Positions 1-62,899 of a stretch of DNA of 62,899 bases are shown one piece after another. Location of the stretch: assembly GCA_020435995.1 (NCBI GenBank), contig JAGQYO010000004.1, forward strand, positions 1 to 62,899. Direction: 5' to 3'. The notes beneath the pieces are model-generated. The model made no database searches, was not told where the DNA came from, and worked only from the letters and a program-made list of their open reading frames with translations. Numbering within the stretch: position 1 is the stretch's first letter; every line of letters starts with the position of its first letter. The position numbers were made by a program, and so were the translations under genes. Source of the DNA: Flavobacteriales bacterium (GTDB lineage: Bacteria > Bacteroidota > Bacteroidia > Flavobacteriales_G > Salibacteraceae).

Positions 1-2970
1 CTCAGAATATTTTGAACCAAAAGCATCAAAACCATCCACGTCGTAGTTATAAGGTCCTCGTTCGCTTGGGTAAATCGACAGATCGAGCAAAGAAATATTT
101 GATGGCTGACCTGCTGGAATTTGTCGGTTAGGGAAAACCTCCGTTTCAAATACTTGACGCATAAAGTGATTGGACAACATTTCTGGATCATTTTTCACAT
201 TGTCGGGTGCTTGGTCTTGATAGAAAATCGGGTCTATGGTTCGCCAAGAAAACAACGATCGGTTATAACCCGATGCAAGGTTATTAAATTGATCTCCTTC
301 GGGAAAAAGCTCTGGTTGTTTTTGGGGAACACTTGCTAGATTCCAATTGTTAAAGGATCGCAAGTCAATGGTATTTTGGCTTCCTTCAAAATCATCTACA
401 TAAGAATTTCCATCCTTCCCAATCGCTTTTGAATGCCCGGGTAGCAATTGTGCAAATTCGGCGGTGGCCGAAAACGTAGACATTTCTTTGGTATCAATCA
501 AAGGCAGCTTATCAACTAGGCGTGTAATTACAGGTACATCGGTTTTGTAGGTGGCATCCACACCCCATATCCAGTTGGAGATAGGCTCGTACCCTATGTC
601 TACTTTTTGGGTAAGTGGCCGCTCCCACAAATGAAGGATGGACCCTCCCACCACAAATTTGTCGGAAAATTTATAGTCCATTCGGTGTCCCAAAAAGTTT
701 TTTTGCTGCTGGGCAAACAATTGGTTACTCTCTGAAGATACTTTGATTGGAACGCCTGATTCAATAATACTTTGGTTAATAATTCTTACTCTTCCGAGGG
801 TGTAATCCACTGTAAAATCTTGGTTTTCAACCAGCTTTTGCCCACCTGCGGTAACGGATACCGAACCTTCTGGAACGTTCAAGGCATTAAGCGAAATTTC
901 ACTGCTCGATTCCGATTGATATTCTCCTTTTAATGTAAATCTATTTCGTTCGGGATACCGCACTTTGGCATCGGCTTGGGTATTGGTATATAGCGAATCG
1001 AAGGCATAAGATCGCATGAGTTCATCTACCCGCCCAGGCGGCAGCCCACCCCTCGTAAATGCCTGCCTGAGCCCATCACCAAATGGTTCGAGCATGGGAA
1101 TAATAATGCGGCCATTGTTGGTGTTGATGGTAATACCTTCTACAAAGTCAAAAACCCCGTCAGAACGAGGTGCGCCATTAAAATCAAGTTTGTCCATGTT
1201 AAGCAGTTGTACCAAACTAGAGTCATTGGTTTCGGGTTCTGGAATAAAGTTGATATCGACACCTCGATTTTGATCCAAGTACCAAACATTGAATTTAAAC
1301 CCTTCTTTTTTCACCCGATAGGCGCCTATCGAATACACGTTTTTCATCATCAAATCCCACATGGGAATTTGGGTATTCAACTCGGTGCTCTTTAGCATTT
1401 TTGTAAGCAGGGGCTTTGGTTCGGCCAAGTCGGTAGAAAACTCACCCACCTGGAATGTTTGCCCATTGTAAGTGTACTCGAATGCTACGGCGATTACTTG
1501 GTTTGAATTAATCTGTTGTCGCAACGAAATGAAACCGAGCTGCGGATGAAGATCATATTCATTGGTGGTAAGCAGCCTCGCGAGTTCCACTTTTTGAAAA
1601 TCGAGTCGCGGATCAAGGCCCATTTTCGCTTGCAGAACTGGAATGGTGAGGTCAATCACACGGTTAGATCCAAAGCCATCTGGCCCAGTTACTTCACCAT
1701 ACAATCTATTTTGGGTATTACCTGCAGGAAAGTAACGACGCCCCGTTTGGCTATTGACAAATTCGGCTGCATCCCCTTTCACCCAACGGTTATTGTACAA
1801 TAGGTCAACACTTCCTCGCCCATTTGTACCCAAATCTTGAAAAGCTATAACGTGGCGGGCATTGGGGTCCGTACGTGTATTGGTCACCCAAACTTCTATT
1901 TTAGTAATATTTACACTCGTTCTCAACACCAATGGGTCAGCTACGGCTTCTTCATATAAATCTCTAAAAAATGGATCTAAAAAAAAGTGCTTGTTCGCCT
2001 CGTAGTTATCACCCTTTACTTCAAATTCACTCACCTGAGCACCACCCTTGGTTTCCACTTCCGACTTCTGCCCTTTATCTTGCGAAAGCACTGTGGTCAT
2101 TTCCAGTCTTCCAAATTTGGTTTTTGTTTTTACACCAAACAAACTCTGACTACCAGTAATCAACTGACTATTAAGAGGTAAGCTCACGTTTCCGAGTTCT
2201 ATTTTTTGTAAAATTTCATCATCATATCCCGTATATTCAATTTTAAATTGGTTTTGGAAGTCAAATGTGGCTTGTGTGTTATAGTTGGCGGTAACTTTTA
2301 GTTTATCACCAATATTACCGATAAGGTTTATCTGCATGTTTTGGTCAAACTGAAATGTAGTTACACGCTGGCTACGAACTGGAATGACGGGGTTCTCGGT
2401 TTTACTTATCCGACCGCCAATAGAAATTTCGGCCGAACCAGAAGGCCGAATATCAATAGTATTACCTCCAAACAAGCGATCGAAGGCCCTGCTTTTAATT
2501 TTGAGTTGTGGTTTAAAAACTTTGCTTCCATCTGCTGACTCTTCAAATTCTTCTTCCGCCGATTTCTTATCCTTCCAATAGTCCCGCATGCTTTTGGTGC
2601 GTTGGTATTCCATGTACTCATCAAAGTCCATGTAAGTAGGTGGTTTGTAGTTAATGTTTTTACCTACTTTTTGGCTGATTTCATACTTCCCAGTTTCTGG
2701 GTTGTATTCCAGCTCGGTTTCCACATTGCTTGGGTTTTGCAATTGCATGCTAGGCTTATCATCCGACACACCGGGCGATTCCGAATCTTTGAAGGGATAA
2801 CGCAAATCCACTTTTTGACTATCACCAGAATCCAAGGGTAACGTTTGATAAAAGAGAGGGGGAAATTCAGCATAGGAGGGTATATCCTCCATGTCGGCCC
2901 CTAAAAGGCTGGAGGAAAATCCGATAAAAAATATAATAGATATCGCAATTATGCGATTCTTCAACAACAC
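1..2970 (-). CDS. sprA: SprA, type IX secretion/gliding translocon, N-terminal part (cut by window edge)
   Basis: SprA is the giant outer-membrane barrel through which type IX secretion cargo leaves the cell, and it is needed for gliding. The minus-strand reading frame stays open from a GTG at 2970 to the window edge, giving 990 codons of a protein that is usually over 2,000 residues. The start is followed by a hydrophobic signal peptide (residues 1 to about 24). The family hallmarks RAFDRLFGGNTIDIRPSGSA, the NLIGNIGDKLKVTANY stretch and LGNVSLPLNSQLITGSQSL follow in order, and RGPYNYDVDGFDAFGS is read at the very edge. There is no ATG near the signal peptide; GTG is preferred to the two TTG codons that follow it. 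The gene starts 25 bases after ruvA and is probably cotranscribed with it. Identity is firm and the exact start is inferred. Confidence 0.93.
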   Translation of the reverse strand, partial: MLLKNRIIAISIIFFIGFSSSLLGADMEDIPSYAEFPPLFYQTLPLDSGDSQKVDLRYPFKDSESPGVSDDKPSMQLQNPSNVETELEYNPETGKYEISQKVGKNINYKPPTYMDFDEYMEYQRTKSMRDYWKDKKSAEEEFEESADGSKVFKPQLKIKSRAFDRLFGGNTIDIRPSGSAEISIGGRISKTENPVIPVRSQRVTTFQFDQNMQINLIGNIGDKLKVTANYNTQATFDFQNQFKIEYTGYDDEILQKIELGNVSLPLNSQLITGSQSLFGVKTKTKFGRLEMTTVLSQDKGQKSEVETKGGAQVSEFEVKGDNYEANKHFFLDPFFRDLYEEAVADPLVLRTSVNITKIEVWVTNTRTDPNARHVIAFQDLGTNGRGSVDLLYNNRWVKGDAAEFVNSQTGRRYFPAGNTQNRLYGEVTGPDGFGSNRVIDLTIPVLQAKMGLDPRLDFQKVELARLLTTNEYDLHPQLGFISLRQQINSNQVIAVAFEYTYNGQTFQVGEFSTDLAEPKPLLTKMLKSTELNTQIPMWDLMMKNVYSIGAYRVKKEGFKFNVWYLDQNRGVDINFIPEPETNDSSLVQLLNMDKLDFNGAPRSDGVFDFVEGITINTNNGRIIIPMLEPFGDGLRQAFTRGGLPPGRVDELMRSYAFDSLYTNTQADAKVRYPERNRFTLKGEYQSESSSEISLNALNVPEGSVSVTAGGQKLVENQDFTVDYTLGRVRIINQSIIESGVPIKVSSESNQLFAQQQKNFLGHRMDYKFSDKFVVGGSILHLWERPLTQKVDIGYEPISNWIWGVDATYKTDVPVITRLVDKLPLIDTKEMSTFSATAEFAQLLPGHSKAIGKDGNSYVDDFEGSQNTIDLRSFNNWNLASVPQKQPELFPEGDQFNNLASGYNRSLFSWRTIDPIFYQDQAPDNVKNDPEMLSNHFMRQVFETEVFPNRQIPAGQPSNISLLDLSIYPSERGPYNYDVDGFDAFGSKYSE

Positions 2971-2995
2971 TACTGAAACTCTTTAAACGACTCGT

Positions 2996-3577
2996 TTACA
3001 ATTGCTTGAGCGCAGATTTAATTACCTGTTCTACACTCAGAGCTTCCTGACCCACTAATACTTTTTGCAGCACTTTAATGGCTTTATTCCTTTCAAAGCC
3101 CAGCGCCACCAGCGCAGATAACGCCTCATCTCTTAGAGTATTGCCTGCGATAGAAGAAATTTCGAGTTGCGGTTCTTCTCGAGCTATTTTATCCTTGAGG
3201 TCGATGATAACCCGTTGAGCGGTTTTGGCCCCTATTCCTTTTATCGATTTCAGAATATCAACGTTTTCATTTAAAATAGCCGTTTGGATATCACTTGGTT
3301 TATAAGACGATAGAATCACTCTAGCTGTATTAGGCCCCACTCCGCTCACGGATATGAGGTTCCTGAAGAGTTGGCGTTCATCCTTATTGGCAAAGCCATA
3401 TAGTATTTGAGCGTCTTCTCGAACAATAAATTCAATGAATAATTTACACAACTCATCATTAGACATAAGCCCAAATGTGTGCACTGAAATATTTACGTGG
3501 TAGCCAACGCCATTGCACTCAATAACTGCATGGGCAGGGCTTTTTTCTACTAATTTTCCTTTTAAATAATCAATCAT
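2996..3577 (-). CDS. ruvA: Holliday junction branch migration protein RuvA
   Basis: RuvA binds four-way DNA junctions and loads the RuvB motor onto them during recombinational repair. The 193-residue protein has the usual length. It shows the N-terminal OB fold (MIDYLKGKLVEKSP at residues 1-14), two helix-hairpin-helix motifs (GVGPNTARVI and GIGAKTAQRVI) and a C-terminal domain III that would contact RuvB. The ATG at 3577 overlaps the maeB stop by four bases (ATGA), so translation of the two is probably coupled. Its partner ruvB is about 8 kb away in another minus-strand run, so the pair is split in this genome. Confidence 0.97.
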   Translation of the reverse strand: MIDYLKGKLVEKSPAHAVIECNGVGYHVNISVHTFGLMSNDELCKLFIEFIVREDAQILYGFANKDERQLFRNLISVSGVGPNTARVILSSYKPSDIQTAILNENVDILKSIKGIGAKTAQRVIIDLKDKIAREEPQLEISSIAGNTLRDEALSALVALGFERNKAIKVLQKVLVGQEALSVEQVIKSALKQL

Positions 3578-5892
3578 AAAACTGGGTGCGGACTTTCATT
3601 ATTTCTATTTCCTTCTTTTAATCGTTTCTTTCTGAGCTGTGCATCAATCACCGATAGCGTTACCATATTCACAATTTCGCGAACCGAGCTTCCAAGCTGC
3701 AGAACGTGTATGGGTCTTTTCATACCCAAAAGCACTGGTCCTACCGCTTCCATGTCCGTCATTTCTTGAAGCAATTTATAGGCGATATTTCCCGCCGCCA
3801 AATTGGGGAAAATCAACGTATTTATCCTGTGTTTAGCCAATACTGAAAATGGGAAAAATTCACTCATTAATTGTGAATTTACAGCGATGTTGGCCTGTAC
3901 TTCACCATCCACAATTAAATCTGGGCGCTCCTTGTGCAAAATAGCTACGGCCTCTCTTACCTTGATGGCATCTGGGTATTTGCTTGTTCCAAAATTGGAG
4001 AAAGACAACAAAGCAATTCTCGGTTTGATATTAAAACCTTTGATGGCCTCGGCGGTTAAGATGGTAATATCGGCCAGCTCCCGTGCTGTAGGATTGTGAT
4101 TGATGGTCGTGTCCGCCAAAAACATTGGCCCCGATTTGGTACTCATAATGTACATTCCGGCAATTGAATTCACGCTGTTTCTTTTTCCTATAACCTGCAA
4201 TGCGGGGCGAAGTGTGTCAGCATAATTTCGGGTAAGACCAGATATAAAGGCATCCGCCTTTGCCCATTTTAGGTAGGCGGCTCCAAAATAATTTCTTTCC
4301 CGCATGGCCTTAATGGCCTCTATACGGGTAAATCCCTTTCTTTTTCTCTCTTCATATAGATGTTCCCCAAATTCAATCCTTTTGTGTTCCATTTCGGGCG
4401 AACGCGGATCGATAATTTCCACATTTTTAAACTGTAGTTCAAACTCCTTTATCAGGCTGTTTATTTTTTCCTTTCTGCCCAACAAAATAGGTTTAGCCAA
4501 GCCTTCATCTTGAACTATTTGGGCCGCTTTTAATATTTTATAATTATCGGCTTCGGCAAATACCACGTACTGAGGATCTTTACGAGCGCGCTCGGCTAAG
4601 GCAGAAAACAATTTATTGTCTAAGCCCATTCTGGCTTCAAGCTCTTCGGTGTAGGCCGTCCAGTTTGTTATAATTTTTTTGGCAACGCCACTGGCAATCG
4701 CTGCTTTGGCAACCGCTGGCGCCACCACTGTTATAAGTCTGTGATCCGACGGTTTGGGAATAATAAAATCTTTTCCGTAGGTGATTTTTCGTTCTTTGTA
4801 GGCAATAATTACTTCCTCAGGTACAGGTTGCTTGGCAAGTTTGGCGATGGCCTCCACCGCTGCCAATTTCATTTCTTCATTTATACAAGTGGCTTGTACA
4901 TCGAGGGCGCCTCTAAATATAAATGGGAACCCAATAACGTTGTTCACTTGGTTCGGGTTGTCCGATCGGCCAGTGGCTACAATAATATCTTTTCGCGCAG
5001 CCATGGCATCTTCATACCTGATTTCAGGGTGAGGATTGGCCAGCGCAAATACGATACAATTTGGCGCCATAGATTTCACCATTTCCTGGCTCACCACGTT
5101 ACCCTTCGATAGCCCTAAAAATACATCAGCTCCAACCATGGCTTCGGCAAGGTCGTTAGCTTCCACTTCATTGGCAAACATGCTTTTGTATTCATCAAGA
5201 TCGCCCCGTGAAGGTTTGATTACCCCTTTGCTGTCACACATAATAATGTGTTCTAGCTTGGCTCCCAGTGCTACATAAAGCTTGGCGCAAGAAATAGCCG
5301 CGGCCCCTGCCCCGCTTATTACGATTTTTACGTCTTCAATTTTTTTGTCGGAAAGTTCCAATGCATTTTTTAAGGCAGCCGAACTAATCATAGCGGTACC
5401 GTGTTGGTCATCATGCATCACAGGAATGTCCAGTTCATCTTTCAGCCTTTTTTCAATTTCGAAAGCTTCTGGTGCTTTAATATCTTCAAGATTGATACCG
5501 CCAAATGTGGGTGCAATATTCTTCACTGTTTTTATAAAGTCCTCCACATCCTTGGTGTCCACCTCGATGTCGAATACGTCAATATCAGCAAATATTTTAA
5601 ACAAAAGGCTCTTGCCTTCCATTACAGGTTTTGACGCCTCTGGACCAATATCGCCAAGACCTAAAACCGCAGTACCATTTGAAATAACAGCAACTAAATT
5701 ACCCTTTGCTGTGTAATCAAATACCTTGCGTTTATCTTTGGCTATCTCCAAACAAGGTTCAGCTACTCCAGGGGAGTATGCCAACGAAAGGTCTCTTTGA
5801 GATGAGTAAGGTTTGGTCGGTTTTACCTCAATTTTACCCTTTCTGCCTTGAGAATGATAATCAAGGGCATCTTGTCTTTTAACTTCTCTCAT
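3574..5892 (-). CDS. maeB: NADP-dependent malic enzyme with C-terminal phosphotransacetylase-like domain
   Basis: This cytoplasmic enzyme oxidatively decarboxylates malate to pyruvate and makes NADPH. The 772-residue form has the MaeB architecture: malic enzyme N-terminal domain (RDLSLAYSPGVAEPC near residue 35), a Rossmann NAD(P)-binding domain (VISGAGAAAISCAKL), then a phosphate acetyltransferase-like domain over roughly the last 340 residues, which in the family is regulatory. The frame opens earlier at a TTG (5931), but the ATG at 5892 gives the usual family N-terminus, starting MREVKRQDALDYH, so it is chosen. It is the first gene of a maeB-ruvA-sprA run and diverges from the sirtuin gene across about 65 bases. 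Confidence 0.95.
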   Translation of the reverse strand: MREVKRQDALDYHSQGRKGKIEVKPTKPYSSQRDLSLAYSPGVAEPCLEIAKDKRKVFDYTAKGNLVAVISNGTAVLGLGDIGPEASKPVMEGKSLLFKIFADIDVFDIEVDTKDVEDFIKTVKNIAPTFGGINLEDIKAPEAFEIEKRLKDELDIPVMHDDQHGTAMISSAALKNALELSDKKIEDVKIVISGAGAAAISCAKLYVALGAKLEHIIMCDSKGVIKPSRGDLDEYKSMFANEVEANDLAEAMVGADVFLGLSKGNVVSQEMVKSMAPNCIVFALANPHPEIRYEDAMAARKDIIVATGRSDNPNQVNNVIGFPFIFRGALDVQATCINEEMKLAAVEAIAKLAKQPVPEEVIIAYKERKITYGKDFIIPKPSDHRLITVVAPAVAKAAIASGVAKKIITNWTAYTEELEARMGLDNKLFSALAERARKDPQYVVFAEADNYKILKAAQIVQDEGLAKPILLGRKEKINSLIKEFELQFKNVEIIDPRSPEMEHKRIEFGEHLYEERKRKGFTRIEAIKAMRERNYFGAAYLKWAKADAFISGLTRNYADTLRPALQVIGKRNSVNSIAGMYIMSTKSGPMFLADTTINHNPTARELADITILTAEAIKGFNIKPRIALLSFSNFGTSKYPDAIKVREAVAILHKERPDLIVDGEVQANIAVNSQLMSEFFPFSVLAKHRINTLIFPNLAAGNIAYKLLQEMTDMEAVGPVLLGMKRPIHVLQLGSSVREIVNMVTLSVIDAQLRKKRLKEGNRNNESPHPVL

Positions 5893-5957
5893 AAATAGGG
5901 GGATTAATTTGGTAAAAGTATATAAATTCAAGCCCTAGCAAAGGCTTGAATAAAGTA

Positions 5958-6674
5958 ATGACAAATTCGAATAAAAAGTACAATTTGAAGACCCTGGTAG
6001 TGTTTAGTGGGGCTGGAATTTCCGCAGAAAGTGGCATTGATACTTTTAGGGACTCCGGTGGACTTTGGGAGCAATATAAAGTTGAAGATGTAGCTACACC
6101 AGAAGCATTTTATAAACATGCAAAGTTGGTTTTAGATTTTTACAACATCAGACGGAAGCGAATCCAAAAAGTAATGCCAAACGCAGCACACCTGAGTTTA
6201 GTAGAGTTAGAAAAGGATTACAACGTACATATTATCACGCAAAACATAGATGACCTTCATGAACGAGCTGGATCGAGTTCGGTATTACATCTTCATGGCT
6301 TAATTACGCAAGCAAGAGATGAAAATGATGACCATACTATTTATGATATCGGATTTAATAATATTGAGGTAGGAGACTTATCTCCTCAAGGAGGGCAACT
6401 ACGACCTCATATCGTCTGGTTTGGTGAAGAAGTTCCAGAGATAGTCAACGCCCTCAAGTTGGTGTCGAAGGCGGATATTTTTATAGTAGTTGGCACCTCG
6501 CTAAACGTCTATCCTGCTGCTGGCTTAGCCTATCAAGCACCGAGGAATGCGCGGAAATATATAATAGATCCACATCTGCATGAAATAAACTGCCCTAAAG
6601 ATTACACGCTGATTCAAAATTTAGCATCGGAAGGGGTTTCTCAACTGGTACAACAATTGGTATTTCGCCACTAA
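5958..6674 (+). CDS. Zinc-less SIRT5/CobB-like NAD-dependent protein deacylase
   Basis: This sirtuin uses NAD+ to remove acyl groups from lysines. The 238-residue protein carries the NAD-binding FSGAGISAESGIDTFRDS (residues 16-33), TQNIDDLHERAG (94-105), the catalytic His113 in HLHG, and GTSLNVYPAAG. Tyr62 and Arg65 in FYNIRR match the Tyr/Arg pair that lets E. coli CobB and SIRT5 act on succinyl- and malonyl-lysine. The four cysteines of the usual structural zinc site are absent; the segment is replaced by a charged linker, as I recall from other Bacteroidota sirtuins. The ATG at 5958 is preferred to the upstream TTG at 5946 because homologues begin close to the Rossmann strand. Acyl preference is inferred. 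Confidence 0.92.
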   Translation: MTNSNKKYNLKTLVVFSGAGISAESGIDTFRDSGGLWEQYKVEDVATPEAFYKHAKLVLDFYNIRRKRIQKVMPNAAHLSLVELEKDYNVHIITQNIDDLHERAGSSSVLHLHGLITQARDENDDHTIYDIGFNNIEVGDLSPQGGQLRPHIVWFGEEVPEIVNALKLVSKADIFIVVGTSLNVYPAAGLAYQAPRNARKYIIDPHLHEINCPKDYTLIQNLASEGVSQLVQQLVFRH

Positions 6675-6742
6675 ATTGAAATCACTAATACATTTATACA
6701 ATGAGTACTATTCTTATATTCGCTTTTTCTAAAAAAAGGCAC

Positions 6743-7249
6743 ATGAAACAAACAATATTGGCATTGGGTTTATTTCTTTTCTCCACAACACTATTTGGAC
6801 AAGCAAGAACCATCCCTTCGGTAGAAGTTTTTGATATGAAGGGTGGAAAGTTTAATACCTCCCAACTAGATAATGATGGCAAACCCATGATCATAAATTT
6901 TTGGGCCACGTGGTGCAGTCCATGCAAAAGAGAGCTCAATAATATTGCCGATTTATACACCGATTGGGTTGAAGAAACAGGTGTGAAATTGGTAGCTATA
7001 TCGATTGATGATGCACGAAACATGCAAAAAGTAAGACCTTATGTTGATGGACAAGCTTGGGACTATGAAGTGTATATTGATGTAAACGCCGACTTTAAAA
7101 GACAAATGGGTGTAAATAATGTACCTCATACTTTTTTGGTTGATGGAGATAAAAACATTGTTTGGCAGCATAATTCTTACTCAGAAGGCGATGAAGTCGA
7201 ACTTTTTGAATTGGTTAAAAAACTCTCAAAACGGGAAAGCATAAAATAA
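6743..7249 (+). CDS. Exported TlpA/ResA-like thioredoxin
   Basis: A periplasmic thiol-disulfide oxidoreductase of the TlpA family. From the ATG at 6743 it has 168 residues: a signal peptide (1-20, ending LFGQ) and one thioredoxin fold with the redox motif WCSPC (Cys58/Cys61) and the cis-Pro region NNVPHTFLVDG. An ATG 42 bases upstream would put a charged stretch before the signal peptide and is less likely. It heads a close-packed run with a DUF6029 protein (6-base gap), an Omp28-type lipoprotein and a small barrel. A role in keeping the thiols of these envelope proteins reduced or oxidised is inferred from position, not shown. Confidence 0.9.
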   Translation: MKQTILALGLFLFSTTLFGQARTIPSVEVFDMKGGKFNTSQLDNDGKPMIINFWATWCSPCKRELNNIADLYTDWVEETGVKLVAISIDDARNMQKVRPYVDGQAWDYEVYIDVNADFKRQMGVNNVPHTFLVDGDKNIVWQHNSYSEGDEVELFELVKKLSKRESIK

Positions 7250-7255
7250 GATACT

Positions 7256-8950
7256 TTGAAGTTGAATAGAAAATTATGGATATCTACAATTGCCTGTGTC
7301 ATCACGGGCAATTTTGTTTTTACATCCTTACATGCACAGGAAAATGGCGCAGTTGAAGAATTCTTAGAAAAACCTCTTGAGATTCACGGGAATTTTAGCG
7401 TAAACGCGCAGTATTACAATGAAGATAGCACTATTGGCGCGCCAAAAGTTCCTGAACAAATGCTCACCAACGGCTTCGCAAACGTTATTATCACCAAAGG
7501 TGTTTTTAGCGCAGGAGTTCGATACGAAAGCTACAGAAACCCTGTTCTAGGCTTCGACCCCCGGTACAAAGGCAGTGGTTTTCCATATCGCTATCTCCAG
7601 TTTAAGCAAGACGGATTGGACGTAACTGCTGGTAATTTCTACGAACAATTTGGAACTGGCTTAATACTCCGAGCTTACGAGGAACGTGACTTGGGGGTAG
7701 ATAATGCCTTCGATGGAATACGGGTAAAGTACAGTACCAAGTTTGGTGTTTATGTGAAAGGGTTGATTGCCAAGCAGCGTTACTTTTTTAATCTAGGGCC
7801 AGGCATAGTTCGAGGTGTTGATGGTTTGGTTGTAATGAACGAATTAATCAAACCATTTGAAGACAGTAAATTTAAAGTAAAGGTAGGCGGTAGCCTTGTA
7901 AGCAAGTACCAAGAAGATGACAACCCAAACTACAAACTCCCTGAGAACGTAGCTTCAATGGCGGGCAGGCTAAATCTTTCTTATGAAGGTTTCAGCTTCT
8001 TAGGAGAATATGCTTATAAAATGAACGACCCTTCATCGGATAATGGTTTTCTTTATAATCCTGGTCAGGCACTTTATCTTTCAGGTACCTATTCTCAAAG
8101 AGGTTTGGGAATTAATGTGTCGGCCAAATCTATCGATAACATGAGTTACCGGTCGGATAGAAACGAAGGACTTAACAACCTCCTTATAAGTTACAACCCC
8201 GCACTAACCAAGCAGCATACCTACAACCTAGCAGCTACCCTTTACCCTTATGCATCTCAATTGACTGGAGAGGTAGCCTATCAAGCGGATGTGGTTTATA
8301 AAATAAAAAAGGGATCTGCCCTTGGTGGAAAATACGGAACCACGCTTATAGTAAACGCCGCCAAGTCTTTTGGGCTTGACTCAACTCACGTAAATGATTT
8401 GACGACTACACGACAAGGATATACCACAAATTTTTTCACCCCAGGACAAACAGAATATTACCAGGACATTAACGTTACGGTAGAAAGGAAAATGGTGAAA
8501 TGGTTTAAACTAAAAGCCATGTACATGAACTTAATGGCCAACAACGATATATTAAAATATGGCGGGTTGAACGGAAGTTGGAGTGGTAAGATATACGCTG
8601 ATATAGCCGTTTTGGACTTGTTGTTTAAACTAAACAGCAAACACAGCATCCGAACAGAAATTCAAGGATTGTGGTCAAAACAAGATATGGGAGATTGGGG
8701 AACATTTATCGCCGAGTATACCTTTAGCCCACATTTTTTTGTAGCCATTATGGACCAATACAATTATGGAAACCCCATTGAAGCGAATCAAATCCACTAC
8801 CCTTACGGATCGGTAGGTTACACCAATAAAAGCAACCGAATTTCTATTGGTTATGGCCGTCAAAAAGCAGGGCTATTTTGTGTAGGTGGTGTGTGTAGAG
8901 TTGTACCTGCGTCAAATGGATTAACAATTTCAGTAACTTCAAGCTTTTAA
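7256..8950 (+). CDS. DUF6029-family exported protein, probably an outer-membrane barrel
   Basis: A 564-residue exported protein that looks like the Bacteroidota DUF6029 family, for which I know no function. A signal peptide (about 1-27, ending LHAQ) is followed by alternating aromatic strands typical of an outer-membrane barrel (for example GVFSAGVRYESYRNPVLG and SFLGEYAYKM), and the protein ends in SVTSSF with a terminal aromatic residue. The start is a TTG at 7256, chosen because the signal peptide begins right there and no ATG precedes it. It sits between a TlpA-like thioredoxin and an Omp28-type lipoprotein whose start lies nine bases after its stop, so they are probably one transcript. 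Confidence 0.8.
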   Translation: MKLNRKLWISTIACVITGNFVFTSLHAQENGAVEEFLEKPLEIHGNFSVNAQYYNEDSTIGAPKVPEQMLTNGFANVIITKGVFSAGVRYESYRNPVLGFDPRYKGSGFPYRYLQFKQDGLDVTAGNFYEQFGTGLILRAYEERDLGVDNAFDGIRVKYSTKFGVYVKGLIAKQRYFFNLGPGIVRGVDGLVVMNELIKPFEDSKFKVKVGGSLVSKYQEDDNPNYKLPENVASMAGRLNLSYEGFSFLGEYAYKMNDPSSDNGFLYNPGQALYLSGTYSQRGLGINVSAKSIDNMSYRSDRNEGLNNLLISYNPALTKQHTYNLAATLYPYASQLTGEVAYQADVVYKIKKGSALGGKYGTTLIVNAAKSFGLDSTHVNDLTTTRQGYTTNFFTPGQTEYYQDINVTVERKMVKWFKLKAMYMNLMANNDILKYGGLNGSWSGKIYADIAVLDLLFKLNSKHSIRTEIQGLWSKQDMGDWGTFIAEYTFSPHFFVAIMDQYNYGNPIEANQIHYPYGSVGYTNKSNRISIGYGRQKAGLFCVGGVCRVVPASNGLTISVTSSF

Positions 8951-8959
8951 TTGAGACTC

Positions 8960-9892
8960 ATGAAAATCTTAAAAAACATATTACTACTACTCATTATTTC
9001 TGGAGTTTTTGCGATCACTTCTTGCGAAAAAATTGATGACCCCTTCGAAGGCGTTGAAGGCGGAGGCGGCGGTGAGCCTGTTGATACCGGAAACGGCGGC
9101 AACCCTGTTGTTATTAATGCAGATTCTATTTGGGGAGACACAGGGAATATCACCATTCGAAAAATGCTTACTGAAGAGATTTCTGGGCAATTGTGTGGAT
9201 TCTGTCCTCCAAAAACGGCCATTTTGAGCAACATTATTGATAATACTCATAAAGGTAAAGTTTATGGTGTAACTTATCATGCCACGAGTTTTGCTGATCC
9301 AAATGCTAAATATCCCACAGATTATCGAACAGAAAAAGGAACGGCTTTTAATCAGAAATTAGGTAACAGTGATGCGCCTGTTGCAGTATTTAGCCGCACT
9401 ATAATCGACAGCAGCCTAGTAGTTCAAGGATCAAAATTCGAGACCGCGTTTAACAAACTTGAATCGGATGGGTATTTCAACAACCCCAATTTTCAGCTCA
9501 AAATTTTAGGGATACACAACAAAGATAATGACGCCCGAAGCATTGTGGTAACGGCGAAAGCCCTCGCAGCCACCTCGGGTGTGCACACGGCTATTATTTT
9601 TATAATTGAAGATAAAATCATCGGGCAACAGAAATGGTACAACAACCCAAACGGCCCGACGGATCTCACGGACTACCCTCATAGGCATGTCTTTAGGGAT
9701 GCTATTGGATCTACCGATGGAAATGCCTTCATCAACAGTGATTTGGCTGCGGGCGAAGAAGTTTCAAAAACCTTTACGGTTGACTTGAAACCAGAGTGGG
9801 ACCTCAAGAAGGTGCGTTTGGTGGTTGCCATTCGTGATAACAATACAGGTCAGATTCTTCAGGTGGATGAAATACACGCAGAAAAAGAATAA
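8960..9892 (+). CDS. Omp28-related lipoprotein with thioredoxin-like CxxC
   Basis: A 310-residue lipoprotein of the Omp28 family. The lipobox AITSC puts the lipidated Cys at residue 22, and a flexible Gly-rich linker (about residues 33-50) follows. The domain begins around residue 67 with EEISGQLCGFCPP, whose Cys79/Cys82 form a CxxC placed like that of thioredoxin folds. The ATG at 8960 is preferred over a TTG nine bases earlier. It follows a TlpA-like thioredoxin and a DUF6029 barrel in the same run, so a thiol exchange function across the envelope is plausible but inferred. The stop overlaps the next ATG (TAATG). Confidence 0.86.
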   Translation: MKILKNILLLLIISGVFAITSCEKIDDPFEGVEGGGGGEPVDTGNGGNPVVINADSIWGDTGNITIRKMLTEEISGQLCGFCPPKTAILSNIIDNTHKGKVYGVTYHATSFADPNAKYPTDYRTEKGTAFNQKLGNSDAPVAVFSRTIIDSSLVVQGSKFETAFNKLESDGYFNNPNFQLKILGIHNKDNDARSIVVTAKALAATSGVHTAIIFIIEDKIIGQQKWYNNPNGPTDLTDYPHRHVFRDAIGSTDGNAFINSDLAAGEEVSKTFTVDLKPEWDLKKVRLVVAIRDNNTGQILQVDEIHAEKE

Positions 9893-10503
9893 TGAACATT
9901 AGATTTATTTTCATTTTACCCCTGCTTATTCAGGGGTTTTTTGTTTCTGCACAGTCCGAGGAAGGGTTTAAAGCAGGCCTTAAAGCGGGCTTAAATACCA
10001 GCCAAATGACTGGCGATGGGTATGCGGGGTTCTATAAATTTTCTCCCGTATTTGGCGCATTTGCCAGTCATGGTTTTGGAGAGCACATGAGGTTTCAATA
10101 CGAACTCCTTTACCAGAACAAAGGCAGCCGTGACCCAGCTCGACCCGATGAAGGAAAATACACTTCATATAAAATTGTAATGAACTATATAGAAGTACCT
10201 GTGCTTTGGCAATACAACCTTAAAAAATTTACCTTAGAATTAGGCCCTGGCTTTTCGTTTTTACTCCATACCAAAGAATTAGATGAGAATGGCGTAGTAA
10301 AAGTAAGTACCTACCCGTGGCGCAGTTTTGAATTGGATGGCATGTTGGGGGTCAATTATAATGTAAACGAGCATCTTTTTCTGAACATTCGCTCGCACCA
10401 TTCTATTTCATCAGTAGTTTCTTCCACAGTTGTAAATCGTTACGGTGTTTATGGCGGTGCATGGAATATCGTTATTGCATTTACGGCTAATTATCGTTTT
10501 TAG
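9892..10503 (+). CDS. Small outer-membrane beta-barrel protein (PorT/OMP_b-brl_2 type)
   Basis: A 203-residue exported protein with a signal peptide (1-20, ending VSAQ), then the GLKAGLNTSQMTGDGYAGF strand and turn typical of the PorT-like beta-barrels of Bacteroidota. About eight amphipathic strands follow and the C-terminus is TANYRF, ending in Phe as outer-membrane barrels do. No specific function can be read from it. Translation is probably coupled to the preceding Omp28 gene through TAATG. Its last 17 bases overlap the end of queG on the other strand, leaving no room for a separate terminator. Confidence 0.82.
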   Translation: MNIRFIFILPLLIQGFFVSAQSEEGFKAGLKAGLNTSQMTGDGYAGFYKFSPVFGAFASHGFGEHMRFQYELLYQNKGSRDPARPDEGKYTSYKIVMNYIEVPVLWQYNLKKFTLELGPGFSFLLHTKELDENGVVKVSTYPWRSFELDGMLGVNYNVNEHLFLNIRSHHSISSVVSSTVVNRYGVYGGAWNIVIAFTANYRF

Positions 10504-11431
10504 AAGTCGCTCCTAAAAATCTTAAGTTCCTTTTGAGCCCTTCAAATTTGGTTCTCTTCACCGCCGACTTTTTAAAAATCTCACTAAAAACTTCTTGGGT
10601 AATATCCTTCCACTCCACATTTTTCATTTCCAGTAATTTTGGATGCGGATCAAAGGTTGACTCTGAATGTGGTTTTGAAAACCTATTCCAAGGACACACG
10701 TCTTGACATATATCACAACCAAAGGCCCAATTCTCAAAAGTTTGGGGATTTAAAGCGGGTAAGGCCCCTTTTAACTCAATAGTAAAATAGGAAATACACT
10801 TGCTTCCATCCACCTTGTAGGGTTCAACAATGGCATCAGTGGGGCATGCATCAATACAAGCGGTACACGTCCCACAATAGTCCTTGATAGGCCCATCATA
10901 TTCTAACTCCAAGTCTAGAATTAATTCACAAAGAAAAAAATAAGACCCTGCCTTTGGATGAATAATATTTGTGTGTTTTCCTACCCAGCCCAAACCACTC
11001 TTCCGAGCCCATGCTTTATCCATTACTGGAGCAGAATCTACAAAGGCTCTTCCTTCAAACTGGCCTACTTCATTTTCCAAATCCATCAAAATAGATTTGA
11101 GTTTTCTTTTTATCACAAAGTGATAATCTTCGCCATACGCGTACTTCGAAATCTGAGGCACGTTGGGGTTTTGCTTCTTTTCAGGATAATAATTGAGCAT
11201 AAAAGAAACCACGCTTTTAGCTCCAGGCATAAGTTTACGGGGGTCAACCCTCTTTTCAAAATAGTTTTCCATCCATTTCATTTCGCCGTTTTGCCCCTTG
11301 TTTAACCATTGTTCAAGCTCCTTGGCTTCATTGGTCAATTCTACAGCTTTTGAAATGCCGCAATATGAAAAGCCATATTCAACGGCTTTGGATCGAATAA
11401 AATTTGAAATTTCTTTGGGTGAAGTTCCCAT
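10487..11431 (-). CDS. queG: Epoxyqueuosine reductase QueG
   Basis: QueG performs the last step of queuosine synthesis, reducing epoxyqueuosine in the tRNA wobble position using cobalamin and two [4Fe-4S] clusters. The 314-residue protein has the DUF1730/cobalamin-binding N-terminal half and the ferredoxin-like motifs CGTCTACIDACPTDAI and CDICQDVCPWN, with SKCISYFTIE between them. The ATG at 11431 overlaps the ruvB stop by one base (TAATG). It converges on the small barrel gene with a 17-base overlap. Nothing unusual in the catalytic regions. Confidence 0.96.
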   Translation of the reverse strand: MGTSPKEISNFIRSKAVEYGFSYCGISKAVELTNEAKELEQWLNKGQNGEMKWMENYFEKRVDPRKLMPGAKSVVSFMLNYYPEKKQNPNVPQISKYAYGEDYHFVIKRKLKSILMDLENEVGQFEGRAFVDSAPVMDKAWARKSGLGWVGKHTNIIHPKAGSYFFLCELILDLELEYDGPIKDYCGTCTACIDACPTDAIVEPYKVDGSKCISYFTIELKGALPALNPQTFENWAFGCDICQDVCPWNRFSKPHSESTFDPHPKLLEMKNVEWKDITQEVFSEIFKKSAVKRTKFEGLKRNLRFLGATSKNDN

Positions 11432-12465
11432 TACGAAAACAAGGTTCCTTGATCTGCTTGAGGGGCAATTCCCAAGTGCTTATAAGCCTTCAAAGTAGCT
11501 TCTCTTCCTCTTGGTGTTCTCATTAAAAAACCTTCCTGAATCAGAAAAGGTTCATATACTTCCTCAATAGTTCCAGCATCTTCAGCAACTGCGGTAGCAA
11601 TCGTAGTCAATCCTACTGGCCCACCCCTAAACTTGGTTATGATGGTAGATAAAATTTTGTTATCCATTTCGTCCAATCCATTTTGATCCACATTTAGCGC
11701 ATCAAGGGCATAATTGGAAATTGCCTTATCAATGGTACCATTCCCTTTGATTTGAGCAAAGTCACGCACCCTTCTCAATAGTGCGTTGCAGATTCTGGGG
11801 GTTCCTCTACTCCTACCAGCTAATTCCATTGAGGCCGAAGATTCAATCTCTATATTTAATATCCCAGCAGATCGCTCTACAATACCCTGCAGGGTTTTGG
11901 TATCATAGTATGACAACCTTGAATTAATACCAAACCTCGCTCTTAGGGGTGATGTAAGTAAACCCGATCGCGTGGTAGCGCCGATTAAGGTAAAAGGCTC
12001 TAGGTCGATCTGAACACTACGGGCATTTGGTCCCGAATCAATCATGATATCTATCTTAAAATCCTCCATGGCCGAATACAAAAACTCTTCAACCACAGGA
12101 CTTAATCGATGAATTTCGTCAATAAACAGCACATCGTTCTCTTCCAGATTAGTTAAAAGCCCTGCCAAATCTCCAGGTTTATCCAACACTGGTCCAGAGG
12201 TAATTTTGATTCCCACATTCAATTCGTTGGCAATAATATGAGCCAGCGTTGTTTTGCCTAATCCCGGAGGCCCGTGAAGAAGAACGTGATCAAGGGCTTC
12301 CTTTCGTTGAAGGGCAGCTTGCACAAAAATCCGCAGATTTTCAAGTGTTTTTTCCTGCCCAGTAAAATCCCCAAACTCTTTAGGTCGAAGCACTTTCTCA
12401 ATATCCTTATCGGCTGAGCTGAGATGATCAGAATTAGGATTAAGATTCTCGTTGTACGTGGACAT
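11431..12465 (-). CDS. ruvB: Holliday junction DNA helicase RuvB
   Basis: RuvB is the AAA+ motor that drives branch migration with RuvA. The 344-residue protein has Walker [13 protein letters not shown], Walker B DEIHR, the sensor 1 segment [10 protein letters not shown], and the C-terminal winged helix ending in [11 protein letters not shown]. All catalytic motifs are intact and the length is normal. It lies downstream of coxA behind a strong hairpin and is probably transcribed with queG. Confidence 0.97.
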
Positions 12466-12487
12466 AATTCAAATGTAGAGAGAAAAA

Positions 12488-12521
12488 AAATGTCCTTAAC
12501 CCGCATGGATTAAGGACATTT
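12488..12521 (-). terminator. Intrinsic terminator after the ACIII-cox operon
   Basis: A perfect 12-bp inverted repeat (12488-12499 with 12510-12521, loop 10 bases) lies just downstream of coxA on the minus strand. The A-run at 12483-12490 gives a U-tract in the transcript. It should end the long respiratory mRNA before ruvB. Confidence 0.85.
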
Positions 12522-12543
12522 CAACAAAGTCAATTTTTTATAC

Positions 12544-14301
12544 TTAGTGACCTTCACCATCTACCTCACCTTCCTCCAATGGAACGGTCTGAGGTACGAA
12601 GTCATGTTCTTTTCCTGGCTTGCTATAATCATAAGCCCATCGGTGTACAACCGGTAAATCACCAACCCAATTACCGTGAATATGTTCTACAGGTGTAGTC
12701 CATTCGAGTGAGTTAGCTCCCCAAGGATTTTGTGGTGCCCGTGGCCCTCTAAACATGCTATAAACAAAATTGAAGGCAAAAATGAACTGCGCTAAGCCTC
12801 CAACGATGGCAAACAATGTTACTAAAATAGAGATATCTTGTAGGCCATCGAAAAGTGGAAATTCAGAATAAGTATAATATCGTCTTGGAACACCCGCTAA
12901 TCCTTGAAAGTGCTGTGGGAAGAACACCCCGTAAGCACAGATAAACGTGATCCAAAAATGGAGGTAGCCAAGCTTTTTGTTCAACATCCTTCCCCACATT
13001 TTAGGGAACCAATGGTAAACTCCAGCAAACATTGCCATAACCGCTGAAAGCCCCATTACAATATGAAAATGCGCCACAACAAAATAGGTGTCATGTAAAT
13101 TTATATCCAATGCTGCATCTGCTAAGATAATTCCAGTAACTCCACCAGTGATAAACGTAGAAACCATGGCAATAGCGAACATCATAGCTGGCGTAAACCG
13201 AATACTACCCTTCCACAAAGTGGTTAAGTAATTAAATGCCTTAACCGCCGACGGTATTGCAATGAGCAGCGTTGTAAACACAAAAACACTTCCAATAAAC
13301 GGATTCATACCACTTACATACATGTGATGGCCCCATACGATAAAGGATAAAAATCCAATTGCTAATATAGACCCGATCATGGCGCGGTATCCAAAAATAG
13401 GCTTCCTTGCGTTACATGAAATTACTTCAGAGGCAATACCGAATGCGGGAAGGATAATAATATAAACCTCTGGATGCCCTAAAAACCAAAATAGGTGATG
13501 GTATAATAAAGGGCTACCACCTGTACGATCCAATGCTTCACCAGCAATATAAATATCAGATAAATAGAAAGAAGTACCAAAGGACCTATCAAAGATTAAT
13601 AGAAGTGCAGCAGCAAAAAGCACTGGAAAACTTAAAACTCCAATAATGGCCGTAACAAAAAGCGCCCAAACAGTTAGGGGCAACCTTGTCATATTCATTC
13701 CTTTGGTTCTCAAGTTGATAATGGTAACTATATAATTTAATCCACCCAACAGAGAAGAAATAATGAACAATGACATGGAAACCAGCCACAGCGTCATTCC
13801 AGCGCCAGACCCAGGCATAGCCTCAGGCACTGCGCTTAGAGGGGGGTACACAGTCCAACCACCAGCGGCAGGTCCACTTTCTACAAAAAGAGATGCAATC
13901 ATCACTACCGAGGACCCAAAAAAGAACCAATATGAAAGCATATTCAAAAAGCCAGAAGCCATATCCCTAGCTCCAATTTGTAGCGGTATTAAAAGATTCG
14001 CAAAGGTTCCACTCAATCCTGCGGTTAATAGGAAAAATACCATTATGGTACCGTGGATAGTAACTAAAGCCAAATACATATTTGGATCTAACACTCCACC
14101 TGGCGCCCATTTGTCACCAAGGAATACGTTTAATATTGAAAAGCTTTCACCTGGCCAAGCTAATTGCAATCTAAAGAGCAACGACATTATCATTCCTATG
14201 AATGCCATGATGGTTCCCGTAATCAAAAACTGACGAGAAATCATTTTATGATCGTGGCTAAATAAGTACTTTGTAATAAAGGGTTCTGAGTGACCTGACA
14301 T
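12544..14301 (-). CDS. coxA: Cytochrome c oxidase subunit I (aa3 type)
   Basis: The catalytic heme-copper subunit that reduces O2 to water and pumps protons in the inner membrane. The 585-residue, roughly 12-helix protein shows the CuB/cross-linked Tyr motif GHPEVYIIILP, the CuB His pair in VWGHHMYVSG, the heme a3/a ligands in HDTYFVVAHFHIVMG, and a K-pathway Lys in AVKAFNYL. The Glu in GHPEVY marks a type A1 enzyme. It is the last gene of the actABCDEF-coxB-coxA run. In Flavobacterium johnsoniae the aa3 oxidase forms a supercomplex with ACIII, and this gene order fits that. Subunit III is not in the window. Confidence 0.97.
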   Translation of the reverse strand: MSGHSEPFITKYLFSHDHKMISRQFLITGTIMAFIGMIMSLLFRLQLAWPGESFSILNVFLGDKWAPGGVLDPNMYLALVTIHGTIMVFFLLTAGLSGTFANLLIPLQIGARDMASGFLNMLSYWFFFGSSVVMIASLFVESGPAAGGWTVYPPLSAVPEAMPGSGAGMTLWLVSMSLFIISSLLGGLNYIVTIINLRTKGMNMTRLPLTVWALFVTAIIGVLSFPVLFAAALLLIFDRSFGTSFYLSDIYIAGEALDRTGGSPLLYHHLFWFLGHPEVYIIILPAFGIASEVISCNARKPIFGYRAMIGSILAIGFLSFIVWGHHMYVSGMNPFIGSVFVFTTLLIAIPSAVKAFNYLTTLWKGSIRFTPAMMFAIAMVSTFITGGVTGIILADAALDINLHDTYFVVAHFHIVMGLSAVMAMFAGVYHWFPKMWGRMLNKKLGYLHFWITFICAYGVFFPQHFQGLAGVPRRYYTYSEFPLFDGLQDISILVTLFAIVGGLAQFIFAFNFVYSMFRGPRAPQNPWGANSLEWTTPVEHIHGNWVGDLPVVHRWAYDYSKPGKEHDFVPQTVPLEEGEVDGEGH

Positions 14302-14323
14302 CTTAATTTCCTATTAAAGTGTA

Positions 14324-15478
14324 TTAATTAGTTCCAGCTACGAAAAATTTCTTTTGCTCGGATAGCCATTTCTGATAATCGGCTTCCGATTCGACTATAA
14401 TATTCATCTGCATATTGTAGTGTGCAGTTCCACATATTTTGTTGCAAAGCAACAAGTAGTTGAAATTTGGATCCCCAACTTTCTTTCTCATTTCATCCGT
14501 TGTAATTATCGGCGTAAAATAGAAATTGGTAATCATTCCAGGAACTGCGTTCATTTGTGCCCGAAAATGAGGCATGAAAGCAGAATGAATAACATCTTGA
14601 GAGCGAATCTGAAAGTTTACTGGTTTTCCAACTGGAATATGAAACTCCACCTTGGTTAAAATATCGTCATCAGCAACCGAATAATCCTCATTTTCTCCTT
14701 GAGCATACATTTGTTCTAACCTACCCTTTTGTTTCTTTTTGAGGGCTATTTTATCCAAAATCTCCATATCGGTTTTTCCCCCGGGATAAACCTCAGCCCG
14801 ACTTGCCTCCAGTTCTGCGGCTTCCGCATCCATTTCGCTCAATCTTTCCTTCAATTTCGTTTCGTTAATAATGCCCAAAGGATTTGTTGCCGAAATCATT
14901 AAATAATTTGATTTACCAAGAACATTATCTTCACCCGCATACCTAGCTGTCCAATCAAATTGCCTGGCGTACAATTCAATGTTGATTGAATCATCAGGTG
15001 TATCCAACATTGCCGAATTCCAAGTCGTTAACCCGTAAATAATGATTATAGCCAACACAACCGCTGGAGCCGAAGTCCATATCAACTCCAATTTATTGTT
15101 GTGAGTAACAAACGTTGCCTTGGGGCTAACCGTATTGGCGTATCGATAAGAAAAATAAGCCAATAAAATATGTGTGATAACAAATACAATCGTAATGATC
15201 AGGAAGTTGAAATTCAACAATGTATCAATCGCAGCCCCATGTTCAGATGCTGACTCAGGGAGAAAGTATTGCTTATATGCAACCCACAAGTAAATAAAGA
15301 ATGCGAAAAATCCAGCTACAAATAGCACTAAACTTATTCGCAAGCTATTTGTTTCGCGAGGGGAAACACTGATCCCATCCTCTCCTTGCAAAAAATTAGA
15401 GATTTCAAATACCCGAATTACCTGCACTATGGCAGCAATACCGAGAACAATTACAAGAAATATTAAGAAAGATGCCAT
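14324..15478 (-). CDS. coxB: Cytochrome c oxidase subunit II, CuA-binding
   Basis: This subunit takes electrons from cytochrome c (or directly from ACIII) through its CuA centre. The 384-residue protein has a leading membrane helix (about 2-20), two further helices (about 48-68 and 90-112), then a periplasmic cupredoxin domain. CuA ligands are visible: the His of DVIHSAFMPHFR and the Cys, Cys, His and Met of CNKICGTAHYNM. The residue between the two Cys that is Glu in the mitochondrial enzyme is Lys here. A charged insertion of about 60 residues rich in Glu and Lys splits the domain. It is placed between actF and coxA with short gaps. Confidence 0.95.
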   Translation of the reverse strand: MASFLIFLVIVLGIAAIVQVIRVFEISNFLQGEDGISVSPRETNSLRISLVLFVAGFFAFFIYLWVAYKQYFLPESASEHGAAIDTLLNFNFLIITIVFVITHILLAYFSYRYANTVSPKATFVTHNNKLELIWTSAPAVVLAIIIIYGLTTWNSAMLDTPDDSINIELYARQFDWTARYAGEDNVLGKSNYLMISATNPLGIINETKLKERLSEMDAEAAELEASRAEVYPGGKTDMEILDKIALKKKQKGRLEQMYAQGENEDYSVADDDILTKVEFHIPVGKPVNFQIRSQDVIHSAFMPHFRAQMNAVPGMITNFYFTPIITTDEMRKKVGDPNFNYLLLCNKICGTAHYNMQMNIIVESEADYQKWLSEQKKFFVAGTN

Positions 15479-15505
15479 GTTCGTTAAACTTCTTTTGTTA
15501 TCCTA

Positions 15506-16729
15506 TTAATGAATTTCGTGATGTATACTTTCTTGATAGAAAGGGTGGTTTTTCGCAACCAATGGAGCTTTTGTCAGGGCGTTTAATACAACGTAAGAAA
15601 ACAATCCTAAAAACCCTAATGCAAGTCCAATTTCTATAAACCCAATGGTACCATGCTCTTGCATCGTGCCTGGAATAATCATCATATAAGTATCTAACCA
15701 GTGTCCAATAAGTACAATAATACCAATGGTAATTAAAAAACCATAATTTCTTTTGTGATCTCTGTCCATTAAGGCAATCATAGGGAAAAGGAAATTTACC
15801 AAGAACATTCCCCAATAGATATAAGTGTAATCCTCAATTCTAGGAATGAAATACGTTACTTCCTCAGGAATATTAGCATACCAAATCAACATAAATTGAG
15901 AGAAAAACAAATACGCCCATAAAAACGATACGCCAAATACCCATTTTCCTAAATCGTGGATATGACTAGCGTTCAATTGTGGTAAGAAACCGTTTTTCTT
16001 TAAATACAAGGCCAAAAGCGTGGTGACAACCATCCCCGTTAACCAAATTCCTGAGAATGTATACCACCCAAATAGTGTTGAGTACCAGTGGGTATCAATC
16101 GACATGATCCAATCCCATGATGCTGCACTAGAAGAGTAACCGAAGAATACAAGAAAAATGGCTGCATCTCGTACATTAGCGAAATGACGCTTTCTATCGA
16201 AGCCTAAATCCTCTTCCAAAGATTTTGTTCTGAAACGTTTCCAAAACCAAATCCAAACACCTAAAAATAAAATGGCTCGAACCCAGAAAAATGGAAGATT
16301 TAAGTATCCCGATTTCCCAGCGATAATAGAATCAAATAATGGACTCTCAGGATCAGTTACCGCTGGATCCATCCAGTGGTACAAATGATGAAAATGAAAT
16401 GTTCCCGCAGCAAAAACCAAAATGAGAAAAAATGCGCCAACGGGCATAAAAGCTCCTAAAGCCTCAAGAATTCTTTTGATAACAACAGCCCAACCTGCTT
16501 CTGCAACATATTGTACCGCCATAAAAAACGTCGCTGCCAATGCAATTCCAAAAAAGAAAAATCCATTGATCAACACATTCGACCACAACCTTGCCACGGC
16601 AAGATGATGGTGGTGTTCATCACTTGAACCAAATATGTTTGCGATTCCCAATACTAAAGCAATTAAACCTACACCCATCAATATGAATGTTGTTCTTTTT
16701 AATTTGCTTGAAAACGTGAACTGTTCCAT
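15506..16729 (-). CDS. actF: ACIII subunit ActF, NrfD-like membrane subunit 2
   Basis: ActF is the second polytopic quinol-side subunit of alternative complex III, a quinol:cytochrome c/oxidase oxidoreductase unrelated to bc1. The 407-residue protein has about ten hydrophobic helices, beginning with FILMGVGLIALVLGIANIFG after a short cytoplasmic leader, and a His-rich loop (SSDEHHHHLA). Family assignment rests on sequence resemblance and on its place after actE and before coxB. Confidence 0.93.
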   Translation of the reverse strand: MEQFTFSSKLKRTTFILMGVGLIALVLGIANIFGSSDEHHHHLAVARLWSNVLINGFFFFGIALAATFFMAVQYVAEAGWAVVIKRILEALGAFMPVGAFFLILVFAAGTFHFHHLYHWMDPAVTDPESPLFDSIIAGKSGYLNLPFFWVRAILFLGVWIWFWKRFRTKSLEEDLGFDRKRHFANVRDAAIFLVFFGYSSSAASWDWIMSIDTHWYSTLFGWYTFSGIWLTGMVVTTLLALYLKKNGFLPQLNASHIHDLGKWVFGVSFLWAYLFFSQFMLIWYANIPEEVTYFIPRIEDYTYIYWGMFLVNFLFPMIALMDRDHKRNYGFLITIGIIVLIGHWLDTYMMIIPGTMQEHGTIGFIEIGLALGFLGLFSYVVLNALTKAPLVAKNHPFYQESIHHEIH

Positions 16730-16755
16730 TTATTGAACTTTTCTATCCTTTTGTA

Positions 16756-17394
16756 TTAACCTTCTTTTCCTTCTGAAACAGGAGCCGCTTTGTCCGACAC
16801 ATCGGCTACCGCTTCTTTCTTACTTCCTGCTGGATTCTGCAATGTTTGAACGTAACGAATTATCGTCCATCTTTCCGTCTTAGTCAACTGAGAAGCATGT
16901 GCTCCCATTAAGTTCTTTCCGTATGTAATGCTATGAAACATTTTTCCCTCAGAAAGGTCTTTAAGCTGTTTGCTATAGGATGGTGGTGGTGGATATTCGC
17001 TATTGGTAGGAATTGGACCATCTCCCTGCCCAGATTTCCCATGACAATGCTTACAAAACCTATCATATAATTCTTTTCCTTTGGCAATGCTTTCAGGAGA
17101 ATTCGCAACCGGGTTTTTCAGACTATCTGATGCCATATAACCATCAAAACTATTAGGTAGGGCATACGGCAAATAGTCCATTCCTCGTGGTATTGTATTA
17201 GAGGCAGGAAGCCTTGCCGACATCACAGTGTCTCCATAAAACAAGTTTTCTCCATAAGTTTCGAAAGACGGAGAACGGTACATGTCGGGCATGTATTCAA
17301 TACCAGGGCTATTTGGATCTGATTTACAAGAATCAAAAACAAATGCTGCGACTAACGCTGCACCCATTAAACCTATTAACCTAATCAACTTCAT
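16756..17394 (-). CDS. actE: ACIII subunit ActE, monoheme c lipoprotein
   Basis: ActE is the single-heme cytochrome c subunit that passes electrons out of ACIII. The 212-residue protein has a lipoprotein signal (VFDSC, Cys23), so it is anchored by lipid in the periplasm. It has one heme-binding CKHCH (in FCKHCHGKSGQGDG) and a downstream Met ligand candidate in KNLMGAHASQL. The Ala/Pro/Glu-rich C-terminal tail looks flexible. It lies between actD and actF. Confidence 0.94.
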   Translation of the reverse strand: MKLIRLIGLMGAALVAAFVFDSCKSDPNSPGIEYMPDMYRSPSFETYGENLFYGDTVMSARLPASNTIPRGMDYLPYALPNSFDGYMASDSLKNPVANSPESIAKGKELYDRFCKHCHGKSGQGDGPIPTNSEYPPPPSYSKQLKDLSEGKMFHSITYGKNLMGAHASQLTKTERWTIIRYVQTLQNPAGSKKEAVADVSDKAAPVSEGKEG

Positions 17395-17413
17395 TCCAAT
17401 GGTCTTTTCTCAA

Positions 17414-17944
17414 TTACTTTTCAAATACTTCAACCGTACCTGTTTCCTTCAATATTCCTTCTAAATCTTCCTTGGAAAACTTACTGTTATCAGAAGGAAT
17501 AATTTCAATGGCAAAATGATCATCCGTTGTTCTCGGATGTGGATTTTTCGCACTTACCCCAGGTAAAGTCCAATTTCTAATGAAATATGTCAATGCCATG
17601 CCGTGCGCAGCACAAAGTACAGTAAATTCAAATAAAATTGGAACAAACGCAGCCATGTTCTGTACGAAGTAATTATTTGGTTTACCACCAATATCCATGG
17701 GCCAATCCAAAATCATAAAGTACCACAATCCAACCACCGATAATACAGCGCCTGTAAGTCCGTATAAAAATGCAGCAATGGCAATTCTAGTCCACTTAAC
17801 ACCCACAATCCTCTCAATACCATGGATAGGAAAAGGGGAGTATACTTCATTCACCTTAATACCTTTTCCAACAAGAACACGAGCTCCATCGGAAAGGATC
17901 CCATCGTCATCGTAAAGGCCGTATAGTTTTAAACTACTACTCAT
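17414..17944 (-). CDS. actD: ACIII subunit ActD (DUF3341)
   Basis: A 176-residue membrane subunit of ACIII with two hydrophobic helices (about residues 52-78 and 98-122) in a hairpin and a soluble N-terminal DUF3341 domain (LYGLYDDDGILSDGARVL). In the family it clamps the ActC/ActF membrane part. It sits 12 bases after actC in the same operon. Confidence 0.94.
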   Translation of the reverse strand: MSSSLKLYGLYDDDGILSDGARVLVGKGIKVNEVYSPFPIHGIERIVGVKWTRIAIAAFLYGLTGAVLSVVGLWYFMILDWPMDIGGKPNNYFVQNMAAFVPILFEFTVLCAAHGMALTYFIRNWTLPGVSAKNPHPRTTDDHFAIEIIPSDNSKFSKEDLEGILKETGTVEVFEK

Positions 17945-17956
17945 TGATCGCAGTTT

Positions 17957-19330
17957 TTAGTGTTTTTTGTTTTTATAATTATCACCTGAAGACTTTAAGA
18001 TAGACTTCAATTCATTCAGAGCAAGCACTGGGAATGTTCTTGCATATAGCAAAAACAAAACAAAGAAAATTCCTATAGTACCGATAAATATTCCAATATC
18101 CACAAATGTTGGGTGGAACAAGGTCCAGTTAGCTGGAATATAATCACGGTGCAACGACGTTACAATAATCACAAAACGCTCGAACCACATACCTATGTTA
18201 ACGAAAATTGAAATGATAAAAGAAGCAACTATGTTTTTTCTCACCTTTTCGAAGAAAAACAACAGCGGCGTTACCACGTTACACGTCATCATAGAGGCGT
18301 ATGCCCACCAGTAAGGTCCTGTAGCTCTATTTAAAAATGCATATTGCTCGAATTCTACGCCTGAGTAATAAGCTATAAAAAGCTCGGTAAGATAAGCTAC
18401 ACCCACCATTGAACCCGTAATCACGATTACGATGTTCATGTATTCAATGTGCTTTCGAGTAATATATGACTCTAAGCTTACTACTTTTCTAGCTGTGATA
18501 AGCAGTGTTTGAACCATAGCAAATCCAGAGAAGATCGCACCCGCCACAAAGTATGGAGGGAAAATGGTTGTATGCCATCCTGGAATAACGGAAGTAGCAA
18601 AGTCCATAGATACAATAGAGTGAACCGAGAATACAAGTGGCGTTGCCAATCCTGCAAGAACCAAGGATACTTCTTCAAATCGAATCCATTGCTTGATTTT
18701 TCCGCTCCAACCGAATGACAATATTGAATACACCGCTCTCGGGCCACGACGCGTAGCTCTGTCGCGAATTGTTGCAAAATCGGGAATCAATCCAATGTAC
18801 CAGAAAACCAACGATACCGAAAAATATGTCGAAATCGCAAACACGTCCCAAAGTAGTGGCGAGTTAAAGTTCACCCACAGTGAACCAAACTGGTTGGGAA
18901 TAGGGAAAACCCAATAAGCCATCCAAATTCTTCCCATGTGGATGCCAGGAAACAAGGCCGCCATCATTACAGCAAAGATGGTCATAGCTTCTGCCGACCT
19001 ATTAATGGCCATTCTCCATTTCTGACGAAACAGAAGAAGTACTGCCGAAATAAGTGTTCCAGCGTGGCCAATTCCAACCCACCAAACAAAATTCGTAATA
19101 TCCCAAGCCCAATCGATGGTGGTATTCAGTCCCCACACTCCGATTCCACGACCAATTGTATATGTAATGCAGCCCAATCCCCAAATCGCCGTAATAACAG
19201 CAACCGTAAAGGCCATATACCACAATTTATTTGCTCTTCCTTCTACAGGAGCACAGACATCTTCAGTTATCTGATGATAGGTCTTGTTTCCTAAAATGAG
19301 CGGGTATCTTATTTCTGATTCCTTATGCAT
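17957..19330 (-). CDS. actC: ACIII subunit ActC, NrfD/PsrC-like quinol-binding subunit
   Basis: ActC is the main quinol-oxidising membrane subunit of ACIII, homologous to PsrC of polysulfide reductase. The 457-residue protein has about ten helices, with characteristic segments NFVWWVGIGHAGTLISAVLL and FPGIHMGRIWMAYWVFPIPN. The charged and His residues in these helices are thought to form the quinol site and a proton path in the family. It follows actB by 25 bases. Confidence 0.95.
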   Translation of the reverse strand: MHKESEIRYPLILGNKTYHQITEDVCAPVEGRANKLWYMAFTVAVITAIWGLGCITYTIGRGIGVWGLNTTIDWAWDITNFVWWVGIGHAGTLISAVLLLFRQKWRMAINRSAEAMTIFAVMMAALFPGIHMGRIWMAYWVFPIPNQFGSLWVNFNSPLLWDVFAISTYFSVSLVFWYIGLIPDFATIRDRATRRGPRAVYSILSFGWSGKIKQWIRFEEVSLVLAGLATPLVFSVHSIVSMDFATSVIPGWHTTIFPPYFVAGAIFSGFAMVQTLLITARKVVSLESYITRKHIEYMNIVIVITGSMVGVAYLTELFIAYYSGVEFEQYAFLNRATGPYWWAYASMMTCNVVTPLLFFFEKVRKNIVASFIISIFVNIGMWFERFVIIVTSLHRDYIPANWTLFHPTFVDIGIFIGTIGIFFVLFLLYARTFPVLALNELKSILKSSGDNYKNKKH

Positions 19331-19355
19331 GGCTATTTCTAGGTATTCCTTTTAA

Positions 19356-22300
19356 TTATGCGTTCGTATCAATATTTCTAACCTTCGTTAAGTATGCAAC
19401 ATTCGGCTGCGTACCTACTTCTTCAATCAAATGATAAGATCTTGAATCACTCCATTTTGACCTTACCGCTGATTGATCGTCGTTTAAGTCTCCAAACTTG
19501 ATAGCTCCAGTGGCACATGCTCCAGCACAAGCACTAGTAACATCGCCATCGCGTAGAGGACGACCCTCTTTTTTGGCTACCAATTTACCAGCTTGAATCT
19601 TTTGAACACAAAAACTACATTTTTCTATTACTCCTCTTGATCGTACCACTACATCTGGGTTAAGTACCATCTTCATCAAATCGTTCTGTGAAGGATTTAC
19701 TTCCGCGAACATAGTGTCCGTATTGTAATTAAACCAATTGAAACGACGTACTTTATAAGGACAGTTGTTGGCACAATACCTTGTACCCACACATCTGTTG
19801 TAAGCCATTTGGTTCAAACCTTCTTCGCTATGGGTAGTCGCAGCAACTGGACATACTGTTTCACATGGTGCGTGATTACAGTGCTGACACATAACAGGTT
19901 GAAATGACACTTGAGGATAAACCGAAGGGTCTTCCATCTTTCTGTACATTTCTCTTACACCCATACCTTGCTCATCGGCATTTTGCTTGGTCACATCCGA
20001 TGAAAAATATCTATCTACTCGAAGCCAGAACATACTTCTGGTTCTTCTAATTTCATCTTTTCCTACAACAGGAACGTTGTTCTCAGTATGGCAAGCTGTA
20101 ACACAAGCTCCGCACGCATTACATGCGTTTAGGTCTATAGACATTCCCCATCTATGTCCCTTTTCAATCGCGTGATCTTGCCAAAGGTTTAGCTCCCTTG
20201 TACTCTTCTTTTTTCCGTAGGCATCAACGAGTAAAACATCCTTGTTCCAACCATTCTTCTCGTCGTTTTTGTCTACTGAGCTGTAGGTGGAATAGGTAGT
20301 TTCGTTTACTATCTTCCTTCCCATCATCGTGTGATGAGTTTGAACAGAAGCAATCTCATAAGTAGCGCCAGCATCCTCAATCGACACATCAGACGAGCTG
20401 TAACCCAACGAGGAATCATTCCAAGTTAAGCAGCTGTAAGCATTCTTACCAACCTTGCCAGCAGGACCAGTTATTTCTCGTCCGTATCCCAAGGCAATTC
20501 CAATAGTTCCCACTTTCTGTCCTGGCACAGCTACCACAGGCAACTGAAGAGTAACACCATTTACGGTAACATTAACCAAGTTAGCTGGAGTTTCTTGAGC
20601 CGTTCTAGTTTCCCAACCTTTCGAATTCATATCCGAAGGATTCATGCTTACGTAATTGTCCCACGAAATTTTTGAAATAGGATCTGGAAATTCTTGTAGA
20701 TGCGGATTGTTGGCTTGGGTACCATCACCTATACTCTGCTTAAAGTAAAACTGACATTCCCAAGTACCACTTGTCATTTGAATACCAGATGCTACTTTAG
20801 CTAAGTCCGTAGCTCTATAGGCTACCAAAGTTTCGCCTTCTTTTAACGCCGTTTTTATTTCTACTACACCGTTTTGAACAGATGTATTCCAAAAGTCTTC
20901 AGCCAAAAGAATGTTTGATTGCTTTGGGAACAATTCCTTCTCCCAAGTCTTCTTTAAATGTGTGTAATAATCGTCGCTGCTACCAGCCCATACCAACAAA
21001 GACTCCTCAGCTTGTCGCGTTTTAAATAATGGTTTGATACAAGGCTGAGCCAATGCAAAAACGCCAGTTATAGGTTCGTAGTCATTCCATCCTTCTAAGA
21101 AAAAATGATTTGGAGCTACATAGTCACATACTGATGAGGTTTCATCGGGACGATCAGCCAAACTGATTTTCAAACCGACCTTCATTAGAGCGGCGGCAAA
21201 ACCTGGAACTGCATAGCAAGGATTAACTCCTGATATAATTACCGCATCAACAGCACCTGTATTCATGTCGTTGATGAGTGATTTCATTCCTTTGCTTGAT
21301 GACAAGCCTACGTTATAGGTTTGATCCCAAGTTATTGTAGAACCATAATTGCCCAACAATTGATTCGTGGCATTTATGATGCGCTGAACAGCACTGTTTT
21401 CACTTCCGCACACCACTAATGAATTTCCTTTGCTTGCCCAAAGGTCATCAGCCGCCGAAGCAATCTTTGCCGTTACGTTGTTGTCATCATCAGCAATTTT
21501 ACCTCCAGCAAGCGCAGCAGCACCCGATTTTGAAGCAACGGCATTGTACAAGGCAATTACAGCATTAGGCACATCAGATGGTCGAATAGCTCCACGAACA
21601 TCGGCAGTTGAACCCGATCTAGTTAAATTGGTTTCAAACTGGTAATGTCTACTCATTCCATTGTCGGAAGGCACTCGAGTTTTGGCATATCCAATTGAAT
21701 TGCTAGCTCCATTACCCCAATCTCCCAAGAAATCAGCAGCAATTGAAACAACTGTTTTTGCTTTATCAAATCTATAATGAGGTACCGCATTGGTTCCGAA
21801 GTCCCAACTATTAGCTTCAGCTAGCGAATTGGTATTAATGGCATCATATTGAACATGGGTAACACCTGCATCCACAGTAACTTTACCAACAGGTTCGCCA
21901 AACTCATCAAAAGAATCCATTTCCTTCTTAACTGAAAAAGCAGCAGAGAATAATTCAACTGCGGCCTTAGCGCCTGGTCCATTTACAGAACCAGTTACCA
22001 ATGCGATGTTTCCACCTTTGGCTTTAATAGCCATAAGCTTGCTGGCTACATCGGCATCCAAATCAGACCAAGAAACATTAGCACCCGCCTTTTGCGGAAC
22101 CATGTAACGATTTTCGTCATACAGCTCAAGTACCGAAGAATTTACCCTTGGGCTCATTCCGCGAAGTGCAGCTGGAAAGCGATCATTTGGCTGAATGAAA
22201 ATAGGTCGACCTTCTCGCGTTTTTACCAAGATGCTCGCAAAGTTCCCTCCGCGTTGCACCGCACTGGCATAAAAATTAGCAACCCCAGGTGTTACTTCCT

Positions 22301-22547
22301 CAGGCTTCACTACGTAAGGGATGGACTTAGTAACTGGCGTTTCGCAAGCCGCAAGAGTGGCCGCTCCAAGACTAAAACCCATAAATTTCAAAAAATCCCT
22401 TCTTGAAGTAGTCGACTCTGACAACTTGGCGTTGCCCAAGAACTCTCCCACCGGAATTTCTTCCTGGAATTCTTTGTTGGATTCATTAATAAACCCAGGA
22501 TCCTCGGTTAGCTGATCTATACTGTTCCAGTACTTAATGTCACTCAT
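19356..22547 (-). CDS. actB: ACIII subunit ActB, molybdopterin-oxidoreductase-like iron-sulfur protein
   Basis: The large peripheral subunit of ACIII, a fusion of a molybdopterin-enzyme-like domain (which lacks the cofactor in known ACIII) and a ferredoxin domain that carries the electrons. The 1063-residue protein starts with a Tat signal (SRRDFLKFMG, Arg49/Arg50) followed by LAAC (Cys68), so it should be exported folded and then lipidated. The iron-sulfur Cys clusters near the C-terminus are CNACGACVTACHTENN, CQHCNHAPCETVCP, CVGTRYCANNCPYKVRR and CSFCVQKIQ with CAGACATGAI. Several motifs are complete; one is expected to hold a 3Fe cluster, judged from family knowledge. Confidence 0.96.
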   Translation of the reverse strand: MSDIKYWNSIDQLTEDPGFINESNKEFQEEIPVGEFLGNAKLSESTTSRRDFLKFMGFSLGAATLAACETPVTKSIPYVVKPEEVTPGVANFYASAVQRGGNFASILVKTREGRPIFIQPNDRFPAALRGMSPRVNSSVLELYDENRYMVPQKAGANVSWSDLDADVASKLMAIKAKGGNIALVTGSVNGPGAKAAVELFSAAFSVKKEMDSFDEFGEPVGKVTVDAGVTHVQYDAINTNSLAEANSWDFGTNAVPHYRFDKAKTVVSIAADFLGDWGNGASNSIGYAKTRVPSDNGMSRHYQFETNLTRSGSTADVRGAIRPSDVPNAVIALYNAVASKSGAAALAGGKIADDDNNVTAKIASAADDLWASKGNSLVVCGSENSAVQRIINATNQLLGNYGSTITWDQTYNVGLSSSKGMKSLINDMNTGAVDAVIISGVNPCYAVPGFAAALMKVGLKISLADRPDETSSVCDYVAPNHFFLEGWNDYEPITGVFALAQPCIKPLFKTRQAEESLLVWAGSSDDYYTHLKKTWEKELFPKQSNILLAEDFWNTSVQNGVVEIKTALKEGETLVAYRATDLAKVASGIQMTSGTWECQFYFKQSIGDGTQANNPHLQEFPDPISKISWDNYVSMNPSDMNSKGWETRTAQETPANLVNVTVNGVTLQLPVVAVPGQKVGTIGIALGYGREITGPAGKVGKNAYSCLTWNDSSLGYSSSDVSIEDAGATYEIASVQTHHTMMGRKIVNETTYSTYSSVDKNDEKNGWNKDVLLVDAYGKKKSTRELNLWQDHAIEKGHRWGMSIDLNACNACGACVTACHTENNVPVVGKDEIRRTRSMFWLRVDRYFSSDVTKQNADEQGMGVREMYRKMEDPSVYPQVSFQPVMCQHCNHAPCETVCPVAATTHSEEGLNQMAYNRCVGTRYCANNCPYKVRRFNWFNYNTDTMFAEVNPSQNDLMKMVLNPDVVVRSRGVIEKCSFCVQKIQAGKLVAKKEGRPLRDGDVTSACAGACATGAIKFGDLNDDQSAVRSKWSDSRSYHLIEEVGTQPNVAYLTKVRNIDTNA

Positions 22548-22576
22548 AGTGATTTAATTACAAGTAGTCAAATTAA

Positions 22577-23827
22577 TTAATAATGGCATTTGGCACATTC
22601 AAGCCCGCCAATATGCTCCACAGAGAATTTTTCAATCCCCTTATCTTTATATCTCTCTAATAATTCTTCGTGAATCTTATCGTAATAAGCATTGCCTTCC
22701 ATGGCAACTTCAGTTTCGCGGTGACATTCAACACACCAACCCATAGTAAGAGGCGCAAATTGCTTCATTGGGTATCCAAATTCTTGTACTTCTCCATGGC
22801 ATGTTTGACATTTCTGCTCTCCAACTACCACGTGCTGTGAGTGATTGAAGTACGTGAAGTCTGGCAGGTTATGAATTCGAACCCACTTAATAGGTTTTTG
22901 TTCTTTGGTATAAGCATTTTGCTCTGGGTCCCATCCTGCAGCTTCGTAAATTTTTGCAATTTCAACAGGTCCATCCACTTTTCCTTCAGAAATACCAGCA
23001 TGACAATTCATACATACATTCACGGAAGGAATACCCGCGTTCTTTCCTTTGTAGGCAGAGTGGTGGCAATATCCACAATCGATTTCATTATCGCCTGCGT
23101 GTATTTTGTGTGAGAATTTAATTGGTTGCTCCGGAGAATAACCTTGATAAACACCTATATCCTTGAGTACAAACCAACCTTGAACCGACATAGTAGCTAA
23201 AATCACAACCATTAGGGCAACAGTAGTTTTTTTGTTGGCCGAAATCCAATCTAATGCAGCAACTAAAAATCCCTGAGAGGCCTTGACTTTCTCATCCTTC
23301 ATGTTGGCCTCAACCGACTTAAGAGAATGTTTTACATCGCTCAATACTTTGATCACCAAAAGAAGTACTGCCGCTAAGCCGAGCAACCAATAAGTAGAGT
23401 AATCCTCCGAAGGCTCACCCTCTAATTGCGCCACTTCCGCTTTCGGAGCTTCCGAAGCTGGAGGGTTTGCAACATAGGCAAGGATTGCATCAATCTCAGC
23501 ATCTGACAAGGCTTGCGCCGTCATTATACTCTTGTTATACTCCTCAAATAATCCCTGAGCATAACTATCACCAGAGTTATTCTTCAGATAATCAGATGAA
23601 TTCTTAATCCATGCGTAAAGATTCTCTTTACTTTCCCAACGATCTTCAATTCCGGCTAAAGCAGGCCCAATTAGTTTCTTATCTATCTTATGACAAGAAG
23701 CACAATTCGCCTTGAACAACTTTTCGCCATCTTGGGCTTGAAGCGCAAAACCCGAAATTAAGATTGCAAGTGTAACAGCTGAAAATGACTTGGATAAGCT
23801 CCGTATCACTGTGTGGTATATCCTCAT
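22577..23827 (-). CDS. actA: ACIII subunit ActA, monoheme-pentaheme cytochrome c
   Basis: First gene of the respiratory operon. From the ATG at 23827 (a TTG nine bases upstream is less likely) the 416-residue protein has a signal peptide ending ALQAQ, an N-terminal monoheme domain (NCASCHK), a membrane helix (WLLGLAAVLLLVIKVL), a second helix (VALMVVILATMSVQGWFVL) and a C-terminal pentaheme domain with CGYCH, CMNCH, CQTCH, CVECH and CAKCH. That makes six heme c sites in one chain. The pentaheme part is the standard ActA. The monoheme part looks like a fused electron-exit domain. The -7 box at 23882 would drive the operon. Confidence 0.95.
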   Translation of the reverse strand: MRIYHTVIRSLSKSFSAVTLAILISGFALQAQDGEKLFKANCASCHKIDKKLIGPALAGIEDRWESKENLYAWIKNSSDYLKNNSGDSYAQGLFEEYNKSIMTAQALSDAEIDAILAYVANPPASEAPKAEVAQLEGEPSEDYSTYWLLGLAAVLLLVIKVLSDVKHSLKSVEANMKDEKVKASQGFLVAALDWISANKKTTVALMVVILATMSVQGWFVLKDIGVYQGYSPEQPIKFSHKIHAGDNEIDCGYCHHSAYKGKNAGIPSVNVCMNCHAGISEGKVDGPVEIAKIYEAAGWDPEQNAYTKEQKPIKWVRIHNLPDFTYFNHSQHVVVGEQKCQTCHGEVQEFGYPMKQFAPLTMGWCVECHRETEVAMEGNAYYDKIHEELLERYKDKGIEKFSVEHIGGLECAKCHY

Positions 23828-23881
23828 AAAAAGCAAGGTTTTAACTGAGTATCCTACTCTAATCCCATTTTAATTAAGCGG

Positions 23882-23889
23882 CAAATTTA
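23882..23889 (-). promoter_or_regulatory. Candidate -7 box of the ACIII-cox operon
   Basis: The minus strand reads TAAATTTG, matching the Bacteroidota TAnnTTTG box, about 55 bases before the actA start. No clear TTTG -33 element is seen at the right spacing, so the call is moderate. Confidence 0.5.
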
Positions 23890-24046
23890 TAACAAAGGTT
23901 AACATAGGATAAGTCGCTTGAAGGAATTTAAAAAAGGGTTAATTATTTAGAATGGTTCTAAATAGAACGCGGCTACTTTATAGAATTGAACCAGCTATAA
24001 ATCAGCACTTAATAAAATTTAATCCTGTGATAGACGAATAGGTATC

Positions 24047-24054
24047 TATATTTG
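24047..24054 (+). promoter_or_regulatory. Candidate -7 box five bases before the SPOR gene start
   Basis: TATATTTG matches TAnnTTTG and ends five bases before the ATG at 24060. Transcription would then start at or next to the A of the ATG, giving a leaderless mRNA. No good -33 element is visible. Confidence 0.5.
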
Positions 24055-24059
24055 CACCC

Positions 24060-24530
24060 ATGATTTATAAGTTCAATTGCTCGATTTTTTTGGTGGCACT
24101 TTGGGTAGCACCATTTTACATTTTTGCACAAGCGCCAGACGTGGCAAATGATGCTTCTGTGCTACTCGATGCCTCAGACAATTACACCATTGTGGGTGAC
24201 AAAAGAATCAATGATTTGGAAAAAAGATATGCCGAAATCAACAAAAACAGCCCTCAAATAAAAGGGTATCGAATCCAGCTGTTTTCGTCCAGCGGCGCGA
24301 GTAGTTGGGATCAGGCTAACCAAGTACAAGGGGAGTTTTTAAAAATCTATCCTGATATTCCCTCTTATGTAATTCATAAAAAGCCCAGCTTTAAGGTTCG
24401 CATTGGGGATTATCGAACCCGATTAGATGCGGAAAGGTTTTTTATTGAACTCAAAGAAAATTTTCCAGACGCCTTTATAGTCAATGATATGATTGAACTC
24501 CCTAAGCTAGCCAACGAAGAATCTAAGTAG
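24060..24530 (+). CDS. Exported SPOR-domain protein
   Basis: A 156-residue protein with a signal peptide (about 1-23, ending IFAQ), a linker, and a C-terminal SPOR domain (about 68-142: GYRIQLFSSSGASSWDQAN through VRIGDYRTRLDAERFFIEL). SPOR domains bind denuded glycan strands of peptidoglycan, usually at the division site. This one has no membrane anchor, so it would be soluble in the periplasm. It stands alone, divergent from the ACIII operon, with its own -7 box. Confidence 0.85.
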   Translation: MIYKFNCSIFLVALWVAPFYIFAQAPDVANDASVLLDASDNYTIVGDKRINDLEKRYAEINKNSPQIKGYRIQLFSSSGASSWDQANQVQGEFLKIYPDIPSYVIHKKPSFKVRIGDYRTRLDAERFFIELKENFPDAFIVNDMIELPKLANEESK

Positions 24531-24550
24531 CCGAAAACTTTTCTCAAGCT

Positions 24551-24594
24551 CCCGCGCTATCCGATAGCAAGGCGTACAGCGAATGGCGCGTGGG
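24551..24594. repeat. GC-rich palindromic element between convergent genes
   Basis: A GC-rich block in otherwise AT-rich DNA. CCCGCGC (24551-24557) can pair with GCGCGTGGG (24586-24594, with a GT bulge). A smaller hairpin GCTAT-CCG-ATAGC lies inside (24556-24568). It could be a REP-like element or a shared terminator of the two convergent genes; there is no U-tract, which favours the former. Confidence 0.4.
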
Positions 24595-24595
24595 C

Positions 24596-25651
24596 CTAGT
24601 AAGGAATAATTTGCACTTTTCTAATGATGATGTCATTTGGCATAGACAGCTCCATAAAATACAATCCTGGCAGTAAATTAGCCACATCGAGCGTTGTTTC
24701 ATTAGATAAATTATTCTCCTTGATTAGAACTTCCCCATTTACTCCTAGCAAACGTATAGAATCTACCTTTTTCTCTGATTCAATCTTAAGTTGCCGGCCA
24801 GCTGGATTAGGGTAAACCTTAATTTCGGCGTGATCTCCAAACTTATTCACTTGTTCCATGGAATTTGGGTTCGTTTGTCCGTAAGGTAGATCTTCTACCG
24901 CAATCGGAATCATATACGGCCCTACCCTTTTCCAAATTAGTGCAACAAACCTTAGATTCTCCTTTTTCCATGAGGCATCTATACTTTCTTTAAATTGATA
25001 ATCATATACAAAGCCAGAGTCTACTGCCCCATCGGCAATTTCCACTCCTCGTTTAGGCCCCCATTCGCCTCCTGCTCCTAAGTATTTGCGAAGCACACGC
25101 TTATGAATATAAGGATTGGTAGGTGCTCCTAATTGATCAAAAACCAAATTGTTTTCCAAAACCAACACTGTCAACCAAAAACTACCAGAATCAGCTTCAA
25201 AAAACTGAGTGCTCAAGTCTACGGTAAGCATAGTGTCTAAAATTTCATATCTAAACGAAACACCAGCAATTACAGGGTGAGTGTTCGCTTTATCAATTAC
25301 ATTTTTAATGTATTCGTATGAGTAGTTGGATCTATTTATCACCTCAGAATCTATATACATATGTGGAGTAGAGGTTGTGTTGTGAAGATAGCTATTAAAA
25401 CTATAAGAGTGTCCGTTCGCTAGGTCACTCGTAAGCTGATGGTTATTTACGACTACAACCGAATCTTTGTGATTTTCATATAAAATCTCCGATACATGTA
25501 TTTTATTCCCACAAAAAACGCATTTAGTTGAAGTACCTTTTACAGCAAGGTATTTCTTTTTTTTACTTACTGGAATTTTTTGGCTGCGAGATTCCATGGT
25601 AGAAATCAATAGCGTGAATACCACTAAAAGGACGAGTTGTGTAAATCTCAT
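24596..25651 (-). CDS. Omp28-like protein with type IX sorting domain
   Basis: A 351-residue exported protein. The signal peptide (about 1-23) is followed by an Omp28-like domain beginning with STKCVFCGNKIHVSE, a CxxC at the site seen in the Omp28 lipoprotein earlier in the window. It ends in a type A type IX secretion sorting tail (about residues 275-351: EIKVYPNPAGRQLKIESE, then ANLLPGLYFMEL). It should therefore cross the outer membrane through SprA and be displayed on or released from the surface. The substrate is unknown. It is monocistronic, facing the SPOR gene. Confidence 0.82.
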   Translation of the reverse strand: MRFTQLVLLVVFTLLISTMESRSQKIPVSKKKKYLAVKGTSTKCVFCGNKIHVSEILYENHKDSVVVVNNHQLTSDLANGHSYSFNSYLHNTTSTPHMYIDSEVINRSNYSYEYIKNVIDKANTHPVIAGVSFRYEILDTMLTVDLSTQFFEADSGSFWLTVLVLENNLVFDQLGAPTNPYIHKRVLRKYLGAGGEWGPKRGVEIADGAVDSGFVYDYQFKESIDASWKKENLRFVALIWKRVGPYMIPIAVEDLPYGQTNPNSMEQVNKFGDHAEIKVYPNPAGRQLKIESEKKVDSIRLLGVNGEVLIKENNLSNETTLDVANLLPGLYFMELSMPNDIIIRKVQIIPY

Positions 25652-25721
25652 ATTGACAAGTAAGGAGTAAAGTTAAATGAGTTAATGGAAATTAAAATTA
25701 ATTTCTTTAAAATTTAAATTT

Positions 25722-25994
25722 ATGAAATCCATAATCCAGAAGGGATGTTATATAGCAGCGATAGTGTTGATATGGGAATAGTACAACCGTAAGAAAATAA
25801 GAATATGGTTTTTAATAATAGGTGTATGTTGTTTATACTTAGCTGGCTACATGATTTATGACCCTAAAAAGTCGGGTAAAGCACCTTTAGTATCACTTAA
25901 GCCAGGACTTGGTCAATTCTATTCAAGAGCATTAGGGTTTGCCGCGCTTGCATTTTATCGGATTTACCTAAGGATCAAATCACTACTTGCTTGA
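25722..25994 (+). pseudogene. Small membrane-protein ORF interrupted by TAG
   Basis: From the ATG at 25722 the frame encodes 19 residues (MKSIIQKGCYIAAIVLIWE), meets TAG at 25779-25781, then runs on for 70 sense codons with a protein-like composition: a basic stretch, a hydrophobic helix (WFLIIGVCCLYLAGYMIY), then GQFYSRALGFAALAFYRIY. No usable start codon lies just after the TAG. A recent nonsense mutation in a roughly 90-residue membrane protein gene fits best. A chance frame cannot be excluded. The rest of the 445-base gap (25652-26096) holds only the infB terminator. Confidence 0.35.
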
Positions 25995-26043
25995 AATACT
26001 TTATAAAAGTCTCAGATTGACGGGAGCTTTTTATTGCTGAAAA

Positions 26044-26071
26044 AAAAGGCTCGGTTTTCACCGAGCCTTTT
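26044..26071 (-). terminator. Intrinsic terminator of the rimP-nusA-infB operon
   Basis: GGCTCGGT (26048-26055) pairs with ACCGAGCC (26060-26067) over a TTTC loop. The A-run at 26041-26047 on one side and the T-run on the other let it act in both directions. It lies about 26 bases after the infB stop. Confidence 0.9.
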
Positions 26072-26096
26072 CATACTATATTACTTCAAGACGGAA

Positions 26097-28832
26097 TTAA
26101 AGCGTTGACTTCACTTCTACTTGTTCGTATCCTTCAATGATGTCTCCAACCTTTATGTCGTTGTAGTTTTCGATATTCAAACCACATTCAAAACCTTTCT
26201 TCACTTCTTTCACGTCGTCTTTAAATCGCTTCAACGATCCAAGGCCACCTGAGTACACTACAATACCGTCTCTGATAATTCTAACCTTGGTATTTCGGGT
26301 AACAGTTCCATCAAGTACATAACATCCGGCAATGGTTCCCACCTTAGTGATCTTAAAGGTTTCGCGAACTTCGATATTACAAACCACCTTCTCTTCAAAA
26401 GTGGGCTTAAGCATACCCACCATGGCCAACTTAAGCTCTTCAATTGCTTGATAGATAATTGAGTACAATCTGATATCAATTTCCTCTTTTTCTGCTAAGG
26501 CTCGGGCACTTACCGACGGCCTTACCTGGAATCCAATAACAATAGCGTTAGAAGCAGAAGCCAACAAAATGTCAGATTCACTAATTCCTCCTACTGATTT
26601 ATGGATAACATTTACTTGAATCTTTTCAGTAGACAGGTTCAATAATGAATCAGAAAGTGCCTCAATGGAACCATCCACATCACCTTTTACAATCACATTC
26701 AATTCTTGGAAATCTCCAATGGCTATACGTCGACCAATTTCGTCGAGCGTAATGTGACGTTTGGTTCGTACACCTTGTTCTCGTTGCAATTGCTGACGTT
26801 TGTTGGCAATATTTCTCGCCTCTTTTTCGTCGTCGAGTATGTTAAATTTATCACCTGCACTTGGTGCACCGCTTAAACCTAAAACCGCAACTGGCGTAGC
26901 AGGTCCCGCTTCGTATACATTCTGACCTCTTTCGTTGAACATGGCTTTCACCCTACCAGTATTGGCACCTGCAAGCAACACGTCTCCAATTTTTAGAGTT
27001 CCACCTTGTACTAGTAAAGTTGAAACATACCCCTTACCTTTATCAAGCTCAGCTTCGATTACTGTACCAGTGGCACGCTTTCCGGCATCTGCTTTTAAAT
27101 CAAGGAGTTCGGCCTCGAGCAATACTTTTTCTAAAAGCTCGTCAACATTTAATCCCGTTTTTGCCGAAATATCTTGGCTTTGGAATTTACCACCCCAATC
27201 TTCTACCAAATAGTTCATGGCGGCCAATTCCTCCTTGATTTTTTCGGGATTAGCATTGGGTCGATCCACCTTGTTAATGGCGAATATAATAGGTACTCCA
27301 GCCGCTTGCGCATGATTGATAGCCTCCTTTGTTTGAGGCATCACATTGTCGTCCGCGGCAATTACTATAATTACAATATCGGTTACTTGAGCTCCTCTAG
27401 ATCGCATGGCAGTGAATGCTTCGTGACCAGGTGTATCTAAAAAGCAAATGGTTTTTTCATTATCTAAAGTTACTTTATAAGCACCAATATGTTGTGTAAT
27501 ACCACCGGCTTCACCAGCAATTACATTGGCCTTTCGGACGTAGTCCAAAAGAGAGGTTTTACCGTGGTCAACATGGCCCATTACTGTAACAATTGGAGGT
27601 CTGGGCGAAATTCGCTCTTCAGAATCTGCTTCTACCAGCGTAGAATCTTCAACGTCAGACGATGTAAACTCAAGATAATAGCCAAATTCTTCGGCCACCA
27701 AAGTGAGCGTTTCGGCATCAAGTCGTTGGTTAATAGAAACGAACATTCCTAAGGCCATACAAGCCCCAATTACTTCATTTGCGGATACATCCATTAGTGA
27801 GGCCAGCTCATTTACCGTTACAAACTCGGTAACTTGCAAAATGTTCTTTTCAGCCTCTTCTTGTTCTCTTAGTTCCTCTTGATGCTGCGAGAAACTCTCT
27901 CTTTTCGCCTTTCTGTGTTTAGCACCCTTAGATTTTCCACTCTTTCCGCTAAGTCGAGCTAACGTCTCCTTAATTTCTTTTTGGATGTCTTCTTGGGTTG
28001 GCTCCACAGCCTCGGCTCGCGCACCTTTCCTGCCTTTGTGTGGGCCCTTGTTTGGACCTCCCGCATTCGGTTTTTCAGGGGCTATTCTACGTCTTTTTTT
28101 CTTTCTTGGAATTTCTCTGTCTTTATCCTCATTTGAAGAGGCAACAGGCTTAGGTTTCTTTGCAAATTTTGAAAGATCAATTGTTTCTCCAGTCAGTTTT
28201 GGCCCCGACAATTTCTCGAACTTTGTCTCAATTCTTTCGGGTTTTACTGGAGCTTCAGGAACCTCCGGTTTTGGTTTTTCAACCTCTTTTTTCTCTTCTT
28301 TTTTTACTGGAGGCTCAGGTTTTTTAGCTTCCACCTTTTTAGGTGCTGGCGGTGCCTTTTCAGGCTTTGCTTTTTTATCTGGGCGGGTTTTAAGATTTAA
28401 AGATGATAGATCTATTTTTCCAACCACGTTCACGCCCTCGGGCTTCTTTTCTTCCTCTGGCTCAGGCGCTTTCGGAGCCTCTTCTACCGGGGCAGTCTTT
28501 GATACTGGAATATCAATAATGGGTTTAACTGAGATGTTTTTAATAATCACCTCATCTTCCATATCATCGTCTCTGAGCGGCTTTTCACGAACTTGGTCGT
28601 CAATAGAAATGGTAACACGCTTCTCGCGATTCAGTCCTAATTCCTTCGATTTTTCGCGAACTTCCATGTCATTAGAGAAATTCTGAAGAAGAAGGTTATG
28701 AGCCTCTCCCGAAATTTTTGTTGAAGGACGTCCGTCGCATTCAATACCCGCATCATTGAGAAAATCCGTAATGGTTTTCACTCCAACTCCGAGTTCTTTC
28801 GCAACCTTACTTAAACGTTCTGCCCCTGCCAT
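26097..28832 (-). CDS. infB: Translation initiation factor IF-2
   Basis: IF-2 is the GTPase that brings initiator tRNA to the ribosome and promotes subunit joining. The 911-residue protein has an N-terminal helical domain ([18 protein letters not shown]), a long Lys/Pro/Glu-rich linker (about 100-310), a second N-terminal domain, then the G domain with [28 protein letters not shown] and [10 protein letters not shown], and domains II to IV. The length and layout are usual for Bacteroidota. It is the last gene of the rimP-nusA-infB cluster. An 85-base gap with its own -7 box separates it from nusA. Confidence 0.97.
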
Positions 28833-28880
28833 ATAAATTCTCCTCTAATGCTTTTCTTTTTAATGAATCCGCAACTCGTG

Positions 28881-28888
28881 CAAATATA
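28881..28888 (-). promoter_or_regulatory. Candidate internal -7 box before infB
   Basis: The minus strand reads TATATTTG about 50 bases before the infB ATG, matching TAnnTTTG. It would give infB a promoter of its own in addition to read-through from nusA. Confidence 0.45.
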
Positions 28889-28917
28889 AAACTCTCGATT
28901 AACGCATCTTACACAAG

Positions 28918-30156
28918 TTAATCTTCGAATTCTGCCCTCAAAATCTTAATGATCTCTTCAGCAGTTTCAACTTCTAAATCGGCTCGTTTAATTAATTCTT
29001 CTTTTCCAAGTTGAATTACGCTTCGCGCTGTATCACAACCAATTGCCTTTAATTGATCGATAATCCAACCTTCAATCTCATCTGAGAATTCTTCCAAATC
29101 AACATCATCAACACCTGCGTCGGTTTCGCGGTACACATCGATTTCGTAGCCTGTGAGTCTACTCGCCAATTTAATGTTGTGTCCACCTTTTCCGATGGCC
29201 AGCGATACTTGGTCTGCCTTTAAAAACACATCCGCCTTTTTGGTTTTTTCATCAAGGGTCATGTTGCTAATCTTAGCAGGACTCAAAGCCCTTGAAATAT
29301 AAAGTGTAGGATTTGAGGTATAGTTAATCACGTCGATGTTCTCGTTTCTTAACTCCCTTACAATACCGTGAATTCTAGAACCTTTCATACCTACACAGGC
29401 ACCCACTGGATCGATTCGATCATCATACGATTCAACAGCTACTTTGGCTCTTTCACCAGGCTCACGTACAATGTTTTTGATGGTAATAAGCCCGTCAAAT
29501 ATTTCTGGCACTTCTGTTTCGAACAAACGCTCCAAAAATGCTGGAGACGAACGAGAAAGAAAAATGATAGGTGAATTATTCCTCATGTCAACCTTGGTAA
29601 CAACGGCTCTTACGGTATCACCTTTTTTGAAATAATCAGAAGGAATTTGTTCTGTTTTAGGCAAAACCAGTTCATTTCCTTCGTCATCTAAAAGGAGAAT
29701 TTCCTTTTTCCAGATTTGATAAACTTCACCTGTAACAATCTCACCAACCCTATCGCGGTACTTCTTATAAATGCCATCTTTTTGAAGGTCGAATATACGA
29801 GCGGCTAAGTTTTGTTTCAGGGCAGTAATGGCTCGCCTACCAAAAGCCTCGATATGAAATTCCTCAGAAACATCTTCGCCTACTTCAAAATCAGGCTCTA
29901 TTTTTCGCGCATCAGAAACTGAAATTTCGGAAATGGGGTCTTCTACTTCCCCGTCTTCTACAATAACTCGGTTGTGCCATACTTCTAAGTCACCTTTGTC
30001 GGGGTTGATAATGATATCGAAATTTCCAGTATCGCCAAAAAGCTTGATCAAAACGCTCCTGAACACCTCTTCAACGATGTTCATCATTGTTACCCGGTCG
30101 ATGTTCTTAATGTCTTTGAACTCCGAAAACGATTCTATTAATTCTTGTGTATTCAT
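28918..30156 (-). CDS. nusA: Transcription termination/antitermination factor NusA
   Basis: NusA binds RNA polymerase and modulates pausing, termination and antitermination. The 412-residue protein (ATG at 30156; a GTG six bases earlier is the alternative) has the N-terminal polymerase-binding domain, an S1 domain (about 130-200, GEIVTGEVYQIWKKEILLLD), two KH domains (VGMKGSRIHGIVREL and AIGKGGHNIKLASRLTG) and a short C-terminal helical region (IDQLKAIGCDTARSVIQLG). It follows rimP by 13 bases. Confidence 0.96.
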   Translation of the reverse strand: MNTQELIESFSEFKDIKNIDRVTMMNIVEEVFRSVLIKLFGDTGNFDIIINPDKGDLEVWHNRVIVEDGEVEDPISEISVSDARKIEPDFEVGEDVSEEFHIEAFGRRAITALKQNLAARIFDLQKDGIYKKYRDRVGEIVTGEVYQIWKKEILLLDDEGNELVLPKTEQIPSDYFKKGDTVRAVVTKVDMRNNSPIIFLSRSSPAFLERLFETEVPEIFDGLITIKNIVREPGERAKVAVESYDDRIDPVGACVGMKGSRIHGIVRELRNENIDVINYTSNPTLYISRALSPAKISNMTLDEKTKKADVFLKADQVSLAIGKGGHNIKLASRLTGYEIDVYRETDAGVDDVDLEEFSDEIEGWIIDQLKAIGCDTARSVIQLGKEELIKRADLEVETAEEIIKILRAEFED

Positions 30157-30169
30157 ACTCACTTTTTAT

Positions 30170-30634
30170 TTAGAACTCAATGGACAGCTTTACTTCCTTG
30201 AGATCAGAATAATTAAACGCTATTTTCTTTTCTACTTCTACTTTTTTTTTCTGGCCTTCTACCTTTTCTTTTTCGCTATAAACAAGCAAAATTCCATCGT
30301 CATTGGCCTCCCTCAACTCTCCGGCAAAGTTTCCTTTTTCAAGGGTCTTTACTTTGATATTTCGCCCAATGTTTTTTAGGTATTGCTCCTTCACTTTAAA
30401 CGGCTTGGTAAGGCCTGGCGAAGAAACCTCCAATTCAAAGTCTTCCACTTCGCGATCGAGGTTATGCTCAATCGCTCTTGAAAAACTCACACATGCTTCT
30501 ATGGGAAATCCATTCATTCCATCAATAGAAACCCTTATTTTGTTGCCTGGTAAAATCACGAGATCAACCAAAAAGAAATCGCTTCCATTTAACTTGGAAT
30601 CAATTAGGCTTTTTACGTGTTCTACAGTTATCAA
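30170..30634 (-). CDS. rimP: Ribosome maturation factor RimP
   Basis: RimP helps assemble the 30S subunit. From a TTG at 30634 it has 154 residues starting ITVEHVKSLIDSKL after the initiator, which fits the family N-terminus. The conserved core SFSRAIEHNLDREVEDFELEVSSPGLTKPF is complete in the sequence (quoted here only as SPGLTKPF). The frame extends upstream to a TTG at 30709, but that codon lies inside a -7 promoter box and the added residues read through a hairpin, so the shorter form is chosen. It heads the rimP-nusA-infB operon. Confidence 0.92.
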   Translation of the reverse strand: MITVEHVKSLIDSKLNGSDFFLVDLVILPGNKIRVSIDGMNGFPIEACVSFSRAIEHNLDREVEDFELEVSSPGLTKPFKVKEQYLKNIGRNIKVKTLEKGNFAGELREANDDGILLVYSEKEKVEGQKKKVEVEKKIAFNYSDLKEVKLSIEF

Positions 30635-30655
30635 GTAACTTAAATTATATGCAAT

Positions 30656-30690
30656 AAAAAAGAGGGGAATTCCCCTCTTTAACCAAAGAG
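30656..30690 (-). promoter_or_regulatory. Terminator hairpin with competing antiterminator in the rimP leader
   Basis: On the minus strand AAAGAGGGG pairs with CCCCTCTTT over AATT (30659-30680), followed by a run of six U. Just upstream CTCTTT (30685-30690) can instead pair with the same AAAGAG (30675-30680) over GGTT. The two hairpins exclude each other, as in transcription attenuators. The block lies between the -7 box at 30707-30714 and the rimP start. It may equally be just the terminator of the upstream MORN gene. Confidence 0.55.
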
Positions 30691-30706
30691 CGCCATAAAG
30701 GCGGCG

Positions 30707-30714
30707 CAAATGTA
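30707..30714 (-). promoter_or_regulatory. Candidate -7 box of rimP-nusA-infB
   Basis: The minus strand reads TACATTTG, an exact TAnnTTTG match, the same octamer as before the AsmA and rluB genes. It would give a leader of about 70 bases carrying the hairpin at 30656-30690. No clear -33 element is seen. Confidence 0.5.
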
Positions 30715-30731
30715 ATTATTTCTTTGAGATG

Positions 30732-32300
30732 TTATTCTATTCTTTGACCGTTTTGATATTTCATTTTCTTGATCACCTTGCCGGACTCGTCATAGAACTT
30801 CCACTCCCCGCTTGGACGTCCATCTTTGTAATAGTTTTCGGCCATAACTCCTTTTCCTGGGTGATAAATTACTGACTTCCCATCCAGTTTATCTTTTTCG
30901 TAGTTCATTTCACGAATAAGTTGACCATACTCGGTATAGAATTTCCAAAGCCCTTCTTTGCTTCCATTGGAATAGCTTCCTTGTGATTCCACATTTCCCT
31001 TTAGATGAAAAGCCTCCCATTTGCCGTGCTTAATGCCCTTCTTGAAACTGCCTTTTTCGCGTGGCAAACCATTCGAGCTCCAATATTCCCAAAACCCTTC
31101 TTGGAGGTCATCTTTTCGCTGACCTTTATAATTAAGTTTTCCATTTTCAAACCAACCGATCCATTCACCATGCATCTTTCCTTCTAGAAACTCACCTTTG
31201 TCTTTTATTTTGCCCGATTCGTACCAATCTTGCCAAACACCATGTTCCTTTCCTAAAACATATTCGCCTTCTTGCAGTTTTTGGCCATTCTCAAACCAAG
31301 TAGTCCAGAGGCCATTTTTTTCACCCATCGCATAATTGCCTCTTCGCCAAAGCTGTCCTTCGGGATACCAAAATTGCCAAACTCCGTCCTTTTTTCCCTC
31401 CGAAAAAGTTCCTTCACTTTCTTTTTGATTAGAGTTAGGTTGAAAGTACACCCAAAGGCTGTCTTGTAAATTTTGCACAAAAAACCCCTTCATATAAGTA
31501 GTGCCATCTTCATTTAAAAACTCCCAATACCCATCCTTCTTATCTCTCAGATAGGTTCCCGAGATCTTGGGCTTACCCGATTCGTAAAAGAATGAAGTGG
31601 CTCCGGTTTTTCCACCGTTTTCCCAAGTTATATCCGAGGCCATATTCCCATTTGGGTGGTACTTAATCCATCGCCCATCTTTTTTACCATTGCTGTATGT
31701 ACCTGTTTCTTCAACCAAGCCAGGCCCATAAAAAGATTTGAATTGACCATTGAGCTCTCCGTTTTTATAATTTGAAACTGAAGCCGTGTCGCTGCCATTG
31801 TATTTAACCAAGGTTCCATTGCCCTTAGTGAGGGTTTGCTCATTTTGTAGGTTCCAGGCATCGATGATTGTAACGGTATCGCGATCCCAAGTTTCAGTTT
31901 TATAAGGTTTTCCCGAAGGAAAATAATAACGCCATAAGCCGCTTTTAAAACCTAGGTCGAAGGAACCTTCACCTCTTAGCTTCCCGTCTTCGTACCACGA
32001 CGAATAGGTGCTATCTTGCAGGTTAAACACAAAAAAACCTTCGTTCTTTTTTTGCCCATTGGGATACCAAATCACCACGGAGCCATTGAGTTTGCCTTCG
32101 GTATAATTCGAGATTTCTTTTAGTGAACCATCCTCATACCAGTACTTCCATTCTCCTTCTTCCAAACCGTACAAATAGGTTCCTTCGCTACTTTTAATAC
32201 TGCTATCGCTGTTGTGGTATGCCGTAAACCTTTGCTCAGCTTGTGAGAACAGAAGTTGGCATATAATTGTTAATGCCCCTATTATGGATATTTTTTTCAA
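30732..32300 (-). CDS. Exported MORN/YwqK-repeat protein
   Basis: A 522-residue protein with a signal peptide (LTIICQLLFSQ) followed by about 20 tandem MORN-type repeats of roughly 23 residues, such as GEWKYWYEDGSLKEISNYTE and GVWQFWYPEGQLWRRGNYAM. Annotations often call these YwqK-family antitoxins, but a repeat protein of this size is better described as an exported scaffold or binding surface of unknown role. The start is the TTG at 32300: the TTG further upstream at 32324 falls inside the -7 box. It is monocistronic. Confidence 0.85.
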   Translation of the reverse strand: MKKISIIGALTIICQLLFSQAEQRFTAYHNSDSSIKSSEGTYLYGLEEGEWKYWYEDGSLKEISNYTEGKLNGSVVIWYPNGQKKNEGFFVFNLQDSTYSSWYEDGKLRGEGSFDLGFKSGLWRYYFPSGKPYKTETWDRDTVTIIDAWNLQNEQTLTKGNGTLVKYNGSDTASVSNYKNGELNGQFKSFYGPGLVEETGTYSNGKKDGRWIKYHPNGNMASDITWENGGKTGATSFFYESGKPKISGTYLRDKKDGYWEFLNEDGTTYMKGFFVQNLQDSLWVYFQPNSNQKESEGTFSEGKKDGVWQFWYPEGQLWRRGNYAMGEKNGLWTTWFENGQKLQEGEYVLGKEHGVWQDWYESGKIKDKGEFLEGKMHGEWIGWFENGKLNYKGQRKDDLQEGFWEYWSSNGLPREKGSFKKGIKHGKWEAFHLKGNVESQGSYSNGSKEGLWKFYTEYGQLIREMNYEKDKLDGKSVIYHPGKGVMAENYYKDGRPSGEWKFYDESGKVIKKMKYQNGQRIE

Positions 32301-32321
32301 TGTAATAAGTATAAGATGACA

Positions 32322-32329
32322 CAAAATTA
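32322..32329 (-). promoter_or_regulatory. Candidate -7 box of the MORN-repeat gene
   Basis: The minus strand reads TAATTTTG, matching TAnnTTTG, 21 bases before the TTG start at 32300. It settles the start choice because the more distal TTG overlaps it. Confidence 0.5.
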
Positions 32330-32430
32330 AAATGACAGCAGCTCAGCATTTGCTTTATAAAAAAAACTTTGAACATATTAATGACCATACTCTCAGCCAA
32401 CAAATTAAGCTTAATGTGCCTTAAAACACA

Positions 32431-32459
32431 TTTGAACTAGGTAAGAGCATCTAGTTTTG
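32431..32459 (+). promoter_or_regulatory. Complete Bacteroidota promoter before the DUF547 gene
   Basis: TTTG (32431-32434), a 17-base spacer and TAGTTTTG (32452-32459) match the -33/-7 consensus of the Bacteroidota primary sigma factor. The -7 box ends four bases before the ATG at 32464, which predicts a leaderless transcript. Confidence 0.7.
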
Positions 32460-32463
32460 CTCT

Positions 32464-33201
32464 ATGAAAAAAGCTATACTCACAAGTTCGTTGCTCATAT
32501 TATGTCTTTTGGGGCGAGCCCAAATAAATCACATAACGTGGGATGGTATCTTAAAAAAATTCGTGGACCAAAAAGGAGACGTAAACTACACAGGCTTAAA
32601 AAATGACCGAATGCAATTTGATGCCTATCTCGATTTTCTCAAAAACAATCATCCCAAAGCATCGTGGACTCCAAACGAGGCAAAAGCCTATTGGATCAAT
32701 GCCTACAATGCTTTTACAGTTCAAATTGTGCTGGACAATTATCCCGTAAAATCGATAAAGGATATTGGAGGAATAATTTACAAAGTGAACACCACTTGGG
32801 ATGTTTCCTTCATAAAAATAAATGGTGAGGAGCTTACGCTGAACGATATTGAACACAAAAAACTCCGAGGGCAATTTGATGATCCCAGAATACATGTGGC
32901 GGTCAACTGCGCTTCATTCTCCTGTCCGAAGTTGCGCAACGAAGCATATTTAGCCGACAAACTCGAAAGCCAATTGGATGATCAAGCATTCGCATTTGTA
33001 AATAATCCATTAAAAAACGATTTGAGCAACCCGCTTAAACCCAAAATCAGTGAAATTTTTAATTGGTATGCTGGTGATTTCGAAAAGGATGGAAATACCG
33101 TAATTGCTTTTATCAATAAATATGGAAATAAAAAAATTCCGACAAATACCAAGCTCTTCTATATGGAGTATAATTGGTCTTTAAACGAAATGAAAAAATA
33201 A
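32464..33201 (+). CDS. Exported DUF547-domain protein
   Basis: A 245-residue protein with a signal peptide (1-19, ending GRAQ) and a DUF547 domain, recognised from KAYWINAYNAFTVQIVLDNYP (quoted as WINAYNAFTVQIVLDNYP) and the segment HVAVNCASFSCPKL. The Cys and His residues in that last segment are conserved in the family and suggest a papain/transglutaminase-like fold, but no activity is known to me. It is the first gene of a three-gene run with an AhpD-like protein (4-base gap) and an ArsS-like radical SAM enzyme. Confidence 0.87.
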   Translation: MKKAILTSSLLILCLLGRAQINHITWDGILKKFVDQKGDVNYTGLKNDRMQFDAYLDFLKNNHPKASWTPNEAKAYWINAYNAFTVQIVLDNYPVKSIKDIGGIIYKVNTTWDVSFIKINGEELTLNDIEHKKLRGQFDDPRIHVAVNCASFSCPKLRNEAYLADKLESQLDDQAFAFVNNPLKNDLSNPLKPKISEIFNWYAGDFEKDGNTVIAFINKYGNKKIPTNTKLFYMEYNWSLNEMKK

Positions 33202-33205
33202 AGGA

Positions 33206-33544
33206 ATGAGTTCAAAAACATATTACGACCCCGCAGATCTTAAAAAATTTGGAGACATCTCTGAATGGAATGAAAAACTAGGGACCAAGTTTTTCGACTG
33301 GTATGACGAAGTATTCAAAGATGGTGCACTCACGGCACGAGAGAAATCGCTTATAGCTCTTGCTGTTTCACATGCCATACAATGTCCTTATTGTATCGAT
33401 GCTTATACTTCCGATACCTTGAAAAAAGGCTGTAGTGAAGAAGAAATGATGGAAGCTGTGCATGTGGCAGGTGCTATTAGAGGCGGTGCAAGCTTAGTGC
33501 ATGGGGTGCAAATGATGAACAAAGCCAAAAAACTGAGCATGTAA
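33206..33544 (+). CDS. AhpD/carboxymuconolactone decarboxylase-like protein, ArsS partner
   Basis: A 112-residue all-helical protein of the AhpD-like superfamily with the redox pair CPYC (Cys60/Cys63) and the following acidic/His region EAVHVAGAIRGG. This subgroup is found next to ArsS-type radical SAM proteins and is annotated as an arsenosugar-biosynthesis-associated peroxidase-like protein; some relatives carry selenocysteine. Here the residues are plain Cys. It lies two bases before the radical SAM gene, so they are cotranscribed. Its real substrate is unknown. Confidence 0.88.
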   Translation: MSSKTYYDPADLKKFGDISEWNEKLGTKFFDWYDEVFKDGALTAREKSLIALAVSHAIQCPYCIDAYTSDTLKKGCSEEEMMEAVHVAGAIRGGASLVHGVQMMNKAKKLSM

Positions 33545-33546
33545 TT

Positions 33547-34599
33547 ATGAAATCATTGCATGCCAGAAAGCATGATTTGGCCTCGGTTGATAACCAGCTC
33601 AAATTCTTGAACAATGGAATTTTTGAAAATGGGAAATTAGATTCCTTTGAGAAACAGCTTCTCAAATCGGGTCGTTGGCCATTGAAACCCACCGAATTGG
33701 AGATTTTTCAGATCAACTTGGGCTATATGTGTAACCAAACATGCAAACACTGCCATGTTGATGCTGGCCCCGATCGAAAAGAAATAATGACTCGCGACAC
33801 CATGCAATTGTGTTTAGATGTGTTGCGGAATACTCAAGTTCATACGTTGGATTTAACCGGTGGAGCCCCAGAAATGAACCCTGATTTTCGGTGGTTTGTT
33901 GAAGAAGCGGTGAAAACTGGTGTAGAGGAAATTATAGTGAGGTCCAATTTGACCATTATTTTGGCTAATCCTAAATACCATGACCTTCCTGATTTTTTCA
34001 AAAAACATAAAATTAGGGTTGTGTCCTCCTTGCCTTATTACAAAAAGTCCAAAACAGATCGTCAAAGAGGTGATGGGGTTTTCGATAAGTCAATTCGAGC
34101 TCTTACAATGTTAAATGAATTGGGATATGGAAAACCAGAAACCGGTCTTGTTTTGGATTTAGTTTACAACCCAAGTGGGGCTTTTCTTCCTGGAGATCAA
34201 TTGAGTTTAGAAAATGACTTTAAAAAATCGCTTTTGGCAGAATTTGAGATCACTTTTAACCACCTATTTACAATCACCAACTTGCCTATTTCTAGGTTTT
34301 TGGAGTATTTGGTTGCTTCGGAAAATTACGAAGACTATATGGAAAGCTTAGTAATGGCCTTTAACCCATTAACCGTAGACGGGCTAATGTGCCGAAATAC
34401 TATTTCTATTGATTGGAAAGGGTTTTTATACGACTGCGACTTTAACCAAATGCTAGAAATAAAAGTTGCTGCCAAAGGCAGTGAGCATATCTCAGCGTGG
34501 AACATCGATGCGCTAGCTAAAAGAAACATAATGACCAACCAACACTGTTTTGGCTGCACGGCCGGCGCAGGAAGCAGTTGTCAGGGAACTACCGCTTAG
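33547..34599 (+). CDS. arsS: ArsS-like radical SAM protein (DUF3641 C-terminal domain)
   Basis: A 350-residue radical SAM enzyme. The cluster motif is CNQTCKHCH (Cys62, Cys66, Cys69), followed by the GG-type DLTGGAPEMNP SAM-binding strand. The Cys-rich C-terminus has CFGCTAGAGSSC (Cys334, 337, 345), typical of the ArsS group, which attaches adenosyl to dimethylarsenite on the way to arsenosugars. No arsM methyltransferase or ars resistance gene is nearby, so the substrate may lie elsewhere on the genome or be different. Its TAG overlaps the stop of the convergent lipoprotein gene. Confidence 0.88.
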   Translation: MKSLHARKHDLASVDNQLKFLNNGIFENGKLDSFEKQLLKSGRWPLKPTELEIFQINLGYMCNQTCKHCHVDAGPDRKEIMTRDTMQLCLDVLRNTQVHTLDLTGGAPEMNPDFRWFVEEAVKTGVEEIIVRSNLTIILANPKYHDLPDFFKKHKIRVVSSLPYYKKSKTDRQRGDGVFDKSIRALTMLNELGYGKPETGLVLDLVYNPSGAFLPGDQLSLENDFKKSLLAEFEITFNHLFTITNLPISRFLEYLVASENYEDYMESLVMAFNPLTVDGLMCRNTISIDWKGFLYDCDFNQMLEIKVAAKGSEHISAWNIDALAKRNIMTNQHCFGCTAGAGSSCQGTTA

Positions 34600-35399
34600 T
34601 TTCTTCCAATAATTAAACTAATAATCTGACTTCCTTTCACTTCAACATTGGTAATAAGTTTGGGCCTACCTGAACAGGTCACTCTTCCGCTTCCGTTGTT
34701 GTTGCTTTTTACCACTGCAATACTGTAAGTACCATCTTTAATTCCTGTAAAGTTCATACTTGAATTGCCTTTTAAAACAAACTCTTTTCGCGTTGGCCCA
34801 GCCAAGGTAATTGAATATTCGTCTGAGCAAATACTTGAAACATCAAGGTCATTGTTATCACCGCTGCCAGTGCTAGAGCCTGACACAGTAGCCCGTGCAG
34901 CTACAGTTAAATTGGTCCTCAGCTCTACATCAACACACTTGTCCTTTTCTACAACCAATGTTCCCTCCCATGAATCACTTCCATCTGCCCTTTCTGCTTT
35001 ATATGTGTAAGTACCAGCACTTTTTGAAAGCGTTAATAAATCGGCGGTCTGACATGCTGGAGCTTTGTTGGCAAAACCATCAAAATCACCTTCAGGCTGG
35101 TAACCTAACCCAGCTTCCTTCTGTATGGCAACAAAGATTTTAGAACCAGTACCAGGGTAATCTGTCCAAAAAATTGCGTTCCCTGTAAAGCTACATGTAC
35201 CATTATCTTTTTTAGCACTTGAGTTGTAATTACTGGCCTTCGGATCAGTACATCCCTCTACATAAACACATTCTCCGTTGTCTTCGTCGGCTTTAGAGTC
35301 AAAGTTTTTAGCATCTTCATCGGTACATCCTTGAGTTTTACAACCCACAAAAAATGCACTAAGCAAGATTAAGATGGCCCCTGTTTTAATCGCATTCAT
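34596..35399 (-). CDS. Lipoprotein with two GCTDPxAxNY repeats
   Basis: A 267-residue lipoprotein: signal with lipobox FFVGC (Cys20), then two copies of a roughly 23-residue Cys motif, GCTDEDAKNFDSKADEDNGE and GCTDPKASNYNSSAKKDNGT, each closed by a second Cys. Such repeats are common in secreted Bacteroidota proteins and their acidic Asp/Asn pattern suggests calcium binding. The rest has more Cys pairs and no domain I recognise. It ends by overlapping the arsS stop, so the two genes converge with no spacer. Confidence 0.8.
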   Translation of the reverse strand: MNAIKTGAILILLSAFFVGCKTQGCTDEDAKNFDSKADEDNGECVYVEGCTDPKASNYNSSAKKDNGTCSFTGNAIFWTDYPGTGSKIFVAIQKEAGLGYQPEGDFDGFANKAPACQTADLLTLSKSAGTYTYKAERADGSDSWEGTLVVEKDKCVDVELRTNLTVAARATVSGSSTGSGDNNDLDVSSICSDEYSITLAGPTRKEFVLKGNSSMNFTGIKDGTYSIAVVKSNNNGSGRVTCSGRPKLITNVEVKGSQIISLIIGRN

Positions 35400-35525
35400 A
35401 GTTTTTGATTTTAGATTCCACGAATTTAATTTTAATATGTGAAAATTTAAGAACTAGGTGATTAACGACAAAAAGAAATGGATGACTTTAAAATTCGACC
35501 TTGTAGTTGTTTGGTAGTCTTGAGT

Positions 35526-35587
35526 GAATCCCCGCCCGAACGTGCCGTTCGGTACGGGCGGGGAACCTGTATCTAAAGTTTAGGAAA
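35526..35587 (-). pseudogene. tRNA-Arg 3'-half remnant split by a palindromic insert
   Basis: On the minus strand, 35587 to 35563 repeats 25 bases of the tRNA-Arg, from the anticodon loop through the variable loop into the T-arm, with two differences. It then breaks at GTTC, and a 32-base GC-rich inverted repeat follows (35531-35562; arms CCCGCCCG and CGGGCGGG). GATTC (35526-35530), the next five bases of the tRNA T-loop, resumes after it. Beyond that the match is lost. Confidence 0.6.
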
Positions 35588-35589
35588 TG

Positions 35590-35615
35590 AAAAAAGCAGA
35601 GAAACTAATCTCTGC
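35590..35615 (-). terminator. Intrinsic terminator after tRNA-Arg
   Basis: GCAGAGA (35596-35602) pairs with TCTCTGC (35609-35615), and the A-run at 35590-35595 yields six U on the minus-strand transcript. It lies about 27 bases after the 3' end of tRNA-Arg. Confidence 0.8.
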
Positions 35616-35641
35616 CTTTAACCAACATTGTGACCACTTAG

Positions 35642-35713
35642 TAGTCCCGACAAGAATCGAACTTGTATCTAGAGTTTAGGAAACTCCTATTCTATCCATT
35701 GAACTACGGGACC
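35642..35713 (-). tRNA. tRNA-Arg (anticodon CCT)
   Basis: A 72-base cloverleaf on the minus strand. The acceptor stem GGTCCCG pairs with CGGGACT (first pair G-U), followed by discriminator A. The D stem is GTTC/GAAT, the anticodon stem GGAGT/ACTCT with loop TTCCTAA, so the anticodon is CCT and it reads AGG. The T arm is ACAAG/CTTGT with loop TTCGATT. CCA is not encoded. It is flanked by two partial copies of itself. Confidence 0.95.
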
Positions 35714-35731
35714 ATTATTATTCATTTTCTT

Positions 35732-35811
35732 CCAAGTTTAGGAAACTTCCCCAGCGTGCCTCCTGGCTCATTTCTCCACTGGAGAAATGCCCTCCATTGA
35801 ACTACGGGGCC
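35732..35811 (-). pseudogene. tRNA-Arg 5'-half remnant with palindromic insert in the D-arm
   Basis: On the minus strand, 35811 to 35793 repeats the first 19 bases of tRNA-Arg with one change (GGCCCCGTAGTTCAATGGA). A 43-base insert (35750-35792) then replaces the rest of the D-arm and contains a perfect inverted repeat CATTTCTCC-AGT-GGAGAAATG. The anticodon arm GAAGTTTCCTAAACTT follows, after which the tRNA match ends and the intact tRNA begins 18-20 bases on. Confidence 0.65.
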
Positions 35812-35828
35812 AAATAAATGAATTTAAT

Positions 35829-37874
35829 TTATCTTATTTCACTCCCTGAACCAACTTCTTTTTCGGGAGAAACAAAACTCAAAACACCCTCCTTATTCTC
35901 CGCCATCAAAATCATTCCTTGTGATTCTATGCCTCGAATTTTTCGGGGCGCTAAATTAAGTAGAACACTTACTTTTTTACCAATAATTTCAGAAGCATTG
36001 TAATGCTCGGCTATTCCTGAAACAACAGTGCGTTTGTCTAATCCAGTATCCACGATTAGCTTGAGTAATTTATCCGCTTTAGGCACTTTTTCAGCGTATA
36101 ATATAGTACCAACACGAATGTCCATTTTTTGAAAATCTTCAAATTGAATGGCATCTTTTTGCGGGTTCATAGGTTTCTCAACTTGATTCATTTTTTTGTT
36201 GTTTTCCAATTTATCGATTTGGATTTGGATTTGGTCATCTTCAATTTTTTGAAATAAAAGTGACACTTCTGCTAATTGATGGCCACACATAATTGATTGA
36301 CCGTGTTTTAAATTCAACATTGTCAATATCTTCTGCGAAGTATTTGGTAAAAACGGCTCCATTACTTCGGCTAGTTTCTGTGAAATTTGCAAGGCGTGAA
36401 AAAGCACAAGCTTCACCATTTCAGGATCAGTTTTAATGAGTTTCCAAGGTTCTTCATCGGCCAAATATTTATTTCCATATCTAGCTAATTCCATAGCTGC
36501 CGTTAGGCCTTCCCGAAACTTAAACTCACTTAACAAACCAAAAGCACTTTCAATTTTTGCATCGAGCTTACTCAACGATTCTAACTCAGCAAGTTCTCTC
36601 GAATGTACTTCTGGAACTATTCCAGAATAATATTTGTTCGTCAACACCAGTGTTCGGTTCACAAAATTTCCAAGAATAGCTACCAGCTCATTATTCACCC
36701 GAGCTTGATAATCCTTCCAAGTAAATTCACTGTCTTTAGATTCTGGCGCTATCGAGGTAAGGACATATCTCAACTCATCTTCCTTGCCCGGAAAATCGGC
36801 AAGATATTCGTGAAGCCACACTGCCCAATTTCTACTTGTAGAAAGTTTATCTCCTTCCAAATTAAGAAACTGATTGGCCGGCACATTAACAGGGAGATTA
36901 AGCCCCCCGTGTAATTTTAAAAGGATGGGAAATATAATACAATGAAACACAATGTTGTCCTTTCCTATAAAGTGAATCAAAGCTGTGTCCTCAGATTTCC
37001 AGTAATCTTCCCAGTTTTTGTTTTGTTCAGAGGCCCATTCCTTAGTGGCGCTTATATAGCCTATTGGTGCGTCCAACCAAACGTACAGCACCTTGCCTTC
37101 AGCATTGGCGAGTGGGACTTTTACTCCCCAATCCAAATCCCGCGTCATGGCTCGGGAATTAAGGCCGCCATCAATCCACGACATACACTGGCCAAGCACG
37201 TGCTTTCGCCATTCGGAAGCTTCGTGATGTTGCTGCCCTGATAAAGTTCCAGATTCAATCCACGGTTTTAACCACTCCACTTCCTTATCCATCGGCAAAT
37301 ACCAATGTGATGTTTCTTTTAGAACTGGTGTTTTACCACTCAATGTAGATTTTGGGTTAATCAGATCTTTTGGGCTGAGGACCGAGCCACATTTTTCGCA
37401 TTGATCGCCATAGGCATTGGGCGAATGGCAATTTGGACACTCTCCTGTAATATATCTATCCGCTAAAAACTGATTATTTTCCTCGTCAAAATATTGCTCA
37501 GAATTCTGCTGATCGAAGACTGATTGTTCATTCAGTACCGTAAAAAACTCTTGTGCCGTTTGATGGTGTAAAGCATCTGAGGTGCGATGGTATTTATCGA
37601 AGGCAATTCCGAAGTCGGCAAACGCTTTTTTATTCAATTCATGAAACTCATCAACAATTTCTTGAGGCGTAGTTCCCTCTTTTTTCGCTTTGAGGGTAAT
37701 GGCGGCACCGTGTTCATCTGAACCGCATATAAAAGCAACATCCTTCCCAAGCATTTTTAAATACCTTACATAAATGTCGGAAGGTAAATAAGCACCTGCA
37801 ATGTGCCCAATATGTAATGGGCCATTGGCATAAGGCAAGGCCGCAGTAACCATATATCTTTTGTAGTCTTTCAT
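35829..37874 (-). CDS. metG: Methionyl-tRNA synthetase
   Basis: Charges initiator and elongator tRNA-Met. The 681-residue protein (ATG at 37874, a GTG one codon earlier being the alternative) has the HIGH motif (GPLHIGHIAGAYLPSD), a zinc-binding knuckle (CPNCHSPNAYGDQCEKCG), the KMSKS equivalent KLSTS, the anticodon-binding helical domain, and a C-terminal tRNA-binding OB domain (FQKMDIRVGTILYAEKVPKA) for dimerisation. The form and length are normal for Bacteroidota. A -7 box lies about 40 bases upstream. Confidence 0.97.
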   Translation of the reverse strand: MKDYKRYMVTAALPYANGPLHIGHIAGAYLPSDIYVRYLKMLGKDVAFICGSDEHGAAITLKAKKEGTTPQEIVDEFHELNKKAFADFGIAFDKYHRTSDALHHQTAQEFFTVLNEQSVFDQQNSEQYFDEENNQFLADRYITGECPNCHSPNAYGDQCEKCGSVLSPKDLINPKSTLSGKTPVLKETSHWYLPMDKEVEWLKPWIESGTLSGQQHHEASEWRKHVLGQCMSWIDGGLNSRAMTRDLDWGVKVPLANAEGKVLYVWLDAPIGYISATKEWASEQNKNWEDYWKSEDTALIHFIGKDNIVFHCIIFPILLKLHGGLNLPVNVPANQFLNLEGDKLSTSRNWAVWLHEYLADFPGKEDELRYVLTSIAPESKDSEFTWKDYQARVNNELVAILGNFVNRTLVLTNKYYSGIVPEVHSRELAELESLSKLDAKIESAFGLLSEFKFREGLTAAMELARYGNKYLADEEPWKLIKTDPEMVKLVLFHALQISQKLAEVMEPFLPNTSQKILTMLNLKHGQSIMCGHQLAEVSLLFQKIEDDQIQIQIDKLENNKKMNQVEKPMNPQKDAIQFEDFQKMDIRVGTILYAEKVPKADKLLKLIVDTGLDKRTVVSGIAEHYNASEIIGKKVSVLLNLAPRKIRGIESQGMILMAENKEGVLSFVSPEKEVGSGSEIR

Positions 37875-37915
37875 CACGGGTTTTTTCTACTTTTACGCTT
37901 GTTCCAAAAGGGCGG

Positions 37916-37923
37916 CAAAGATA
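37916..37923 (-). promoter_or_regulatory. Candidate -7 box of metG
   Basis: The minus strand reads TATCTTTG, matching TAnnTTTG, and would give a leader of about 38 bases. It sits in the divergent gap between metG and the LD-carboxypeptidase gene. Confidence 0.45.
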
Positions 37924-37929
37924 GATTTT

Positions 37930-38835
37930 ATGATATTACCTCCATTTCTAAAAGCTGGCGACAAAGTGGCGATGGTAAGTCCCGGTAAAGTGATTCTTAA
38001 GAAGGAAATCACACAGGCAATCGCCTATTTCAATTCTTGGGGTTTAGAAGTGGTGATAGGGCCTAATGCATTGAAAAAATGGAACCGGTTTGCGGGAAGC
38101 GATGCAGAAAGAAAGAACGACTTCCAGTGGGCGCTTGACGACCCATCAATAAAGGCGGTCATTTGCAACCGCGGAGGATATGGATCGATCAGAATTATTG
38201 AAAGCCTTGATTTTGACAATTTTAAAAAATCGCCAAAGTGGATTGTGGGCTACAGCGACGTCACTATTTTTCATGGGCATTTAAATCATCATTTGAGAAT
38301 AGCATCAATTCACGGAACCATGCCACTAAATATGAAAAGTGAGGATAATAGAAAAACGTCTATTGAAGGGTTAAGAAGAACGCTTTTTGGAGAGGAATAT
38401 GGTAACGAATGGGAGGCACATTCTTTCAATATTAATGGGAAGGCGAAGGGTCAAATAATCGGAGGTAACCTTTCCATTCTTGCATCGCTTATCGGAACAT
38501 CGAAGGACTTTCTTTCTGGCGGCAAAATTCTATTCATGGAGGACCTTTGTGAAGAACTCTATCACCTCGACCGAATGCTTTATCAACTCAAGTTTTCAAA
38601 CAAATTCGAGGGGTTGAGCGGAGTAATAATAGGTTCATTTTCTGACATGACAGATGTATCAGGATGGTTCTCAGCAAATACCACAGCTTATCAAATCATA
38701 AATGCTCACTTATCTGAACTAGGAGTCCCCGTATCATTTGGTTTTCCAGCGGGACATGAGGCGCAAAATCATCCTCTGGTTTTGGGTAAAGAATATGAGC
38801 TAAACGTATCTGAATTAGGCTGCACTTTAAAATAA
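37930..38835 (+). CDS. S66-family LD-carboxypeptidase
   Basis: A 301-residue cytoplasmic serine peptidase of the LdcA/MccF family, which trims the terminal D-Ala from tetrapeptides during peptidoglycan recycling. Visible are the N-terminal GDKVAMVSPGK, the nucleophile Ser109 in VGYSDVT, the Glu region FMEDLCEELYHLDRML and the catalytic His segment PAGHEAQNHPLVLG. No signal peptide is present, which agrees with the family. MccF-like immunity activity cannot be excluded, but the context gives no support for it. Confidence 0.92.
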   Translation: MILPPFLKAGDKVAMVSPGKVILKKEITQAIAYFNSWGLEVVIGPNALKKWNRFAGSDAERKNDFQWALDDPSIKAVICNRGGYGSIRIIESLDFDNFKKSPKWIVGYSDVTIFHGHLNHHLRIASIHGTMPLNMKSEDNRKTSIEGLRRTLFGEEYGNEWEAHSFNINGKAKGQIIGGNLSILASLIGTSKDFLSGGKILFMEDLCEELYHLDRMLYQLKFSNKFEGLSGVIIGSFSDMTDVSGWFSANTTAYQIINAHLSELGVPVSFGFPAGHEAQNHPLVLGKEYELNVSELGCTLK

Positions 38836-38837
38836 AA

Positions 38838-38864
38838 AACCCCGATTCGGTGTGAATCAGGGTT
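38838..38864. terminator. Bidirectional terminator between convergent genes
   Basis: AACCCCGATTC (38838-38848) pairs with GAATCAGGGTT (38854-38864) with one C-A mismatch and a five-base loop. A-rich and T-rich flanks on either side let it serve both the LD-carboxypeptidase gene and the minus-strand gene at 38888. Confidence 0.8.
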
Positions 38865-38887
38865 CTTGTTATTTTTTACTTGCCTAC

Positions 38888-39787
38888 TTATTCTCTAACG
38901 CCAGCTTGCTTTAGAAAAGTTTCGTATTCCATTCGGATCATTTTTGAATTAGGTGCTAAAGCCACAGCCTTTTCGTAGTGCGATACTGCATCAACATAAA
39001 GTCCATTTACTTTGTAGAACTTTGCCATTACAGCGTGATATATTGGCGAATTCTCGTCAGCATCTTTCGACAACTCTCCCAAATCTTTTTCAATCAAAGC
39101 AATTTCTTCTTTGCTTGGGCTTCTTAGAATCAAATCTCCAGAGTTAACACTTGGGTTTGAAGCATCAGCTACCCTTAATTTGTAAATCCCTTCTTCTTCC
39201 AACGCGATTTTTGATAAATCGATTTTTGCAGAAGTACCTTTTACTTTTTCAGAAATAACTGGCTCATCAAATAAGTTCGTAACCACCACTTCATATTCCG
39301 CCACTTCTTTTTTGGTTTCCCATTTAAACATGGTGGTCTTATTAATGATATAAGTACTCTCAGGTGAGAATAGGTTAATCACCGACTTATTCAAAGATCG
39401 CTCAACCGAACCAGTGAGTGCTAAATTGGCGGTTCTTGAAGAACTAGAACCTTGCATTTCCTCCATCACATAAGCCAAATATCGCTGTGCAATGGACGTG
39501 TTGTCTGCTTTAAAGCTTCCCGCCACATCGTCCATGGTATAAATTCCTGGCTTATTGAAAGTAAAAGTTTGATTTGAAGAATTTGTTACTTGAACTACAC
39601 CCGCTTCACCAACCATTAATTTGGCATTTTTCGGAAGCTGCATTCCAGGTCCTAAATTCACATACTCGCCGTTTTTTTCTAGGGCATTATCACCTTTTAC
39701 GGATAAAACCTTAAAAGCACCATCCTGTGCCATCAATGAAAACGCGAAAAACATCGCCAATACTGTAGAAACTATTTTATTTTTCAT
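38888..39787 (-). CDS. Exported FecR-like/TPR protein
   Basis: A 299-residue protein with a signal peptide (1-20, ending LMAQ). The next part (about 25-90) looks like a FecR-type beta domain (VNLGPGMQLPKNAKLMVGEA then VVQVTNSSNQTFTFNKPG). A middle beta-sandwich-like region follows (about 140-225), and the C-terminal 65 residues form one or two TPR-like helical pairs (YHAVMAKFYKVNGLYVDAVS and HYEKAVALAPNSKMI). No catalytic residues are evident. It diverges from a CHASE2 gene across about 150 bases, and such proteins often sit together, so a shared periplasmic sensing role is inferred. Confidence 0.72.
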   Translation of the reverse strand: MKNKIVSTVLAMFFAFSLMAQDGAFKVLSVKGDNALEKNGEYVNLGPGMQLPKNAKLMVGEAGVVQVTNSSNQTFTFNKPGIYTMDDVAGSFKADNTSIAQRYLAYVMEEMQGSSSSRTANLALTGSVERSLNKSVINLFSPESTYIINKTTMFKWETKKEVAEYEVVVTNLFDEPVISEKVKGTSAKIDLSKIALEEEGIYKLRVADASNPSVNSGDLILRSPSKEEIALIEKDLGELSKDADENSPIYHAVMAKFYKVNGLYVDAVSHYEKAVALAPNSKMIRMEYETFLKQAGVRE

Positions 39788-39936
39788 GGTTGTAAATTTT
39801 ATTGTTACGAAAGTACAAATTTTTGACCGAACTAATTTAGCATCAAATATCCAGATTTTTTATGATCCCACTCATTAACATTAAAAAGATTGTGTTGAAT
39901 ATCAATTGTTGAGTGATAAGTTTTTACTTTGGTGGG

Positions 39937-41178
39937 ATGAAGTATTTATTTCGATGGGACAACGTCTTTTGTACCTTCTACATTTTCGGCGTTATTTGGT
40001 TGTTTTCTAACATTCCAATTGAGACTGAAATCTTTGATCCGATTGCGATTGCGTTTGAGGACTTTGAGATTTCCGACATGGTTTATACTGATCCTTTGGA
40101 AGGTGAGGAGCACAAAAGGTTGCGGAAAGATCCGCCTGCCGATACCAATATCGTGCTTGTTAATATTCAGTTTTTGAGCAGGGCAGAAATTGGCAAACAG
40201 ATTGAAATTCTTAACAAGCACAACCCCAAACTCATTGCCATTGATGCTTTTTTCAGAAAAGAGAAAAGCCCCATGCAGGATTTTCCTTTGGCCATGGCAC
40301 TCAACCAAGCCAACAACTTGGTTCTCGGCTCCCGTTTAGAATTCAATAAAAAATATGAAGAAGACCCAGAGTGCTTTGATACGGTTTCTTATTCCAACCC
40401 TTTGTTTTTAGAAAATGCCCAATTCGGGTTTGTAAATGTAGACGCTTCTTCATCGGGCGAAGGGTTTCGAACCATTAAAAGCTTCTATCCTTTCTTATGC
40501 ACGCAAGATTCCATTTACCCCAACTTCTCGTCAAAAATTGTTGAGATTTATAACAAAGATGCCTATGACCGCCTAGTAAAAAGAGGAAACGAAACAGAAA
40601 TAATTAATTGGCGTGGACACTACACTAAATTTTATGCACTGGATGCCCATCATGTTCTAAATGAAACTTTTGAGCCCTCCATCATCAAAGATAAAATTGT
40701 ATTGATGGGGTACATGGGGACTACGCTTGGGGAATATGACTTAATTGATATTTTTTATACCCCATTAAACCATAGGCCGGCAGGTCGTGCTTACCCTGAT
40801 ACTTATGGAGTAGTGGTTCATGCAAACATCATTTCAATGATTCTGGAAGGAAATTACATTTTCACCCTACCTAAATGGGCTACAAATCTTATTCTACTAA
40901 TCATGGCATATCTAAATGTCTCCTTGTTCTTATACGTTGCCGAAAAAAGAAAAATGTATTACGACCTCATTACAAAGTCATTACAAATCACGGAGATAAT
41001 GTTGTTGATGTTTTTGATTGTGGTTTTGATGCTGAAGTTTCAAACCAAGGTTCACTTTTCGCTGGTTTTTGCCGCCATCCTTATTTCTGGGGATTTAACT
41101 GAGCTTTATGCCGGTTCGCTAAAACCAATGGCGGTAAGTTATCTCACTAAATTTGGCATTCTTAAGCCCAAAGAATGA
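39937..41178 (+). CDS. CHASE2-domain membrane protein
   Basis: A 413-residue sensor-like protein. An N-terminal membrane segment (FCTFYIFGVIWLFSN, about 12-27) precedes an extracytoplasmic CHASE2 domain (about 30-320, with NPKLIAIDAFFRKEKSP and KDKIVLMGYMGTTLGEYDLI), followed by three C-terminal membrane helices. No kinase, cyclase or other output domain follows, so it must work with a partner. The ATG at 39937 is chosen over a GTG at 39913. A near-match to the -7 box (TTACTTTG, 39924-39931) ends five bases before it. Confidence 0.85.
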   Translation: MKYLFRWDNVFCTFYIFGVIWLFSNIPIETEIFDPIAIAFEDFEISDMVYTDPLEGEEHKRLRKDPPADTNIVLVNIQFLSRAEIGKQIEILNKHNPKLIAIDAFFRKEKSPMQDFPLAMALNQANNLVLGSRLEFNKKYEEDPECFDTVSYSNPLFLENAQFGFVNVDASSSGEGFRTIKSFYPFLCTQDSIYPNFSSKIVEIYNKDAYDRLVKRGNETEIINWRGHYTKFYALDAHHVLNETFEPSIIKDKIVLMGYMGTTLGEYDLIDIFYTPLNHRPAGRAYPDTYGVVVHANIISMILEGNYIFTLPKWATNLILLIMAYLNVSLFLYVAEKRKMYYDLITKSLQITEIMLLMFLIVVLMLKFQTKVHFSLVFAAILISGDLTELYAGSLKPMAVSYLTKFGILKPKE

Positions 41179-41230
41179 ACTTTGTGGCCTTCAATCGGTT
41201 TCTTGAAACAAATATTTCCTGACAAAACAA

Positions 41231-43165
41231 ATGAACGATACTCAATATTCTAATAGCCTAACTCAATACAGTCGTTTTCTTACACGTGAAGTAAAAGTAG
41301 GTTCGGTGGTAATAGGAGGTGAAAACCCGATAGTCATACAATCGATGACAACAACTGATACCATGAATACGGAAGCCACTGTTGCCCAATCGATACGTAT
41401 GATTGAAGCGGGATGTGAACTTGTTCGTATCACAGCCCCTTCGATTAAGGACGCGCAAAACCTTGAAGTAATAAAAAAGGAACTACGCAAAAAAGGATAT
41501 AACACACCTCTCGTGGCAGATATTCATTTTACGCCAAATGCAGCCGAACATGCGGCTCGTGTGGTAGAAAAGGTGCGTGTAAACCCCGGAAATTATGCAG
41601 ATCGAAAAAAATTCGAACACATTGATTACACAGATCAAACCTACCGCGATGAGCTAGACCGAATAAGAAATAGATTTACTCCCTTGGTTAAAATCTGCAA
41701 GGAGTATGGAACGGCGATGCGTATAGGTACCAATCATGGCTCGCTCTCCGACCGAATTTTGAGTAGGTATGGGGATACCGCAGAAGGGATGGTGGAATCG
41801 GCGCTAGAATTTGCTCTTATTTGCGGTGATGAAGGTTATCATGATATTGTTTTTTCGATGAAAAGCTCCAACCCTCAAGTAATGGTTCAGGCATACCGCT
41901 TACTTGTGAACCGCATGATGGTGATGGGCCTAAATTATCCTCTTCATTTAGGCGTAACCGAAGCGGGCGATGGTGAAGACGGCAGGATTAAATCGGCGGT
42001 TGGCATTGGAACTTTGTTGGAAGATGGCCTAGGAGATACCGTAAGAGTGAGTTTGACAGAAGAGCCAGAAGCAGAAATTCCTGTAGCAAGAGCGTTAGTA
42101 AATCGGTATTCGAAAAGGACAAGTCACGCACCGATAAAAGAAATAAAATCGAATCCGTTGCATTCCTTCGATTACGAAAGAAGAACTACACAAGAAGTGC
42201 TAAATGTTGGAGGAAAACAAGTGCCTGTAGTAATGGCCGATTTTTCGTTAAAACAGAAAATTAGTCCCGCGTCGCTTTTCTCATTGGGTTACCACTATTC
42301 CGTACCACTTGATAAATGGAATTTAACCGATCAGGCATGTGATTACATTTTTGTGGCTGATAAAACCCTGGATTTTGAAATACCGGGAACCCTCGGAATT
42401 ATTCAAAACCACACTACTTGGCTGAAAGAACCTAAAAAAACAAGACACTATCCCTTCCTTACCAAAAAAGAATTTCTTTCAGAACCTCAACTTTCAGAAG
42501 AATTAAATATCGTTTATGCTTGTTTAGAAGACTTAGATCAAACGTTTATAAAACAATTAAATACTTCAAAGAATTGCGTGCTGCTCATTGATACCTATAA
42601 TGAGCATGGCATGGCCGAGCAGCGCAGGTTGTTCATAGAGTTGATGACTAACAATTGCGATATTCCAGTAATTATCGGAAGAGCTTATGGCGATCTCAAT
42701 TCAGACCAATTACAGCTTTTTGCCTCCACAGATATTGGCGCACTACTTTTAGATGGATTGGGTGACGGTATTTTTATAGCCGCAGAGAATTGCGGCTCCG
42801 ATCAAATGGTGAATAGTACTGGATTTGGAATTTTACAGGCAACGCGCACCAGAATTAGCAAAACCGAATACATCTCCTGTCCGTCGTGTGGCAGAACCCT
42901 TTTCGATCTGCAAGAAGTTACAGCCAAAATTCGTTCACGAACACAACATTTAAAAGGACTTAAAATTGGCATAATGGGCTGTATTGTAAATGGTCCAGGA
43001 GAAATGGCTGATGCGCATTATGGGTATGTGGGTACTGGCCAAGGCAAAATTTCCCTTTATAAAGAAAAGGTTGTTGTGAAAAGAAACATTCCGCAGGAGT
43101 TTGCAGTAAACGAATTAATAAATTTGATTCAAGAATATGGGGATTGGATAGATCCTCCGAACTAA
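41231..43165 (+). CDS. ispG: 4-hydroxy-3-methylbut-2-enyl diphosphate synthase, long form
   Basis: IspG (GcpE) makes HMBPP in the MEP isoprenoid pathway using a [4Fe-4S] cluster. The 644-residue protein is the long, plant-like form common in Bacteroidota: an N-terminal TIM barrel (NPIVIQSMTTTDTMNTEA, RVNPGNYADRKKFE), an inserted middle domain (about 300-530) and a C-terminal reductase-like domain holding the cluster, with CPSCGRTLFDLQ and GIMGCIVNGPGE giving three Cys and a Glu. All key residues are present. An SDR-family gene starts seven bases after it. Confidence 0.96.
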   Translation: MNDTQYSNSLTQYSRFLTREVKVGSVVIGGENPIVIQSMTTTDTMNTEATVAQSIRMIEAGCELVRITAPSIKDAQNLEVIKKELRKKGYNTPLVADIHFTPNAAEHAARVVEKVRVNPGNYADRKKFEHIDYTDQTYRDELDRIRNRFTPLVKICKEYGTAMRIGTNHGSLSDRILSRYGDTAEGMVESALEFALICGDEGYHDIVFSMKSSNPQVMVQAYRLLVNRMMVMGLNYPLHLGVTEAGDGEDGRIKSAVGIGTLLEDGLGDTVRVSLTEEPEAEIPVARALVNRYSKRTSHAPIKEIKSNPLHSFDYERRTTQEVLNVGGKQVPVVMADFSLKQKISPASLFSLGYHYSVPLDKWNLTDQACDYIFVADKTLDFEIPGTLGIIQNHTTWLKEPKKTRHYPFLTKKEFLSEPQLSEELNIVYACLEDLDQTFIKQLNTSKNCVLLIDTYNEHGMAEQRRLFIELMTNNCDIPVIIGRAYGDLNSDQLQLFASTDIGALLLDGLGDGIFIAAENCGSDQMVNSTGFGILQATRTRISKTEYISCPSCGRTLFDLQEVTAKIRSRTQHLKGLKIGIMGCIVNGPGEMADAHYGYVGTGQGKISLYKEKVVVKRNIPQEFAVNELINLIQEYGDWIDPPN

Positions 43166-43172
43166 AATAGCT

Positions 43173-43838
43173 ATGAGGGTATTAATTGCTGGAGCAAGTG
43201 GGATGATTGGCAGAGAACTAACCACCCTTTGTATGAACGAACCCAAAATTGACAGGGTATTCATGCTGGTGCGCAAGCCCATGGCTTTTGAGCATGACAA
43301 ACTTCATCAAATAGTTGTTGATTACGATACAATTTCCGAAAAAGACATTCCTGAAAAAATAGATGTAGTTTATTGCTGCCTAGGCACAACCATTAAGAAG
43401 GCTAAAACACGAGAGCGATTTAGACAAGTTGATTTTGAATACGTTGTTGAATTAGCCAATTTGGCCAAATTTAAAAAGGTAGAAAAATTCATTGCAATTA
43501 GCGCCATGGGTGCCAATCGAAAGTCAAGCATGTTCTACAACCGAGTAAAAGGAGAAATGGAAGACTATTTAATGAACGATCTGAAAATGGATAATGTATT
43601 CATTCTTCGTCCGTCACTGCTGCTCGGAAATCGCGAAGAATATAGGTTGGGTGAAAAAATTGCAACAGTTCTCATGACGCTTATTAATGTGATGTTTATT
43701 GGGAATTTAAGAATGTACAAGGCAATTCCAGCAAAAACCGTTGCAAAAGCTATGATGAACTTGAGCAAGATGAACGAATCTGGAAGGAGAATTCTATTGA
43801 ATGATGCCTTGTTTACAATAGCCGAAGCAACCGATTAA
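43173..43838 (+). CDS. Atypical SDR / NAD(P)H-binding protein
   Basis: A 221-residue Rossmann protein with the nucleotide-binding start VLIAGASGMIGREL and the segment VDVVYCCLGTTIKKAKT-like CLGTTIKKAKT, placing it among the HTATIP2-like atypical short-chain dehydrogenases. A Ser/Tyr-like pair is seen in FIAISAMGANRKSSMFYNRVKGE (Tyr and Lys of YNRVK), so reductase activity is possible. The substrate is unknown. It is cotranscribed with ispG (7-base gap), and ends two bases before the end of a convergent gene. Confidence 0.83.
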   Translation: MRVLIAGASGMIGRELTTLCMNEPKIDRVFMLVRKPMAFEHDKLHQIVVDYDTISEKDIPEKIDVVYCCLGTTIKKAKTRERFRQVDFEYVVELANLAKFKKVEKFIAISAMGANRKSSMFYNRVKGEMEDYLMNDLKMDNVFILRPSLLLGNREEYRLGEKIATVLMTLINVMFIGNLRMYKAIPAKTVAKAMMNLSKMNESGRRILLNDALFTIAEATD

Positions 43839-43839
43839 A

Positions 43840-45144
43840 CTACCGTTTGAGCAATGAGTGCGTTAAGCTCTGCTCTCCACTTTCCAATCGAAGAAGGTAA
43901 ATTCCGGCGGGGAGAGACTCCAAATCTGAAATGGTATTACCACTTGCGGTTTTCACCAGTTCGCCAGCAGCATTCATTAGTGTCATTGTAAAGTTCTCCT
44001 CAGACTGAATTCGAATCTCGTTGGAAAACGGATTTGGATAAACTGAAAAATCAGAAATACCTTTTTCTTCAATAGATGTATAGTCAATCGGTGTTTTTAC
44101 ATTTATATAATCAGACCTGCTTTCTTTCATCACTCCATAACGGTTGGTAATTGATAGTTCAACGCTATACTTACCCGGAGCTGTAAACCTTATTTCTGGC
44201 TTTGCGCTAGTGGCTCTAGTGCCATTTTCAAACACAAAAGTACTTGGTGATACCGTCCAAGTTCTAAACAAGGCACTGATAGCACTCGTGTCCTCGAATT
44301 GCACAATTTCGGTGGTATCAACATCGTATTTGTCAGCCTTGAAGCCCACAAGTGGTGCAGGTCCATCCTGAAATTTGATTGAGGTAACTGTAAAATTGGC
44401 TCCAATCATGTTGCCTGCTACTATCAACACAGGCCCCACTACGTCTTTGGCAAACCACTTATACTCCACCGTGTTTCGCGGGATGGGCAATGAAATGATG
44501 GAAGTCACCAATGAGTCAGTGCCAGAAATTGTTGTTTTCATTTTCAACACATTGGTATAAGTCTTATAAGGAGTAATTAACGTACCCCACCCCTCACCTA
44601 CATTTTCTCTAGTTCCATTTTGAACCAACGAAAAGAGCGTACCTAAACTAAAACGGATCTTGTAGCTATCGCGCGATGTGTCTTGGTAGGTAAAAGGATA
44701 TCGGTATACCTCATCTTTATCTTCGTAAAACTGTGGAATTGGAGCTCCATTGTAAGTTAGCGAACGACCTTCAGCCGTCATTTTTTGGCTCGTGGTTTTG
44801 TACACATCATAAATATCTTTCATCATAAAAGTGCCAAAACCTAATGAATCAGCCACTTTAATCCCAAAGGCATTCAAGCCAAGACTCAAGAAAAAGAAAT
44901 TGATGCTTGATGCTGATTTATACTCGTCTTTGGCTTGGAATTCATAGCCGAGCCCCGAATAGTCCCATGTTTTATTCGCACCTTTGATGGTGTGATCAAT
45001 GGATCCTCCTGTAGAGCCATTCGAATACAAGATGCTCGTGCTTTTGGTGGGCATTTCATTTAACGACAAACTCATTTGAGCCCAAGTTGGAATTGACAAT
45101 AAAAAGACGGAGAGCACCGCAAATAATCTGTAAGATTGACTCAT
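43840..45144 (-). CDS. PKD-domain protein with type IX sorting domain
   Basis: A 434-residue secreted protein. A signal peptide (1-22, ending TWAQ) precedes an unrecognised region (about 25-270). Then comes a PKD-like Ig domain (about 275-350; APLVGFKADKYDVDTTEIVQ and FTAPGKYSVELSITNRYG) and a type A type IX sorting tail (FSVYPNPFSNEIRIQSEE to SLPAGIYLLRLESG). It is probably exported through the SprA translocon to the cell surface. No enzymatic motif is seen. It stands alone and converges with the SDR gene. Confidence 0.85.
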   Translation of the reverse strand: MSQSYRLFAVLSVFLLSIPTWAQMSLSLNEMPTKSTSILYSNGSTGGSIDHTIKGANKTWDYSGLGYEFQAKDEYKSASSINFFFLSLGLNAFGIKVADSLGFGTFMMKDIYDVYKTTSQKMTAEGRSLTYNGAPIPQFYEDKDEVYRYPFTYQDTSRDSYKIRFSLGTLFSLVQNGTRENVGEGWGTLITPYKTYTNVLKMKTTISGTDSLVTSIISLPIPRNTVEYKWFAKDVVGPVLIVAGNMIGANFTVTSIKFQDGPAPLVGFKADKYDVDTTEIVQFEDTSAISALFRTWTVSPSTFVFENGTRATSAKPEIRFTAPGKYSVELSITNRYGVMKESRSDYINVKTPIDYTSIEEKGISDFSVYPNPFSNEIRIQSEENFTMTLMNAAGELVKTASGNTISDLESLPAGIYLLRLESGEQSLTHSLLKR

Positions 45145-45191
45145 TTTTTAATTAATTTGTAGATGTAAAATTCATTAAATATTTCAACATA

Positions 45192-45734
45192 ATGCGTATA
45201 ATCTCAGAAGAAAGTATTTTGGTGGTAGTTGATATCCAAGAAAGGCTTTTCTCTTACATGGATAAAAAGGCTGAATTAACCAAAAAATGTTTGACGCTTA
45301 TCTCCGGATGTAAAGCTCTAAATGTTCCAGTTGTAGTAACTGAGCAATATACCAAAGGGTTGGGTTTTACAATTGATCCCATCAATGAATGTTTGGGCGA
45401 ATCAAAACATATTGAAAAAATGACTTTCTCTTGTTGCGGCGAATCAAATTTTATGTTGAAAATAGAGGAACATTATAAAGAGAACATCATATTGTGCGGT
45501 ATCGAAAGCCATGTTTGCGTGCTGCAAACGGCCATCGATTTAGTAAAAACTGGGCATCAACCCGTTGTAGTTGCTGATGCTGTTTCTTCAAGAAATCCCT
45601 ATGACAAAGAAATCGCATTGCGAAGAATGGAAAAAGAAGGGGTAATTATTACCTCCGTAGAGGCAATCCTATTTGAAATGTGCCGGACTTCAGGAACTGA
45701 CTCATTTAAGGCGATTTCTCGCCTTGTTAAATAA
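45192..45734 (+). CDS. Isochorismatase-like cysteine hydrolase
   Basis: A 180-residue cytoplasmic hydrolase of the isochorismatase-like fold with the full triad: Asp14 in VVVDIQERLF, Lys76 in HIEKMTFS, and Cys109 in the cis-peptide motif GIESHVCV. Members cleave amides, imides or vinyl ethers; the substrate here is not predictable, with YcaC-like hydrolases being the nearest group by size. It precedes a cation diffusion facilitator gene by five bases, so they are probably cotranscribed, though no functional link is evident. Confidence 0.9.
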   Translation: MRIISEESILVVVDIQERLFSYMDKKAELTKKCLTLISGCKALNVPVVVTEQYTKGLGFTIDPINECLGESKHIEKMTFSCCGESNFMLKIEEHYKENIILCGIESHVCVLQTAIDLVKTGHQPVVVADAVSSRNPYDKEIALRRMEKEGVIITSVEAILFEMCRTSGTDSFKAISRLVK

Positions 45735-45739
45735 GCGAA

Positions 45740-46654
45740 TTGAAAAGCCATAAGGCCATCATAAAAGCTTCCATCGTTGGCATAGTTGTCAACGCCATTC
45801 TCGCGCTTACTAAAATAGGTGCTGGATTTTGGGGAAACTCACTAGCTGTAATCGGAGATGGAATAGATTCTTCGACTGATGTTGCAACTTATGTGATTAC
45901 CCTTTTTGCTGCGAGAATTATGCTGCGCCCCCCAAACCCCATGTTTCCCTATGGTTATAAAAGGGCTGAAGCAATTGCCACCAAGATGCTTTCATTCTTC
46001 ATTTTCTTTGTAGGCGCTCAATTGGTCATGAGCTCGGTATGGCGGTTGTGGACAGGTGCAGAATCTCAGCCTATTAGAAAAATAGCTCTTATTGTTACGC
46101 TATTTTCAGTTTTTGTAAAACTCGGATTGAGCTGGTGGCAAATGAAACAAGGGAAGTCGTCTGGAAGTAAAATGCTAATTGCGAATGCTAAAAACATGCA
46201 AAGTGATATTGTATTATCCTTAGGTGTTTTAGTTGGAATTTCGCTTTCTTATGTTACAGGTATTTCTTGGCTCGACCCATTTGTAGCCGTACTTGTGGGA
46301 CTTTGGATTCTCAAGGTTGCCTTCGATTTGTTTTGGGAAACCAGCGCCGAACTCATGGACAGCAACAACGACCCTGATGTATATCGAAAAATATTTGAGG
46401 CAGTGGCATCTGTTGCAGGAGCTCACAACCCCCATAAAGCCAGGGCGCGAAAAATGTCGAATCTATGGGTCATTGATTTGGATATAGAAGTAGAAGCAGA
46501 ATTACCCATGTCTGAAGTACACAAAATTGGCGTAGCTGTAGAAAAAGCCATCAAAGAGAGAGTTGAAAACGTTTATGATATAATGATTCACTTTGAGCCC
46601 ATGGGCAATGAAGAAAAAGAACGATTTGGGGTGGAATACCATCACGTCACTTAA
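45740..46654 (+). CDS. Cation diffusion facilitator (metal/H+ antiporter)
   Basis: A 304-residue inner-membrane metal exporter with about six helices and a cytoplasmic C-terminal ferredoxin-like domain. The membrane site aligns with E. coli YiiP/FieF: two Asp in helix 2 (GIDSSTD), but in helix 5 the His-x3-Asp is Asn-x3-Asp (NMQSD). A D-D-N-D site is unlike the usual zinc form and suggests another metal such as manganese or iron; that is inferred. The start is a TTG at 45740 and the preceding helix fits the family N-terminus. It leads a run of ion-transport genes. Confidence 0.88.
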   Translation: MKSHKAIIKASIVGIVVNAILALTKIGAGFWGNSLAVIGDGIDSSTDVATYVITLFAARIMLRPPNPMFPYGYKRAEAIATKMLSFFIFFVGAQLVMSSVWRLWTGAESQPIRKIALIVTLFSVFVKLGLSWWQMKQGKSSGSKMLIANAKNMQSDIVLSLGVLVGISLSYVTGISWLDPFVAVLVGLWILKVAFDLFWETSAELMDSNNDPDVYRKIFEAVASVAGAHNPHKARARKMSNLWVIDLDIEVEAELPMSEVHKIGVAVEKAIKERVENVYDIMIHFEPMGNEEKERFGVEYHHVT

Positions 46655-46659
46655 ATTTG
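46652..46659 (+). promoter_or_regulatory. Candidate -7 box overlapping the CDF stop codon
   Basis: TAAATTTG matches TAnnTTTG and shares its TAA with the CDF stop. It ends four bases before the GTG of the small Cys/Lys-rich gene, predicting a leaderless mRNA. A TTTG at 46625-46628 is a possible -33 element, with a long 23-base spacer. Confidence 0.45.
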
Positions 46660-46663
46660 CACA

Positions 46664-46825
46664 GTGGGCGACAAAATAAAATGTTGTAAGAGTTATAAGA
46701 AAAAACACAAGGGCTATTGTACCGACTGCCCTAAAATCATTGTTCTCGATAAACCAACTAAAAAGAAAAAAAATAAATACAAAAAGAAAAAGAAGAAAAA
46801 GGTGAAGGAGCTGGAAGTAGCGTAA
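46664..46825 (+). CDS. 53-residue Cys/Lys-rich protein
   Basis: A small gene between the CDF and MscS genes. From GTG at 46664 it encodes a basic protein with two Cys pairs, KCCKSYKKKHKGYCTDCPK, then a hydrophobic IIVL and a Lys-rich tail ending KVKELEVA. The paired Cys suggest a metal-binding or zinc-knuckle fold and the Lys tail could bind nucleic acid or the membrane surface. Its position next to a metal exporter makes a metal-related role attractive, but I do not recognise the family for certain. The frame's strong composition and a -7 box just upstream support it as real. Confidence 0.62.
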   Translation: MGDKIKCCKSYKKKHKGYCTDCPKIIVLDKPTKKKKNKYKKKKKKKVKELEVA

Positions 46826-46958
46826 ATGAATTTCGAAATCAAAGGGTCTAGTTATTCGGTCCGTACATCGCCTACTTTATCACTAACTTGCGTGTTCTTT
46901 GCAAGATTTTATTCATACCTATGCAGCATAATTCTCTCTGTGTAAACTTCATTTCGAG

Positions 46959-47828
46959 ATGAAAGTAAACGAAATTTTAGATTTCAAATTAATCAATTTA
47001 GAGCAGTATCAACTTACTGTTTTTAGCCTCTCTATAGCGCTTGTATTGCTAGCGGGGGCCTATATTGGATTAAAAATAGCCAAAAGATATATCAAACCAT
47101 ATAACGCTGATTCGGTTGAAGACAGGGGAACAAGGCATAGCATTTACTTGATTATTAATTACTTCACATGGGTGATCGTTCTGGTAGTTGCTCTACAGGT
47201 GCTAGGTGTAAAAATTACCTTTCTTTTAGCTGGTTCTGCTGCCCTCTTGGTTGGATTAGGCATAGGTATCCAACAAATTTTTAATGATATTGTAAGTGGC
47301 ATGTTCCTCTTGTTTGAAGGAAGCGTAAAAATCGGAGATATCATGGAAATTGATGGTATGGTATGCAAAGTTTGCCAAATAAAATTGCGCACTTCGAGCG
47401 TGCTGACGAGGGATGATGTTATCGTGATTATTCCCAACCATAAGTTTATAAACGATAAAGTAACCAACTGGAGTCACCAGGTAAAAATGGTGAGGTTCCA
47501 GGTAGATGTGGGCGTGTCTTATAACAGTGATCCGGAGCAAGTTAGAGACATCCTGTTGTCTATAATGAACAACCATAAGCAGGTTTCTAAAGCTAAGGAC
47601 AAAATGCCCATGGTGCGATTTGTAGGGTTTGGGAGCTCTTCATTAGATTTTAACATGCATTTTTATACTTCCGAAATATTTCGATTTGAAAACATCATGA
47701 GCGATATGCGGTTTGAAATTTTCAAGCAGTTTAAAAAAGCGAATATTGAAATTCCTTTTCCACAACGCGACATTCACGTTAAAAGCTCAGATTTGGATGT
47801 ATCGAAACTCAGTAAGATTCTAAGCTAA
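46959..47828 (+). CDS. Small-conductance mechanosensitive channel (MscS family)
   Basis: A 289-residue MscS channel that would release osmolytes when membrane tension rises. It has three N-terminal helices (about 18-38, 65-85, 90-112), the last being the Gly/Ala-rich pore helix LLAGSAALLVGLGIGIQQIF, the beta domain (VKIGDIMEIDGMVCKVCQIK) and the C-terminal alpha/beta domain. The length equals that of E. coli MscS. The 133 bases before it contain no other gene I can support. The next gene, an antiporter, begins four bases after its stop. Confidence 0.93.
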   Translation: MKVNEILDFKLINLEQYQLTVFSLSIALVLLAGAYIGLKIAKRYIKPYNADSVEDRGTRHSIYLIINYFTWVIVLVVALQVLGVKITFLLAGSAALLVGLGIGIQQIFNDIVSGMFLLFEGSVKIGDIMEIDGMVCKVCQIKLRTSSVLTRDDVIVIIPNHKFINDKVTNWSHQVKMVRFQVDVGVSYNSDPEQVRDILLSIMNNHKQVSKAKDKMPMVRFVGFGSSSLDFNMHFYTSEIFRFENIMSDMRFEIFKQFKKANIEIPFPQRDIHVKSSDLDVSKLSKILS

Positions 47829-47832
47829 TTTT

Positions 47833-49125
47833 ATGGTCAACTTTGGTCCTTATAATTATATCATCGTTGCCTCCATTGTGGTGATGCTTTCATTCGTTTT
47901 TGGAACAATTGCGAAAAAAACGAACGTTCCTGCTGTGCTCCTTCTTATTGCGTTGGGAGTTGGATTTCAATATCTATTGAAGTACCTCGGCGTAGCCGAA
48001 ATCAACTTTTTTCCTATTCTCGAAGTATTGGGAATTGTTGGGTTGATCATGATTGTGTTAGAAGCTGCTCTTGAGCTCGAGCTAAAGCCGGAAAAGGTGG
48101 GTATGATTGTAAAATCTCTTGTAGTAGCACTTATTGGCTTAGGGCTTTCGGTGGGAAGCGCCGGAGCCATACTCTATTATATGGTTAACGGCATGGGCCT
48201 CTTGCAAGCTTTGCTTTATGCAACTCCTCTATCTATTCTGTCGAGTGCTATAATCATCCCAAGTGTTGGAAGTTTGGTTCAGCACAAAAAGGAGTTTCAT
48301 ATTTACGAAAGTACTTTTAGCGATATTCTAGGCATCATGCTGTTTTATTTCCTTATAGGCATGCTCGACTTTGCCGTACCTGCCACTACTGGTGGGCACA
48401 ACGGGGGCAACCCAGTTGTAGAATTCTTTATCAGCTTGGGGGCAACCTTACTTGTAGCGTTTGTGGCTAGTTATATTTTACTTATTGGTTTTCAGCATAT
48501 TAAAAGTGGCGCGAAACTATTTCTATTGATTTCCATGTTGTTGTTGCTTTATGCCGTAGGCAAAAAAATGCACCTCTCTCCACTTATTATCATTTTGGTA
48601 TTTGGCCTCATTGTGCGAAACAGTAAATTATTTTTCGTTGGGCCGCTATCGCGTTTTTTAGATACCCATAAATTTCACGAAATGGAGCATGGGCTTCATG
48701 TAGTAACCCTAGAAACAGCCTTTGTGGTACGCACCTTTTTCTTCGTGATTTTTGGGATTAGCATTGCCCTTATAAGCCTACTAAGTTTGGATGTACTTAT
48801 TATTAGCTCGACACTTATGGCCAGTATTTACGCATTTAGATGGCTAGTTCTACGTGTTTTTATGGGTCATGATATTCAACCACAATTATGGATTGCCCCA
48901 CGTGGACTTATCACAGTATTGCTATTTTACGCCATTCCAGAGGAGTATACTAGCTCGTCATTCGAATCTGGAATTCTTCTATTTATTATCATTGCCACCG
49001 GATTGGTTATGACCATGGGGATGATAGCAGCTAAAAAAACAAAGAAAACAGAGGTTAAAACAGAAGATGTAGTACCATTAGAAATTGACTCACAACCTAT
49101 TCCTCGATTGAAAAAAACCATATAA
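47833..49125 (+). CDS. CPA1-like cation:proton antiporter
   Basis: A 430-residue inner-membrane antiporter with about 12-13 helices, starting IIVASIVVMLSFVFGTIAKK. It resembles NhaP-type CPA1 exchangers, but the expected ion-binding motifs differ: the helix-5 ESxxND is YESTFSDILG (Asn replaced by Ser, Glu and Asp kept), and the TDPV turn is SSAIIIPSV. A polar Lys/Glu-rich tail of about 35 residues ends the protein. Na+ or K+ specificity cannot be told. It lies between an MscS channel and a K+ channel, sharing TAATG with the latter. Confidence 0.88.
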   Translation: MVNFGPYNYIIVASIVVMLSFVFGTIAKKTNVPAVLLLIALGVGFQYLLKYLGVAEINFFPILEVLGIVGLIMIVLEAALELELKPEKVGMIVKSLVVALIGLGLSVGSAGAILYYMVNGMGLLQALLYATPLSILSSAIIIPSVGSLVQHKKEFHIYESTFSDILGIMLFYFLIGMLDFAVPATTGGHNGGNPVVEFFISLGATLLVAFVASYILLIGFQHIKSGAKLFLLISMLLLLYAVGKKMHLSPLIIILVFGLIVRNSKLFFVGPLSRFLDTHKFHEMEHGLHVVTLETAFVVRTFFFVIFGISIALISLLSLDVLIISSTLMASIYAFRWLVLRVFMGHDIQPQLWIAPRGLITVLLFYAIPEEYTSSSFESGILLFIIIATGLVMTMGMIAAKKTKKTEVKTEDVVPLEIDSQPIPRLKKTI

Positions 49126-49994
49126 TGTCACCGAACTTAACGCAATCAGAAAGAGATATTAAAATTCAAAAGCTTCGTGCTTTCGTTTACCAAACGGTAT
49201 TTTTTACAGATACCCGTGCTGGGCGAAACTTTGATGTGGCACTTATTGTCGCTATTCTGCTGTCCATCCTTGCGCTGATGCTTGAAAGCGTTTATGAAAT
49301 AGAAAAACAATGGGGTGCTGAATTATACATACTTGACTGGGTCTTCACCATAATTTTTACCATTGAATATGGCATCCGAATTTGGTCATCAAACAAGCCA
49401 ATGAAGTACATTTTCAGCTTCTATGGATTGGTAGATCTGCTTTCGATCTTACCCCTGTATACAACCTTCATTTTCACCGGAGTTCAATCCTTTTCCATTA
49501 TCCGATCACTCCGGTTGTTGCGTGTATTTAGGGTACTGAAGCTGGTGCAGTTTGTTGGTGAAGCTAGCTCAATGCTGAGAGCTATAAAAGCAAGTATGAA
49601 CAAGATTATTGTTTTTATTGCCTTCATCCTGATCGTTAGCAACGTGATAGGTACACTTATGTATATGATTGAGGGGCGTGAAAATGGCTTTACAAGTATT
49701 CCTCGAAGTATCTATTGGGCAATCGTTACCCTCACTACGGTGGGCTATGGAGATGTAACACCCTCCACACCACTGGGGCAAGTGTTGGCCGTGTTGCTCA
49801 TGATATTGGGTTACGGAGTAATTGCAGTGCCTACTGGTCTTGTTACGGCAGAAGCCATCAAAGTATCTCATGAAGAAGATGCCTTAAAAAAATCGCCCCC
49901 AGCAGTAGCAGATAAATGTTCGAATTGTGGTGAAAAAGTTGTTTTAGTAAAAGCGAGATTCTGTAGCAGTTGTGGCGCCCAGTTAAAACCCTAA
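49125..49994 (+). CDS. Voltage-gated K+ channel with C-terminal zinc ribbon
   Basis: A 289-residue six-helix Kv-type channel. S4 carries regularly spaced Arg (SIIRSLRLLRVFRVLKL, Arg127, 130, 133, 136) and the selectivity filter is TVGYGD (205-210). After S6 a short linker leads to a zinc ribbon, CSNCGEKVV with RFCSSCGAQL (Cys265, 268, 280, 283), at the very C-terminus. The ribbon may tune gating or report metal or redox state; this is inferred. It closes the run of ion-transport genes, and the next gene is convergent. Confidence 0.92.
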   Translation: MSPNLTQSERDIKIQKLRAFVYQTVFFTDTRAGRNFDVALIVAILLSILALMLESVYEIEKQWGAELYILDWVFTIIFTIEYGIRIWSSNKPMKYIFSFYGLVDLLSILPLYTTFIFTGVQSFSIIRSLRLLRVFRVLKLVQFVGEASSMLRAIKASMNKIIVFIAFILIVSNVIGTLMYMIEGRENGFTSIPRSIYWAIVTLTTVGYGDVTPSTPLGQVLAVLLMILGYGVIAVPTGLVTAEAIKVSHEEDALKKSPPAVADKCSNCGEKVVLVKARFCSSCGAQLKP

Positions 49995-50026
49995 TTCTGT
50001 TTTTTCTTGAGCAGCTAACTGGCTTG

Positions 50027-50758
50027 CTAGCTTTCCAAACTTAATTTTAAAACTTCCTCTGCTTTTCGCAATTGATCCTTACTAAGGCCTTGAAGTACAA
50101 CTCTGAATAGGTAAGTAGATTCTCCCTCCTCTATTTTTTCAATAAAGCTGTCATCTTGTTGAATCAACCATGGCATATTTAGCAGAGATTGGTTGATCCT
50201 TTTTTCGGTGGCAATTACGTTGCAAGGCTTTGGTATTTCTAATTTCACCATGGCATTCACCACAAACTCCGAAGGGCTTGTTTTCAGTATGGATGAGGCG
50301 GTGAGTATCGAGTAGGGAACACTTAGAATATTACTCCCCGATTCGTCTAATTCTATTAAGCAATTGAGGTATTTAAAGGCTATAATTTTTCCGGAAGTAG
50401 ATCCAAAATTAATGGATTGCCCCACTTTGAGTTCCCCTTGCAGAAGTACCATCAAACCCGCTAAATAATTGCTTACAAACTTCCAGGTAGCAGCTACCAC
50501 AATGCCCAAGATTACAGCGCCTGATATGGGATTTGGCACAACAAATACCACCAACGAACTCACACCAAATAAGAGCCAAAGCAACCGTTCGACAAGCTGC
50601 CATTTCTCATGCACAACTTTATGCCAGGAATAATTCCCCGAAGTGGCCAGCACAATTCGTTTTCCTACCCCAAAAATGAAATATAGCGCAACACCAAAAA
50701 GCACTATTTCCAGTAAGGGCAAATAATCCAAGTTTAATGTAGTTTGAATGTTTTTCAT
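50027..50758 (-). CDS. Divergent MscS-like channel paired with an NTPase
   Basis: A 243-residue membrane protein with a first helix (LEIVLFGVALYFIFGVG, about 16-32), a hairpin of helices (about 52-90) and the MscS-type transition SNYLAGLMVLLQGELKVGQSI into a beta domain (about 105-165), followed by a small alpha/beta domain. It is shorter than MscS, and its pore helix lacks the regular Gly/Ala pattern, so it may not be a free-standing tension sensor. It starts 12 bases after the stop of the large NTPase gene, in the same orientation, so the two are very probably one transcript. Confidence 0.82.
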   Translation of the reverse strand: MKNIQTTLNLDYLPLLEIVLFGVALYFIFGVGKRIVLATSGNYSWHKVVHEKWQLVERLLWLLFGVSSLVVFVVPNPISGAVILGIVVAATWKFVSNYLAGLMVLLQGELKVGQSINFGSTSGKIIAFKYLNCLIELDESGSNILSVPYSILTASSILKTSPSEFVVNAMVKLEIPKPCNVIATEKRINQSLLNMPWLIQQDDSFIEKIEEGESTYLFRVVLQGLSKDQLRKAEEVLKLSLES

Positions 50759-50770
50759 TCTGAATGCTTG

Positions 50771-53488
50771 TTAAATGAGTTTGAGTTGTTTGAGCCTTCG
50801 CAACACAAAAGGATGCACATAAGGCGAAACCCTGTACGTTTCACCGAGAAGCTCATCCAATATGCCGCTTCTCTTCATGTGATTGAGCACCAAAGTCGCC
50901 TCATAATCGGTAGAACGCATGATGCGGCTTAGTTTCTTAGCCGTGATGTGTTTGTGCAATATAATCTGTGCCAAAATCACGAGCCATTCTTTGTTGTCAA
51001 TTTCGGGAAGTTCGCGGTATTTTGCCGATCTCATTTTCATGATCTCACCTTCTACTTCAACTAAATGCCCCAACCACAAATGAAACGCAGCACCCACATT
51101 GCCATCACTAAATTCGATCAAATCATCGGCCAGTTCCTTAATTTTATTTCCAGAGTTTGGTCCTATTTGTTCTCCATTGAGCCACAATTGTAGCCCCCCT
51201 GCCTTGTGTCTCGCTTCAATTGCATTGGTCATTTGTTTTACAGAGAAAGGCCTCAGTGGAATGGTTTGGATAAAATTATCCTCAAATGACATATAGCGAT
51301 TCATTAGTTGGTAGGCGCTGCTATTCAAATTAATGATGAAAATGTACGATTGGCTATATCGCTCTACCATTTTCGAAAACAGCTCCAACACGCGATAGCC
51401 ATCTTCATACCGATTCCACCACAATTCAAAATCATTGAACAAAAACACCGATCCTTTGGGTGCCATCTCAATCACATCCACATCTATACCCGTAGATTGA
51501 AGCCTGTGCGATAACGCTCGGATAAAATTTTCGGGATTTGAGCTTCCCCTCATTGGCGCATTGATTTGAAACACTTTTCCAGAAATCAATTTTTGGCACA
51601 TCATTTCACTGAAAAATGTTTTACCTGAAAGTGCATCTCCCAAAACAGCAATAGCCCCACCACTGCCAGCCTTGAGGCGCTCTACTCCCAGCCTAGCCAA
51701 GTTCATTTCCTTTTCGCGATAAAGAAATAGGTTTTCACGTGGCGCATGTTTTCCAATAAACAATTGCTGGTAATAAAATGGTAATGACTGAATGGCTTTC
51801 AATGGCGGACTTACGCTTTCTGTAAAGCTTCGCAACCGCGCATTCAAACTTTCCATTTTAGAATTTACGGCTTTAAATTCAGCGTAATTCAATTCATCCT
51901 GTGTGGTGGTTATTAAGCTGATGTACTTGCTAAAAAAACGCTGCGCCCTTCCGGAAATTCCGTTATAAAGTTTATCAGCTATACTTATTTTATTGATCAG
52001 GGTTGAGTCTACTTCATGCATTCCCGCTTCCTGAACCAAGTGTTCAATCGAAAAATAAGTTTCTACATCCGTCCTAATTTCGTTGATTTGAGCCACAAAC
52101 TTTGCCTCTATTTCGGAGAGCGCATCCAATGCATTAGAAGCATTTTGTTCGGCTTGCTCCTTAGAATGCTGGAACACCACTGGCCAATTATCGATTTCAC
52201 TACGTGATGCAATGCCATGCTCTATCATTCTTAAACTAGAAGTTAAAGGAGCCATGGCAGAGGCACATCTTACGGGTAGTCCCAGTAGTACGGCGTGAAT
52301 AGGATTATCTACAATAACGTCTAATACATAGTCGGCCATAAAAGCGGTATCCAGTTCAACGGTGTCATTTTGGTAATTGATGGTCATTTTGGTAGGAATT
52401 GAATGGGCTAACTCCTGTAGCAAATCCAAGGATTGTTTCACCTGAATTTCATCCAGCACAAATCGATCATCCAGTTCTAGATTAACCGCCTCGGCCAGCT
52501 CATAGGATTTATCAATTATGCATTTATCAATCTCTTCGAGAAGGAGTTTGGCACCATCCGCTTCTTTTTTTACTACGTTAAAAACATGCTGAACCACGTT
52601 TTCCTCGATTCGCGAAAGTTCATTTCGCACATTCACCTTCATTTGCGCTAGGTAGATGTATAGCTCTGTTTTTTCTAGATAAGCCGTTATTTGCTTTCTC
52701 CAAGTGGCGGTCGCCTCCTTTAATTGAGATTTGGCAAGTGTAACTTCTTCCGTTCTCTGCTGGTTCGCTTTACGGAGCTTGTAAACAGAAATCAAACTGC
52801 CATCTGCAAACATCTCACTCACCAGTAGATCCAGTGCTTTTTGAAGGTAGCATTTTAAGTATTGTTCGTGTTCTTCGGTGAGTCGTTTGAGCGAAGCAAA
52901 TTCTACTTCTGCATTAGAAGTTTCAACAGTTATAGATTTCTCTACTAAATATGCCCAATCGGTGAACCATTGGCCGCTTGCCTCAGTAATTTTCTTTTGA
53001 AATTTAAGTAAAAGCTGAGCGCCTAAAAGATTGAATCGAAAACCGACTACATCGCGCATAGGTACTTGAATAGCTGTACCTAAACCTACAGCTTTTTTAA
53101 AACGCAATCTCGCCTTTGATTTGGCTTCAGCCGCAGAATCCGTAGACGATTCTTTTAGCTCATCTGCGTCTACCGTTCTCTTTATTTTAATGGCTTGCTT
53201 TTTATGAATCGTCGAAAAAGACAAGTCAGCCTCCGCAAAAAAACCTCTTACACCTTCATTGACCTGCGTGAGCTTTTCGTGTTTATAATAATCCAAAAGT
53301 TGAAGCGACTGGCCCATCAGCGCATTGGATCCCAGGTATTTATCGGTAAGCAAGCCTATTGTATTGCTTACTAGTTCGTTTTGGCTTTCGGAAATGATAT
53401 TCAGATGTTCGGCAAATGCCTTTTTCAAATCCTGACTTACCTCAAGACCAATTGATTTAACCGCTTCATCGATATTTTTCACTTCCAT
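50771..53488 (-). CDS. Large P-loop NTPase with helical N-terminal region
   Basis: A 905-residue soluble protein I do not recognise. Residues 1-570 are almost all helical and Glu/Lys/Gln-rich, with no signal peptide or clear membrane helix. A single NTPase domain follows: Walker A GDALSGKT (617-624), Walker B VFLFNDFE (681-688), and a sensor-like IINLNSS (718-724). The C-terminus (about 830-905) is a winged-helix-like segment (ITAKKLSRIMRSTDYEAT). The architecture, long helical arm plus AAA/STAND-like ATPase plus winged helix, with a membrane-channel gene directly downstream, suggests an ATP-gated switch that acts on the membrane. That is inference. Confidence 0.8.
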   Translation of the reverse strand: MEVKNIDEAVKSIGLEVSQDLKKAFAEHLNIISESQNELVSNTIGLLTDKYLGSNALMGQSLQLLDYYKHEKLTQVNEGVRGFFAEADLSFSTIHKKQAIKIKRTVDADELKESSTDSAAEAKSKARLRFKKAVGLGTAIQVPMRDVVGFRFNLLGAQLLLKFQKKITEASGQWFTDWAYLVEKSITVETSNAEVEFASLKRLTEEHEQYLKCYLQKALDLLVSEMFADGSLISVYKLRKANQQRTEEVTLAKSQLKEATATWRKQITAYLEKTELYIYLAQMKVNVRNELSRIEENVVQHVFNVVKKEADGAKLLLEEIDKCIIDKSYELAEAVNLELDDRFVLDEIQVKQSLDLLQELAHSIPTKMTINYQNDTVELDTAFMADYVLDVIVDNPIHAVLLGLPVRCASAMAPLTSSLRMIEHGIASRSEIDNWPVVFQHSKEQAEQNASNALDALSEIEAKFVAQINEIRTDVETYFSIEHLVQEAGMHEVDSTLINKISIADKLYNGISGRAQRFFSKYISLITTTQDELNYAEFKAVNSKMESLNARLRSFTESVSPPLKAIQSLPFYYQQLFIGKHAPRENLFLYREKEMNLARLGVERLKAGSGGAIAVLGDALSGKTFFSEMMCQKLISGKVFQINAPMRGSSNPENFIRALSHRLQSTGIDVDVIEMAPKGSVFLFNDFELWWNRYEDGYRVLELFSKMVERYSQSYIFIINLNSSAYQLMNRYMSFEDNFIQTIPLRPFSVKQMTNAIEARHKAGGLQLWLNGEQIGPNSGNKIKELADDLIEFSDGNVGAAFHLWLGHLVEVEGEIMKMRSAKYRELPEIDNKEWLVILAQIILHKHITAKKLSRIMRSTDYEATLVLNHMKRSGILDELLGETYRVSPYVHPFVLRRLKQLKLI

Positions 53489-53658
53489 ATTACAAATTAG
53501 ACAAGCCCATTTTTACATAGAGCGTTGTTCCATAATTTCACTACTATAATACATATTTAATAACACAGCCAACATATTGCTAGCAAAAAGTCGCCTTCAA
53601 TTATTTCAGCCTTAAAATGAGTACATGGTAGATTTGTAAAGTACAAAGAGCAAATGAC

Positions 53659-56316
53659 CTACTCGTCCTTCCATTCCACTTTCTCATGCTCAATGGGCTT
53701 AAGCATATCTTTAAACCCTTTTTTACGAGGTTTTTTAGGTTCTTCCTTTGGGTCTTTTGTTCTGGCCGGCCGCTGTTCTTTGCTTTCCTCATCCGAATCG
53801 CCCCATTCTATTTCAAAATCCTTTTCTTCGGCTTCAATGCTGACGGTGGTGTCCTTCTTAAACATTCCAAACTCTTTTTTAAATACCGACTTCAACTCAT
53901 TTTCTTCTTTTTTGGTTCTGGCCTTCTTGTAAGCCTTCTTTCGCTCCTTATCAACCTCAATTATTGGGTTAGTGGTATTTCCGCTTATTCTCAAAAACAT
54001 ACGAAACCTGCCTGTGCCGTCATCTGTAACATATCCATACTCGGTATCATACTCCCGTTTTTTGAAAAGCAAATCCGACGCATCAAAGTTCATTCTGTAG
54101 TTGATGTTGTTGTCAAAATCGTGGGTTCCTTCGGCATTTAGATCGATAAAATTGGTTGAAAGGCTCATCTGGGGAATAATGATTTGGCCATCAGAAATAA
54201 ATATTTCGTTGTGTAGTTTATTAAACCTCACATGCCTTAGTCGGTTTTCGATTTCCTTTTCATTAAAAATAGCTTTCAATACAACATTCTCTTTTAAGTA
54301 GTCAGCCGCGCTGATGAGTGTTTTGTATTCAATAATTTCTCCATTGGCAATTTCAATTTTAACGGTTGCATCAATCGAATTTGGGTCGATGATGTTGTTA
54401 CGCATGAGCCCAGTTACTTTTCCCTTGGCATTTGCCGTTCCCCTCAAATTTTCAGAAGTAATCTCGTTTTGCCCAAATTCTCCAAATTCGTAAAACAATT
54501 TTTGAATGTCAACATTGGCAAGCTCTCCAATAAACTTAAACTTAGAATTCTTTGGCTGTTGTACCAAATAGAACTTGCCATCAATCACACCATTAAACGC
54601 ATCAAATTTTATTGGATTTGCAACCACCAAGCCTGGCTCAATTGTTATGTTGGATTCTATGTGCGTAGCCAAAAACTTACCTCCAGAAAGAGAATCTATG
54701 GCCCCCGATATTTTAAAGTAAATTGGGAAGCTCACGGCACTGTCTCCCTTTGTTTTGCTTGATCGCTCGAAGGAAAATTCTTTCACCTTTATATGGCCAA
54801 ATTTGGCATCTGCCTTCACAACTAGTGCCTTTGAGTTAGAGGCCCACTCCAATAAGTTATCGACGTTTCCAACCAGATCAAATGATGTGGATTGCACAAA
54901 ACCCGTAGCCTTTATAATCTTTACTTCCTTTGGTCTGGGCTGCAATACTATCGTAGCATTGGAAATACTTAAAGGGATAATGCTTGGTCGGAAATAAAAC
55001 TGGGTAAACTCAATCAATCCATCATTGGTTTCGCCTGACTCAAATGCCGAAAGGCTGGATATTAATTTGAGTTTTCTTGTGCCACGCATGTCAAACTTTA
55101 CTCTACCCGAAATGGTGTCGATGTCCTCCATCGGAAACATCGTGAATAGACTTTGCAAATCGGTTTCGCCGCGAGCCGAAAATGCCAATTTTGGGGCATC
55201 AAACCTTTCAATTTTAAAATTACCGTGGATATTTCCATCGGGCAAATCACAGTAAATACTGTCAATTTTAATTCCGTCCTTGGCTTTATTAATTCCGTAA
55301 TTTATGCTTCCTACGAAGTACATAGATTTTAGTGATAATGGCCTTAATTTACTCTTTAGGACTCCTTTTTCGAGTTTAAAATCTGAATGAAACTTTAAAT
55401 CCCAGTGGTTGTTTTGCTCACCTGATAAATTGCATTTGAACTGGACATCGCCGGCGCTTTCATAATCCTTCAAATAGTGCTTTACCTTCACTGGAAGTTC
55501 GGCCAATGCATTTTTGAGGGTGAGGTGATTGCCATCAATGTTAAAGTTATAATATCCTACTTCTTCAATACCAACTTCTCCTACAAATCCAAAATTTAGG
55601 TGTTTATTGAGTTGTAATTCGCCCTTTTGAAACCGCAGAACTTTCCCGTCTCCGCCAATTCCAGAATTGATTAAAACTTCCCCATCGCGTACCCATCTTT
55701 CCCCATCCATTTCGAAGGCGGTATGCTTCAAGTGCCCTTTATATTTCAAATAAAACTCTTCCGCACTGATGTCACCAGCCAGTTCCATCTCTTTCACGTG
55801 AGCGCCCACTCCGAATTTTAACTGGTGGTCGGTGTAGGAGTAATTAAGGTCAGCTATTCGAATCTGACTCAACTTAAGCTCAAATGCCGACGAAGTAGTA
55901 TCTGGCGAATCGTTCCAAAAAAGATAATTAAAAGCTCCCTCTTTATTCACCACAAATTTTACGTCACCTCCGTTTATTTCCAGTCGCTTAAGAATAAAAT
56001 CACCGTTGTATAAGTCCCATAAATCGAATTGGAAATACACCTTGTTCAGGGCCATCAGGGTATCTGGCTCGGCTGTGTAGTCCTTTGGCTCCATGATAAT
56101 AACATCAACAAACTCAAGAGAAAGAAAGGGAATTTTTCGCCATGACGAAACTTTGATATCTCCTACCTTCACTTCACTCTTAAGGTGAAGGTTGAGTTGT
56201 TCAATCAAGTTTTTCTTTAAAATTTGGCCATAATTTTCCGAAACGTACCAAGCCAACAAGGCGAACGCCAACATCAGTGCTGCTAAGAGCCAAGCCAATA
56301 CCTTGAAAATTCTCAC
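53659..56316 (-). CDS. AsmA-family protein
   Basis: An 885-residue AsmA-like protein: one N-terminal membrane helix (VLAWLLAALMLAFALLAWYV) and a long periplasmic beta-rich body of the kind that bridges the two membranes and moves phospholipid. Family segments include LNLHLKSEVKVGDIKVSSWR near the N-terminus and the C-terminal AsmA-type ISAADYLKENVVLKAIF. The last 90 or so residues are highly charged and predicted disordered. The start is a GTG at 56316, five bases after a -7 box. It is a single gene between the NTPase operon and rluB. Confidence 0.85.
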   Translation of the reverse strand: MRIFKVLAWLLAALMLAFALLAWYVSENYGQILKKNLIEQLNLHLKSEVKVGDIKVSSWRKIPFLSLEFVDVIIMEPKDYTAEPDTLMALNKVYFQFDLWDLYNGDFILKRLEINGGDVKFVVNKEGAFNYLFWNDSPDTTSSAFELKLSQIRIADLNYSYTDHQLKFGVGAHVKEMELAGDISAEEFYLKYKGHLKHTAFEMDGERWVRDGEVLINSGIGGDGKVLRFQKGELQLNKHLNFGFVGEVGIEEVGYYNFNIDGNHLTLKNALAELPVKVKHYLKDYESAGDVQFKCNLSGEQNNHWDLKFHSDFKLEKGVLKSKLRPLSLKSMYFVGSINYGINKAKDGIKIDSIYCDLPDGNIHGNFKIERFDAPKLAFSARGETDLQSLFTMFPMEDIDTISGRVKFDMRGTRKLKLISSLSAFESGETNDGLIEFTQFYFRPSIIPLSISNATIVLQPRPKEVKIIKATGFVQSTSFDLVGNVDNLLEWASNSKALVVKADAKFGHIKVKEFSFERSSKTKGDSAVSFPIYFKISGAIDSLSGGKFLATHIESNITIEPGLVVANPIKFDAFNGVIDGKFYLVQQPKNSKFKFIGELANVDIQKLFYEFGEFGQNEITSENLRGTANAKGKVTGLMRNNIIDPNSIDATVKIEIANGEIIEYKTLISAADYLKENVVLKAIFNEKEIENRLRHVRFNKLHNEIFISDGQIIIPQMSLSTNFIDLNAEGTHDFDNNINYRMNFDASDLLFKKREYDTEYGYVTDDGTGRFRMFLRISGNTTNPIIEVDKERKKAYKKARTKKEENELKSVFKKEFGMFKKDTTVSIEAEEKDFEIEWGDSDEESKEQRPARTKDPKEEPKKPRKKGFKDMLKPIEHEKVEWKDE

Positions 56317-56321
56317 GGCAT

Positions 56322-56329
56322 CAAATGTA
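56322..56329 (-). promoter_or_regulatory. Candidate -7 box five bases before the AsmA start
   Basis: The minus strand reads TACATTTG, matching TAnnTTTG and ending five bases before the GTG start. This predicts a leaderless mRNA. No -33 element is seen. Confidence 0.5.
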
Positions 56330-56399
56330 TTTGAGGAGGGTTTTAAAAAGCGACGAAGGAGAAGTTAAATGCCAACATAGCAACGTTAGCCTCATTCAC

Positions 56400-57839
56400 T
56401 TAAATCATTTTAAGAAAACCCACTTCTTTATCTGTAAGTGTACGCCATTGGCCTCGTGCGAGTTTTTTCTTAGTGAGGCCAGCAAACATTACTCTATCTA
56501 ATTTTGCCACCGAGTAGCCAAGGCTTTCCATCAACCTTCGAATGATTCTATTTTTTCCCGAGTGAATTTCGATTCCAATCTCCTTTCTGTTGTCGTTTTC
56601 ACCCACATAAGAGACGTGATCTGGCTTCACAAAACCATCTTCTAGCTCAATGCCCGCGGCTAGTCTATCCAAATCTATTTTCGAAATGGATTTAGTAGTT
56701 GTTACATGATATATTTTTTTTACACCATGGCTTGGATGAGTCAGCTTTTTCGCTAAATCGCCATCATTGGTAAGCAGTAAAACACCAGTGGTAGCCCTAT
56801 CGAGGCGGCCCACAGGATATACCCTTTCGTTAACATTGCTGCCAATAATATCCATTACCGTTTTTCGGCCATCTGGATCATCTACGGTTGTAATAAAATC
56901 TTTGGGTTTATTCATCAGTAGGTAAACGAATTTCTCAAAAGACAGTGCTTCACCACCATATTTCACAACATCGCCAGACATAACACGAATACCCATTTCG
57001 GTAACCACCACTCCATTTATAGTTATTAAACCCTGTGCGATGAGTTCGTCGGCGGCTCGTCTAGAACACACGCCGCTGTTGGCAATATATTTATTCAACC
57101 GCACACCCTCTCTCGTGGATTCAGGACGTGCTTCCCTTTTGCTTTCTACCTTGCGGCTATCCTTTGAAAAGCGAGTAGCTTGTGCACCAAATCGGGGTTT
57201 GGACTCAAATCTCTTTTTATCATTTCTAGGAGAAGAAAACCGGTCATTTGTTTTTTTCTGACCATCTCCACGCGAGGGTTTGCCAGAGAAACTAGGTTTC
57301 TTTCCATCAAATCTTTCTTTGCGATCTCCGTAAGAGCGTTTGTCGTTTTTTCGATCGCCTCGCTCTGTGCGTTCAACCCGCTCACTCCGATCACCAAAAG
57401 GTTTGCGCTCGGGTCTGTCGCCAAATCTGCTGGGTCGGCCAGTTCGGTCATTTTTTCTTTCGGGTCTTTTGCCGCCTTCGCTTCTGTCGGAAGTAAATCT
57501 AGGTCGGTCTTCCTTTTCGTCATCAAATTCTCTTTTGGGTCGGCGATCAGCTCTATCTTCCTTCTCTCTTGGAATAAAAGAACCTCTTGATTCGCTTCTA
57601 TCCTCAAATTTTTTGTTCGACGCTGGTCTGCTGCCTCGCTCAATTTTGCCGCCAAAACGAGCTGACTCACCTTTTTTTGAAAAGGTATTTTCGTTAGCAC
57701 CGCGATCTGGTCTTTCGGCTTTATCGCTGCGTTCTTGCTTGTGATCGTCACTAGCTGACGACTCTTTTTTATCTATCGGCTTCCTGTTGCTTGGGCGCTT
57801 TAACGGGCCACTTCCCAATGAACTATTCTTCCCTCTCAT
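56400..57839 (-). CDS. rluB: RluB-type rRNA pseudouridine synthase with long charged N-terminal extension
   Basis: The C-terminal 235 residues form a normal RluB/RsuA-family enzyme: S4 RNA-binding domain (VRLNKYIANSGVCSRRAADE from about 246) and catalytic domain with GRLDRATTGV, where Asp347 is the nucleophile. It isomerises a uridine in 23S rRNA. The first 245 residues are a low-complexity extension rich in Arg, Asp, Lys, Glu and Ser (RPERK, GDRSER and DRKNDKR-type repeats) that should be disordered and bind RNA. Long extensions like this recur in Bacteroidota RluB. A -7 box lies about 20 bases upstream. Confidence 0.93.
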   Translation of the reverse strand: MRGKNSSLGSGPLKRPSNRKPIDKKESSASDDHKQERSDKAERPDRGANENTFSKKGESARFGGKIERGSRPASNKKFEDRSESRGSFIPREKEDRADRRPKREFDDEKEDRPRFTSDRSEGGKRPERKNDRTGRPSRFGDRPERKPFGDRSERVERTERGDRKNDKRSYGDRKERFDGKKPSFSGKPSRGDGQKKTNDRFSSPRNDKKRFESKPRFGAQATRFSKDSRKVESKREARPESTREGVRLNKYIANSGVCSRRAADELIAQGLITINGVVVTEMGIRVMSGDVVKYGGEALSFEKFVYLLMNKPKDFITTVDDPDGRKTVMDIIGSNVNERVYPVGRLDRATTGVLLLTNDGDLAKKLTHPSHGVKKIYHVTTTKSISKIDLDRLAAGIELEDGFVKPDHVSYVGENDNRKEIGIEIHSGKNRIIRRLMESLGYSVAKLDRVMFAGLTKKKLARGQWRTLTDKEVGFLKMI

Positions 57840-57858
57840 GCTTTTTGTAAAATGGCTG

Positions 57859-57866
57859 CAAATGTA
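57859..57866 (-). promoter_or_regulatory. Candidate -7 box of rluB
   Basis: The minus strand reads TACATTTG, the same octamer as before rimP and the AsmA gene, giving a leader of about 15 bases. It lies between yraN and rluB. Confidence 0.45.
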
Positions 57867-57890
57867 CGTGAATAAATGACCTCGATTACC

Positions 57891-58253
57891 TTAAAAGCTT
57901 GGACTAAAAGCTTCTGGTATGTGCTCCACTTCAAAAGAAGTGCCTTGCGAAACCAAAATCAATACATCAAATTGGGCTTCGAGCTGAATGTTTTTTAATT
58001 GAAGGTACTGGTCGGCAGCTTCGATCAGATGGCGAATTTTGGCATTTGATATCACATCCTCGGCGTTGGCATGTTCGGCAGCCGTTCTGGTTTTCACCTC
58101 TACAAACACAATTTGGTTGTTGAATTGAAAAATAAGGTCTATTTCCTCTTTCCGAAAACGCCAATTGGACTCCAGTAATATATAGGATTTGGATTGAAAA
58201 TAAGAAAGCGCGAATGCCTCACCTAATTTACCAAGTTCATTGTGATCGGCCAT
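57891..58253 (-). CDS. yraN: YraN/UPF0102 endonuclease-like protein
   Basis: A 120-residue protein of the UPF0102 family with a restriction-endonuclease-like fold: GKLGEAFALSYFQSKSYILL, then the catalytic-type core EEIDLIFQFNNQIVFVEVKTR with its D...ExK pattern. The cellular role is poorly known. The ATG at 58253 overlaps the CHAT gene stop by one base (TAATG); an upstream start at 58286 would lie inside that gene and add non-family residues. Confidence 0.9.
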   Translation of the reverse strand: MADHNELGKLGEAFALSYFQSKSYILLESNWRFRKEEIDLIFQFNNQIVFVEVKTRTAAEHANAEDVISNAKIRHLIEAADQYLQLKNIQLEAQFDVLILVSQGTSFEVEHIPEAFSPSF

Positions 58254-61200
58254 TAATCTAATCCAATAAGCACAAAACTTCCCCACAATTTGGGTGACTT
58301 GTACTTTTCTTTTACTCGCTTTTTGGCTTCAACAAAGGATTCTCTCTTGTTACCAGTTTCTAACCAATTAGAATAAAAATCACTCATAAGCTCTTCGGTA
58401 ACCTTGTCATTTACCTTAAATAGTGTCATGATTACATTTTGCGCCCCTGCCACTAGAAACGATCGCTGAAGTCCATATACCCCTTCACCTGATTTTATTT
58501 CACCAAGCCCTGTTTCACACGCACTCAACACCACCAATTCAGTATTGTCGAGGTTGAGATTCATGGCCTCGTAAGCGGTTAGAATTCCATCTTTTTTGTT
58601 AAAGTCGTACACATTGTTATTGGCCAATAACTCTCCTGCTCCTGTAAACAACAAGCCAGAGCGGAGAAGCGGATTATCAAGTATATCGCCAGATAATTCT
58701 TCTTTTTTCTTCGCATCTTCATCGGCTTCCATAAAAAATCCATGGGTAGCTACATGGAATATCCTTGGACTTTTTACTGCCTTAACCGCAGCTTCAGTGG
58801 CATCTACACCGAGCCGGGTTTCGTATTTAAAGTTACTTCTGGCAAGCAGTTTAGTTACCGTTTTTATCTCCTCTTCGGCGCCCGGAAGTGGTTCTATGGA
58901 ACTCACCTTGTTACTCAAATCTATATTGGATGCATTTCCCGCAAAAGATGGATTGCCAAATAGCGCCGCGGTTCTCGTTTCATAAACTTGGGCACTCTTT
59001 TCTTGACGGCGAATCACCAAGTCTTTGGTATTGCTCAGGTAATAGATCTCATTTTTGTCAATGATATATCGGCCTTCCTCATCCACCAATGTTTCGACAT
59101 TCATTTGGTTGTAAAGCCCATCAGCCGATATGTACACAGAGGCATTATCAGGAATTCTCTCATCTATGCTAGCCCAAAATTGTGGGTAAGAATATTTATC
59201 CTTCACATCGAGCTTAATAAAATTTCGATACCCCTTAAAGTATTTCTGATCCATTTTATTTCCGTCGGGAAAAACAACCAATTGCGGGCCTTTCTTCGTT
59301 TTTTGACCAACAATAAGCGCAGCGTAAATCACACTATCGGAAAGCTCCTTGACGAAGTGTCGATAGCGAATAATTTCTATGGCATATTCATTTTCCTTCA
59401 AACTTTTCTTTACATCCTTCCAGGTGTATTGTTCGTTTTCAAATGCCTCGGCAAAATCTTCTGATTCTGAGCTTAGTTCCTTTTCCAAAGAATTGATTTC
59501 CTTTTCTAGTGCCGACATATTCACGCCCGCCGCCGATCTTTCATCAGACGACATGGCAAGTGATTTTGTAAGCAAGGCTTTTTTCTCATTAAACAATCGG
59601 AACTTATAAAGCAATTCACCATTGTTGGAGTTGGAAATCCGCTCTTTTAATTTGGCTGACGAACTTTGTAAAATAGCCTTGGTTGAGAGTTTGAAATTAT
59701 AAACACTTCCAATCGCTTTGTTGTTTTTGGCAATGGATAAATCAACAGCGAGCGAGTTGTAAATTTCAAAATCACTTTTGATGGAGTTCCAATAATTCCC
59801 CTTCTCCTTCTCCGATAAGGCTGGGAAATATACTTTCAAGTAGTTGAGGTATTTTTCGGTAGTCTCATCATAAACTTTCTTGGCCTCTGTCAATTTATTT
59901 TGAGAGTATAGTGTTTTTCCTGTCCGGCTACGTGCTTTAAGGTACTGTGGATGTTGGTTGTCAAAAATAGATTTGTAGGACGATGATGCTGCTGAATATG
60001 AACTCTCAGCCAAAACAAAATTGCCCTGAAGGTATTGTAGATCACCCATCAGCATTTCATTATTTGCAGAGTTGGGGTGGTTTTTCCCGAACGATGCTAA
60101 CCAAATTACTTGGGCATCTTTTAATAGCTGCTCAGCCTCTGGGTACCTACCAAAAAGCATCATTAACCTACCTTGGTATTCTATGATTTCTCCGTACATC
60201 GGATGTGATGCACTGAAGTTGGTGACCACAATGTCCTTTGCATAATTCAACAGCGAGTTGATGGTGTCGAGTTGGGCATCTTCCGATCTAAAATTCACTT
60301 CTGCCAACTTTCTAAGGATGTCAACCTCTCGGATGTTATTGGCTCCAAACTTCCGCCGAATCAACTCAAGGTTTTTGTTGTATATTTTTTTGGCATCGTT
60401 ATAATTTCCCATTGCTACGTAAATCTCTGCCAGCATCGCCAGATTCTCCATGTAGGAAACAGATGTGTCGCCTAGGTTTTCCTTACTAATGTTTACAGCT
60501 CTCGTGGTGTGTTTTTCGGCCTCAATATATTCACCTAAAATGAGATTTAGCTCACCGTATAATCGCAGTGGATTTACCAATTTGTAATGATCCAATCCAT
60601 ATTTTTTCTCATTTAATTCAATGGAGGACTTCAATATGTTTTCAGCTGCTTTGTACTTTCCAGTTTCTATAAATATAGAAGCCAACTCCTCTGAATTGCC
60701 AACAGCTTGATCTGTGGTCTCTCCCGATTTTTTGAGATACTTCAAAGCCTCTTTTAATGTTGCCTGTGAGAGTTCATACTTGCTATTAATAGCATACAAT
60801 TCGGCCAAGGTTTTCAATGCCATGTAGTACTCAATACTTTTTTTGTTGCCATCTAATTTAATAAGCTCCGAACCTTGTTGTAATTGGGTTTCGGCCTTAG
60901 CATAGTCTCCAACCAAAATGCTCAGCTTGCCCAGCTCTATTAAAGACTGACCATACTCCTTCGAGCTGGTACCGTACTTCTGACCAGCAATGGCCAGAAC
61001 TTCGTTCAAATTTGTTTCTGCTTTATCAAATTGATCAAGGTACATCTCCAAACGCGCGTACATGGTTAAATAGGTCATATAATCTGGGTGGTGTGGATGA
61101 ATCTCATTTCGAATCACTTTGTCAAAATGCGTTTCATACGCTTCCATAGAGGCGGCAAATTCATCTTCATTTTCGATATTGAAATCGGCCAGCTTAATCT

Positions 61201-62605
61201 CTTCCATGGCATATCTCGGGGTTTCAATTCCGTACATTGCTTTGGCCACTTCAAGATTTGATTCTCTTTCAATTAGTGCTTCTTCAATTTTGTTGTTTTT
61301 CTTATAAAAATCGAAAAAGTGGTCGTTGAAAACCAAATTGCTAATTTGATCATGTGGAATTACCACGTTAATTCCCTCTCTCAATTTTTCTTCTCTTTTA
61401 GCGGCTGTTTTGTACCTTCTGTTGCGGTTTGCTAATTTGTTTTCGAGCATCAGCGCTCTTAAATAGTAAACACTTTGACTCCCATACTTGCTTCTGTTCT
61501 CAAGCTTATAGGCCAGAAATAAGTTTTTCGCCTTATCGAACTTCTCTTCTTGAATCCAAGAATCTATTTCTTTTTCTGTTACTTCATTATAGAATTTGTG
61601 ATAGTTGCTCACTTTTCGGCTTTTTTGAATCTGACTTCGGATGTCGTGGAAAACCTCCGAAGGTTTTATGAGTCGACCTTCATTTTCTGCCATTATAGAT
61701 TTCCCAAACTGGTTTCGGATATAAGGCATTGATGACGTTTTCAACTTCTTATTATTAAACTGCATTTCGTTATCTGCATAAAGGGTTGCAGCCTTTTTAT
61801 AGTCACCCCGCATTCGGTTGAGGTCGGCTTTTAACACCAGCAACGACGCGTATTCCTCAAAGCGCTTGTTGTATTCTTTCTTGGGTAATTTAATTACTTT
61901 CTTTCTTGCCGTTGTATCCGGGTTTGGGAGTTTTCGTTGGGCAGTTTTGGCTTGAAACATAATTAATTCGTCAATCTCCTTCAATGATTCTCGATAGTAT
62001 GCTCTTTCCATCTGAATGTGCATTCTCCGTTTCCTCATTTTGTTTTTTAAGAGGGAATCTACTGGAATACCGATAACTTCATAATTGATCTTCTGCTTTT
62101 TCTTTTTTATGGCCAGCGTATCCTCTACTATGAGACGACCATTGATGTCAAAATTGGATCTATTTTCTTCGAAATAGGCTTCGGCTTTATCCAAAAACTC
62201 AAGTGCGCGAATAAAATTCCCATATTGCGCATACGCATCGCTCAACACAAGAAGTCCTTCCATGTAGGTCGGGCTCGTTTTGGAAACATTCATATTAAAA
62301 AAGAACTGAACATTCTCCAAGCTATCTTGCACTTCGTAAATCTTGCCGATCCCCTCTAAATATTTGGCTTCATAAAGCCCGAGCATGGCATAAATCTCAG
62401 ACGATGAAAAACCTTTTTTGCCAACTCGTTTCCTGATACGCTTTACTTTGGTTAGGGCAGAATAATAATCTCCATATTCATATATAACCTCAGATTTGGA
62501 AATGGCCCTATTGCCTTTTTTAACCCATTTAGAATCCTGACTAAATCCAGTGCCAGCACAGGCCAATAGACTAAAAACAAGTATGAAATTTATTTTATTC
62601 AACAT
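58253..62605 (-). CDS. Exported TPR-CHAT cysteine protease
   Basis: A 1450-residue exported protein: signal peptide (1-22, ending TGFSQ), about 1,000 residues of TPR-type helical repeats (for example SPTYMEGLLVLSDAYAQYGN and AEIYVAMGNYNDAKKIYNKN), then a CHAT caspase-like domain with the intact His/Cys dyad, His1288 in HVATHGFF and Cys1363 in LSACETGLG. CHAT proteases are usually intracellular; this one carries a secretion signal and no membrane anchor, so it should act in the periplasm or outside. Its target is unknown. It starts 12 bases after an outer-membrane barrel gene, so the two are cotranscribed. Confidence 0.9.
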   Translation of the reverse strand: MLNKINFILVFSLLACAGTGFSQDSKWVKKGNRAISKSEVIYEYGDYYSALTKVKRIRKRVGKKGFSSSEIYAMLGLYEAKYLEGIGKIYEVQDSLENVQFFFNMNVSKTSPTYMEGLLVLSDAYAQYGNFIRALEFLDKAEAYFEENRSNFDINGRLIVEDTLAIKKKKQKINYEVIGIPVDSLLKNKMRKRRMHIQMERAYYRESLKEIDELIMFQAKTAQRKLPNPDTTARKKVIKLPKKEYNKRFEEYASLLVLKADLNRMRGDYKKAATLYADNEMQFNNKKLKTSSMPYIRNQFGKSIMAENEGRLIKPSEVFHDIRSQIQKSRKVSNYHKFYNEVTEKEIDSWIQEEKFDKAKNLFLAYKLENRSKYGSQSVYYLRALMLENKLANRNRRYKTAAKREEKLREGINVVIPHDQISNLVFNDHFFDFYKKNNKIEEALIERESNLEVAKAMYGIETPRYAMEEIKLADFNIENEDEFAASMEAYETHFDKVIRNEIHPHHPDYMTYLTMYARLEMYLDQFDKAETNLNEVLAIAGQKYGTSSKEYGQSLIELGKLSILVGDYAKAETQLQQGSELIKLDGNKKSIEYYMALKTLAELYAINSKYELSQATLKEALKYLKKSGETTDQAVGNSEELASIFIETGKYKAAENILKSSIELNEKKYGLDHYKLVNPLRLYGELNLILGEYIEAEKHTTRAVNISKENLGDTSVSYMENLAMLAEIYVAMGNYNDAKKIYNKNLELIRRKFGANNIREVDILRKLAEVNFRSEDAQLDTINSLLNYAKDIVVTNFSASHPMYGEIIEYQGRLMMLFGRYPEAEQLLKDAQVIWLASFGKNHPNSANNEMLMGDLQYLQGNFVLAESSYSAASSSYKSIFDNQHPQYLKARSRTGKTLYSQNKLTEAKKVYDETTEKYLNYLKVYFPALSEKEKGNYWNSIKSDFEIYNSLAVDLSIAKNNKAIGSVYNFKLSTKAILQSSSAKLKERISNSNNGELLYKFRLFNEKKALLTKSLAMSSDERSAAGVNMSALEKEINSLEKELSSESEDFAEAFENEQYTWKDVKKSLKENEYAIEIIRYRHFVKELSDSVIYAALIVGQKTKKGPQLVVFPDGNKMDQKYFKGYRNFIKLDVKDKYSYPQFWASIDERIPDNASVYISADGLYNQMNVETLVDEEGRYIIDKNEIYYLSNTKDLVIRRQEKSAQVYETRTAALFGNPSFAGNASNIDLSNKVSSIEPLPGAEEEIKTVTKLLARSNFKYETRLGVDATEAAVKAVKSPRIFHVATHGFFMEADEDAKKKEELSGDILDNPLLRSGLLFTGAGELLANNNVYDFNKKDGILTAYEAMNLNLDNTELVVLSACETGLGEIKSGEGVYGLQRSFLVAGAQNVIMTLFKVNDKVTEELMSDFYSNWLETGNKRESFVEAKKRVKEKYKSPKLWGSFVLIGLD

Positions 62606-62617
62606 ATTATGGTACGA

Positions 62618-62899
62618 TTAATTCTGAGAAAAATTATTGCCAAAGGTGAGGTTGATTCCTACCCTAAAGTGGTAGTTCTTCACTTGCGTTGGAACAATAA
62701 AAGCCAAGGCATTATCGGTTACAAAATAGAGCTGCCAAGGCCCCCCATTGAGCGTGAAGCCAGCACCAATATTTGCGGCGCTTTTTCCATAAATAGAGTA
62801 GTTTACAGTGGCCATTAAAAAATTTCGAATTCTTTGGGTAACTCCAAATCGAATCGAGGATCTCAACTTTCCCTCATAAAACTCATTATAAGTAAGGGC
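62618..62899 (-). CDS. C-terminal end of an outer-membrane barrel protein, DUF5723/PorP-SprF-like (cut by window edge)
   Basis: The frame is open to the window edge and gives 93 residues of a C-terminus. The segments GGPWQLYFVTDNALAFIVPT and HFRVGINLTFGNNFSQN resemble the end of DUF5723/PorP-SprF-type barrels, which assist type IX secretion or surface display in gliding Bacteroidota. Amphipathic strands end just before the stop. It is the upstream partner of the exported CHAT gene, 12 bases away, so the barrel may be linked to that protein's localisation. Confidence 0.6.
   Translation of the reverse strand, partial: ALTYNEFYEGKLRSSIRFGVTQRIRNFLMATVNYSIYGKSAANIGAGFTLNGGPWQLYFVTDNALAFIVPTQVKNYHFRVGINLTFGNNFSQN

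Follow-up and report, generated by a model that had tools for sequence, protein, structure and literature searches.

Genes and folds

The window (the whole stretch of DNA analysed, 62,899 nucleotides of a Flavobacteriales contig) carries a two-gene unit on its minus strand. ORF calling places gene A at 50771-53488 (905 residues, ATG start) and gene B downstream of it at 50027-50758 (243 residues, ATG start), with 12 bases between them (50759-50770), as an earlier note made from the sequence alone had reported. From its reading frame and predicted fold, gene A encodes a long-armed, helical ATPase of ORC/STAND-like type; reading frame, a sub-threshold Pfam match and predicted fold together identify the gene B product as a short MscS-like membrane protein. 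The earlier note had also seen correctly that the pair faces a run of ion-transport genes on the plus strand (45740-49994). Pfam assigns these to a CDF exporter, a canonical MscS channel (46959-47828), a CPA-type Na+(K+)/H+ antiporter (47833-49125; Na_H_Exchanger, E 1e-17) and a voltage-gated-type ion channel with a C-terminal zinc ribbon (49125-49994; Ion_trans, E 7e-36). The antiporter is the probable transporter partner of the unit. It is uncertain whether the ion channel gene, which lies between antiporter and unit, belongs to the unit; at the related locus L044 no such gene separates the two. An unfused SLC12-like gene (736 residues) is present elsewhere in the window genome.

Gene A has no match in sequence searches of Pfam, NCBIfam, PADLOC or the PDB, and its relatives have weak AAA_16, AAA_22 and nSTAND matches. 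Its AlphaFold2 model (pLDDT 84, 55-member alignment) bears out the architecture first read from the letters, a long helical N-terminus, one P-loop domain and a winged-helix tail, and shows a lid as well. The N-terminal arms (residues 1-545; 51854-53488, minus strand) are antiparallel long helices with a β-hairpin near residues 367-380, and residues 492-545 are modelled at low confidence. The P-loop α/β core and first lid helix follow at residues ~590-765 (51194-51721), and the C-terminal winged helix is at residues ~833-901 (about 833-887 in the model; 50786-50992). Both motifs originally picked out are where they should be: Walker A, GDALSGKT, at residues 617-624 (51617-51640), and the Walker B region, VFLFNDFE, at residues 681-688 (51425-51448), followed by LWW. 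The best Foldseek matches are Orc1/Cdc6-type AAA+ proteins and the STAND protein Apaf-1 (E 2e-7 to 1e-5), and profile comparison of the C-terminal region returns winged-helix regulators. Of the features expected in the AAA+/STAND class, gene A has the lysine of Walker A, an acidic Walker B and, in the model, the α/β core, lid and winged helix.

G622, E688, W690 and R760 are invariant in the 55-sequence gene A alignment, and relatives fused to an SLC12 transporter retain the catalytic motifs, with K623 in 55/57, D686 in 55/57 and E688 in 57/57. In relatives paired with a full-length MscS the Walker B acid is missing, yet an acidic residue lies one column earlier (E685), and we did not adopt a simple reading of these proteins as dead ATPases.

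The gene B model (pLDDT 88, 51-member alignment) is an MscS protomer, with three transmembrane helices (TM1 12-38, TM2 43-73, TM3 77-107), a β domain (115-148) and an α/β domain (167-242). E. coli MscS is its top PDB match (E 3e-13), and PDB profile comparison also finds MscS (E 7e-14). The description of this protein as a shortened MscS holds in part: it lacks both the extra N-terminus and the C-terminal barrel, and retains the whole MscS core. Gene B scores below the Pfam MS_channel_2nd cut-off (17.7 bits against 20.2), a family matched by 46 of its 51 relatives at E≤0.001.

It is the pore-helix equivalent that departs from the canonical channel. In TM3 (50438-50530 in the window) the short linked MscS proteins have a mean Gly/Ala fraction of 0.16, against 0.36 in paralogues (Mann-Whitney p 1e-10, a value that ignores shared ancestry). 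The short transporter-linked type has about twice the usual TM3 aromatics, its QD..KN motif has become W..xRDFxAG, and IPN has become IPY. Window gene B is intermediate (0.25), so a pore may still be present in the window protein. Relatives with a full-length MscS keep a canonical pore helix (GIAVGFAAQDILKNIFGG). Conservation of the ATPase motifs while the channel signature is lost argues that the MscS-like partner of the short transporter-linked type may act as a sensor or scaffold.

Pairing across genomes

A search with gene A among 100 relatives found it in six other genomes. An ATPase-domain profile reached much further, with 71 loci in a one-genome-per-species collection spanning Bacteroidota, Myxococcota, Calditrichota, Ignavibacteriota, Latescibacterota and other phyla. 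Strong ATPase matches (E below 1e-13) occur in about 67 of 395 Bacteroidota-phylum genomes; we discarded a tally of 350 of the 395, which was inflated by short Walker A matches to ClpB-length proteins (E~1e-4).

We gathered 125 non-identical loci by the ATPase alone and scored their neighbours afterwards. An MscS-family gene is directly adjacent on the same strand in 110 of the 125 (99 downstream, 11 upstream), and in 113 after start-call repair, since L081, L112 and L158 hold a linked-type MscS mis-started into the ATPase frame. At 40% identity, 39 of 42 ATPase clusters have an MscS gene. The earlier note had regarded NTPase homologues found mostly without the channel as damaging to the pair, and the genomes hold the opposite pattern. 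The spacing is mostly -4 to +17 bases, with a 4-bp overlap frequent, and adjacency is kept despite the reversed gene order of the 11 upstream loci. We rejected chance as an explanation: with about 9-10 MscS genes (nine detected by Pfam) in the 3.76-Mb window genome, we estimate that it would produce adjacency at well under 1% of loci, against the 113 of 125 observed. A large conserved synteny block was likewise rejected, as flanking genes vary between the architecture classes.

The unpaired exceptions comprise a Flavobacteriales clade of ~1,120-residue ATPases that have no MscS gene, one SLC12 type (L070), truncated contigs, and two loci with a reduced three-TM neighbour of 185-187 residues (L150 and L151). 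We considered whether these reduced neighbours are MscS remnants, as a shared NP[LI]FH motif at TM3 suggested, and did not accept it, since profile comparison was unconvincing.

A tree that includes the genome's own MscS paralogues gathers 23 unlinked MscS proteins into a single group with SH-aLRT support of 95, and the ATPase-linked proteins fall outside it; the window's canonical MscS belongs to this group and is a paralogue, not the unit's own MscS. The ATPase-linked MscS subgroups largely parallel the groupings of the ATPase tree (distance correlation 0.61).

Transporter partners

Most gene A relatives are the ATPase C-terminal half of ~1,690-1,700-residue proteins with an SLC12-type transporter as the N-terminal half (Pfam AA_permease, E about 1e-46 to 2e-46, and SLC12 domain; TIGR00930 K-Cl cotransporter, E 6e-114). 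These fusions of ~1,700 residues, each with a short MscS-like gene, make up architecture 1 (57 loci including split frames, among them L009 and L012), and at SLC12-ATPase loci of the same family as the window the short MscS-like gene comes next, overlapping by 4-8 bases. The window unit shares with this group a homologous ATPase domain followed by a short MscS-like gene; the N-terminal SLC12 domain is absent from its 905-residue protein.

Four other architectures were found. Architecture 2, a standalone ATPase with a short MscS-like gene and mostly with a CPA antiporter gene, includes the window, L044, L013, L118, L147, L150 and L151. In architecture 3 a standalone ATPase of ~1,000 residues has a full-length MscS downstream, and in architecture 5 the full-length MscS lies upstream of the ATPase. 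In architecture 4 the ATPase carries a fused CPA2 antiporter and an MscS gene follows; this was checked by Pfam at L142, where the operon continues with TrkH and TrkA, and the remaining members were assigned from their size, number of TM helices and position.

The window and L044 are sisters in the ATPase tree (support 100), apart from both the other CPA-linked group and the large SLC12 clade, a placement from which it follows that the transporter partner varies by clade and the MscS partner is constant. A CPA gene adjoins seven of eight standalone short-type units against 3 of 94 others (Fisher p 5e-8, with ancestry ignored); by class, it is adjacent in 3 of 57 SLC12-fused units and in none of 37 units with a full-length MscS. 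These patterns fit replacement of the fused transporter by a separately encoded CPA antiporter, which we infer from the gene arrangements. The 37 loci with an ATPase and a full-length MscS have neither an adjacent CPA gene nor a fused transporter, so the transporter is not obligatory.

For the window, the CPA partnership is the weakest link in the argument. In the window and at L044 the antiporter gene lies on the opposite strand and runs towards the unit; in the other five architecture 2 loci it follows on the same strand. It is also a near-universal gene, with one copy of its orthologue in most of the family's genomes. At none of ten comparison loci, however, does that orthologue lie near an MscS or ATPase gene, which speaks for the partnership.

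Proposed function and alternatives

We propose that genes A and B form a conserved membrane-associated control module for monovalent-cation and osmotic homeostasis, a proposal to which we give an even chance. The ATPase, with its Orc/Cdc6-like core and winged helix, would be a nucleotide-dependent switch of the AAA+/STAND class, with energy, ionic strength or tension setting its cycling. The MscS-derived oligomer would be the membrane anchor and probably a tension or crowding sensor, and the long helical arms could span from this oligomer to a monovalent-cation transporter, allowing the ATPase to set transporter activity (K+/Na+/Cl-/H+). That transporter would differ by clade: a fused K-Cl-cotransporter-like SLC12 in most relatives, a fused CPA2 antiporter in another clade and, in the window, most likely the CPA antiporter next door (47833-49125). 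The physical contacts between the two proteins and the transporter, the direction of control and the signal sensed are what we infer here; the genes, folds, adjacency, transporter fusions, change of transporter between clades, motif conservation and loss of the pore pattern in the short type come directly from computation.

One competing idea, close to that of the earlier note, is a conducting MscS-like channel opened or closed by the nucleotide state of the ATPase, an emergency valve or ion-release switch. The predicted MscS fold of gene B would suit it, and in the classes with a full-length MscS, where the pore is canonical and none of 37 units has a CPA gene nearby, channel control would be natural. 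In the window and its transporter-linked relatives, however, the pore helix has lost its Gly/Ala pattern and gained aromatics, the window β domain falls under the Pfam cut-off, and the ATPase usually comes fused to a transporter. We find no support for an ATPase that specifically opens the channel, and regard gating of this kind as unlikely here. Abortive defence, the other role first suggested, fares worse. A STAND-like ATPase with a membrane protein is known defence logic, and one relative, L142, has a weak PADLOC match to mad8 (21.9 bits). Yet this is the single weak match among seven relatives, the window proteins have none, searches of plasmids, phages and viral contigs found no match that would place the unit on a mobile element, and fusion to secondary transporters and an operon with TrkH and TrkA point elsewhere; an abortive-infection or toxin-like module seems to us very improbable. 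The SLC12 fusions, the clades with CPA, TrkH and TrkA, and the lost pore signature shift the likely role from opening a lethal channel to regulating monovalent-cation transport.

Two further explanations keep the parts and change their relationship. The unit might pair a conventional osmotic valve with an ATPase that is co-regulated under osmotic stress without interaction, and it is true that the MscS family is generally osmotic and that adjacency alone is no proof of contact. But co-regulation does not need one MscS lineage to be kept with the ATPase over such evolutionary depth, nor adjacency that survives reversal of gene order, nor parallel trees, and the short type lacks a canonical pore; we think this improbable. 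Only slightly less credible is an assembly or quality-control chaperone, in which the AAA+ domain would remodel or insert the transporter and the MscS-like protein would anchor it to the membrane. The AAA+ fold, the transporter fusions and the adaptor-domain-like arms are compatible with such a role. The nearest folds, though, belong to ORC/STAND switches and not to Clp/FtsH unfoldases, and a stoichiometric, covalent transporter fusion fits regulation better than catalytic assembly.

Returning to the control module, we tentatively raise a broader possibility, one we consider rather less probable than not: that an ORC/STAND-type ATPase with an MscS-derived oligomer represents a class of regulated ion-transport machines that is both widespread and undescribed, in which, in the transporter-linked lineages, the oligomer would no longer be a channel but a sensor or scaffold governing SLC12, CPA or Trk through the ATPase. 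If true, salt transport in bacteria would have a mechanical governor that is coupled to ATP. We know of no assigned role for bacterial SLC12 relatives or for many MscS paralogues. A conserved SLC12-MscS-ATPase module would explain why some of the MscS family has been kept despite lacking a canonical pore, and would be a prokaryotic equivalent of regulated cell-volume transport. The pair points to an undescribed coupling of nucleotide state and membrane to ion balance in bacteria, and with such a module two or three genes would be enough to test directly how bacteria link ion transport to the sensing of turgor.

Comparison with known systems

The pair had been put forward as uncharacterised, and this agrees with our searches of the open PubMed Central literature, in which neither an ATPase-MscS pair nor an SLC12-ATPase fusion accompanied by MscS turned up. 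We rate the parts as members of known superfamilies (MscS fold; AAA+/STAND fold), the window ATPase as belonging to no curated family, and the system as of no known kind.

Gene A shares its P-loop core, lid and winged helix with STAND and Orc1/Cdc6-type AAA+ proteins (Apaf-1, ORC2, PABY2304). It differs in having large helical N-terminal arms in place of DNA-binding or repeat domains, in lacking a significant Pfam or NCBIfam match and in its membrane-protein partners. Gene B shares the protomer fold and domain order (TM1-3, β, α/β) of MscS channels such as E. coli MscS and YnaI, whereas the short linked type has no Gly/Ala-rich pore helix, carries W..xRD for QD..KN and IPY for IPN, and has an obligate-looking ATPase neighbour. 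The N-terminal half of the ~1,700-residue relatives is that of the SLC12 cation-chloride cotransporters (TIGR00930, PF03522). In contrast to those cotransporters, the C-terminal ~900 residues of the fusions are helical arms and ATPase, with an MscS partner gene; the window protein has no SLC12 part. Finally, one clade recalls the CPA2/Kef antiporters and TrkH-TrkA, with its CPA2-ATPase fusion beside an MscS gene and, at L142, TrkH and TrkA as well; unlike in those systems, the regulator, besides the RCK-type TrkA, is an ORC/STAND-type ATPase together with an MscS-derived protein.

The ATPase catalytic signature and the MscS pore signature change in opposite directions across the classes of locus. 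Where the MscS pore is canonical, in class 3 (standalone ATPases of ~1,000 residues with a full-length MscS downstream) and class 5 (full-length MscS upstream), the Walker B region of the ATPase is altered: D686 is absent, E688 is often Q, and E or D stands at position 685 (window ATPase numbering; homologous loci L121 and L163 are examples).

Some ATPases have additional MscS genes nearby. At L153, L157, L164 and L167 the ATPase is preceded by two, divergently transcribed, and the linked MscS clade takes in only the co-directional one. The SLC12-ATPase fusions of L093 and L097 have a second, canonical-type MscS gene just 5' (1417-2085 and 2998-3867, respectively).

Other loci lack the usual neighbour. 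A ~1,120-residue version of the ATPase in a Flavobacteriales clade has no adjoining MscS (L008, L053, L059, L067, L096, L101); the gene 5' of it, where the contig reaches that far, looks by eye like miaA. At L150 (7172-7735) and L151 (7172-7729), the position expected for a short MscS-like gene is filled by a three-TM protein of 185-187 residues, which has the shared NP[LI]FH at TM3 and seems to lack the beta domain. These proteins may be MscS remnants, the profile comparison being not significant.

Other transport genes lie at and away from the units. In the window, a voltage-gated-type ion channel (49125-49994) has an unusual tail: its C-terminus carries a zinc ribbon that matches PF13240 (E 1e-5). 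Elsewhere in the same genome, an unfused 736-residue SLC12-like transporter (L171, 6305-8515) has no apparent ATPase or MscS-like neighbour. The L142 operon (4520-13792) encodes a 414-residue membrane protein with no match in Pfam, a CPA2 antiporter fused to the ATPase, MscS, TrkH and TrkA; L139, L143, L148 and L152 are grouped with it on size and position. At L045 a ZIP-family metal transporter gene (5319-6074), directly 5' of a standalone ATPase-MscS pair, occupies the place that SLC12 or CPA takes in other loci.
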